A DNA stretch of 40,233 bases, from the NCBI GenBank assembly GCA_947089145.1, contig CAMUJH010000036.1:1-40233 (forward strand), read 5' to 3'. Position 1 is the first letter of the stretch, and each line of letters starts with the position of its first letter. Position numbers and translations under genes: made by a program. Source of the stretch: an uncultured Hungatella sp. Lineage in GTDB: Bacteria > Bacillota > Clostridia > Lachnospirales > Lachnospiraceae. Shown piece after piece: positions 1-40,233 of this stretch. A model generated the notes under the pieces. The model saw nothing but the letters and a program-made list of their open reading frames with translations, was not told the origin of the DNA and did not search any database.

Positions 1-29
1 TTACAGTCTAAATGGAACTATAAAAAAGG

Positions 30-55
30 TGGCCATAACCTATAGGTTTTGGTCA
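30..55 (-). terminator. Imperfect dyad, terminator-like on minus strand (copy 1)
   Basis: An imperfect inverted repeat is centred on AACCTATAGGTT, with 9 of 11 arm positions paired. Read on the minus strand it is followed by CC and a run of six T (22-27), which is the shape of an intrinsic terminator for leftward transcription. It is similar, in the same orientation, to the dyad at 156-183; both contain the 15-mer TGACCAAAACCTATA or its complement. No minus-strand gene lies to its right, so what it would terminate is unclear. A repressor operator is an alternative. Confidence 0.4.
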
Positions 56-147
56 TAGAAAATGTTGGGTAAATTTCCATAAGAAAAAGGGTTAAGAATA
101 TTGATTTATTGACGATAATACATTAAGATATGGAAGAATCTGTAGTT

Positions 148-183
148 AAAAAAAAGTGACCAAAACCTATACTTTTTGGTCAC
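148..183 (-). terminator. Perfect 10-bp hairpin with T8 tract on minus strand (copy 2)
   Basis: GTGACCAAAA (156-165) pairs perfectly with TTTTGGTCAC (174-183) around an 8-nt loop. On the minus strand it runs straight into eight T (148-155 on the plus strand are all A), a textbook intrinsic terminator for leftward transcription. On the plus strand no T tract follows. It ends 51 nt before the start of the TnpB-like gene. It could stop antisense transcripts from the TnpB/guide-RNA locus, act in both directions, or serve as an operator for that gene. The sequence alone does not decide this. Confidence 0.5.
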
Positions 184-234
184 ATGCCAGGAGCCCCCAT
201 ATTTGCCTATCTTTAATCAAAAAGGAATAAACGG

Positions 235-1563
235 ATGCCATCAGACTCTATTTGTAAAATCGTCTGCCAGTATAATCAAGAACCGCTTCTAAAAGAGGAT
301 ATGGATAAACTGCAGGATATAGCCAGGGATTATGGCAAGGTGAAGGAGTATGTCTTCCAGCGTTACGGCGGCATTAAGGGACTGCCTAAAATTTATCCAG
401 GCTATACGGTGCAGAACGAGATGAACCGCAGCGGATTCCGGGATCAGCTGGGACTGCCGTCTGTATATTTTAACCTGGCAGTATTTGATGCGCTGCGGGA
501 CATCAGGAGTCAGTGGACAAGAACAAAAGCCGTGATTTTGGAAAGGGTAAATCAAAATCTTGGACTGGCAGAGGAGGAGAAGCATTATCTGCGGTATGTG
601 CTGAAAGTAAGCAATGCATTTGAGGCGATTCTAAACTGCAGAGATGTGGAATTAAGAAAGGATCTGTTTCAGCAGTATGAATTGCTGAGGGAACCGGTTG
701 ATGCCGGGAAGCTGGACAGTTACCTTCGCAGGCAGGTGCGGCGGATTCATAAGAGGATGAACCTGGGGGCGGCGGACGGATTTTCGATGTCAGAGCGGGC
801 TTATCGGTACGGGGAACATGGCATCTATATTTCTACGAAGGAAAAAAGAAAGCGGATTTTCATACGGCTTACAGATAATAATCAGTATGTGAGACAGCTA
901 TATATAAAGCTTTTTCCAAAACAAGGCAATGTAGAAATAAAGGTGCCGGTCAATGTAAGGATTCAAAGCCATCCTGACTATGCAGGGCAGGTGGGTATCG
1001 CCGTTGGGATGCAGTCTGTGATTGTAACGGATAAAGGAACCCGATACGGTGAGAAACTGTGGGATTATCAGACAGAGATGGCTGGCTGGGTAAGAGCCAG
1101 TGCCCAAAAGTATCATCCCAAGAATGAGGCGGAGTCAGGCAGAAAAAAATACACGAGACAAAAACGCCGCATGACGGAACAGCTTCACAGCTATATTAAT
1201 ATGGAACTGAACCGTTTTTTGAGAACGGAGAAGCCTAAAGTAATTTATGTTCCCAAACTTCCCAGACCCGCAAAGCATGGCGGCAAAAAGGAGATTAATA
1301 ACTCAGTAAATATGTGGCAGAGGGGATATATCCGGAAACGGCTGCAGCAGAAATGCCTGGAACAGTCTGTGGAACTTGTGGAAGTGTTTGGAAAGGATAT
1401 TGGCAGACAGTGCAGCAGATGCGGCGGACTGGGAACGAAAAAAGGCGGAGCCTTCTTATGTCCGGCCTGCGGCTATGAAACGGATTTAAAACAGAATGCT
1501 GCCCAAAATGCAAAAATAAGAGGAATAAAAACAGATCACCAGAGCCTCCATTTAGATGAATGA
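235..1563 (+). CDS. Nuclease-dead TnpB-family protein (TldR-like candidate)
   Basis: This 442-residue protein has the TnpB/Cas12 C-terminal layout. RuvC-I lies near residues 252-262, RuvC-II near 335-345, a CxxC...CxxC zinc finger at Cys393/396/409/412, and RuvC-III just after it. The catalytic Asp of RuvC-I (usually GIDxG) is Ala256 (GIAVG). The Glu of RuvC-II (usually VEDL) is Pro340 (VPKL). The RuvC-III Asp expected two residues before NAA is Lys419, with an Asp at 417. DNA cleavage is therefore unlikely, although the fold and zinc finger look intact and the frame is open. No TnpA and no clear transposon ends are present. AAAGGA at 221-226 supports the ATG at 235. A structured RNA resembling a TnpB guide scaffold follows directly. 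In known TldR proteins a dead TnpB plus guide RNA represses a promoter; that role here is inference. A merely decaying transposon gene is the alternative, but loss of all three catalytic residues in an otherwise intact gene argues against it. Confidence 0.8.
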   Translation: MPSDSICKIVCQYNQEPLLKEDMDKLQDIARDYGKVKEYVFQRYGGIKGLPKIYPGYTVQNEMNRSGFRDQLGLPSVYFNLAVFDALRDIRSQWTRTKAVILERVNQNLGLAEEEKHYLRYVLKVSNAFEAILNCRDVELRKDLFQQYELLREPVDAGKLDSYLRRQVRRIHKRMNLGAADGFSMSERAYRYGEHGIYISTKEKRKRIFIRLTDNNQYVRQLYIKLFPKQGNVEIKVPVNVRIQSHPDYAGQVGIAVGMQSVIVTDKGTRYGEKLWDYQTEMAGWVRASAQKYHPKNEAESGRKKYTRQKRRMTEQLHSYINMELNRFLRTEKPKVIYVPKLPRPAKHGGKKEINNSVNMWQRGYIRKRLQQKCLEQSVELVEVFGKDIGRQCSRCGGLGTKKGGAFLCPACGYETDLKQNAAQNAKIRGIKTDHQSLHLDE

Positions 1564-1624
1564 AAGCTATACGCTTTGATTTTACCTGGCAGGGGAATTT
1601 GGCCTTTGCAGACAGGACTGGGTG

Positions 1625-1778
1625 GAAGTTCATGATATAAAAATCATTTACGGCATTGGAAGGCACGGTTTTAAGGAAAACTTGAACTGTGCGCATTGGG
1701 TATGCCACGACTTCGGGAACACAGCTTTGTGACGTACCGGGGAGCGAAGTGAAAGTATTCACATCATTCAGAAAAATT
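1625..1778 (+). ncRNA. Candidate guide RNA (omega-RNA-like scaffold plus guide) of the dead TnpB
   Basis: The non-coding DNA after the TnpB-like stop codon folds into consecutive hairpins. ATGAT/ATCAT pairs at 1632-1636 and 1643-1647. GCACGGTT/AACTGTGC pairs at 1663-1670 and 1685-1692 with one G-U. ACTTCG/CGAAGT pairs at 1710-1715 and 1745-1750 and encloses CACA/TGTG at 1720-1723 and 1728-1731. GGTA (1699-1702) could form a pseudoknot with TACC (1735-1738). A last hairpin, GTGAA-AGTA-TTCAC, ends at 1762. TnpB guide RNAs are encoded at and beyond the 3' end of tnpB, fold around a pseudoknot and carry the guide at their 3' end. By analogy the guide would start at about 1763 (ATCATTCAGAAAAATT). 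Boundaries are estimates; the 5' end may overlap the coding region. Confidence 0.6.
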
Positions 1779-1833
1779 TTCCGGATGACCAATATATCTT
1801 ATTAATCTATAAGCAGATTTTAAAATAGGCTTT

Positions 1834-1919
1834 CATGCGCCCGGCAATGGACGCATCACACCGCATGAAAATTAGGAGAGGGCATTTGCCATACCTGAAT
1901 TCATGCCGTTTATTCAGCA
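1834..1919 (+). repeat. Conserved inverted-repeat element, left copy
   Basis: This non-coding element matches 33692-33777 at 61 of 86 positions without gaps by hand count, in the same orientation. The first 13 bases, CATGCGCCCGGCA, are identical. The arms CATGCG (1834-1839) and CGCATG (1862-1867) can pair, as can GGCAT (1881-1885) and ATGCC (1903-1907). It ends 67 nt before the first island gene, so it could be a leader RNA, a regulator binding site or a recombination site. I do not recognise it as a known riboswitch class. Confidence 0.6.
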
Positions 1920-1986
1920 GTCGGGTTTAAAAAAGTATATATACCATATTTATTATACGGCATCTTTAGAAAAGGAATGAAAAAAT

Positions 1987-4542
1987 ATGAGAAAAGCGCA
2001 AAAGAAGCAGATGGAGGATTTTATAAAGCTGCTGGAGCAGGCTCATATAGAAATAAAAAAAAATATTGAGGCAGGCAAAAGGGAAATTTCTCTGGGACTG
2101 CTGGAACAATGTCAGGAAGGAGCCATTGAATTAGGCAAGCTCATAGAACAGGAGGAGGGAGAGGATTTTGTAACCATTCCCCTTCTAGAATCCTATTGTG
2201 AGACGGTTTACAAGGCTTACGAAGGATTGAGGAAAGGGCAGGATGTCAGTGGCAGCCGGATCTATAAAAATCTTCGGAGATCCTTGATCAAGGCTGAAAA
2301 CAGCGTAAAGCATGACATCAAGACACGGTTGGAAGTGGTTTTTCTTCCGTATAAGGCATCTATGTGGGACAGCCTGGAAAGCGTCTGGATGGCAGCCGAT
2401 GCTGATCCGGACTGTGACGCATATGTGATGCCGATCCCATATTATGACAGAAATCCGGATAAAAGCTTTGGAGCAAGGCATTACGAGGGGGATGATTTCC
2501 CTGATTACGTTCCCATAACCGATTTTGAGAAGTATAATCTGGCAGATAGACGGCCGGATGTGATTTATATACATAATCCATATGATAATGGAAATTACGT
2601 TACCAGCGTAGATCCCAGATTCTACTCATGGGAGTTAAAAAATTATACAGATTGTTTAGTATATATACCTTATTATTCAACGGCAGGAGGAATGAGCGAG
2701 GTACAGTCCCTTTGCCTGTCATATTTTTATGCAGATTACATTATTGTGCAATGTGAAAAGATGATCGGCTATTTTGACTCCAGGGTACCCAGAGAGAAAT
2801 TTCTTCCGCTTGGATCGCCGAAATTTGACCGGGTAATACGAATGTGCCAGAATCCTCAGGAAGCTCCAAAAGCATGGAAAGAAAAGATGCAGGGCCGGAC
2901 AGTGTACTTTTATAATACAAGCCTTGGGGGAATGCTGGCCAATACAGAGGCATTTCTCAAGAAGATGGAATACGTATTTCAATGCTTTGAAGGGCGGGAT
3001 GACGCCTGCCTGCTGTGGAGGCCTCATCCGCTGCTGGAGCCGACTTTTGATTCCATGAGAAATCAGTATTATCCGTGGTTTATGAGACTGAAAGAACAGT
3101 TTATTGAAAGCGGCCTGGGAATTTATGACGACACTCCGGATATTACGAAAACCATTGCGCTTTGCGATGTGTATGTGGGTGACGGGGGGACATCGGTTAC
3201 TTCTCTGTTTGGGATGGCAGGAAAGCCCATATTTATATTGAACAATATGATTCATTCGCTGCCGGAGAGGGAGGATTGGCGGGGGGAGAAGATTAATCCT
3301 GTGTTTGACAAATGGGGGAATGATCAGTATCAGATTTTAAATAACCAGCTGTGGTATTCGGAAAAGAATGATTACCATTATAGATTTTACATGGATTTGG
3401 GGACTGGGTATGCAGGGGGCAGGTATTACATGTGTGCGGTTGAGATAAGGGGCGCAATCTATGTGCTTCCCCGCAATGCCCGGAATCTTTTGATTATAAA
3501 GGATAAAAAGATAAGGAAGGTTGCGTTTCGGGAGCAGATGGATCAGGCAGGGGCATTCTGGAGCAGCTGGTACAATGACAGATATATTTTTCTGTTTCCA
3601 TATAAGTATCCGCTGTTAGTCCGCTTTAACATCCAGACAGAAGAAATTCACTATGTGGAAGGCATTACATCATTTAATGTGAAATACATAGGAAAGGGAT
3701 GGCAGACAGGGGGCATAGGTATTTACGGAAATGAACTGGTTTTTGCTTCGCCTGAGGATGGCAGCTTTATTTTTATGGATATTGATACCCTGAAGGTAAG
3801 AGAACTGAGCAGCGGTACAAAAAGTAACTTTGGAGTTCAGACGATCATCACGGAAGGGGAAAATTTGTGGCTGCTGCCAATGAACAAAATAACATTAGCC
3901 TGCTGGAATCCAACTACAGGGGACGTAAGGGAATATGATGATTTACCGGAGGACTTTCAGTCAGTGAGATGGCCAAATGGGGAGAAATGCCAGGAGCAGC
4001 CTTTTGGGAATATGGCCTTTTCAAAAGAGGACGGTAAGGATAATATTATTATTTCGCCCAATTTTGGGAATATGTATCTGACCCTTAACAGGGTAACAGG
4101 AAAAATGGAAAAATGGGAGACGCCTATACCCTTTGAACCTTCAGGTCAAAACGGATATTTCGCAGTAGGAAATACAGGCGGCTTTTGTACCAGTTCCCGC
4201 ATGGACCGTATGAAGATTAATGGGGAAATACGCCGGATTTGGTATCGGCCTGAGAGAAGGCTTTACGATGTGAATATTAACACAAAGGAATGCAGCGAAA
4301 TCAAAATCATTTTTGATGTTGAGGAACTGAAAGCTCATGAACCTGGATTCATGGAAAACTCCGAATGGATGCAGTACTGCTTAATGGAAAATGCGTTTAA
4401 CTCCCTGAAAGATCTGTTGGATGGCGCTGTCATGGGAAGACCCTTTGACCGGGAAAGGCAAATCAAGGCTTACGGGAAAATCAATATAAATGTTGACGGT
4501 ACCTGCGGAGAGACAATACATCGCTTTATGGAGCATTTATGA
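1987..4542 (+). CDS. CDP-glycerol glycerophosphotransferase-like GT-B with C-terminal beta-propeller
   Basis: The protein has 851 residues. Residues 1-110 are charged and helical, probably a coiled coil. Residues 115-420 resemble the GT-B-like fold of TagF/TarF glycerophosphotransferases: an N-terminal lobe starting VVFLPYKASMWDSLESVW, a C-terminal lobe with LWRPHPL, and a donor-site-like DVYVGDGGTSVTSLFGMAGK near residue 394. The canonical TWHG and DYSS motifs of the family are not obvious. Residues 430-790 hold repeated short beta blades (for example LLIIKDKKIRKV and IFMDIDTLKVREL), suggesting a propeller that could bind acceptor or partner proteins. No signal peptide or membrane segment is seen. 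AAAGGA at 1971-1976 supports the start. It is the first gene of the island and overlaps the next by 4 bp (ATGA), suggesting coupled translation. A role in polyol-phosphate transfer is inferred from fold and neighbours. Confidence 0.6.
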   Translation: MRKAQKKQMEDFIKLLEQAHIEIKKNIEAGKREISLGLLEQCQEGAIELGKLIEQEEGEDFVTIPLLESYCETVYKAYEGLRKGQDVSGSRIYKNLRRSLIKAENSVKHDIKTRLEVVFLPYKASMWDSLESVWMAADADPDCDAYVMPIPYYDRNPDKSFGARHYEGDDFPDYVPITDFEKYNLADRRPDVIYIHNPYDNGNYVTSVDPRFYSWELKNYTDCLVYIPYYSTAGGMSEVQSLCLSYFYADYIIVQCEKMIGYFDSRVPREKFLPLGSPKFDRVIRMCQNPQEAPKAWKEKMQGRTVYFYNTSLGGMLANTEAFLKKMEYVFQCFEGRDDACLLWRPHPLLEPTFDSMRNQYYPWFMRLKEQFIESGLGIYDDTPDITKTIALCDVYVGDGGTSVTSLFGMAGKPIFILNNMIHSLPEREDWRGEKINPVFDKWGNDQYQILNNQLWYSEKNDYHYRFYMDLGTGYAGGRYYMCAVEIRGAIYVLPRNARNLLIIKDKKIRKVAFREQMDQAGAFWSSWYNDRYIFLFPYKYPLLVRFNIQTEEIHYVEGITSFNVKYIGKGWQTGGIGIYGNELVFASPEDGSFIFMDIDTLKVRELSSGTKSNFGVQTIITEGENLWLLPMNKITLACWNPTTGDVREYDDLPEDFQSVRWPNGEKCQEQPFGNMAFSKEDGKDNIIISPNFGNMYLTLNRVTGKMEKWETPIPFEPSGQNGYFAVGNTGGFCTSSRMDRMKINGEIRRIWYRPERRLYDVNINTKECSEIKIIFDVEELKAHEPGFMENSEWMQYCLMENAFNSLKDLLDGAVMGRPFDRERQIKAYGKININVDGTCGETIHRFMEHL

Positions 4543-5897
4543 AAAGAGTAATTACATATGGAACCTTTGACCTCTTTCATGAAGGACATTACCGGCTGCT
4601 TGAGAGAGCGAAAGCGCTGGGAGACTATTTGATTGTGGGAGTGACTACAGAGGCATATGACAAGACAAGAGGCAAACTGAATGTAGTTGATTCTCTGATG
4701 GTACGGATTGAGAATGTAAAAAGGTCAGGATTTGCGGATGAGGTCATTATAGAAGAAACGTTTGGACAGAAAATTAATGATATAAAAAAATATCATATTG
4801 ATATTTTTACCGTAGGCTCTGATTGGACAGGGACATTTGACTATTTGAAAGATTATTGCCAAGTGGTGTATTTGGAACGGACTAAAAATATTTCCAGCAC
4901 CATGCTGCGGGAGCAAAACAGCCGTATCCAGCGGATTGGAATCGTAGGAAGCGGCAGGATAGCCAACCGGTTTGTGGCAGAGGCCCGCCATGTCAGCGGC
5001 GTTAATACTCAGGGAGTGTATAATCCCCGCAGGGAGAGCGCATTCAGTTTTGCAAAAAAGTGGCAGATTGACGGGTACGATGAGCTGGAGGAATTTTACA
5101 ATGCCATAGATATCGTATATATTGCATCTCCCCACGAAACTCATTACGGATATATTAAGTCGGCACTGGAGCATGGGAAGCATGTGCTTTGTGAAAAGCC
5201 TATGGTTTTGAGGCAGGAACAGGCTGAAGAATTATTTTCTTATGCAAAGGAAAAAAAACTGGTTTTATTTGAAGGGATTAAGACGGCTTACTGTCCGGGA
5301 TTTCACAAATTGCTGGGATTTGCCGGCAGCGGAACGGTAGGAAGCATACGAAATATAGAGACATGCTTTACTAAACTTGAAAGGACGGACAGCAGGGAAC
5401 TGACAGACAGGGTGTACGGCGGCAGTTTTATTGAACTTGGAAGTTATGTGATGCTTCCCATTCTGAAACTTTTTGGAAGAGGGTTTGAGGATATTCGGTT
5501 TGATACTATCAGGGGAAAGAACGGGCTGGATATTTTTACGAAGGTTTCTCTGAAATATCCCATGGGGATTGCCACAGCCACCTGCGGCCTTGGAGTAAAG
5601 TCGGAGGGAAGGCTTCTGATCGCCGGAACAAGAGGGTATATTGTGGCGGAAGCTCCATGGTGGAAGACCAGTTATTTTGAGGTTCATTATGAAAACGCAG
5701 AGGAAGTTGAAAAATATTCGGAGCGCTTCTTAGGAGATGGGCTGAGATATGAGATCAGTGATTTCCTTTCGATGATTAACGGAAACAGAAGCAGTGAATT
5801 TAAGCTGACAAGAGGAGAGTCAGAGGCTCTGGCTGGCATAATGGAAGCGTTTATGAGAGTTGAAAGACGAGGGTCTGTTTATCCGGCGGAGAAATAA
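4539..5897 (+). CDS. Fusion: glycerol-3-phosphate cytidylyltransferase-type domain plus Gfo/Idh/MocA oxidoreductase
   Basis: Residues 1-130 are a TagD/GCT-type cytidylyltransferase with [10 protein letters not shown] (HxGH at 14-17) and the second signature RTKNISST. Such domains make CDP-glycerol or a related CDP-alcohol from CTP and a phospho-alcohol. From about residue 134 the chain continues as a Gfo/Idh/MocA NAD(P) oxidoreductase, with the dinucleotide motif [12 protein letters not shown] and the EKP motif (CEKPM, near 217-221) whose Lys is usually catalytic. One protein could therefore reduce or oxidise a small polyol or sugar precursor and activate it with CTP; substrate channelling is inference. 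The length (452 aa) is the sum of a TagD of about 130 and an oxidoreductase of about 320. It lies between the GT-B gene and licD, with a 4-bp upstream overlap. Confidence 0.8.
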
Positions 5898-5940
5898 AAA
5901 GGGACATAATTTTGGTCGGAACTGGAGACAGGTAAAGAAT

Positions 5941-6807
5941 ATGAAGAAAAATGCAGCAGGAAAAGAATTTAACTATACGCCTGAATTAATTCGCAGAATC
6001 CAATTGATTGAACTGGAAATGCTGAAGGAGCTGGATATCATATGCCGGGAAAACAATATTCATTATGAATTAGACGGCGGAACTTTACTGGGAGCTGTCA
6101 GGCATAAGGGATTTATTCCCTGGGATGATGATATTGACGTAAGGATGCTGCGCACAGATTATGATAAATTCTGCAGAGTTTGCAAACACAAATTAAATAA
6201 GAAAAAGTATTTTCTGCAGACCTATAGGACAGATCCCGGATACCGTTGGGGATATGCAAGAATTCTTAGAAAGGGTACCTATTTCAGCCGGAAGAATCAA
6301 GAGATGCTTACTATGAAAAGAGGAATCTTTATTGATATTTTTCCTTGTGACAATATGCCGGAGGCAGGGATACCAAAGGCGATCTATAATTTCAGATGTT
6401 TTTTTGCCAGAAAAATGGCGTATTCACCGGTTGGAGCTGTTCATGATTCCAACATAGTCAAAAGGTTCTGTTACCGTATTCTTAGAAAAGTGCCCAAAAA
6501 AGTATTTTGTAAAGAATTTGAAAGGCTTGCATACCAATATGCCAAGAAAAATACCAGACTCATCAGGACGCCGGGCTGGGGGGCGCCTGAGGAGAACAGA
6601 GGATTTTTAAGAGAATGGATGGACAATTCCTGCGAAATTGTGTTTGAAGGCTTGACAGTAAAGGCTCCGGCGGATGCGGATGGATTTTTGCGGTTTATGT
6701 TTGGAAATGATTATATGACATTACCGCCGGAAGCTGACAGAAAGCCGAAGCATACAGCGACGCATATAGAATTTGGAGAATATGTTAAACAAGGAGAACC
6801 AAAATGA
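5941..6807 (+). CDS. licD: LicD-family phosphotransferase
   Basis: This 288-residue protein carries the LicD signature: [20 protein letters not shown] followed by DDDIDV near residues 60-66. The Asp cluster is the metal-binding catalytic site of this nucleotidyltransferase-fold family. LicD enzymes move phosphocholine, or in relatives other phospho-alcohols, from a CDP donor to a glycan. The donor here is plausibly made by the LicC-like enzyme encoded immediately downstream, with which the gene overlaps by 4 bp (ATGA at 6804). I chose ATG 5941, preceded by GGAG at 5924-5927. An in-frame ATG at 5860 would lie inside the previous gene and add a basic, non-conserved leader. No membrane segment is visible. 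Confidence 0.85.
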
Positions 6808-8798
6808 GGATTGAAGAGTTTAACTTTTTGTATGGGATTCATAAACAGGGCGCGGCCATTATGTTAGAAGATATTGGGAAAGCCCTGGGGTATGAGCCGG
6901 CCCGGACTGAAAAAATTCTTTCCAACTTAAGAGAAAAAGGATGGCTTGATAAAAGAATTACAGATTCAGGATATGAAGCACTGAAGGACTATAAAGTAGA
7001 TAATGCCATTATAATGGCGGCTGGATTTGGATTAAGAAGCCTGCCGCTGTCCAGATATGTGCCGAAGGGACTATATAAAGTCAGAGATGAAGTGCTTGTG
7101 GAACGGCAGATAGAACAGATTCTTGATGCAGGGATCAAAGAGATAATTGTTGTTGTAGGATATTTAAAAGAGCAGTTTATGTATTTAAAAGAAAAATATG
7201 GCGTTATAATCGTTGAAAATGATGATTATTACAGATATAACAATATCTCATCCATCTATGCAGCAAAAGACTATTTAAAAAACAGCTATATATGCTGTTC
7301 AGATAATTATTTCAATGTCAATGTGTTTGAAGAGTACGTATATGATTCATACTATTCATGTAAATATACAGAAGAGTATGCGGATGAACACTGTGTTATA
7401 AAAACGGACGGAGAGTACATAAAAGAGATAAAAAAGGGCGGCAGCAAAGCATGGTATACAATAGGAGAGGCATATTTTTCTAACGAGTTCAGCAAAATTT
7501 TTCTCGGGTATTTGGAAGAGGAATATGAAGATGCTGAGACAAGGAAACTGATATGGGATGACTTTCATATACGCCATATAAGCGATCTGAAACTCCGCCT
7601 TTATAAGTATAATGACGATATTGTCCAGGAATTTGATTCTATGGAGGATATTATTAAGTTTGATCCGGATTTTGTTAATTACAGAGAAGAGATTTTAAAA
7701 AAGAAGAATGCAGAATATAATGACATGCCTCATCCGCTGGCTAAATATGAGGATATGGGGCGGTATAACTCGGCTACAACAGATCAACACGAAGGAAGGC
7801 TCCATTTAAATGAAAATACATTTGGGCCAAGCTTAAAATGCCTTGAAGTATTAAAAGAAATAACTGTACAGGACTTATATGAGTATGATATGGCAACAGA
7901 GGATTTTTTAATAAATGCGATATCAAAAGCTTTTTCTATGCCGGCAGATGATATTTACATTCACAATGGATCTGCAGAGATTATAAAATCCGTTTTCTCC
8001 ATAGCATTGGAGAGAAACGACTGCATTTTAACATCTGATCCGGGATGGAATTATTATGCCAGCATAGCTAAGGAAAAGTTTTGCGATGTCTACTATTATA
8101 AGGTGCGCAGAGACGATTACAGCTACTATATTGATGTAAAGGATATATTAGAAAAGGCTAAAAGGCATAAACCAAGGATAATTGTATTGACCAGCCCTCA
8201 CAATCCTACCGGCTGCAAGCTTGACGGCAATGCAATAGAAATTATCATAAAAGAAAATCCGGATTCCTTAATTCTGCTGGATGAGGCTTACTGGGGATTT
8301 TCAGAAGAAGATGTTGACACAAGAAGGCTGGTGGAATCTTATACTAATGTGATTATTTCAAGAACATTCTCAAAGTTTTATGGGCTGGCAAACATAAGAA
8401 TCGGATTTGGATTTTGCAATTCTAAAGTAAAGCACATTTTTGGATTAGATTTACCGCTTTTCAGGGAAAGCTCCATATCAAGAAAAATAGCTGCTGCGGC
8501 TTTATCTGACGGAAAATATTATGAAAGTGTGAACAGGAAACTAAATGAAATAAAAGTTTGGTTTACAGATTCTTTAAATAAAATTCCTCAGATACATGCC
8601 TTTGCATCACATTCAAACTTTGTCGCAGTACAAATAGAAGGCGTTGATATGCAGATGCTGCAGAAACAGCTGAGAGAAAGCGGCATTCTAATTCGTCTGT
8701 TCGGTGATGATGAAGACTGCCTGGCAAGAATCGCGATTTCATCAAAGGAGATAATGGAAAAGACAGTGGAAGTCATTGCTGATATAATGAAAAATTAA
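6804..8798 (+). CDS. Fusion: winged-helix, LicC-type nucleotidyltransferase, class I/II aminotransferase
   Basis: The protein has 664 residues in three parts. Residues 1-62 look like a winged-helix DNA-binding domain ([19 protein letters not shown], then [10 protein letters not shown]). Residues 65-300 are a sugar-phosphate-nucleotidyltransferase domain with [19 protein letters not shown], the GxGxRxxPxxxxxPK signature shared with LicC (CTP:phosphocholine) and PntC (CTP:2-aminoethylphosphonate). Residues 310-660 are a PLP aminotransferase of the HisC/AspC type, with [16 protein letters not shown] and the PLP-lysine motif [16 protein letters not shown] (Lys near 521). LicC-aminotransferase fusions are known in phosphonate tailoring, where the aminotransferase makes 2-aminoethylphosphonate before CMP activation. 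No PEP mutase lies in the window, so the substrate stays open between an amino-alcohol phosphate, an aminophosphonate and an amino sugar alcohol. Upstream LicD is the likely user of the product. Confidence 0.8.
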
Positions 8799-8810
8799 AG
8801 GAATAGTGAA

Positions 8811-9826
8811 ATGCTGAAAATTTTTAGTGAGTTCAGAAGAAAGTTAGATGAAGTTATGGTAAAGGCTATTCACAGGCGGGTTGTGCTGTATGGATACGGA
8901 AGAACCGGACAGTTTTTACAATGGTATGCAGACTATTATCACAGCATAAAGATAGATTTTATTGTAAAAGAGGATATGAAAGCCAGAATACCATACAGCT
9001 TCTCTCTTTTCCGCCGACAGTCTTTGATTTTAACTATAAAGATATAAGGGATGCTGTTGTATGGATCGCTTTTAATAATAATGAGGAAGCAAAACAGAAA
9101 TTAGAGCAGTTAGGATATAAGAACAGGGAAAGTTATTTTGATTTCTGCGAAATAATTTACGGCAGTGACAGAATATGGAGGGGCAAAAATGATGAAGATA
9201 ACCGTTTTATACAGAGAAAAACAGGAAATCGGGATATTCAGTTTTTAGAATGGCTGGAATATAAATACGGATGTAACTTTGTGACAGAAGTTGATATTTC
9301 TGCTTATGAAAACAGATTAGACATAGTTGCAGGGTATAAAGTGACTGCGATGAGGGAAATTTTTTCGATTTTAGATAAATGCCACTGTGTTTCGAACAAA
9401 GATTCAATTCTTGATATTGGATGCGGAAAAGGCGGCAGCCTTCTGGCTTTTTTAGACTATGGCTTTGAGACGGTGGGCGGCGTGGAGCTAGAGGAGAAAA
9501 TGTACAATGTTTTAAAACGCAACTTAGAACTGCTTGAGGACAAGTTACATGAAGATGTGCAGGTGTACTGCCAGGACGCAATGGAGATGACAACAGAGCT
9601 GGATAAGTATAATTGGTTTTACTGCTTCTTAAGCGATGGGGATTTCTGGAGCATGCTGGCGGAACATATTGCTGACAGCGTCAGAAGAAATGCAAGGAAG
9701 GTAACAATTATCGTTAGGAATCCATTTCCATATGACATATTTGAGAAAAACGGTTTTATATTAACCAATCAATTTGAAATTGATACGCGCCAGAGAGCGG
9801 TAAATATTTATGTAAATAATCTGTAA
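8811..9826 (+). pseudogene. Rossmann-domain plus SAM methyltransferase, frameshifted
   Basis: Two overlapping frames together encode one protein of about 337 residues. Frame one starts at ATG 8811 and encodes a Rossmann-like module (VVLYGYGRTGQFLQ) up to about SFSLF. The second frame resumes at PPTVFDFNYKD near 9010 and runs to 9826. It holds the rest of the module and a class I SAM methyltransferase with ILDIGCGKGGSLL at about 9408-9446. The switch is -1 (or +2) within or next to the pyrimidine tract CTTCTCTCTTTTCC around 9000-9015. The downstream frame has no good ribosome binding site of its own at its first ATG (8921). It may be a true pseudogene, a phase-variable gene with slippage in the TC/T tract, or an assembly error. 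The methyl acceptor is unknown; a sugar in the island glycan is the obvious guess. Confidence 0.75.
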
Positions 9827-9860
9827 GAAGCAGTTTTCTCATCAAGCGGAGGATCGAAAG

Positions 9861-11030
9861 GTGGAAACAAGACTGAACAGGCTGACAAAAACGGATTGGA
9901 AGGATTTAAAGGATATAATCCTTTTCGGATACGGAAGATATGGGAGCCGGGTTCTGCCATATTTGCAGAAAGATTTTAACATTGTGGCAATCGTAGACAA
10001 TGATGTTCAAAAGCAGGGGAAGATCGTAGACGGGATATCCATTGTTAATTTAAAAGAGGCTCAGGAACTTTTACATAATTATAAAGTTATTGTTGCTGTC
10101 CAGGCATTTTTCTATGCTGAGATTTGTAAACAATTAGAAGAAATGGGATTGAGGGAATATGATGATTTTATAATATGGAGCCAGTTTTTTCCGGAATGGT
10201 ATTATAAATATCAAAAAAAGATATGTGTTGAGAAAACAGATATTGTAATAACTTCTTTTTGCAGCCTTAACTGTGAAAGCTGCTCGGCATTTATCCCTTA
10301 TATTAAAGAAAAGAAACATGAGAAACTAAAAGACCTGGAGAACAGCATACGTTTATTCTTTGAACGGGTGGACAGAGTTCAGGACATGAACCTGTACGGC
10401 GGAGAACCTTTCCTCCATCCTCAGCTATGCGGGATTATTGAATTGCTGGGAAAATACAGACATAAGATAGGATATTTAGGTATTATTACAAACGGCACGA
10501 TTATTCCCGATTCCCAGGTACTTCACATGCTTAAAAAATATCATATTGGAGTTTCCATCAGCGACTATTCCGCCTCGATAGATTATAAAGGAAAATTGGA
10601 TAGGCTGTGTAAGATACTGAATGAGAATGAAATCAGCACCGTCAGAACTGTAAATATGATATGGTTTGATTTGGGATTTCCGCGAAAAAAGATGAGATAT
10701 GGAAGGGAAGAAGCAAAAACACATATGACATCTTGCAATACGGCGTGTCACGATCTGATTGACGGAAAAATATATTATTGTATTGCGGATCGTGCGGCTC
10801 AGTTAGGCGGCTTGATACCATATAGTAAAAAGTCTTATGTAGATTTGAATACGATTGATAAGGACAGCTTAGAATCGCGAAAAGAAATTTTAGAGCTGTG
10901 CGCAGGCAATATTGAAGGGGGATATCTGGACTTTTGTCAGCTATGCGGCGGATTTGGTTATGATAATAAAGATGAGATTTTGGCGGCAAAGCAGATTAAT
11001 AAAAATGTAAAAGATAACGAGGACTTATGA
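9861..11030 (+). CDS. Radical SAM protein with N-terminal Rossmann-like domain
   Basis: This is a 389-residue protein with a GTG start behind GCGGAGGA (9847-9854 region). Residues 15-110 form the island's recurring Rossmann module (IILFGYGRYGSR). The radical SAM core follows, with the cluster motif CxxxCxxC at Cys134, Cys138 and Cys141 (SFCSLNCESC), and GGEP at 180-183 for SAM binding. After the core, further cysteines (SCNTACHDLIDGKIYYC, then CQLCGG) suggest an auxiliary Fe-S cluster of the SPASM/Twitch sort. Such proteins modify peptides or sugars by radical chemistry, for example dehydrogenation or epimerisation. There is no precursor peptide gene nearby, so a sugar or nucleotide-sugar substrate fits the context better. 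The stop overlaps the start of the next gene. Confidence 0.8.
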   Translation: METRLNRLTKTDWKDLKDIILFGYGRYGSRVLPYLQKDFNIVAIVDNDVQKQGKIVDGISIVNLKEAQELLHNYKVIVAVQAFFYAEICKQLEEMGLREYDDFIIWSQFFPEWYYKYQKKICVEKTDIVITSFCSLNCESCSAFIPYIKEKKHEKLKDLENSIRLFFERVDRVQDMNLYGGEPFLHPQLCGIIELLGKYRHKIGYLGIITNGTIIPDSQVLHMLKKYHIGVSISDYSASIDYKGKLDRLCKILNENEISTVRTVNMIWFDLGFPRKKMRYGREEAKTHMTSCNTACHDLIDGKIYYCIADRAAQLGGLIPYSKKSYVDLNTIDKDSLESRKEILELCAGNIEGGYLDFCQLCGGFGYDNKDEILAAKQINKNVKDNEDL

Positions 11031-12325
11031 TGAGATACGTTATATGGGGAGCCGGCCTGCGGGGAAGGCGATTATTCGGGCACCTGAAAGAGGAGGACGT
11101 GGCGGCTTTCGTGGATAAAAGCAGTGATAAAATCGGAAGTTCTTTTTGTGGAAAGAAAGTTATTAGCCTGGACGAGTATGCGAAACACTGTAATGAAGCG
11201 ATTTTAGTCATTGCTCATACGTTTGAAGAGAATGCGGCAAAAGAGCTGGAAAGCTTAGGCATAAAAAACTATATGCGGCTGTCAGATTGTCCGGGAGAAT
11301 TTCAGGAGGAAAATACAAGGCCATTATTAAAAAACTATGTGAAAAGCCTGTTAAACAGCTGGGACACATATGGAATAAGGGGATGCACTGTTTATGGGCT
11401 GGAAGTATATTCATGGCTGTCTGAAATCGGAAATACCCATTCTTATATGATTATAGATAACAGCGTGCCGCCTGAGACTGTTAAGCTAATAAAAGAAAGC
11501 GGCTATAGCATTTTAACAGAAGACCACGTTTGTGAAGGAAAACTGGGCAGGATTTTAAATTGTACCTACGAAGAGCAGGCGGAAAATTTGTTTGAGGGAA
11601 TCCAACAAAGCAATTTATATGACTGCTCAGATGTAATTGAGGAGTATTATAATTCGGAAATTGAAAAACTAAAAAACAGCCATAAAGGCCAGGCATGCGT
11701 TATTGTTGCCACAGGCCCCAGTTTGAAAATGGAAGACTTAAATACATTGGCGGAAAGACAGATTACAACGTTTGGCGTAAATATGATTGGGTATGCATAT
11801 GCTTCCACAAAATGGAGGCCAACCTATTTTGTCGGTGAGGACAGGGCTTTAATGGAAAGCGAATATTTTAGCAAGATCAAACCGGCAAAAGAGAGTAAGT
11901 ATGCTTTTTTGGCAGATACCGGCAAGACTTTTTGGGAAAATGAACAGCCTCCCAATATATTGAAATTTCATTTGTGCGATGAGTGGGCCTTCGGGAGATA
12001 TCCGAAATTTTCGGAGGACTTTTCAAGAAAATCGTATGTGGGAGGAACGGTTGTATACACATGTATTCAGCTTGCTGTATATATGGGATTTCAAAAAATC
12101 TATTTGCTGGGAGTTGATTTTACAGGTGCAAAAGAGCATGGCAGCAAATACAGCCATTTTTATGCGGAAAAGGAGCTTACGTCAGTCAGCTATACGGATC
12201 AGGTCAGTTTAGCTTATGAAAAAGCAAAAAAGTATGCAGACGAGCATGGAATAAACATATATAATGCGACCCGCGGAGGAAAGCTGGAGGCATTTGAGAG
12301 AGTAGGTTTTGACAGTCTGTTTTAA
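11027..12325 (+). CDS. Maf/DUF115-type glycosyltransferase with two N-terminal Rossmann-like modules
   Basis: The protein has 432 residues. Residues 1-95 are a Rossmann-like module (YVIWGAGLRGRRLFG). Residues 105-200 look like a second, weaker one (VYGLEVYSWLSEI). From about 222 the DUF115 / MptE-like core begins with VIVATGPSLKMEDL and continues through TFGVNMIGYAY and YLLGVDFTGAKEHGSKYSHF. This family includes the motility accessory factors (Maf) that transfer nonulosonic acids to flagellin in the cytoplasm, and its fold resembles GT42 sialyltransferases. The nonulosonate genes follow directly (KdsC-like, NeuB, NeuA), which strongly suggests that this enzyme uses their CMP-sugar. The acceptor could be flagellin or another protein. 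ATG 11030 is an equally good start. Confidence 0.7.
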   Translation: MMRYVIWGAGLRGRRLFGHLKEEDVAAFVDKSSDKIGSSFCGKKVISLDEYAKHCNEAILVIAHTFEENAAKELESLGIKNYMRLSDCPGEFQEENTRPLLKNYVKSLLNSWDTYGIRGCTVYGLEVYSWLSEIGNTHSYMIIDNSVPPETVKLIKESGYSILTEDHVCEGKLGRILNCTYEEQAENLFEGIQQSNLYDCSDVIEEYYNSEIEKLKNSHKGQACVIVATGPSLKMEDLNTLAERQITTFGVNMIGYAYASTKWRPTYFVGEDRALMESEYFSKIKPAKESKYAFLADTGKTFWENEQPPNILKFHLCDEWAFGRYPKFSEDFSRKSYVGGTVVYTCIQLAVYMGFQKIYLLGVDFTGAKEHGSKYSHFYAEKELTSVSYTDQVSLAYEKAKKYADEHGINIYNATRGGKLEAFERVGFDSLF

Positions 12326-12343
12326 GAAAAAGAGGGACCATGT

Positions 12344-13408
12344 GTGATTAAAATGCTGGTGTTTGATATAGATGGCGTTATATCAGACGGAAGAAGATAT
12401 ACAGATGGAGGAGAACTGGAACTTAAGACCATACAGCTGAAAGATTTGGATGCCATTGGAATGCTTGCGGACAGCGGCTATAAACTTGGCTGTATATCTG
12501 GTGAAGATACAGAGTTTAGCAGACAGTTTGCCAGGATGAAAACAATCAGCTTCGTTAAACTGGGATGCAAAGATAAGAAGGCCGAATTACAGAAGCTTGC
12601 AAAAGACTGCAGGCTTCAATTGGCGGAGATTTGCTATATTGGTGACGGCAAATACGATATACCGGCTTTACAATCGGCAGGTCTGGCTGTGTGCCCCAAT
12701 GACGCAATAGAAGAAGTAAAAGAGATATGTGATATTGTCTTAAGAAAAAGGGGAGGGGAGGGATGTATCGCCGAATGCTGTTCCATCCTCTTGAATAATA
12801 AGGAAACCCAGAAGAAGGCAATAGACTTATCAAAACATGATTTATCAGGAATGAAGGAAATCATAAAAGAGCATCAAAATATTATTCAGGCCATACTGGA
12901 TGACAAGGAGTACCTTTTTCATGTAGAACAGTCAATAAGGATAGTTGCTGACAGTTATAGAAAAGACGGGAAGCTTTTTATATACGGAAATAGCCTTGCA
13001 CAATATTTGGCTGCTGAGTTGATGAAATGCTTCTGGTTAGGGCGTAAGGCATGGAGCCCGGAGATTTTAATGAACAGCGTGCCGATGATGAAGGCGTTTG
13101 CCGATTCCCATGGATGCGATTGTGCCTTTGCGCAGGAGATAGAGGCCAGAGTAAGAGCCGGAGATGTATTGCTAGGGATTACAACGGGTGAGATAGAAAA
13201 AGGCATTTGTGAGGGTTTTAGAAGGGCGAAAAAGATAGGGGCAGAAACTATATTAATGGCTGACAGGATTTCAAGATACTTGGATATTTTCAATTATATA
13301 GATTGTATGATAAACATACCGTCCAGGAACCAATTAAGGACTGAGGAGATACATATGTTAACAGGTCATCTGATTTGCGAGGGAGTAAAATATCGGTTTA
13401 CCAAGTGA
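12344..13408 (+). CDS. Fusion: KdsC-type HAD phosphatase plus GmhA-like SIS domain
   Basis: The protein has 354 residues and a GTG start. Residues 1-150 are a KdsC-family HAD phosphatase with FDIDGVISDG (Asp8 and Asp10), ISGED, and GDGKYDIPAL near 100-110. KdsC relatives remove the phosphate from Kdo-8-P, KDN-9-P or Neu5Ac-9-P. Residues 190-345 are a SIS domain nearest GmhA (IYGNSLAQYLAAELM, then EEIHMLTGHLICE). The GmhA-type catalytic Glu (AAEL) and His (EIH) are present. The sugar-phosphate-binding serines are not: GITTGEIEKG stands where GISTSGNS is usual, and the GGSAADA loop is shortened. The SIS half may thus be a binding or regulatory domain, or an isomerase with altered specificity. 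Its position before neuB and neuA ties it to nonulosonate or ketoaldonate synthesis. Confidence 0.75.
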   Translation: MIKMLVFDIDGVISDGRRYTDGGELELKTIQLKDLDAIGMLADSGYKLGCISGEDTEFSRQFARMKTISFVKLGCKDKKAELQKLAKDCRLQLAEICYIGDGKYDIPALQSAGLAVCPNDAIEEVKEICDIVLRKRGGEGCIAECCSILLNNKETQKKAIDLSKHDLSGMKEIIKEHQNIIQAILDDKEYLFHVEQSIRIVADSYRKDGKLFIYGNSLAQYLAAELMKCFWLGRKAWSPEILMNSVPMMKAFADSHGCDCAFAQEIEARVRAGDVLLGITTGEIEKGICEGFRRAKKIGAETILMADRISRYLDIFNYIDCMINIPSRNQLRTEEIHMLTGHLICEGVKYRFTK

Positions 13409-13437
13409 AATCTATAATTAAAGGAGATAAAAAGAAA

Positions 13438-14268
13438 ATGGAACATGTATTTATTGTAGGAGAAATTGGAATTAATCATAACGGGGATTTAAAGATTGCA
13501 AAGGAATTAATTGACTGGGCTGCTTTAGCCGGCTGCGACGCAGTTAAATTTCAAAAGAGAACTGTGGACAAGGTATATACAAAGGAATATTTAGACGGAT
13601 ATCGGGAAAGTCCATGGGGGACGACTCAAAGGGAGCAGAAAGAAGGGCTTGAATTTGGACTGGAAGAATATAAGGTGATTGATGAGTACTGCAAAAGCAA
13701 AGGGATTGCATGGTTTGCTTCTGCATGGGATATGGATTCACAATATTTTTTAAGGCAGTTTGATTTAAAATACAATAAGATTGCCTCCGCAATGTTAACC
13801 AATACAGAGCTGCTTAAAGCAGTTGCCAGCGAGGGAAAATATACGTTTATCGCAACCGGGATGAGCACATATGAGGAAATTGATTGCGCTGTCGGCATTT
13901 TTAGAGAGTATAACTGCCCGTTTGAACTGATGCACTGCAATAGTACATACCCTATGCCCAAAGAGGATGCCAATCTGCGGCTGATTCCTGCATTAAAAGA
14001 AAGATACCAGTGCAAAGTCGGTTATAGCGGACATGAATCAGGAAGAATTGTGTCAACAACAGCGGCTGCGTTAGGCGCTACATCCCTGGAAAGGCATATT
14101 ACATTAGACAATACCATGTATGGTTCGGATCAGGCTGCTTCTTTAAATGTAAGAGATCTGGTTAGATTAATAGAGGATGTGCGGCTAATTGAAAAGGTAT
14201 TGGGAAACGGTGAAAAGATTTTAAGCGCAAGAGAACTTGAGACAAGAAAGAAATTAAGAGGATGTTAG
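13438..14268 (+). CDS. neuB: NeuB-family nonulosonic acid synthase lacking the SAF domain
   Basis: The protein has 276 residues and starts with GEIGINHNGDLKIAKELI near residue 9. It carries the NeuB TIM-barrel landmarks DAVKFQKR, ELMHCNSTYP, KVGYSGHE and SLERHITLD. NeuB enzymes condense phosphoenolpyruvate with an N-acylhexosamine or, in NANS-like relatives, its 6-phosphate. Typical NeuB proteins are about 340-350 residues with a C-terminal antifreeze-like (SAF) domain that completes the active site in the dimer. This protein stops right after the barrel (ELETRKKLRGC), so the SAF domain is absent. KdsA-type synthases also lack it. I chose ATG 13438 behind AAAGGAG; an in-frame ATG at 13375 lies inside the previous gene. 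The KdsC-like phosphatase next door points to a phosphorylated intermediate. Confidence 0.85.
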   Translation: MEHVFIVGEIGINHNGDLKIAKELIDWAALAGCDAVKFQKRTVDKVYTKEYLDGYRESPWGTTQREQKEGLEFGLEEYKVIDEYCKSKGIAWFASAWDMDSQYFLRQFDLKYNKIASAMLTNTELLKAVASEGKYTFIATGMSTYEEIDCAVGIFREYNCPFELMHCNSTYPMPKEDANLRLIPALKERYQCKVGYSGHESGRIVSTTAAALGATSLERHITLDNTMYGSDQAASLNVRDLVRLIEDVRLIEKVLGNGEKILSARELETRKKLRGC

Positions 14269-14279
14269 GAGAATCCGTC

Positions 14280-14951
14280 ATGAACGTGGCATTTATTCCA
14301 GTGCGGGGAGGAAGTAAGTCAATTCCACTAAAAAATATAAAAAAAATAGCCGGCAGGCCATTGGTTTACTGGACGGCAAAAGCAGCAAACGATTGTGAAA
14401 GCATAGATAAGGTGTATGTGTCAACAGATAGTTTCCAAATTAAAGAGACAGTTGAAAGTTTTGCTCTGGAGAAGGTAATCGTTGTGGGGAGAAGTGAGGA
14501 GACGTCTTCGGATACAGCATCTACGGAATCTGCCATGCTGGAGTTTGCAGGTCAATATGAATTTGATAACATTTTTCTGATTCAGGCCACTTCACCGTTA
14601 TTAGAAGCAAAGGATCTGACAGAAGGATATAAATTATTCTGCCAAAAGGAGACGGACAGCGTTTTTTCGGCTGTAAAACAGAAACGGTTTCATTGGCTGG
14701 TTGATGGAGACGGTTATGCATATCCTGCAAATTATGATCCGTTCCATAGGCCAAGACGGCAGGATCATGAGGGATATTATGTAGAAAACGGAGCTTTTTT
14801 TATAACAGGAAGAAGGAATCTTTTAGAAAGCAGAAACCGGATGTCAGGGAAGATAAAATTATATGAAATGGATGAAAGCTCTTATTTCGAGATAGATGAG
14901 CCGTCAGATTGGCTCATTATAGAGGAGCTGTTAAAAAGAAGACAAAATTAA
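14280..14951 (+). CDS. neuA: NeuA-type CMP-nonulosonate cytidylyltransferase
   Basis: The protein has 223 residues and opens with FIPVRGGSKSIPLKNIKKIA near residue 5, the R-x-G-S-K-x-(I/L)-P-x-K-N signature of CMP-sugar synthetases. QATSPL, RPRRQD and FEIDEPSDW are the other family landmarks. It activates a nonulosonic or ketoaldonic acid with CTP for the Maf-like transferase or another glycosyltransferase of the island. ATG 14280 sits nine bases after GGAG (14267-14270). The upstream in-frame start at 14262 overlaps neuB. Length is usual for stand-alone NeuA. The exact sugar (Neu5Ac, legionaminate, KDN or other) cannot be told because no NeuC, LegB or PseB-type enzyme is in the window. Confidence 0.88.
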   Translation: MNVAFIPVRGGSKSIPLKNIKKIAGRPLVYWTAKAANDCESIDKVYVSTDSFQIKETVESFALEKVIVVGRSEETSSDTASTESAMLEFAGQYEFDNIFLIQATSPLLEAKDLTEGYKLFCQKETDSVFSAVKQKRFHWLVDGDGYAYPANYDPFHRPRRQDHEGYYVENGAFFITGRRNLLESRNRMSGKIKLYEMDESSYFEIDEPSDWLIIEELLKRRQN

Positions 14952-14983
14952 GCAGACAATTTTACTTTTGCGGAGGTATTGAT

Positions 14984-16273
14984 ATGCCGGTAGAGGAGGA
15001 GTGGAAAAAAATTATAGATGAAAACCAATCTATATACATATACGGAGCGGGCAATATCGGGAAAAAAATATTACGCTTAATAGAGAAGACAGAAAATGCC
15101 GCTTTAAAAGTACAGGGCTTTTTAGTGTCGGATATGACAGGAAATCCTGAAAGGATTGATAAATACTATGTTACAGTGCCTCAGAATTTATCTGATAGGG
15201 ACAGTCTGATACTGGTGGCTGTAACTGATGTCTATCAGGATAATATTATTGACAGTTTAAAAATGCTGGGATTTTCCAATGTTGTTACTGCCTATAAATA
15301 TTCCTTTATCGGAGGCGAAGATGAATGGGACAGCCAGCCCAAAATAATAAAAGTAGATACACATGAATTATTACTATGCCAATACCGAGCCGGCTTATTT
15401 AATCGCTATGATATAATTGTCAGGCTGCTTGCCATAGAAAACTATTATGGAAAAAATCAGTGCGGTTTTGCCTTATATCAAAAAATGCAGAATATGCGGA
15501 CCAATGATAAGGAATATGGAAAAATTTCAATGCAAAGATTTATAAGGCTGATACAGTCCTATGAAAAATACGGATATGACGAAAATTCAGAGTTAGTAGT
15601 TGACGAGGATTTGCATTTAATTGACGGTTCGCACAGGCTGGCGCTGGCAATTTATTTTGGAACTATGAGATTGCGGGTCAGAGCAGTGAAGAGAGAGGAC
15701 AAAATCTGGTATGGGGAGGAATGGTTTACCCGGAGATTTTCCATGGACGAGTATAAGATGATGAGGGAAAGGCTATTCATGGTGGAAAAACGATGGGGAG
15801 ATTCCATAAAGGGAATCCTATGGCCGAGCGTATCAGAATATTTTAATGAAATTGTAGAATTAATCAGAACACAATATTCTGTGACAAATATAAAAGACAT
15901 TGTTTTAAACTTAGAAAAGTTTGAAAAAAAGGTTTATCAGGTCTATGAGGTAGACAGTATTGCCCAGTGGAAAATAAACACGAAATTAAAATATATGAGG
16001 CAATTTTCTCCTTACTATATCAGAACCTTCGATATTGATATGGGAAATCCGGAATTTAGAATAAAGAAGGCGGGAGATGGGATTCTTTCGGATAAAGGGG
16101 CCAGGTTAAAGGAAGAAATACGCAATAGGTATAAGGGACGGGTTCAGGGATATTTTTCTGACATTATTTTTCATACAGCGGATAATTTTTATCAAAGCAG
16201 ATATATTGATAAGATATTTATGGAAGAGAAACAAAATGAGCCCAATGTGTTAGGAGTTGCTGATGAAAATTAG
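14984..16273 (+). CDS. Rossmann-like domain plus ParB/sulfiredoxin-like domain protein
   Basis: The protein has 429 residues; ATG 14984 is behind CGGAGGT (14971-14977). Residues 17-110 are the island's Rossmann module (IYIYGAGNIGKKILRLI). The middle region, around residues 200-230, reads ELVVDEDLHLIDGSHRLALA, which matches the ParB N-terminal / sulfiredoxin fold signature (V-D-x-x-x-x-L-I-D-G-x-H-R). Proteins of that superfamily include ParB CTPases, sulfiredoxin and a serine kinase, so nucleotide binding is plausible. The C-terminal part (250-429) is rich in charged and aromatic residues and not recognised. A chromosome-partition role is very unlikely here. A glycan or protein phosphorylating role is possible but unproven. 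Confidence 0.5.
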   Translation: MPVEEEWKKIIDENQSIYIYGAGNIGKKILRLIEKTENAALKVQGFLVSDMTGNPERIDKYYVTVPQNLSDRDSLILVAVTDVYQDNIIDSLKMLGFSNVVTAYKYSFIGGEDEWDSQPKIIKVDTHELLLCQYRAGLFNRYDIIVRLLAIENYYGKNQCGFALYQKMQNMRTNDKEYGKISMQRFIRLIQSYEKYGYDENSELVVDEDLHLIDGSHRLALAIYFGTMRLRVRAVKREDKIWYGEEWFTRRFSMDEYKMMRERLFMVEKRWGDSIKGILWPSVSEYFNEIVELIRTQYSVTNIKDIVLNLEKFEKKVYQVYEVDSIAQWKINTKLKYMRQFSPYYIRTFDIDMGNPEFRIKKAGDGILSDKGARLKEEIRNRYKGRVQGYFSDIIFHTADNFYQSRYIDKIFMEEKQNEPNVLGVADEN

Positions 16274-17012
16274 ATTTCTCGATGAATTAGAATACATACG
16301 AAACAAGCTTAAAATTAATAAAGATGAAATCTGCCTGATTGGCAGCGCTGTTTTAGCGGCTTCTGATATCCGTGAGAATCATGATTTAGATTTGGCATTA
16401 TATCCTGAGACGAGAGATACAGTGCTGGAACTCCACAAAGATTTCATTAACGTGTTGCCTTCAGGTACAGTGAACTTCAGTGGAAATGTTCAGGCCTTGA
16501 AAAACCGTTATGCAAAAATCGGGATATTGGATGAGGAGTTGTTTGATGATAGATATTCAACCTTTACTGGCGGATACCGTATTGCAAGAATAGAGGTAGA
16601 AATAGCCCAAAAACTCGAACGCGATTACGAAAAAGACAGAAGGGATTTAAAAAAGATAGATTCTTCCTATTTTAAGCTTCCAGGGTTTAATGAGGAACTG
16701 TTTGAATGCCTGAAAAAGAAAAGAAAAGCAATTATTTGGGGAGCAGGAGCTAATGCAAAGCTGGCGTATTACTGTTATTGCGCAAGATTCGATCTGATGT
16801 GTTATGTAGACAATAATGAAAGATTATGGGGAAACGACCTGAATGGATTAAAGGTGTGCTCGCCAGAAATAATAAAGGATACAAATGCAGTTATAATCAT
16901 ATCGAGTAAGCAATTTTCAGATGAGATTAAGAAAGAGATTTACTTAAGGTTTGGAACGAAAAAGGTAATAACATTCTTTATGAAGGAAGAGTATTCTATA
17001 CTGAATCTATAA
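16263..17012 (+). CDS. Nucleotidyltransferase-like protein with C-terminal Rossmann-like domain
   Basis: The protein has 249 residues; ATG 16263 follows TTAGGAG (16250-16256). Residues 20-45 contain CLIGSAVLAASDIRENHDLD, close to the GS...DxD signature of nucleotidyltransferase-fold proteins (G-S loop then HDLDLAL). Whether it is an active transferase is uncertain. Residues 155-245 are the recurring Rossmann module (AIIWGAGANAKLAYY). It overlaps the ParB-like gene by 11 bp and is followed at 17 bp by the beta-helix acyltransferase, so all three are probably co-translated. The substrate is unknown. Confidence 0.5.
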   Translation: MKIRFLDELEYIRNKLKINKDEICLIGSAVLAASDIRENHDLDLALYPETRDTVLELHKDFINVLPSGTVNFSGNVQALKNRYAKIGILDEELFDDRYSTFTGGYRIARIEVEIAQKLERDYEKDRRDLKKIDSSYFKLPGFNEELFECLKKKRKAIIWGAGANAKLAYYCYCARFDLMCYVDNNERLWGNDLNGLKVCSPEIIKDTNAVIIISSKQFSDEIKKEIYLRFGTKKVITFFMKEEYSILNL

Positions 17013-17028
17013 AAGGACTAACACTGCA

Positions 17029-18219
17029 ATGGGATATAGAGGCAATAGGGAAGACTGGATTGATAATATCGTTAAAAAAGTTTCCGCACAGTATCATGGC
17101 CGAGAGGTTATCTTGTGGGGGAAATATAGAGTTTCAGATATAATTGCCCATACTCTGAAAGAAGAGTATGGAATAGAGGATGTATATTATGTTGATAAAG
17201 ATGCTGCTAAAATAGATAATAAGCAGGTTTTTTCAACAGAGTTTTTATATGGAAAGTCTAACCAGTATTATGTAGTAATTCCGCTGGCTTTTTATCAATC
17301 CGTGAAGGATGAGCTGGCTGCGGGGGGGTATATCGAGGGAAAAGATTATTACTATTTTAGCGATTGTATAATTCAAAAGAAAGATGACTATTATGAAGAT
17401 GCGCACGGAAATAAAATTATAGGAAATTATAAAGGCTTGAAATTTGCTTTTTCAGGCTTTAATTCAATAATTGAAATTGGAGTAAATGTTTGCATTCGCA
17501 GCAGTACCGTTTATATACACAGTAACTCAAAAGTTTTATTGAGGGATAATACTAATTTAAGAGAGAGCAATATAAACATAGAGAACGAATCAGCTATTGA
17601 GATAAAGGAAAAGTGCAATATTTTAAATCTGGATCTGACAGTTGGAAACATGTCACGTATTTTATTGGGTGAGGGGATAAGCATTGGCAGCGGATCTGAC
17701 TGGGAGATTAAAGACGGAGCAATGCTGGAGATTGGAGATAGAGGAATCTTTCATAGGGGAATCTTTCGGCTATGTGAAAATGCTATGATGAAAATCGGGA
17801 GTGATTTCAGCATTGGAGATGACTACAACTTTGTTCTGTATGAAAACACGAAGGCCTTTTTTGGCGATGACTGCATGGTTTCCTTCGGGGTTTACCTGCG
17901 CAGTAATGACGGACACAGTATTTTCGACATAAACACGAAGAGAAATATTAATTCTACCTTTGAAATCAGCAAAGAGAGGGAAGTTATAGTGGGCAATCAT
18001 GTGTGGATAGGCATGCGGGCTACTATTTTATATAATGCGAGGATCGGTGACGGAAGTATTTTGGGAGCAGGAAGCTTAATAAAAGGAATAATTTCAAATA
18101 ATTGTATAGCGGCTGGGATTCCGGCAAAGACAATTAGGAAAGATGTTGCGTGGAGCCGTAAACAGGGAACTGATGAGATTATGGATTGCGGAAGCCGCTA
18201 TACTTGTCTGACAAAATGA
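17029..18219 (+). CDS. Left-handed beta-helix acyltransferase with N-terminal Rossmann-like domain
   Basis: The protein has 396 residues. The N-terminal 110 residues are a Rossmann-like module with the variant start VILWGKYRVSDIIA. From about 150 the chain has hexapeptide-type beta-helix coils, ending in the classic acetyltransferase tail VIVGNHVWIGMRATILYNAR followed by IGDGSILGAGSLIKG and AAGIPAKTIRKD. Such enzymes O- or N-acetylate sugars with acetyl-CoA, like NeuD/NeuO and PglD, where a Rossmann-like domain also precedes the helix. The helix is unusually long, about 230 residues. With neuA and neuB nearby, acylation of the nonulosonic acid or of another island sugar is the likely role. 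Confidence 0.75.
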   Translation: MGYRGNREDWIDNIVKKVSAQYHGREVILWGKYRVSDIIAHTLKEEYGIEDVYYVDKDAAKIDNKQVFSTEFLYGKSNQYYVVIPLAFYQSVKDELAAGGYIEGKDYYYFSDCIIQKKDDYYEDAHGNKIIGNYKGLKFAFSGFNSIIEIGVNVCIRSSTVYIHSNSKVLLRDNTNLRESNINIENESAIEIKEKCNILNLDLTVGNMSRILLGEGISIGSGSDWEIKDGAMLEIGDRGIFHRGIFRLCENAMMKIGSDFSIGDDYNFVLYENTKAFFGDDCMVSFGVYLRSNDGHSIFDINTKRNINSTFEISKEREVIVGNHVWIGMRATILYNARIGDGSILGAGSLIKGIISNNCIAAGIPAKTIRKDVAWSRKQGTDEIMDCGSRYTCLTK

Positions 18220-18241
18220 GAAGAATATCGGAGGAGAAAAA

Positions 18242-19405
18242 GTGAAAATATTGTCAATGGTGAGAAGCATTCATGACGAAAAAACTCAGCAGTTTTGTAC
18301 AAACTACACCGGAGTAGGGATGGTTACCAGAAATATATGTGATTATATTGGAAGCTCTCATTCATCCTACTTGTTTGTCGGAAAATACCGGCTGCCCCAA
18401 ATGCAGATTGGCAATATACATATAGTAGATACAACGGCAGAAATACCTATAGATGGGTATATTGATGAAAATGAGAAAAATCTCCAAATAATGACAAGAA
18501 TTTTTGAACAGACCTTAGATAATTTACAACCGGATATAGTTAACTTTCATTCAATAGGTGATCTTACACGGCGATGCATGGATGTTTGCCTGGAAAAAAG
18601 AATCCCTTTTGTTTATACCTCTCATCTTTACATTGGACAGCAGCGAAAAATAAAACGCTATGACAGAACGGTACAATGGGAGAGCGATTTATTTAAAGTC
18701 CCTGGTTTAAATATCATTGCAGTCAGTACAGGAATGAGAAAGCTTATTTTAAAAGATTTCCCGGAAATAAAGGAAGAGAATATATGCGTAATAAAGAATG
18801 GAACTGATTTTAAGGCGGAGTTGATAGAAAGCTGTATTGTGAAAAAATACAGTCTGGAGAATAAAAAGGTTTTATTATGTGTGGGGACTTTAAGCGAAAG
18901 AAAAAACCAGAAGCAATTGGTCAGAGCATTTTCTTTATTAGATAAAAATCTTCAGGAAAAAATCAGGATTTTTTTCTGCGGTAATGACCTTATGAACGGA
19001 GAACTGCAAAAGGCAATAGATGACGCCGGACTACATGATAAGCTGATTTATACTGGGGCATTGGACAGCAATGAAATAAAAAAATATTATTCCATTGCAA
19101 ATGGACTCGTTATGTCAAGTTTAGCAGAAGGACTTAGCATTGCCGCATTAGAAGCCATTTCCTACGGTTTGCCGGTTGTCATGTCCGCGGATTTAGAATG
19201 CGCAGATGATTTAAATGATGAAAAGGTGGGATGTTTCGCAGAAGAACGGACAGATGCCGGATTTGCTGGGGCAATTGCGAAATGGTACAGCAAGAAATGG
19301 GATAGAGAATATATAATACAATATTCCAGACAGTTTACAATGGAACGGGTTGCGGCAGACTATATTGCATGCTATGAACATATTATAAAAAGGACGAAAC
19401 ATTAA
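18242..19405 (+). CDS. GT4-family glycosyltransferase
   Basis: The protein has 387 residues and a GTG start behind CGGAGGAG. It is a GT-B fold retaining glycosyltransferase of family GT4. The N-lobe contains FVYTSHLYIG. The C-lobe has the donor-binding region LCVGTLSERKNQKQLVRAFS, LIYTGALDS and the E-x7-E motif in SSLAEGLSIAALEAISYGLP. It is the only GT4 enzyme in the window and one of few island proteins without the extra Rossmann module. It probably adds a hexose or uronic acid to the island glycan from a nucleotide-sugar donor. Acceptor and donor cannot be predicted. Confidence 0.85.
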   Translation: MKILSMVRSIHDEKTQQFCTNYTGVGMVTRNICDYIGSSHSSYLFVGKYRLPQMQIGNIHIVDTTAEIPIDGYIDENEKNLQIMTRIFEQTLDNLQPDIVNFHSIGDLTRRCMDVCLEKRIPFVYTSHLYIGQQRKIKRYDRTVQWESDLFKVPGLNIIAVSTGMRKLILKDFPEIKEENICVIKNGTDFKAELIESCIVKKYSLENKKVLLCVGTLSERKNQKQLVRAFSLLDKNLQEKIRIFFCGNDLMNGELQKAIDDAGLHDKLIYTGALDSNEIKKYYSIANGLVMSSLAEGLSIAALEAISYGLPVVMSADLECADDLNDEKVGCFAEERTDAGFAGAIAKWYSKKWDREYIIQYSRQFTMERVAADYIACYEHIIKRTKH

Positions 19406-19469
19406 GAGGTTAAAAATATCCTATTTAAGTGATGGTACACAAAAAGCTGTATTGTGATAAAGCGTAAAG

Positions 19470-20555
19470 GTGAAAAACATGATGTTAAGGGAAAAATTTC
19501 CGTATGGGGAGCGTAATAAAGAGGATCTATTCGTTAACTGTGAAGATATTAAACAGGTATATATAAAGATAGGAGACGACTATTCCCGTAAGATATTTGC
19601 AAACCGCTGCATGTATTCTTTTACTGGAGATTATGGATATATCGGAAATATTGTGGCAGGGACAGAGACAGGAAAAAGCATCCAAAGACTATTGAACAGC
19701 TTTGAATCAATATACATATACGGTGCGGGAGTAAGGGGAAAACTTCTTGCTGAAACGTTTACCATAGAAAATTTAAAAGGTTTTATAGATTTAAACAAAA
19801 GCGGAAGCTATATGAATTATCCTATATTTTATATGAAGGACTTCCAGTATGAGGATAATTCGGTTGTTTTCATTTCAAATGTCCATGGATGTAATGAAAT
19901 CATTCAAGAACTGACTGCAGATAAACATGTGCCAGAAGAAAAAATTTTTCTGTTAAATGATTTTATCGCACATATGGATGACAACATCTATGTAGAGCCC
20001 CGATATCTAACAACTATATCTATGAAGAATAAAGTATTTTTAGATTTAGGATGTTTTGACGGCAAAGATGCAAAAAAGGCGGCTGACTGCTTTTCGGAAG
20101 ACAATGTTTCTGTATATGCATTTGAGCCGGATGAGGATAATTATAAAATCTGTGTTTCTAATTTACAGAAATATGGAAATAAAATAAATATACAGAATAA
20201 GGGGATAGGCTGCAAGAAAGAGAAGAAATGTTTTGCAGGAGGTGGCGCTGGCGCAAGATTCTCTGAACAGGGAACCTGTGCAGTGGATATTGATACCATA
20301 GATAACCTTATGGGGGATCAAGACGTGGGAATTATAAAAATGGACATAGAGGGATATGAGGAATTAGCTATTTTGGGAGGGATAGCAACAATTAAGAGAT
20401 GTAAGCCGGTATTGGCGGTAAGCCTTTACCATAAGAAATCCGATATATGGCGAATTCCTCTTAAAATATTGGAGATTGATCCTGGCTATCAATTCTATTT
20501 AGAACACTATACATTTGGATGGAACGATACCGTTTTGTATGCCATTGCCCGATGA
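19470..20555 (+). CDS. FkbM-family methyltransferase with Rossmann-like domain
   Basis: The protein has 361 residues. A Rossmann-like module is at about residues 75-160 (SIYIYGAGVRGKLLAETF). The SAM-dependent FkbM methyltransferase follows, with VFLDLGCFDGKDA near 188, YAFEPDEDNY and IIKMDIEGYEELAILGG near 288. FkbM enzymes usually O-methylate sugars or polyketides. The GTG at 19470 is the first start; ATG codons at 19479 and 19482 are alternatives and no strong ribosome binding site decides. Together with the frameshifted methyltransferase at 8811 it gives the block two sugar-methylation candidates. Confidence 0.82.
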   Translation: MKNMMLREKFPYGERNKEDLFVNCEDIKQVYIKIGDDYSRKIFANRCMYSFTGDYGYIGNIVAGTETGKSIQRLLNSFESIYIYGAGVRGKLLAETFTIENLKGFIDLNKSGSYMNYPIFYMKDFQYEDNSVVFISNVHGCNEIIQELTADKHVPEEKIFLLNDFIAHMDDNIYVEPRYLTTISMKNKVFLDLGCFDGKDAKKAADCFSEDNVSVYAFEPDEDNYKICVSNLQKYGNKINIQNKGIGCKKEKKCFAGGGAGARFSEQGTCAVDIDTIDNLMGDQDVGIIKMDIEGYEELAILGGIATIKRCKPVLAVSLYHKKSDIWRIPLKILEIDPGYQFYLEHYTFGWNDTVLYAIAR

Positions 20556-20590
20556 CGCAAAATACGGAGTAAAAAGGAAATAAAACTAAT

Positions 20591-21739
20591 ATGAAAAAGA
20601 TTGGTGTTGTAGTTCCCATATTTAATGCTGAACCGTATTTGGAAACATGTGTAAAGAGTATTTTAGATCAGACATATACAAATCTTGAAGTGGTGCTGGT
20701 TGATGACGGATCAAATGACAGAAGCGGAGAAATATGCCATCAATTTGAAAAAAAGGACAGCAGAGTACATGTTATCCGCCAAAGCAATCAGGGGAAGCTA
20801 TTAGCGCGCTATCATGGGATAAAGGCATTAAAATCAGAATATGCAACGTTTGTTGATGCAGATGATTGGCTGGATATTAATGCTTATGAGAAAATAAAGC
20901 TATACTGCGAGGAGGATATTGATGTCATATCATATCAAATAATCAGGTATTTTAATGAGGATTATTCGTTTGTCTCAAATAATTATTATTCATCAGGAAA
21001 GTATATGCAGGGAGACATAAGGGAACATATATTTCCAACTATGATATGGGATAATGTAAAAAAGCGTTGTGGCTTAGATCCTTCTTTGGCAAATAAAGTT
21101 GTAAAAAGGGACTTATTATTGAAGTCGTTGCATAATGCAAAACATCTGAATATCAGTTATGGCGATGATGTGGCAGTTACTTATCCGCTGATGCTTTATG
21201 CGCGGACGCTTATGATTATCGACGAAAGTTTGTATTATCACCGGAAGAGAAATGAAAATGAAACAGTCCCATATTTTGCTGACAGGAATTATTACAGGAA
21301 GCTATCTGAGCTTTATGACTATTTAATACAGGCTATGGGAGAGGAATACCAATTTACTAAACAACTGGATTACTTTTACGAATCTTCTGTAAAGCTTTAT
21401 TTAAAAAAGTACGGTGATAAGGCGGAGCAGCTATCATATTTGTTTCCATTTCATAAGATTCCAAAGGGAAAGAGGATTGTGCTTTATGGGGCATCTAAGG
21501 TAGGGCAGACATACTATGAGCAAATCAAACGTATTCGTTATGGAGAGATTACTGCATGGATCGACAGAGCGTATGCCTCCTATGAAAAGCTGGGGGTAAA
21601 GGCAGTGGAATCCATACAAAAAATAGAGGAGTATGACTATGTTGTGATTGCCATAAAGGCATTTGATACAGCTGAAAAAGTAAAACGTGATTTGATCGGC
21701 ATGGGCGTTGAGGAAGAAAAAATTGTTTGGAGCGTTTAA
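20591..21739 (+). CDS. GT2 glycosyltransferase with C-terminal Rossmann-like domain
   Basis: The protein has 382 residues. Residues 1-230 are a GT-A fold family 2 transferase, with VVPIFNAEPYLETCVKSIL, VLVDDGSNDRSGEIC and the metal-binding DADDW near 91-95. Residues 290-382 are the Rossmann module (RIVLYGASKVGQTYYEQI and a terminal VVIAIKAFDTAEKVK). The same GT2-Rossmann order recurs at 26631 and 29816. It is the last gene of the AT-rich block; the following gene starts 78 bp later in DNA of much higher GC. Confidence 0.85.
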   Translation: MKKIGVVVPIFNAEPYLETCVKSILDQTYTNLEVVLVDDGSNDRSGEICHQFEKKDSRVHVIRQSNQGKLLARYHGIKALKSEYATFVDADDWLDINAYEKIKLYCEEDIDVISYQIIRYFNEDYSFVSNNYYSSGKYMQGDIREHIFPTMIWDNVKKRCGLDPSLANKVVKRDLLLKSLHNAKHLNISYGDDVAVTYPLMLYARTLMIIDESLYYHRKRNENETVPYFADRNYYRKLSELYDYLIQAMGEEYQFTKQLDYFYESSVKLYLKKYGDKAEQLSYLFPFHKIPKGKRIVLYGASKVGQTYYEQIKRIRYGEITAWIDRAYASYEKLGVKAVESIQKIEEYDYVVIAIKAFDTAEKVKRDLIGMGVEEEKIVWSV

Positions 21740-21817
21740 GGCGGCAGATGATGTGGAGTGTGGCTGCCAGCAAGGATTTCAGGAAGAGAGATGCAGTATT
21801 TTTAACAGGCAGGAAAA

Positions 21818-23290
21818 ATGAACATAGATTATAAAGCGGTTTATTTAAAACCAGAGGACTTAGACGGGCTGAGGCATAGAGAAATCATCATATTCGGAGC
21901 CGGCACATACGCCTCCCTCCTGTATACGTACTTATGCATAAAGAAAATGGGACGGCAGGTCTTATGCTTTGCGGTTTCAGAAATGAAGGATAACAAGGAC
22001 AGCCTTTTTGGGAAGCCCGTGAGGGCGTTTGACCAGCTTGCGGAGGACGGCTCCGGGGCTGTGATCCTTGCGGCTGTAAGCGGGAAATACGCAGAGGAAG
22101 TCCTTGCCAAAATCAGGCAGGGGAATGGGGGGGAGTGCTGGCTGTTTTCTCAGGAAGGGGCAACATGGGCCGCCCGGGAGATCTTCCAGGCCTGCCAGCG
22201 GCTCCCGATGAAGGGAAACAAGCTGTTTTTCTACTGCTATGAAGGGATGGGGTACCGCTGCAACTGCAAATACATTGCCCAGATGCTTCTGGACAGGCGG
22301 TGTCCCGTTGAGCTGGTATGGGCCATCTCTTCCGAGGAAGACGGCGCCGGGATGCCGGGCGGAATCCGGACGGTGCTGGCCGGGACGGAAGAATACTACA
22401 GGGAATTGTACACGTCCGCCGTTGTCATTGAAAATGACGGGAAGGACCCTTTTGCGTACAAAAGGCCGGGGCAGTACTGCATCAACACCTGGCACGGATA
22501 CGGGCCCTTTAAGAAGGTGGGCGGGGCCCTGCCGGGAAGCGATCGGGAGAAGACGCGGGAGTACTATTCTTATTATGACCTGTTCCTGACGGCAAGCAGG
22601 TTCTACTCAAAGGTATATCGGAAATCCTTCTGCTTTGACGGGGAGATACTGGAGCGGGGCGCCCCGAGGAATGACCTGTTCTTCCGGGAAAACCATGCGG
22701 GGGAAAAGATACGGGCCATGTATGGCATTCCCCCGGACAAGGGGATCGTCCTCCTGGCTCCCACCTACCGCCGTGACAAGGCCGGGGCCTTTGATCAGTA
22801 TGACGTGGACCCGGGGCGGGTCCTTGACTGCGTCGGGAAGAAATTCCGGAAGGAATACGTGATGGTGTACCGGTTCCACCATCAGTTATACGCATCGGAC
22901 AGGAGGTCCGGCTATTACAAGGAAGGGATTGACGCCACCCTGTACCCGGACATCCAGGAGCTTCTGGCGGCGGCGGACGTGGTCATAACGGATTACTCCT
23001 CCCTGATGTGGGACTTCTCGCTTCAGAGGAGGCCGGTGTTCCTGTATCAGAAGGACTTGGAGGAGTATGCGGGCAGACGGGGCTTTTATGCGCCGGTTTC
23101 GCAGTGGCCCTATCCCCGGGCCCGTACGGAGCAGGAACTGCTGGAGGTTATCCGGCGCTTTGACCCGGAAACGTATGCGGCCCAACTGGACCGTTTTTTG
23201 GAACGGTACGGTTCCTGCGATGACGGGCATGCGGCGGAGGCCGTGGTGGAACGAATCATGGACAGAATTAAGGAGCAGAGAAACGGATGA
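21818..23290 (+). CDS. CDP-glycerol glycerophosphotransferase with N-terminal Rossmann-like domain (paralogue 1)
   Basis: The protein has 490 residues. Residues 18-115 are the Rossmann module (IIIFGAGTYASLLYTYL). From about 135 a TagF/TarF-type transferase follows, with NTWHGYGPFKKVGG (TWHG near 223-226), GAPRNDLF, LLAPTYRRD, YRFHHQLY and VITDYSSLMWDFSLQRRPVF (DYSS near 392). These enzymes move glycerol- or ribitol-phosphate from a CDP donor to an acceptor sugar or growing polyol-phosphate chain. It is strongly similar to the product of 25143-26603 across its whole length, including the N-terminal module. It overlaps the next gene by 4 bp. Candidate sources of CDP donor are the GCT domains at 4539 and 31205 and the TarI-like enzyme at 27941. 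Confidence 0.88.
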   Translation: MNIDYKAVYLKPEDLDGLRHREIIIFGAGTYASLLYTYLCIKKMGRQVLCFAVSEMKDNKDSLFGKPVRAFDQLAEDGSGAVILAAVSGKYAEEVLAKIRQGNGGECWLFSQEGATWAAREIFQACQRLPMKGNKLFFYCYEGMGYRCNCKYIAQMLLDRRCPVELVWAISSEEDGAGMPGGIRTVLAGTEEYYRELYTSAVVIENDGKDPFAYKRPGQYCINTWHGYGPFKKVGGALPGSDREKTREYYSYYDLFLTASRFYSKVYRKSFCFDGEILERGAPRNDLFFRENHAGEKIRAMYGIPPDKGIVLLAPTYRRDKAGAFDQYDVDPGRVLDCVGKKFRKEYVMVYRFHHQLYASDRRSGYYKEGIDATLYPDIQELLAAADVVITDYSSLMWDFSLQRRPVFLYQKDLEEYAGRRGFYAPVSQWPYPRARTEQELLEVIRRFDPETYAAQLDRFLERYGSCDDGHAAEAVVERIMDRIKEQRNG

Positions 23291-25146
23291 AGCTTGTGAG
23301 CCGCGGTGAGATGGAGACTGTTTTCGAATGGAAGGAAGCAGGAACCCATTGGATCATTAAACATTTCTTATATCATTATGACGAGGTCCTGTACTTCGTC
23401 CAGGGGGAACGCCTGAAGGCGGTAGTCTCCGCAAGGGACGTATTCAACTATCTGGAGGGAAGAAGCGGGGGGGTGCTCAACGGGGAGTTCACCCGGATAT
23501 CCCAGGCGGACCCGGAGGATTTGGGGATGGCCCGGGCCTTTTTTGAAGCCCATCCCACGATCCACGAGCTGCCCGTGACGGACTGCGGGGGGCGCTTCGT
23601 GGGAATCATGAAGTCCGGTGGGAACAACACGGAACGGAAGTGGGCGGAAATCCGCCTCCGCATAAAGGGCCTGTACTATGGCCTGCCCCGCTACTATGAA
23701 GAGATGTCAGAGCGGTTCATGAGCCATTTCAAGGGCCAGGTGTTCCTGATCGACCTGCCCGATGACGAGCGGGTGCTTCAGAGGCTGGGCACGGACAGGG
23801 AGCGGGAGGCGTTCCGGAAAAAGCATGCAGTGGCCCCCCTGGAACAGCTCCGCCGCATGACGGAGCAGGAGGAGCGGGACTACTGGGGACCCCTCTACGA
23901 GCCCGGCATCTCCGCAAAGTTTGCCGAAGAGTTTTCCAGTATAAAGGCATGGCAGAAAAACGGCTGTAAGCTTTATGAAAACGGCCCTGGTTCCCGCTAC
24001 ATCACCTTTGACGGCGGAAAAAGAAACGTGGCCGGCAAGGCGGAGAAGCCTGACCGCAGCCTGTACCTGGTGGGCCCCTGCACCGTGTTCGGCGCCTACG
24101 TGGCGGACGGGCAGACCATCGGGGATTACCTCCAGGAGATGCTCAACCGGGACGGATGCCCGGTCCGGGTGGTCAACTTCGGGTCACTGGGGCTGTACTA
24201 TGAGTTCCAGTACCTGCTGACGGAAGCCATGGGCGAGGATGACATGGTGGTGATGGCGTCCCAGAACAAGACGCTGATCAGGCTCATGGGCCGGTATGGC
24301 AACGCCTGCTGCCTGGGCGACTATTCCGACATCTTCGACGGCGTCAGCCATCCGGTTTCCTGCGTACTGGACACGTTCCGGCATGTAAACTACCGGGTTT
24401 CCAAGGAGATGGCCAGACGGCTCTATGGGTCTATAAGGCCGTGGCTGCTGCCGGCGGGCAAAAAGACGGATCGAGCGGCTGCATGCCCCATCCAGGATTA
24501 CTTTATCTCCTGGGACATCGTATCCTATTACAAGGAATTTGCCCTTGACCACCATCTGTCCGGCCTTGGCGGGAGGGTGGGGGCTGCCGTGATGAACTGC
24601 AACCCCTTCACAAAGGGCCACAGGCACCTGATTGAATATGCGGCGGGACAGGTCGACACGATGATCGTGTTCGTGGTGGAGGAGGACGCTTCTGCGTTCC
24701 GGTTCCAGGACCGCCTGGAGATGGTCAGGCTGGGGACCCGGGACCTGGGCAACGTGAGGGTAGTGCCTTCGGGCAAGTACAACATATCGAAAAGCACCTT
24801 CGCCCAGTATTTCGAAAAGGATAAGGAGATCCGTAGCGCCGATTCCATGGAGTACGACCTGAGGATCTTCTGCGAAGTCATAGCCCGGTGCATGAACATA
24901 CGCTGCCGGTTTGCAGGAGAGGAGCCGGTGGACGTGGTGACAAGGCGGTACAATGAGGCCATGAGGCGGATACTTCCCCAGTACGGTATGGAATTCTGCC
25001 AGATTCCCAGGCTTAAGACCTGCGAAGACGAATACGTCAGCGCCACGACGGTGCGCAGGCTTCTGGGCCAGGGCGACTGGGAGGCCGTCTCCGCTTTTTT
25101 GCCGGAAACGACCACGGAATATTTGAAAAGGCGGGAAAGGACATGA
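23287..25146 (+). CDS. Fusion: CBS-like region, SGNH-like region and citrate-lyase-ligase-type nucleotidyltransferase
   Basis: The protein has 619 residues. Residues 20-110 look like a CBS pair (LKAVVSARDVFNYL, then ELPVTDCGGRFVGIMK). Residues 255-350 resemble an SGNH hydrolase fold (SLYLVGPCTVFGAYVADGQT), but the nucleophile block GDS reads GPC, so esterase activity is doubtful. From about 430 the chain matches the nucleotidyltransferase domain of citrate lyase ligase CitC: AAVMNCNPFTKGHRHLIEYA (TxGH), FRFQDRLEMVRLGT, ISKSTFAQYF and YVSATTVRRLL. There are no citrate lyase genes nearby, and the gene is translationally coupled on both sides to CDP-glycerol transferases (4-bp overlaps). A nucleotidyl-activating step for the glycan, perhaps of a carboxylic or phospho-compound, is more likely than citrate lyase activation; this is inference. 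Confidence 0.65.
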   Translation: MKLVSRGEMETVFEWKEAGTHWIIKHFLYHYDEVLYFVQGERLKAVVSARDVFNYLEGRSGGVLNGEFTRISQADPEDLGMARAFFEAHPTIHELPVTDCGGRFVGIMKSGGNNTERKWAEIRLRIKGLYYGLPRYYEEMSERFMSHFKGQVFLIDLPDDERVLQRLGTDREREAFRKKHAVAPLEQLRRMTEQEERDYWGPLYEPGISAKFAEEFSSIKAWQKNGCKLYENGPGSRYITFDGGKRNVAGKAEKPDRSLYLVGPCTVFGAYVADGQTIGDYLQEMLNRDGCPVRVVNFGSLGLYYEFQYLLTEAMGEDDMVVMASQNKTLIRLMGRYGNACCLGDYSDIFDGVSHPVSCVLDTFRHVNYRVSKEMARRLYGSIRPWLLPAGKKTDRAAACPIQDYFISWDIVSYYKEFALDHHLSGLGGRVGAAVMNCNPFTKGHRHLIEYAAGQVDTMIVFVVEEDASAFRFQDRLEMVRLGTRDLGNVRVVPSGKYNISKSTFAQYFEKDKEIRSADSMEYDLRIFCEVIARCMNIRCRFAGEEPVDVVTRRYNEAMRRILPQYGMEFCQIPRLKTCEDEYVSATTVRRLLGQGDWEAVSAFLPETTTEYLKRRERT

Positions 25147-26603
25147 CGGATGAGAAGCGACATTGGATCACAGATACAGGATGCATAGACAGGGATGCGA
25201 GGACTGTCATCTACGGGGCCGGAAAATACGGGAGGGAGCTGTATTCCTTCTTAAAAATGAAAGGTCTGCCCAGGGAGAACATCTCCTTCGCAGTGACGGA
25301 CAAGAGAGGGAACCCGGAGGCCATAGACGGGGTTCCTGTAAGGGAGGCGCGGGAACTGAGGGAGGAGCTGGCAGGATGCCAGATATTCCTGGCCATCGGG
25401 AAGACCCACGCAGGGGAAGCGGAAGAACTTCTGCGGGCCTGTGGGGCAGGGCAGTGGCACCGGGTAACCGCAGAGGACATTGATCTGATTTCGGAGGAAA
25501 TCTTTAAGGAGATGGAGCCGCTTGCCCTGGAGAAAAACAAGATCTTCTTTTCCTGTTATGAAGGCATGGGCTACCGGTGCAGCTGCAAATACATTGCCCA
25601 GCGGCTGATACAGGATCAGGCCCCGGTAACCATGGTGTGGGTGGTGACGGACGGAAACGGCCGGGACGTCCCGGAACCGATTAAGAAAGTAGAGCTGTAC
25701 TCGGAAGCGTATTACAGGGAACTTTACACCTCGAAAATCTGCATCACCAATAACACGAACAAGCTGTTCGGCCGGAAAAAGGAGGGGCAGTACCACATAA
25801 ACACGTGGCATGGCTTCGGGCCCTTTAAAAAAGTGCAGGGCTCCGTGCCTGCTAACAGGGAGAGGCGGGAGGAGATCAGGAGAATCAACAAAACGTACGA
25901 CCTGTTCCTGTCGGGAAGCGCCTTTTACGCCCAGGTGTACCGGGACTCCTTTTTTTACGAAGGAGAGATCCGCCAGTGGGGGGCCCCCCGCAACGATGCG
26001 CTTTTTGCCGGCGGTTCCATAAAGGACATGGTATACGAAAGGTTCGGCATTCCGCCCCATAAGAAGATCGTCCTTTATGCGCCCACCTTCCGGACGGACG
26101 TGGAACATTCCTTCGCACAGTACGATCTTGACATGGAAAAAGTGCTGGAGGCGCTGCATGACAGGTTCGGCGGGGAGTATGTGCTGATGTACCGGTTCCA
26201 CCACCATCTGTACGAGCTGGGGGAATGCCGGGAGTTTTACAGAGACGGGATCGACGCTACCCATTATTCCGACGTCCAGGAGCTGCTGGCGGCGGCGGAC
26301 GTGGTGATTACGGATTACTCTTCCCTGATGTGGGACTTTTCCCTTCAGAGGAGGCCGGTGTTCCTGTACCAGAACGACGAGAGGACCTTTGCGGATGACA
26401 GGGGGTTTTACTGCCCGGTTTCCCAGTGGCCCTATCCCAGGGCCCGCAGCGGGGAGGAGATGGCCGCCCGGATACGGGATTTTGACCAGGAGGCATACAT
26501 AAGGGAGCTGGATGCATTTCTGGAACGGTACGGGGCCTGCGATGACGGGAAAGCGTCGCTGCGGGCGGCAAAGAGAATCATGGAAGTGATAGAAAGGGGA
26601 TAA
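25143..26603 (+). CDS. CDP-glycerol glycerophosphotransferase with N-terminal Rossmann-like domain (paralogue 2)
   Basis: The protein has 486 residues with the same order as the gene at 21818. The Rossmann module is at about 18-115 (VIYGAGKYGRELYSFLK). The TagF/TarF transferase shows NTWHGFGPFKKVQG near 220, GAPRNDALF, LYAPTFRTD, YRFHHHLY and VITDYSSLMWDFSLQRRPVF near 390. The two paralogues are nearly identical in the donor-site segment at protein and DNA level (about 22965-23050 versus 26285-26370), consistent with duplication or gene conversion. Two such enzymes often split into a primase that adds the first polyol phosphate and a polymerase that extends it. Which does what here is unknown. 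Confidence 0.88.
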   Translation: MTDEKRHWITDTGCIDRDARTVIYGAGKYGRELYSFLKMKGLPRENISFAVTDKRGNPEAIDGVPVREARELREELAGCQIFLAIGKTHAGEAEELLRACGAGQWHRVTAEDIDLISEEIFKEMEPLALEKNKIFFSCYEGMGYRCSCKYIAQRLIQDQAPVTMVWVVTDGNGRDVPEPIKKVELYSEAYYRELYTSKICITNNTNKLFGRKKEGQYHINTWHGFGPFKKVQGSVPANRERREEIRRINKTYDLFLSGSAFYAQVYRDSFFYEGEIRQWGAPRNDALFAGGSIKDMVYERFGIPPHKKIVLYAPTFRTDVEHSFAQYDLDMEKVLEALHDRFGGEYVLMYRFHHHLYELGECREFYRDGIDATHYSDVQELLAAADVVITDYSSLMWDFSLQRRPVFLYQNDERTFADDRGFYCPVSQWPYPRARSGEEMAARIRDFDQEAYIRELDAFLERYGACDDGKASLRAAKRIMEVIERG

Positions 26604-26630
26604 GAGGCGGTGAAAGGAAGCGGAGAGGAC

Positions 26631-27920
26631 ATGCCAAAGGTTTCCGTGATCGTGCCGGTGTACAACGTGGAGCCATACCTGCCGGCATGCATGGACAGCA
26701 TCCTGGCGCAGACGCTTAAGGAGATGGAGATCATCTGCGTGGACGACGGCTCCACGGACAAAAGCGGGGCGATCCTGGACGGCTACGCCATGAAGGACGG
26801 GAGAGTGCGGGTGCTGCATAAGGAAAACGGAGGCTATGGAAAAGCCGTGAATGCGGGGATTGACGCAGCCAGGGGGGAATACATAGGGGTCGTGGAAAGC
26901 GACGACAAGATCCTGCCGCCCATGTATGAAAGGCTTTACAGGGCGGCCAGGGAGAACGGGCTGGATCTGGCAAAGTCTGACTGCATCTTCTGGTGGGAAA
27001 CCATGGATTACGCTTATGAACACCATAGAGAGTACCTGGAGCCGTACTATGGCCGGGTGCTGGATGCGTCCCATCGGAGAACGTTCTTCCTGTTCCTCAT
27101 GAACATCTGGTCCGGGATTTACAGAAGAGAGTTTCTGGAGCGGCACCAGATACGCTGCAACGAAACCGCCGGAGCCTCCTACCAGGACAACGGCTTCTGG
27201 ATGCAGACCATGTGCCTGGCCCAAAGAGCCATGTGGCTGAAGGAGGCCTTCTACCTGTACAGGCAGGACAACCCATCCTCCTCCATAAAAAGCAAGGCAA
27301 AGGCTGAGGCTATGATGGGGGAATACGACTTTGCGGAAAGGATGCTGGAGCAAAAAAGCGGGCCGTACGAGATGGACTTGTGCCATTATTACAGGATGAT
27401 CCGTCACAAAGGCGTCTTTTTCAGGATCTCCGACCAGCTGAAGCGGGAGTACAGCAGGCACATCGCAAGTGACTTTGAGAAATACGGGCATCTGACGGCT
27501 GAAAACCAGGGGGTTCACCTATGGCTGACTCGGCTGCACGACGACCCGGAACGGTTCTGCAGGGAGTTTATCAGCAGGAAGGCTGAAACGCTCAGGCGCC
27601 TTAAGGAGGCGGGGAACATCATCATATACGGGGCCGGGGACTACGGGCAGAGGGCGCTGCGCATCCTGAGCTACCAGAACCTGTGCCAGAAGGTGCTGTG
27701 CTTCGCCGTTTCGGACGAGAAGGCTGGGGGCTCCATAGGAAGGATACCGGTGCGCTGCATCAGCCGGCTGTCCCAATGGCGGGACCAGGCGGCTGTGATC
27801 ATCGGCGCAAGCAGGCGCACGGCGGCCTATGGCCAGATAGAGGCCCGGCTGAAGGAAGCGGGCTTTGGCAACGTGCTGGACACGGACTTGTTAAGCGAAT
27901 ATTTCTACTATTTAAAATAA
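26631..27920 (+). CDS. GT2 glycosyltransferase with C-terminal Rossmann-like domain
   Basis: The protein has 429 residues. Residues 1-230 are a family 2 GT-A transferase: VSVIVPVYNVEPYLPACMDS, IICVDDGSTDKSG and the acidic metal site VVESDDK (DxD variant SDD). Residues 325-429 are the recurring Rossmann module (NIIIYGAGDYGQRALRIL). It is paralogous to the product of 29816. ATG 26631 follows GGAGAGG and gives the canonical MPKVSVIV start; a GTG at 26610 is possible but less likely. The gene follows the glycerophosphotransferase by 27 bp. Confidence 0.85.
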   Translation: MPKVSVIVPVYNVEPYLPACMDSILAQTLKEMEIICVDDGSTDKSGAILDGYAMKDGRVRVLHKENGGYGKAVNAGIDAARGEYIGVVESDDKILPPMYERLYRAARENGLDLAKSDCIFWWETMDYAYEHHREYLEPYYGRVLDASHRRTFFLFLMNIWSGIYRREFLERHQIRCNETAGASYQDNGFWMQTMCLAQRAMWLKEAFYLYRQDNPSSSIKSKAKAEAMMGEYDFAERMLEQKSGPYEMDLCHYYRMIRHKGVFFRISDQLKREYSRHIASDFEKYGHLTAENQGVHLWLTRLHDDPERFCREFISRKAETLRRLKEAGNIIIYGAGDYGQRALRILSYQNLCQKVLCFAVSDEKAGGSIGRIPVRCISRLSQWRDQAAVIIGASRRTAAYGQIEARLKEAGFGNVLDTDLLSEYFYYLK

Positions 27921-27940
27921 CACAGGAGAGCGGGGAAAAC

Positions 27941-28657
27941 ATGAACACAGCAATCATAATAGCGGGAGGCTCCGGCCAGCGGCTGGGTCAGGACATACCG
28001 AAGCAGTTCATACATGTGTATGACAAGCCGATCCTGATCTACACCCTGGAAGGGTTTGAGCGCCATCCCCAGGTAGATGCCATCGGGCTGGTGTGCATCG
28101 ACGGCTGGCACGACGTCATAAAGGCCTATGCCAAGCAGTTCGGGATCACCAAGCTTTCCTGGGTGATCTCTGGAGGAGAGACGGCCCAGGAGTCCATCCG
28201 CAACGGGGTGTTCCACCTGGAAGGGACGTGCAGTGACGACGACATCGTGATCATACATGACGGGATCAGGCCCCTGGTGGACGAAAGCGTGCTGTCAGAC
28301 GTGATCATCAAATGCCAGCAGTACGGCAACGGGGTGACGGCTCTGCCATACAATGAACAGATCTTCGTGGCGGATGACGAAAAGTCCACAGTGAAGTACA
28401 TCCCGAGGGAGGCCCTAAGGAGGGTGTCCACGCCCCAGGCGTACCAATACAGGATGCTGGACGAAGCGTACCGCCAGGCCTATGAGAAGGGGATCGGGAT
28501 CTACGGGTCCTCCTACACCAACACCATGATGGTGGAACTGGGAAAGCGGCTGTATTTTGCCAACGGGTCAGATAAAAACATCAAGATCACCACAAAGGAT
28601 GATCTGGAACTGTTCAAGGCGTATCTAAAGATGGATAAAGCCGGCTGGCTGAAGTAA
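27941..28657 (+). CDS. tarI: IspD/TarI-family cytidylyltransferase
   Basis: The protein has 238 residues and begins AIIIAGGSGQRLGQDIPKQF, the CTP-binding signature of IspD-type enzymes, followed by IHDGIRPLV and TPQAYQYRML. In this family TarI makes CDP-ribitol and IspD makes CDP-methylerythritol. In a glycan island among CDP-alcohol transferases the TarI reading is favoured. The usual partner TarJ, a zinc alcohol dehydrogenase, is absent; an extended SDR follows instead, so the activated alcohol may not be ribitol. ATG 27941 is preceded by AGGAGAGCGGGG. A longer in-frame reading from 27683 lies inside the previous gene. Confidence 0.75.
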   Translation: MNTAIIIAGGSGQRLGQDIPKQFIHVYDKPILIYTLEGFERHPQVDAIGLVCIDGWHDVIKAYAKQFGITKLSWVISGGETAQESIRNGVFHLEGTCSDDDIVIIHDGIRPLVDESVLSDVIIKCQQYGNGVTALPYNEQIFVADDEKSTVKYIPREALRRVSTPQAYQYRMLDEAYRQAYEKGIGIYGSSYTNTMMVELGKRLYFANGSDKNIKITTKDDLELFKAYLKMDKAGWLK

Positions 28658-28706
28658 GGGAATCCAAAGAGCCGGAACGAAGGCGTCTGGCCAAAGGGGA
28701 GGGAAC

Positions 28707-29768
28707 ATGATAAGACGATTGGAACATCCACTGTACCGGGAAGATATCCGCTATGTGGCGGGACTGGATCTGCCGTGGGAGAAGATGGAGGGAAAAAGCG
28801 TGCTGGTGACCGGCGCCAGCGGGCTTCTGGGAAGCATCTTCGTGGACGCAGTCATGGAGCAAAACCGGGAAAAGAATCTGCAGTGCACGGTACATGCCGT
28901 GGGAAGGAACGAGGCGGCGGCCAGGGAGCGCTTTTTCCCATACTGGGAAGGCCCCTGGTTCCGGTTTGCGGCCCATGACATCAACCAGCCATTGGAAGGG
29001 GTGACGGACCAGGCATTCGCATTCATGATCCACCTTGCAAGCAACACCCACCCGGTGTCCTATGCCAGAGAGCCGGTGGCAACCATAACCACCAACATCA
29101 TAGGGACGGACCATCTGCTGCGGTATGCGGCCAGCCATCCGGGCGGAAGGTTCGTCTTCGCCTCCTCCAACGAGATATACGGCGAGAACCGGGGCGATGC
29201 GGAGCTTTTCGACGAATCCTACTGCGGATACCTGGACTGCAACACGCTGCGCGCCGGATACCCGGAAAGCAAGCGGTGCGGGGAGGCGCTGTGCCAGGCG
29301 TACCGTGCGGAAAAGGGGGTGGACGTGGTCATCCCCCGCTTCACCCGTTCTTACGGCCCCACCATGCGGCTGTCGGACACGAAGGCGGTTTCCCAGTTCC
29401 TACAAAAGGGGATCAGGGGGGAAGACATCGTGCTGAAAAGCGAGGGAAGCCAGCACTATTCCTACACCTACGGGGCGGACGCCGTGTCGGGGCTTCTGAC
29501 AGTCATGCTGTCAGGGGAGAGCGGGAACGCATACAACATCGCTGACGGGAAGTCGGACATCACGCTGAAAGACCTGTCCCAGGCCATAGCCGGGGCGTGC
29601 GGGACGAAAGTGGTGCGCCAGGCCCCTGACGCCGTGGAGCGGGCGGGGTACAGCACGGCAACCAAGGCCAGGCTGGACGGGAGCAAGTTAAAGAGCCTGG
29701 GGTGGAGGATGAAATACGATATCCCCGGGGGGATAGAGCGGACAGTGAAGATCATGAGGGAGGCTTAG
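28707..29768 (+). CDS. NAD-dependent epimerase/dehydratase (extended SDR)
   Basis: The protein has 353 residues. It has the dinucleotide-binding motif VLVTGASGLLGS near residues 32-43, a catalytic-type Ser/Thr region FASSNEIYGENR, and the YxxxK pair Tyr185 and Lys189 (YPESK). Length and motifs are those of nucleotide-sugar epimerases and 4,6-dehydratases. Following a TarI-like cytidylyltransferase, it may act on a CDP-linked or phosphorylated sugar, or supply a nucleotide sugar to the GT2 enzymes. GGGGAGGGAAC precedes the ATG. Confidence 0.82.
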   Translation: MIRRLEHPLYREDIRYVAGLDLPWEKMEGKSVLVTGASGLLGSIFVDAVMEQNREKNLQCTVHAVGRNEAAARERFFPYWEGPWFRFAAHDINQPLEGVTDQAFAFMIHLASNTHPVSYAREPVATITTNIIGTDHLLRYAASHPGGRFVFASSNEIYGENRGDAELFDESYCGYLDCNTLRAGYPESKRCGEALCQAYRAEKGVDVVIPRFTRSYGPTMRLSDTKAVSQFLQKGIRGEDIVLKSEGSQHYSYTYGADAVSGLLTVMLSGESGNAYNIADGKSDITLKDLSQAIAGACGTKVVRQAPDAVERAGYSTATKARLDGSKLKSLGWRMKYDIPGGIERTVKIMREA

Positions 29769-29815
29769 AGCCGCCGGAAGATAAATACAGAGCGAATACG
29801 AAGGGGAGGTAGAAC

Positions 29816-31177
29816 ATGCCGAGAGTTTCCGTTATCATGCCATCGCTGAACGTGGCGGCCTACATCCGGGAATGCGTGGAGAGCGTCATAAGCCAGACTC
29901 TGGAAGACCTGGAGATCCTGTGCATTGATGCCGGCTCCACGGACGGAACATATGAAATCTTAAAGGAATACGCCCGCAGGGACAGCCGCATCCGGCTGTA
30001 TGAATCTGAAAAGAAGAGCTACGGCTACCAGATCAACCTTGGCATGGACATGGCCAGGGGGGAATACATCGGGATCGTGGAAACCGACGACTGCATCCAG
30101 CCGGACATGTACCAGACCCTATACAGGGCGGCAGAGGAAAACAGCCTGGACTATGCCAAGGCAGGCTTCTACACGATGGTGACGCCCTATGAAGGGGAGG
30201 AGCACCTGCTGGAGAAGCCGCTGGGGGACACGGGAAGGGTCATATCGTCCCGATACTTCATGGACAGGGAACGGTCCCCTGACATTTATATATGGAACGG
30301 GATCTACAGCAGGCGGTTCCTGAAAGAGTTCCGCATCCGGCTGAATGAAAGCCCGGGGGCGGCCTTTCAGGACTGCGGCTTCCGCTACCTGACGGACATG
30401 AATTTAAGAAGAGGGATGTTCCTTGATGACCTGGTGTACCGGTACCGGAGGGACAACGGGGCCTCGTCAACGTACAACCCCCGGTTTGCCCAGTTCAACC
30501 TGGGGGAGTGCCGGTATATCCGCAGGAAGATGGAGGAAGAGGGGATCACGGACAGGGCCAGGAGGGCGTTCATGGCCAGGGAGACGGTGATGATGGCGCT
30601 TTCGCCTTATACCACCTTTCGGAAGCACAGCCTGCCTGACGAGGCCGTGCTGTCGGCCCTGGACGAATTCCGCAGAATCATCGCCGGTGACAGGGAGCGG
30701 GGGCTGTTAAGGCAGGAGGAGATGGAGACAGAGCAGTGGATAGAAATGCGTCTGTTTACGGAGAAGCCGGAGGTTTACGAGGAGTATGTAGCCGTCAAGG
30801 CGAAGGCCCGCTGCGACGTATACCGGAAGTTTGTGGCCAGGATGGCGGGCAAAGGCCAGATCGTGGTGTTCGGCACGGGAAAGGCGGCAAAGTTCGCATT
30901 GTGCCTGATGAGGATGAACCGCCTGGACAACATCGCGGCGTTCTGCGACAACGACCGGGAGAAATGGGGCGGCACCTACAAGGGATACGAAGTCCTGCCG
31001 CCCCGGGAGGCCGTCAGGCGGTACCCTCAGGCACATTACCTGATCGCCAACAGGACATGCCCGGAAGTGATCGCAGGGCAGCTGGAGGACAGCGGGATCG
31101 GGAGAGAAAACATATCGGTATACAAGCTTCCCCTGAGCCCATTCGGAAGCACGGATCTGTTTATGCGGGGCCTTTAG
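29816..31177 (+). CDS. GT2 glycosyltransferase with C-terminal Rossmann-like domain
   Basis: The protein has 453 residues and parallels the product of 26631. Residues 1-230 are the GT2 catalytic domain (VSVIMPSLNVAAYIRECVES, ILCIDAGSTDGTYEI, VETDDC). The usual DDGS is changed to DAGS. A helical linker follows, then at 345-450 the Rossmann module (QIVVFGTGKAAKFALCLM). GGGGAGG precedes the ATG. It presumably adds a sugar during assembly of the island glycan; the substrate is unknown. Confidence 0.84.
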   Translation: MPRVSVIMPSLNVAAYIRECVESVISQTLEDLEILCIDAGSTDGTYEILKEYARRDSRIRLYESEKKSYGYQINLGMDMARGEYIGIVETDDCIQPDMYQTLYRAAEENSLDYAKAGFYTMVTPYEGEEHLLEKPLGDTGRVISSRYFMDRERSPDIYIWNGIYSRRFLKEFRIRLNESPGAAFQDCGFRYLTDMNLRRGMFLDDLVYRYRRDNGASSTYNPRFAQFNLGECRYIRRKMEEEGITDRARRAFMARETVMMALSPYTTFRKHSLPDEAVLSALDEFRRIIAGDRERGLLRQEEMETEQWIEMRLFTEKPEVYEEYVAVKAKARCDVYRKFVARMAGKGQIVVFGTGKAAKFALCLMRMNRLDNIAAFCDNDREKWGGTYKGYEVLPPREAVRRYPQAHYLIANRTCPEVIAGQLEDSGIGRENISVYKLPLSPFGSTDLFMRGL

Positions 31178-31204
31178 CTCCCGTCTGACAAAGTGGAGGA
31201 AGAG

Positions 31205-33616
31205 ATGACATCAGAACAGCGGCTGAAGGAATTGCCCAAGGCAATGGTAAAATGGTATGAAATCCAAAAGGAAAGCAGGGCGGCCTGCGTGGTGTGCGAT
31301 CGTGGAAACAGCAGGCTGACAGCGGAAGCCCTGAAGGAAATGGGGGTACGGACGGATCTCATACCCCTTGAGGAGATAGACAGAGAACAAGGGGCGGGAG
31401 GAGCCGGCGCTGATGCCGCATCCGGCGGGAAGGGGAGTTATGACGTGGTCCTGGCGGCTGACGTGATTGAATACATGCGCCATGGGGAGGAGGGGCTGCG
31501 CCGTCTCCGGGGGCTGCTGAAGCCGGAAGGGAAGCTGCTGGTGACGGCGGACAACCGTCTGGGAATCCGGTATTTCTGCGGGGATCAGGACGCCTTCAGC
31601 GGAAAGAACTATGACGGGATAGAGAATTACCGGCACCTGCATTCATGGGAGCAGGAGGCCATGGAGGGGAAGGCGTATTCCAAGCGGGAATTAACGGAAC
31701 TGTTGGAGAAGGCGGGCTTTTTGGGGCACCGCTTTTATTCCGTGTTCCCAAGGACGTCCAACCCGCAGCTTGTGCTGGCGGAAGACTACGAGCCCAACGA
31801 GGCCCTGGACATCCGGGTGTTCCCGGAGTACAACAACCCGGGAACGGTATTCCTGATGGAGGAGGAGCTGTATCCGGCGCTGATGGAAAACGGGATGCTC
31901 CACGCCATGGCCAACGGCTTCTTCATCGAGTGCCCTCTTGACGGCGCATATGCGCCGGTGAGGCAGGTGACCCTTTCCGGGGAACGCGGGGCAGAGGACG
32001 CCATGGCAACCATCGTGCGCAGGGACGGGCTGGTGGAGAAGCGCGCGCTGTACGCGGCGGGCAGGAGGAAGCTGGGCCGGATGCTGGAAAACCACGGGTA
32101 CCTGTCAGCCCGCGGAGTCAGAATGGTGGACGCCGAGATGAGGGGCAACGCCCTGGTGATGCCGTATGTGGACGGCGTCCCGGCCAACGATTATTTCCGC
32201 CGCCTGCTGGAAGAAGACGTACCGTCCTTCTTAGGCCAGCTTGACCGGTTCTGGGAGGCGATCCTCCATTCTTCGGAATGGGCCGCCTATGACGAGATAG
32301 ACTGGGAGCGGTTCGAGCCGGGATGGGAAGAGCGGAGGGAGGACGACCCTAACCGGGACAAATGGAAGCGGATCGCATCGGGCACGGAGGAAGAGAGAAG
32401 GGCCCTTGGCGTGATCCTGAAAAGGGGGTATCTGGATCTGGTATCCCTAAACTGCTTCCATGTAAACGGGGAATTCGTGTTCTACGACCAGGAGCTGTAT
32501 CTGGAAAACGTGCCGGCCAAGGCGATCCTGCTGAGGACCATTGAATTCATTTACAAATTTCACGGCGACCTTGACCGTATCCTGCCCCGGAAAGAGGTGA
32601 TGGAGCGGTACGGGCTGCGGGAGCATAAAGACCTGTTCGGGAAGTTCACCTGGCGCTTCCTGAATGAGCTGCGCCATGACGACGGGCTGTCGGACTATTT
32701 CCGGGAAGGCAGAAGGGAGTACGGCACGGTCATGGAAAACCGCAGGAGGATGAACTATTCGGAAGAAGAGTACAGGCTGATATTTAAAGACATCTTCCAC
32801 CATACCCGGGGCCGCAGGCTGTACCTGTTCGGATCGGGGAAATACGCCCGGAGGTTCCGGGAAAGGTATGGAAGCGCCTATCCCGCGGCGGGGTATCTGG
32901 ATAATGACAGGAGCCGCTGGGGGACCATGGTAGACGGGCTCTCGGTGCAGGGACCCCACATGCTGAAGGGGATGAACCCGGCGGAGTACAAAGTCATGGT
33001 GTGCATAAGGGATTATGCGCCGGTGGTGAGACAGCTTCGCAGGGCGGGAATACCCAACTTCAGCGTATATGACCCGAACATGACGTACAGGGATGACTGG
33101 TACTTAAGGGGGCTTCGGGGTGAAGGCGCAGAGGGCGGAAAAGGGAAGAAATACCATGTGGGCTACGTGGCAGGCGTGTTCGATCTGTTCCACATAGGGC
33201 ACCTGAACCTGCTGAGGAGGGCCAAGGAACAGTGCGAATATTTAATAGCAGGCGTGGTGACGGATGAAGGGGTGATAAAGCATAAGAAATCAAGGCCCAG
33301 GATACCGTTTGAGGAACGCCTGGCCATAGTGGGTGCCTGCAGGTACGTGGACGAGGCGGTGGAGATCCCGGTTGACCGGGGGGACACAGACGAGGCGTAC
33401 CGCAGGTACGGGTTTGACGTGCAGTTTTCAGGAAGCGATTATGCCGATGACCCCAAATGGATGGCGAAGCGGGAGTTTTTGCAGAGGCATGGGGCGGACC
33501 TGGTGTTTTTTCCCTATACGGAAGGCGTCAGCACCACGCAGCTGAAGGGGATTGTGGGAGAAGATGAAAGAGCTGATACAGACCCATCAGTCGAAAATAA
33601 AAATAATGCCAAATAA
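31205..33616 (+). CDS. Four-part fusion: methyltransferase-like, kinase-like, Rossmann-like and glycerol-phosphate cytidylyltransferase domains
   Basis: The protein has 803 residues. Residues 1-190 resemble a class I methyltransferase (YDVVLAADVIEYM, LLKPEGKLLVTADN), although the glycine-rich SAM loop is weak. Residues 240-460 look like a remote aminoglycoside-phosphotransferase/choline-kinase-type fold (ALVMPYVDGVPANDYF, FHVNGEFVFYDQELY), without a confident catalytic HxD. Residues 535-630 are the recurring Rossmann module (RRLYLFGSGKYARRF). Residues 650-790 are a TagD/GCT-type cytidylyltransferase (VAGVFDLFHIGH, FSGSDYADD, TEGVSTTQLKG), the second one in the island. The protein could phosphorylate an alcohol and then activate it with CTP; that coupling is inference. 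ATG 31205 follows GGAGG (31195-31199). It is the last gene of the GC-rich block. Confidence 0.72.
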   Translation: MTSEQRLKELPKAMVKWYEIQKESRAACVVCDRGNSRLTAEALKEMGVRTDLIPLEEIDREQGAGGAGADAASGGKGSYDVVLAADVIEYMRHGEEGLRRLRGLLKPEGKLLVTADNRLGIRYFCGDQDAFSGKNYDGIENYRHLHSWEQEAMEGKAYSKRELTELLEKAGFLGHRFYSVFPRTSNPQLVLAEDYEPNEALDIRVFPEYNNPGTVFLMEEELYPALMENGMLHAMANGFFIECPLDGAYAPVRQVTLSGERGAEDAMATIVRRDGLVEKRALYAAGRRKLGRMLENHGYLSARGVRMVDAEMRGNALVMPYVDGVPANDYFRRLLEEDVPSFLGQLDRFWEAILHSSEWAAYDEIDWERFEPGWEERREDDPNRDKWKRIASGTEEERRALGVILKRGYLDLVSLNCFHVNGEFVFYDQELYLENVPAKAILLRTIEFIYKFHGDLDRILPRKEVMERYGLREHKDLFGKFTWRFLNELRHDDGLSDYFREGRREYGTVMENRRRMNYSEEEYRLIFKDIFHHTRGRRLYLFGSGKYARRFRERYGSAYPAAGYLDNDRSRWGTMVDGLSVQGPHMLKGMNPAEYKVMVCIRDYAPVVRQLRRAGIPNFSVYDPNMTYRDDWYLRGLRGEGAEGGKGKKYHVGYVAGVFDLFHIGHLNLLRRAKEQCEYLIAGVVTDEGVIKHKKSRPRIPFEERLAIVGACRYVDEAVEIPVDRGDTDEAYRRYGFDVQFSGSDYADDPKWMAKREFLQRHGADLVFFPYTEGVSTTQLKGIVGEDERADTDPSVENKNNAK

Positions 33617-33691
33617 GGAATAGTTAACGGGAAAGTGACAAAAAATAAGGAAAACTAATCGCATAGATCCGCTCCTTTTACTGTAAACCTG

Positions 33692-33777
33692 CATGCGCCC
33701 GGCAGGGAACGCGCCGACGCGCATGAAAGCCAGGCAGGCACATCGGGCATATCGGAATGCATGCCGTTTTCTCGGCA
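33692..33777 (+). repeat. Conserved inverted-repeat element, right copy
   Basis: This element is the counterpart of 1834-1919. The arms are CATGCGC (33692-33698) and GCGCATG (33719-33725), one base pair longer than the left copy. A second pair is GGCAT (33746-33750) with ATGCC (33761-33765). The spacing between the first arms is the same in both copies (34 nt overall). The shared 3' block is GAAT-N-CATGCCGTTT. It lies 172 nt upstream of the HPr-LDH start. Confidence 0.6.
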
Positions 33778-33826
33778 CTATCATAAATGAAAGTGGTTTA
33801 CTATGAACCCTCCGGGGGGATGCACA

Positions 33827-33851
33827 CAAAATGCCAAAAGCGGGCATTTTG
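33827..33851 (+). promoter_or_regulatory. 9-bp perfect hairpin in the HPr-LDH leader
   Basis: CAAAATGCC (33827-33835) pairs with GGCATTTTG (33843-33851) around a 7-base loop. No T tract follows, so it is not a simple terminator. Its AATGCC arm could also pair with GGGCAT (33745-33750) in the upstream twin element, allowing two exclusive folds. That switch is speculation. Confidence 0.35.
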
Positions 33852-33949
33852 GCGCCGTGCGGACAGCGCAGCATATGCGCAGACCTACCATAAGAATTCG
33901 ATACTTTCATGGTAACCGGCAAAAGGGAAGGGAGCCAAAAAGGAGGAAC

Positions 33950-35251
33950 ATGAAAGAGATTATCCATGTTGTCACAAATCCCCAGGGCATTCATGCGCGC
34001 CCCTGTGCGCTGCTGGCCCAGAACTGCATAAACTACAGCAGCATTGTAACAGTCCAGTGCAACGGCCGCTTGGCAGATGGCAGGAACGTGCTGGAACTTT
34101 TAAAACTTGCTGCAAAAAAGGGAGATACCCTGACGCTTCAAATCTCAGGCGAAGATGAGGAGGAGGCTTACGAAGCGCTGAATGCCGTGATAAACGGAGA
34201 ATTTGGAGGAAAGAAGGAAGTAAAGCTGTTAAAAATCGCCTTCTTTGGCACAAAGGATTATGACAGGACTTTTTTCAGCGAACTGATCCGGGACAAAGGG
34301 GAGGGAACTTATAATTCCGAGATCCGGTATTTCAAGTCCAATCTGGGGCCGGAGACTGCCAACCTTGCCCAGGGATTTGATGCGGTATGCGTGTTTGTAA
34401 ATGACAATGTATCACAGCCTGTTGTGGAGGAACTGCGCAGGGAAGGGGTCCGGCTGATCCTGCTGCGGTGCGCCGGCTTTAATAATGTAGATCTGGCGGC
34501 TGCCAGAGACTGCGGCATTACCGTGCTCAGGGTGCCGGCCTACTCGCCTTATGCAGTGGCGGAGCATGCCATGGCCATTGTCCAGATGGCAAATCGCCGC
34601 CTTCATAAGGCATACAATAAAGTAAAGGACAACAATTTTGCTCTCAGCGGCCTGCTGGGGCTGGATCTGCACAACAAAGTTGCAGGCATTATAGGCACGG
34701 GGAAGATCGGCGTCTGCATGGCCCGTATTTGCAAAGGCTATGGAATGACTGTGCTGGGGTGGGATGCCTATCCTGACAAAAGCATTGAGGATGAGGGGCT
34801 TTTGACCTATGTGGAAAGGGAAGAACTGTTTAAAAAGTCAGACTTAATTTCCCTTCACGCTCCTCTGTTCCCCAATACCCATCATATCGTCAATGATCTG
34901 AGCATTGCCCTGATGAAGGATCAGGTGATGCTGGTGAATACGGGAAGAGGCGGCCTGCTGGACACGGAGGCTTTAATTCGCGCATTGAAGAGAGGCAAGT
35001 TCCATGCCGTAGCGTTGGATGTTTACGAAGAAGAAGGCGGCAATGTCTATACGGACCGCAGCGATCAGGCTATTGACGATGACACGACGGCCAGACTGAT
35101 GATGTTTCCCCAGGTGGTAATGACCAGCCACCAGGCATTTTTTACCCGGGAAGCCCTGCAGTCGATTGCGGTAGTGACTATGGAAAATGCCCGGAATTTC
35201 AACGAGGGCCATGATTATGGAGATACTGAGGTAAAAGCGCAAAGCAGGTGA
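33950..35251 (+). CDS. Fusion: HPr-like PTS domain plus D-lactate dehydrogenase
   Basis: The protein has 433 residues. Residues 1-90 are an HPr domain with the phospho-acceptor motif GIHARP (His15 in the standard position) and the end helix EEEAYEALNAV. The regulatory Ser46 of Gram-positive HPr is replaced by Asn in GRNVLELLKLAAKKGD, so HPr-kinase control looks lost. From about 97 a fermentative D-lactate dehydrogenase follows: VFVNDNVSQPVVEEL, RCAGFNNVDL, the nucleotide motif GTGKIG, then Arg (NTGRGG), Glu (DVYEEE) and His (TSHQAFFT) of the D-2-hydroxyacid dehydrogenase active site. All key residues are present. Phosphorylation of His15 by Enzyme I could couple sugar uptake flux to NADH-dependent pyruvate reduction. 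ATG 33950 follows AAGGAGGAAC. The gene has its own leader and a terminator behind it. Confidence 0.85.
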   Translation: MKEIIHVVTNPQGIHARPCALLAQNCINYSSIVTVQCNGRLADGRNVLELLKLAAKKGDTLTLQISGEDEEEAYEALNAVINGEFGGKKEVKLLKIAFFGTKDYDRTFFSELIRDKGEGTYNSEIRYFKSNLGPETANLAQGFDAVCVFVNDNVSQPVVEELRREGVRLILLRCAGFNNVDLAAARDCGITVLRVPAYSPYAVAEHAMAIVQMANRRLHKAYNKVKDNNFALSGLLGLDLHNKVAGIIGTGKIGVCMARICKGYGMTVLGWDAYPDKSIEDEGLLTYVEREELFKKSDLISLHAPLFPNTHHIVNDLSIALMKDQVMLVNTGRGGLLDTEALIRALKRGKFHAVALDVYEEEGGNVYTDRSDQAIDDDTTARLMMFPQVVMTSHQAFFTREALQSIAVVTMENARNFNEGHDYGDTEVKAQSR

Positions 35252-35310
35252 AGCTTCAGGAGCATTTGATTTTTGCCATTCAAGTAAGAGCATGACCAGA
35301 AAATACAGTG

Positions 35311-35357
35311 AAATGCATTATGGCCTGTTAATCCGGCTGTAATGCATTTTTTAATTT
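35311..35357 (+). terminator. Rho-independent terminator after the HPr-LDH gene
   Basis: AAATGCATT (35311-35319) pairs with AATGCATTT (35341-35349), with an inner GCC/GGC pair in the loop. T-rich TTTAATTT follows at once. It lies 60 nt after the stop codon and upstream of the next promoter. Confidence 0.75.
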
Positions 35358-35361
35358 GTCC

Positions 35362-35392
35362 TTGACCATCCTGTTACTGTACGGTTTATACT
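35362..35392 (+). promoter_or_regulatory. MerR-type promoter with 19-bp spacer
   Basis: TTGACC (35362-35367) and TATACT (35387-35392) are separated by 19 bp. This over-long spacer is typical of promoters activated by MerR-family regulators, which untwist it. The spacer holds an imperfect dyad around GTTACTG (ACCATCCTG against ACCGTACAG, 6 of 9 positions). TTTATA at 35385-35390 with a 17-bp spacer is an alternative -10. No merR gene is in the window. Confidence 0.55.
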
Positions 35393-35434
35393 GAGAGAGA
35401 ACAAACAATCAGTGTTTTTTATAAGGAGGCATTT

Positions 35435-36622
35435 ATGAAGAAAACGAAACAGCTATGCGTGATCTCTGTCAGCGTTGCAGCCGCCGCCGGGATATTGTGG
35501 GGACTTTTTGGACAAAGGATCAGGACGCTTTATACATCCTTAAACAGTTTTAAGGATGAAAATTTAGCGCACACGTTCCAGCACACCATAGAGATACAGC
35601 CAACGAAAAAAGTCAGCAAGGGAGATCATGTGTTTCAGTTTGGCAGGGAAGACAACATGGTACTGGCTGACGGTTTCAATTATGACAACGTTTTTTATTC
35701 TTCGAAAGAATTTATGAAAGATACCAGAACATTAGGGCTTCTGGTTATCCATGACGATGTGATCAAATACGAGGATTATTTTTATGGCGGAGATGAAAAT
35801 ACGCTGTTTTCTTCTAATTCAATGGGGAAATCTTTTGTATCCGCCTTAATGGGCATCGCTGTTTCTGAGGGTTATGTGGACAGTGTGGAAGACCCTGTTG
35901 GAAAATACATTCCGGAGTTTGCGGGTACAAAGCTGGAAAATATTCCTATCAGGGCATGCCTGCAGATGGCGTCAGGCATTGACTTTAATGAGGATACGGA
36001 TATGAGCGGTTTTTCTCTGCGGACATTATTGGGAATTCCTGCCATGAAGGTGATTTCAAAATACGGCATGCAGGAAGAACCTTATACTTACAGAAGATAT
36101 TTAAGCATTAACACGGAAATATTGGGCGAGGTGATTACCAATGCCACAGGATACAGCCTTGGAGAGTACATGGAGGAAAAACTGTGGAAAAAGCTGGGTG
36201 CTGCCCATGATGCATACTGGACGCTGAATAACGGGAAGGAGCTTGCCATGGGCGGCCTAAGCGTATCCCTCAGGGACTATGCCCGCTTTGCAAGGCTTTA
36301 TCTCAATGAGGGAAACTATAATGGGGAGCAGATTGTGGCAAAGGAATGGGTGCGGGACAGCCTGGATATCAGTCAGGAGTATTCCAGGCCGGGAGCCAAC
36401 CAGGATGCATACAATGCCATCGGATATGGTTATCAGTGGTGGATACCAGAAGGGGATCAAGGGGAATTTATGGCCATTGGCGTTTATGGGCAGTGGATTT
36501 ATGTAAATCCGTCAAACCGGGTGATTATCGTAAAGACCAGCGCAGACCCTGATTTTATGGAAAAGGGTTATGAACTGAAGCATGTGGAATTCTTCAGGGC
36601 AATTGCAGATGGGGGTTGCTGA
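35435..36622 (+). CDS. Membrane-anchored beta-lactamase-fold serine hydrolase
   Basis: The protein has 395 residues. A hydrophobic segment at about 8-26 (VISVSVAAAAGILWGLFG) without a clear lipobox or cleavage site suggests an N-terminal anchor with the domain outside. The catalytic SxxK is SMGK in SSNSMGKSFVSAL, followed by a YxS-type motif (RYLSINTEILGEVI). Overall it matches class C beta-lactamase / 6-aminohexanoate-dimer-hydrolase-like serine hydrolases. True beta-lactamase activity is uncertain; many relatives are esterases or peptidases acting on cell-wall material. AAGGAGG precedes the ATG. It is driven by the MerR-type promoter upstream, which suggests induction by a drug or stress signal. 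Confidence 0.82.
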   Translation: MKKTKQLCVISVSVAAAAGILWGLFGQRIRTLYTSLNSFKDENLAHTFQHTIEIQPTKKVSKGDHVFQFGREDNMVLADGFNYDNVFYSSKEFMKDTRTLGLLVIHDDVIKYEDYFYGGDENTLFSSNSMGKSFVSALMGIAVSEGYVDSVEDPVGKYIPEFAGTKLENIPIRACLQMASGIDFNEDTDMSGFSLRTLLGIPAMKVISKYGMQEEPYTYRRYLSINTEILGEVITNATGYSLGEYMEEKLWKKLGAAHDAYWTLNNGKELAMGGLSVSLRDYARFARLYLNEGNYNGEQIVAKEWVRDSLDISQEYSRPGANQDAYNAIGYGYQWWIPEGDQGEFMAIGVYGQWIYVNPSNRVIIVKTSADPDFMEKGYELKHVEFFRAIADGGC

Positions 36623-36643
36623 ATATAAAAATTAGGTTATAAT
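36616..36643 (+). promoter_or_regulatory. Sigma-A-type promoter for the PARG-like gene
   Basis: TTGCTG (36616-36621) and TATAAT (36638-36643) are 16 bp apart. The -35 overlaps the end of the hydrolase gene, and the promoter is 87 bp upstream of the PARG-like start at 36730. Confidence 0.5.
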
Positions 36644-36729
36644 GTGGATATGAGGAATCGGCATGAGAGAATCCCATGGGCAGACCCGGGCAGGGCTGTC
36701 TGAATTTGGATAAGAAGGTGTACAAAAGC

Positions 36730-37650
36730 ATGGACAGAAAAGCAGTTGCCAGGGAAACCCTGGATATTATGAAACAGGGATACTATGATATGGCTGACAG
36801 CAGTGAAAAGAGGGATGGAATTAGGGGAAAAAGGATCTGGATTCAGGAAGATATGGAGCGGTCTGTAACCCGCAGCATTTTGATTACGCCGGAACAGGGA
36901 CGTGAGATTTTGGATAGATATGACGGCAGGGGCCGGGGAGAAGGTGCGGCAGGGATAAAGCAGGTTGCAGAAAGGCGGGCAGATGCCGGGCGGGTGGAAA
37001 ATATTCCCACCGTAGACGCCATTGGCAGGCTGGCAGCGGAGGGAAAAAAGAACATTGGGGTGCTGAATTTTGCAAGCGCCAAAAATCCGGGCGGCGGGTT
37101 TCTAAACGGAGCCATGGCCCAGGAGGAAAGTCTGGCGGCCTCCAGCACTCTTTACAGGACGCTGACAGCCAATGAGGAGTATTATCAGGTTAACAGGGCG
37201 AACCGCTCTATGATGTATACGGATTACGGGATCTATTCTCCGGAGGTTACATTTTTCAGGGACGGCAGGTTTCGCCTTGTGGAGAAACCTGTGAAGGCTT
37301 CCGTGCTGACCATGCCTGCAGTGAATATGGGGCAGGTTATACAAAAGGGAGAGGATCTTCAGGAGGCGAAAAAGGTTATGCGGCATAGGATGAGGCTGGT
37401 TCTGGCTGTTTTTGCAGAGCAGGGAGCTAAGAACCTGGTGCTTGGTGCCTATGGGTGCGGCGTGTTCCGAAATGACCCGCTGCAGGTGGCAGCGTGGTGG
37501 AAGGAGATTTTGGAGGAGGGATTTAGCCAATATTTTGAATCGATCTATTATGCGGTGCTGGATTCCTCTAAGAGCCAGAAGTGCGTTGGGGCATTTCGGC
37601 AGATTTTTATGGAAGAATATGATTCTCCAGAAGGGCAGCTAAGGCCGTAG
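36730..37650 (+). CDS. Bacterial PARG-like / TIGR02452-family protein
   Basis: The protein has 306 residues. NFASAKNPGGGFLNGAMAQE contains the GGG-x6-8-QEE catalytic signature of poly(ADP-ribose) glycohydrolases in the microbial-type PARG family (macrodomain fold), followed by LGAYGCGVFRNDP. Members hydrolyse ADP-ribose linkages; in bacteria the natural target is mostly unknown. ATG 36730 is preceded by AGAAGG and starts the conserved N-terminal region. A further ATG at 36676 would add 18 residues. The 3' end overlaps the convergent SpoU methylase gene by 12 bp. Confidence 0.85.
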   Translation: MDRKAVARETLDIMKQGYYDMADSSEKRDGIRGKRIWIQEDMERSVTRSILITPEQGREILDRYDGRGRGEGAAGIKQVAERRADAGRVENIPTVDAIGRLAAEGKKNIGVLNFASAKNPGGGFLNGAMAQEESLAASSTLYRTLTANEEYYQVNRANRSMMYTDYGIYSPEVTFFRDGRFRLVEKPVKASVLTMPAVNMGQVIQKGEDLQEAKKVMRHRMRLVLAVFAEQGAKNLVLGAYGCGVFRNDPLQVAAWWKEILEEGFSQYFESIYYAVLDSSKSQKCVGAFRQIFMEEYDSPEGQLRP

Positions 37651-38439
37651 GCGAAGCAGCCAGAAAGCGACTGCGCTTGCAGCGGCAACATTGAGGGAAT
37701 CCACGCCATGGAACATGGGAATTCGCACAGTGTAGTCGCATGCAGCGATGGTGGAGGTGGCCAGCCCGTCTCCTTCAGAGCCCAGAAAAACAGCCAGCTT
37801 TTCCTGGGCGGCCAGGATGGGATCATCAATGCTTATGGACTTGTCATCCAGCGCCATGGCGGCGGTTTTAAAACCAAGGGCAGGGAGAGACTCATCATTG
37901 AGAAAGGTCCATGGAATCTGGAAAACGGTTCCCATGCTGACCCTTATGGCGCGGCGGTATAAAGGATCGCTGCAGCCAGGGGTCAGCAGTACAGCGTCCA
38001 TGCCAAGGGCAGCGGCGGAGCGGATGATGGCGCCTACGTTGGTGGGATTCATAACATTTTCCAGCACGGCAATGCGGCGGGCGCAGCCGCACAAATCTTT
38101 CACCGGGCGCAGGGGCGGGCGGTGCATGGCGCAAAGCATGCCGCGGGTCAGGGAAAACCCTGTAAGCTTTGCAAGGATGGGGGACCCGGCGGTAAAAACA
38201 GGGATGCTGCCGCATCGGGCCAAAACTTCCTGGCCGCTTCCTGAAAGCTGCTTTGGCTCTGCTAAGAGGGAGATGGGGCGGCACCCGGCATCCAGGGCAC
38301 GGAGGATAACCTTAGGGCTTTCTGCGATGAAGATTCCGCCGTAAGGCTCGTAAAAATGAAGCAGCTGGGACTCTGTATATCGTGCATAAATATCCAGCTC
38401 TGGTGCTGAAAAATCGGTGATTGTGGTAATGTTCGGCAT
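37639..38439 (-). CDS. SpoU/TrmH-family RNA 2'-O-methyltransferase
   Basis: The protein has 266 residues on the minus strand. It has the three SPOUT motifs: ENVMNPTNVGAIIRSAAALG, VFLGSEGDGL and IPMFHGVDSLNVAAASAVAF. The N-terminal substrate-binding region (residues 1-100) is of the RlmB/TsnR-like kind. It would 2'-O-methylate ribose in rRNA or tRNA using SAM in a knotted dimer. The start is supported by AAGGAG six bases upstream on the minus strand. It is convergent with the PARG-like gene and divergent from the ATPase gene. The target nucleotide cannot be predicted. Confidence 0.88.
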   Translation of the reverse strand: MPNITTITDFSAPELDIYARYTESQLLHFYEPYGGIFIAESPKVILRALDAGCRPISLLAEPKQLSGSGQEVLARCGSIPVFTAGSPILAKLTGFSLTRGMLCAMHRPPLRPVKDLCGCARRIAVLENVMNPTNVGAIIRSAAALGMDAVLLTPGCSDPLYRRAIRVSMGTVFQIPWTFLNDESLPALGFKTAAMALDDKSISIDDPILAAQEKLAVFLGSEGDGLATSTIAACDYTVRIPMFHGVDSLNVAAASAVAFWLLRLRP

Positions 38440-38574
38440 ATAAGGCTCCTTAAAGTGGTTATTAGTTCTGCGTTAATGGTATCATAAGAGTGAAGGCATC
38501 ACAAGTCCGGAGAGCAAAAATGCACAAGGGAGATGGAGGGCGACGAATGGAAAAGGAAAGGAGACGGTAGTCCT

Positions 38575-39294
38575 ATGAATCATCAGCTTATTCAGAAGGT
38601 TTTGATAGATTGGGGAAAGGTAGACAGATACAGCTATCTCAGGAATATAGAGGCGATCAGGGGACTGGAAGAACTTGAATTTACCAGTCCCATAACTTTT
38701 TTTGTGGGGGAAAACGGAAGCGGAAAGTCTACAATGCTGGAAGGCCTGGCAATAGCCTGCGGATTTAACCCGGAAGGCGGCAGCAGAAATTACCGCTTTT
38801 CTACCTATGATTCCCACTCGGAGCTTTGCAGGGCCATGAGGATTGTGAAGGGGTACCGGCGGGCCGGGTGGGGATATTTTCTTCGTGCGGAAAGCTTTTA
38901 TAACGTGGCTACCATGGAGGAGGAGTATGCGGATGCCCGGCATCCTTCTCAAAAGTTTCATGAGAAATCTCATGGGGAGAGCTTTCTCGCCTTAGCCCAG
39001 ACCCAGCTAAAGCCAAACGGCATATATTTTCTTGACGAACCGGAGGCGGCCTTGTCTCCCCAAAGGCAGCTTACGCTTCTTGCGGAGATTGATGAATGCG
39101 CAAGGCAGGAATCCCAGTTTGTTATTGTCACGCATTCGCCGATTCTGCTGGGGATTCCAGGGGCGCAGATTCTGACCTTTGACAGCGGCCCGGTGCACCC
39201 GTGCACATATGAAGAGACAGACAGTTATCAGGTGACGGAAATGTTTATCAATAACAGGGAACAGCTTCTTTTAAGGCTTCTGGGGCGGAAATAG
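38575..39294 (+). CDS. AAA/ABC-type ATPase
   Basis: The protein has 239 residues. Walker A is GENGSGKSTMLEGL near residue 45, a signature-like SHGESFLALAQ is near 137, Walker B is IYFLDEPEAALSP near 151, and an H-loop is VIVTHSPILLG. It belongs to the AAA_21/SbcC-like predicted ATPases related to ABC nucleotide-binding domains, without a transmembrane partner. No nuclease (such as OLD/TOPRIM) is fused or adjacent. The function is unknown. ATG 38575 follows AAAGGAGACGG; an earlier ATG at 38533 is too close to its purine tract. Confidence 0.8.
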   Translation: MNHQLIQKVLIDWGKVDRYSYLRNIEAIRGLEELEFTSPITFFVGENGSGKSTMLEGLAIACGFNPEGGSRNYRFSTYDSHSELCRAMRIVKGYRRAGWGYFLRAESFYNVATMEEEYADARHPSQKFHEKSHGESFLALAQTQLKPNGIYFLDEPEAALSPQRQLTLLAEIDECARQESQFVIVTHSPILLGIPGAQILTFDSGPVHPCTYEETDSYQVTEMFINNREQLLLRLLGRK

Positions 39295-39578
39295 GGAGGG
39301 ATGCAGCTCAGGAACCAAATTCATCGGAGGACATAAGATATAGTAAGCCAAGCATTTACAGAAGGCTTTGAGGGAACCATAAGCGGCAGGGACAGACTAT
39401 GGGGAAATAGACAGCCGGATGGAAAGGCATGGCTTGACTACGCAGGAAATGCACGGGCATCTGTGCTGATCGGAAGCAGGCTGAAGAATAATGCTTCGGA
39501 TTCGGTTACTTTGTGAAAAAGGCTCTTGGGGCACGAAATGCAATGGTGCAGGCGATATATCATAGAAAGGAGAACGTT
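39295..39578 (+). other. Non-coding interval with a possible gene remnant
   Basis: No intact gene is seen. A frame from 39337 to 39516 without start codon reads like protein ([31 protein letters not shown]) and may be a decayed fragment. The ribosome binding site GAAAGGAG for the next gene lies at 39565-39572. Confidence 0.3.
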
Positions 39579-40233
39579 ATGTTTCCAGATGAATTAAACG
39601 GACTTGAAAACGTAGATGACTGGAGCTATCCCGAGGGAGAGTATCTGGCAGAGGAAAGCTTTGACATTTTGGTTGAAGAAGGACGGCAAATGTGTGGAAA
39701 TCAGTGGAACGGATGCTGCTGCAGAGGTCCGAGAGGTCCCAGAGGCCCAAGAGGCGCTCAGGGTCCTGCCGGGTGTCCGGGGCCCAGAGGTCCCAGAGGA
39801 TTTCAAGGGCCCATGGGAGTGCCGGGACCTGTAGGCGCTCAGGGACCCCAGGGTCCGGTGGGTCCCCAGGGGCCAGTGGGGGCGACAGGAGCGACAGGAG
39901 CAGTAGGCCCGACAGGACCCCAGGGCCCGGTTGGGGCGACGGGAGCAACAGGAGCAACGGGAGCGGTAGGCCCGACAGGGCCGCAGGGTCCGGCAGGAGC
40001 GACAGGAGCGACAGGAGCAGTAGGCCCGACAGGGCCGCAGGGCCCAGTGGGAGCGACGGGAGCGACAGGAGCAGCAGGCCCGACAGGTCCGCAGGGCCCG
40101 GTAGGAGCGACAGGAGCAGTAGGCCCGACGGGTCCGCAAGGCCCAATGGGGGCTACGGGAGCGACAGGAGCAGTAGGCCCGACGGGTCCAGTGGGAGCGA
40201 CGGGGGCTACGGGAGCGACAGGAGCAGCAGGCC
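39579..40233 (+). CDS. Collagen-like GXY-repeat protein, partial (runs off window)
   Basis: The first 218 codons are present; the frame stays open to the window edge. Residues 1-48 are an acidic N-terminal region ending in a cysteine cluster ([10 protein letters not shown]). From about residue 49 an uninterrupted Gly-X-Y repeat starts with [10 protein letters not shown] and settles into units of mostly 18 residues (54 bp) of the type [18 protein letters not shown], with a 15-residue variant. Such proteins form collagen-like triple helices on the exosporium of spore formers (BclA-like) or on the cell surface. There is no signal peptide, as is usual for exosporium collagens. The DNA repeat makes expansion and contraction likely. 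Confidence 0.88.

Follow-up and report, generated by a model that had tools for sequence, protein, structure and literature searches.

A nuclease-dead TnpB homologue behind an invertible promoter at a Lachnospiraceae surface-glycan locus, a probable RNA-guided repressor of other glycan operons

The DNA analysed here, called the window, comprises the 40,233 nucleotides of contig CAMUJH010000036.1 (GenBank assembly GCA_947089145.1) from an uncultured Hungatella sp. of the Lachnospiraceae. A TnpB-like gene lies near its left end, preceded by a promoter between inverted repeats and followed by a putative guide RNA and a long run of surface-glycan genes. The features are as follows.

33..52, no strand: left inverted-repeat arm CCATAACCTATAGGTTTTGG, bounding the invertible segment (sequence, repeat search).
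101..129, + strand: promoter-like TTGATT - 17 nt (with TTGACGATA) - TAAGAT inside the invertible segment, directed towards the dead TnpB gene, i.e. ON in the assembly (hexamers found by eye).
160..179, no strand: right inverted-repeat arm CCAAAACCTATACTTTTTGG (sequence, repeat search).
235..1563, + strand: nuclease-dead TnpB-like (TldR-like) protein of 442 aa with A256/P340/K419, frame intact (ORF, profiles, alignment).
1570..1790, + strand: guide-RNA scaffold, 5' boundary uncertain, with covarying terminal hairpins at 1749-1762 and about 1764-1788 (motif and covariation).
1791..1807, + strand: guide-position sequence AATATATCTTATTAATC, 3' end approximate (motif across loci).
1934..1950, + strand: target-like site AGTATATATACCATATT in the operon leader, mismatched to the guide of its own locus (motif comparison).
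1987..4542, + strand: 851-aa gene that comes first after the RNA, without a Pfam family at E 0.01 and with a target-like site in its LVYIPYY codons (Pfam, motif).
2658..2675, + strand: target-like site AGTATATATACCTTATTA, with one mismatch to the own guide in the 12-nt core and an exact 12-nt match to the guide of the copy on contig C34 (motif comparison).
4539..33616, + strand: surface glycopolymer genes (ORFs, Pfam, NCBIfam).
11027-12325, + strand: MptE-like gene among them (Pfam/NCBIfam).

The protein encoded at 235..1563 matches the Pfam family Cas12f1-like_TNB (E 3.2e-7) and no other at E 0.01, and it scores 45 bits against the NCBIfam model guided_TnpB, under the curated cut-off of 100. 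Like the TnpB proteins of IS200/IS605 and IS607 elements it has a zinc finger, a RuvC region and a 3' RNA, but unlike them it lacks the catalytic acids, has no Y1 TnpA found nearby and shows no sign of mobility. The first-pass annotation, made from the letters of the window, had placed Ala256, Pro340 and Lys419 at the three catalytic positions, and two alignments bear this out. The first of the corresponding columns is D in 14 of 16 Lachnospiraceae TnpB comparators, the second E in 13 and the third D in 13; 17 proteins were sought for this set, and at least two of the 16 extracted are wrong ORFs. In a PDB profile search the family aligned to 8bf8, which we take to be the ISDra2 TnpB protein, with profile positions 253-428 on chain residues 188-370; provided that the alignment ends are ungapped, position 256 falls on residue 191 and position 419 on residue 361. 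D191, E278 and D361 are presumably the catalytic residues of ISDra2 TnpB. The D/E/D triad of an active TnpB is absent from the window protein.

The loss is not peculiar to this copy. In the genome of origin (G000; 4.46 Mb, 87% complete) there are five full-length copies and one fragment; the four other full-length copies are 36-61% identical to that of the window, all five frames are intact, and all five lack acids at the RuvC positions. Of 299 genomes sampled within the family, this one counted, nine have a match at E <= 1e-20. Scanning GTDB genome contigs gave 211 relatives, the best 80 of which were kept; the titles of these 80 records are mostly Lachnospiraceae, Clostridiaceae, genera thereof or plain 'bacterium', and many are presumably mouse-gut records, going by the record prefixes. 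The aligned set numbers 95 (the five own copies, these 80 and 10 others), of which 94 are distinct because L094 and L112 encode an identical protein; L118, with an internal stop, and the fragments L006, L122 and L124 are left out of the protein counts. At position 256, 62 proteins have A, 30 have S and one has H, with a gap in the two proteins cut before it; at position 340, 43 have V, 38 P, 11 A and three another residue; and at position 419, 87 have K, six R, one A and one G. Acids are thus absent from all three positions throughout the set (0/95, two being cut before the first), and all four zinc-finger cysteines are retained in 95/95. The earlier statement that zinc finger and frame are intact stands, and a lone pseudogene is excluded, as RuvC loss is fixed across the family.

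Ancestry in TnpB and the fragment on contig C62 could be taken to mean that the window holds a decayed transposon copy, or that the family is still mobile and this member dead by chance. We find this scarcely credible given five intact frames in one genome, 0/95 members with an acid at the three positions, the lack of a Y1 TnpA on the five contigs with full-length copies, and the conservation of promoter, RNA and gene context. Matches to Y1-type TnpA in the genome are on C29, C2 and C120, and a Pfam scan of 30 ORFs in the window brought up no transposase or recombinase. The two outcomes that the first-pass annotation had named as fatal to its reading, an intact D/E/D elsewhere and active mobile sisters of one decayed copy, were looked for, and neither was found. 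It had also seen neither TnpA nor transposon ends; the former observation extends, for Y1-type TnpA, to all five contigs, but dyads do exist at 33-52 and 160-179. These are the arms of the invertible promoter and are excluded as transposon ends. With its catalytic residues lost, no Y1 TnpA on the five contigs, inverton repeats and a stable gene context, the gene resembles a domesticated TldR. The C62 fragment (G000:C62:18371-18589) is the remnant of a sixth copy, and a degenerate repeat-like site adjoins it at 18661.

The glycan cluster as a whole extends over 1987-33616. Its 851-aa first gene found nothing under E 0.9 in a PDB search. The genes at 4539..33616 encode a cytidylyltransferase/Gfo-Idh fusion, LicD, a nucleotidyltransferase/aminotransferase, a radical SAM protein, the MptE-like protein, NeuB, cytidylyltransferases, glycosyltransferases and two CDP-glycerol glycerophosphotransferases, and would form one operon. 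The MptE-like protein is presumably of the Maf type, and the adjoining glycan-modification island with a Maf-type enzyme described earlier is real and long. No csrA or flagellin family occurs among the window genes scanned. At 33803-35251 an HPr domain is fused to a D-2-hydroxyacid dehydrogenase, a fusion of which we know no other example.

All five copies in the genome have two inverted repeats upstream and share a promoter-bearing spacer, which points towards the gene in the window and on C7 and away from it on C34, C52 and C24. The repeat motif (<=2 mismatches) gives 25 strand-hits in this genome, with none outside the five loci, C35, C52:4 and C62; the reversed pattern has no hit. Across the relatives a repeat pair (score >=13, 85-140 nt between the arms) is found at 60 of 94 loci, L078 being left out for want of upstream sequence, against two of 190 control windows held to the same score with no spacing filter; the other 34 loci have no qualifying pair. 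Judged by the best match with <=3 mismatches, TTGACGATA points away from the gene at 40 of the 60 loci and towards it at 12, its direction being unclear at eight. Inverted repeats thus surround a promoter that occurs in both orientations among loci, as in an inverton. Long inverted duplications upstream of six relatives (L040, L063, L069, L084, L106 and L109) are likely to be assembly chimeras caused by the inverting segment; three of them (L063, L069 and L084) are counted among the 60.

Positions 1-55 of the window are the reverse complement of C52:1-55, and the overlap is exactly 55 nt and falls at the window's own repeat. The switch is therefore the probable point at which the assembly broke, and the two phase-variable glycan loci, on contigs of 40 kb and 31 kb, are probably adjoining tandem neighbours. 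The contig break further suggests that both orientations coexist within one strain. The genome encodes 17 tyrosine recombinases, none of them on C36, C7, C34 or C52, and the one on C24 is about 31 kb from the locus. This lack of a tyrosine recombinase within 30 kb on the contigs examined, with the tight link of the gene to inverted repeats, would suit a protein that regulates promoter inversion as a recombinase accessory, the RNA being incidental. Such a role is very unlikely: the RNA is conserved with covariation, and the candidate targets described below lie outside the repeats.

The RNA is encoded just 3' of the ORF, as expected for the guide RNA of a TldR. The scaffold motif GGGAGCGAAG follows the ORF in 82 of 95 loci, and CCAATRTNYYTTATT (<=2 mismatches) occurs within the next 300 nt in 79 of these 82. 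The consensus at the guide position, at the end of the structured RNA, is RTNYYTTATT. Directly before it a stem can be drawn in 70 RNAs, with six of six pairs in 48, five in 19 and four in three when the arms are chosen for best fit. Covariation was measured on 42 aligned RNAs, 28 of the 70 having been excluded by hand, mostly for longer loops; 95.9% of cells pair and two-sided changes occur in 10 of 11 pairs. None of 500 shuffles matches any of the five measures, and sliding the partners abolishes the signal. RNAalifold draws an extra outer helix from part of the guide and the 5' end of the scaffold, with no two-sided changes. Rfam gave no family at gathering score for this RNA, only two weak snoRNA matches. 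Neither the promoter switch nor the guide RNA nor the other four copies had been noticed in the first-pass annotation.

Two side observations concern the RNA region. L066 and L068 carry tandem copies of a small-hairpin unit in the variable part of the guide RNA. The leaders of L008 and L009 (the C34 and C52 copies), between guide and first gene, share an element GGTCATAA..CT[AG]TGGTTTC..TGCTAGCGCCCG..CCAT[AG]GATTGTGATA, possibly a leader or antitermination RNA, with no Rfam match at gathering score.

Sequences resembling the guide segment recur behind the gene. In the 95 loci TATRTNYYTTATTW occurs on the + strand 27 times within 2 kb behind the gene and three times elsewhere, against two for the reversed control. 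They fall into two classes, those in the non-coding leader and those in the LVYIPYF/Y codons of a following gene; across 20 leader sites RTNYY varies next to a nearly invariant AAGTWTAT flank. In 33 whole genomes the pattern AGTNTATRTNYYTTATTW gives 49 sites in 26 genomes, each a guide-like match with AGTNTAT before it, and the reversed pattern nine, although part of this excess reflects protein conservation, as 19 of the 49 are CDS sites in conserved LVYIPY codons. Enrichment is confined to the motif with the AGTN flank: without it TATRTNYYTTATTW is not enriched genome-wide (57 against 95 for the reversed control in three genomes), nor does a one-mismatch scan of the own genome show enrichment (58 against 62). 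For two of the four guides of this genome, the 87%-complete assembly contains no exact 12-nt site at any other place. By sequence the guides nevertheless match, like those of TldRs, candidate chromosomal targets beside a fixed flanking motif (TAM).

A dead TnpB lies at most 3 kb ahead of 22 of the 49 sites; the remaining 27 comprise 13 in the CDS of the LVYIPY gene family, 13 scored as leader and one in another ORF. Ten genes beside leader sites outside dead-TnpB loci were assigned by Pfam to DegT (two), cytidylyltransferase/Gfo-Idh fusions (three), a LicC-like nucleotidyltransferase-kinase, a transketolase and DUF1919 (one each), or to no family (two). The LicC-like gene belongs to the own-genome C35 operon (G000:C35:36000-42318; L028, L260), in which SIS, NeuB and CMP-sugar synthetase genes follow; these were identified by reading translations, the first gene alone being Pfam-scanned. 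This operon has the family promoter, a single repeat and a target site and is without a dead TnpB. Because the promoter is present with one repeat only, the operon is probably locked ON, and is probably a locked-ON relative of the switch.

The link to flagellin proposed earlier has fallen away. No flagellin was found among the candidate sites whose neighbours were examined, these neighbours being surface-sugar genes or genes without known family, and flagellin is accordingly rejected as the target among those sites; neither the flagellin/csrA link nor the flagellin targets of csrA- or fliC-associated TldRs are seen. Pfam was run on one early gene from each of 20 loci, either the first or the second ORF after the guide; 11 had no family, and the nine others were DegT (two), GT2, nucleotidyltransferase, CDP-glycerol transferase, NKWYS, LicD, and generic Gfo/Idh and aminotransferase. 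Some of the surveyed loci begin with genes for secreted or membrane proteins, and for these 'surface structure' is perhaps more exact than 'glycan'. L291/L094 and L320 have a dead TnpB, no recognisable guide RNA and a target-like site directly behind the stop, and may be recipients that have lost their own guide.

Guides and sites were compared for 80 loci with guides in 32 genomes, six loci without a recognised guide being left out; the shuffles ignore phylogeny, and the tests were devised post hoc on data already seen. The 12-nt guide core matches the site of its own locus in 0/55 cases, those of other loci in the same genome in 13/126 pairs (leader 12/78, CDS 1/48) and those of other genomes in 181/4219. 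The self matches expected are 2.6 under a within-genome shuffle (P = 0.018 for none) and 2.4 under a global shuffle (P = 0.066). Non-self leader pairs number 12 against 5.9 shuffled (P = 0.01), and leader loci with a sister match 5/17 against 4.1 (P = 0.40). Eighteen of the 49 whole-genome sites match a same-genome guide of another locus (P = 0.004), with a shuffled mean as high as 10.85 because guides and sites share one motif and many matches arise by chance. Self matches in this set are absent (0/19; shuffled mean 2.04, P = 0.10), and the non-self minus self difference gives P = 0.0005. A non-self match occurs in 13 of 26 genomes (shuffled mean 7.75, P = 0.008) and, by site kind, at nine CDS sites against 4.41 (P = 0.003) and nine leader sites against 6.43 (P = 0.14). 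Because the tests are post hoc and relatedness is uncorrected, self-avoidance falls short of proof, but it is likely that the guides avoid their own locus. Own guide and own site differ mostly at the RTNYY positions near the guide start.

Among the best individual matches, the window guide fits the C35 leader, that of another sialate/LicC-like operon, over 13 nt. Sporofaciens musculi has a directed chain of predicted interactions on its 5.4-Mb contig: the L235 leader is matched over 15 nt by the guides of L236 and L237, whose own leaders are matched over 12-15 nt by the guides of L234, L239 and L240 (L234 to L237: 15). In genome G321 the guide of L314 matches a CDS site on C55, away from any dead TnpB, over 16 nt. 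Loci with GTGCC guides have a leader site in 0/18 cases against 17/62 of the others (Fisher P = 0.009, noticed post hoc).

The concentration of target-like sites in the same operon, 27 of them within 2 kb behind the gene, might instead reflect a cis-acting RNA-guided regulator of its own leader or first gene, in feedback repression or an UpxY-like processivity role, with mismatches tolerated. A published TldR is reported to repress despite natural mismatches (PMC13418256). We consider a cis-acting role unlikely nonetheless, since 12-nt self matches number 0/55 and 0/19, the differences fall mostly on RTNYY near the guide start, and 27/49 sites are found apart from any dead TnpB. It is less likely still that CCAATRTNYYTTATT is a structural or processing element of an RNA with no guide, and that the target-like sites are related sequence in other use. 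The segment is, unlike known guides, almost constant over loci, and in the RNAalifold structure part of it folds onto the scaffold's 5' end; but these extra pairs show no two-sided change, the motif and its fixed AGTNTAT flank occur in non-coding leaders of other operons, and RTNYY varies by locus and matches other loci above the shuffled level. The view of the first-pass annotation that the gene is a TldR-like regulator of a surface antigen thus survives in part: fixed dead site, structured RNA and candidate sites support it well at the level of sequence, but simple control of the adjacent operon does not agree with a guide that mismatches the sites of its own operon and matches other glycan operons.

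We regard it as probable that the protein is a TldR-like RNA-guided repressor giving phase-variable cross-silencing of other glycan operons. The protein would be a TnpB derivative that has lost its nuclease activity and kept its guide RNA; both would come from one transcript, the RNA lying directly downstream of the ORF and, in the window, ending in a hairpin and AATATATCTTATTA. The dead TnpB would head a surface-glycan cluster whose promoter lies on a flipping segment of about 0.1 kb; with the segment ON, the glycan enzymes, the dead TnpB and the guide would all be made. The complex would then bind the AGTNTATRTNYYTTATT sites (AGTNTAT + RTNYYTTATT) that other glycan operons carry in their leader or in one conserved gene, and would block RNA polymerase there. 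Its own operon would be spared by the altered seed bases of its sites, and the cell would favour one coat above others. Comparison of sequences shows the fixed RuvC loss, the inverted repeats with a promoter in either orientation among loci, the covarying RNA, the candidate sites with their locations and the non-self excess; from these we infer that a complex forms, binds DNA and represses, that the segment inverts within a strain and that one coat is favoured.

The guide has the sequence of the sense strand and would therefore pair with the template strand, never with mRNA, so that antisense action on mRNA is excluded. dCas12a is described as silencing best with the template strand targeted (PMC12588400). 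An Enterobacter TldR works with guides down to 6 nt, has a 6-nt seed, and retains repression despite natural guide-target mismatches (PMC13418256). Given such short guides and seed, mismatches in RTNYY near the guide start should matter, though mismatch-tolerant repression has been reported. A plausible but tentative extension, which we hold open rather than favour, is a coded RNA-guided mutual-exclusion network, in which RTNYY seed barcodes on guides and on operon sites would decide which phase-variable locus is silencer and which is silenced. Each locus would be immune to its own guide, and there would be an order of dominance, loci with GTGCC guides silencing others and lacking a leader site themselves.

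Two known TldRs, fliC-TldR from prophages of Enterobacteriaceae and oppF-TldR from Enterococcus (Wiegand et al., Nature 2024), reportedly each act from one locus against one host gene. They share with the present family a TnpB origin, a dead RuvC site, a guide RNA 3' of the ORF and RNA-guided repression, the last proposed here. To our knowledge neither has a phase-variable promoter or a link to polysaccharide loci. The csrA-associated TldRs of Oscillibacter and Flavonifractor (Nat Microbiol 2026, PMC13418256) likewise combine a nuclease-dead TnpB and guide RNA with ORF-internal target sites, several loci with predicted cross-targeting and promoter inversions of about 120 bp beside the loci. 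Their targets are flagellin genes, with csrA and a hin recombinase adjoining, whereas the candidate targets here are surface-glycan operons. Furthermore, the window genes that were scanned include neither a CsrA-like gene nor a recombinase, the guides mismatch their own locus, and the records are mostly titled Lachnospiraceae. Because the csrA-TldRs already show adjoining inversions and predicted cross-targeting of flagellin genes, the present family is a variation on TldR and not a new class.

In Bacteroides, UpxY and UpxZ regulators stand first in polysaccharide operons, some with inverting promoters, and UpxZ represses non-adjacent capsule operons as a protein acting via UpxY antiterminators (PMC7315117). 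The resemblance to UpxZ is functional only: the window protein scores as TnpB-like in Pfam and is no UpxZ homologue, and here a TnpB-like protein, a proposed guide RNA and DNA sites take its place. UpxZ is thus the closest functional parallel, and the csrA-TldRs are the closest relatives in kind.

We know of no answer to the question of how Firmicutes with several phase-variable surface polysaccharides avoid making all of them at once; UpxY/UpxZ is the solution of Bacteroides. No earlier report of a TldR at polysaccharide loci was found by title among the matches listed, though an earlier mention may exist elsewhere. If the proposal is true, gut Lachnospiraceae would have an RNA-guided solution, with a readable code that predicts silencer and silenced from sequence alone. 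Its predictions would be directly testable in isolates such as Sporofaciens musculi WCA-9-b2, and the biology of TldRs would be widened from flagellin to surface glycans.
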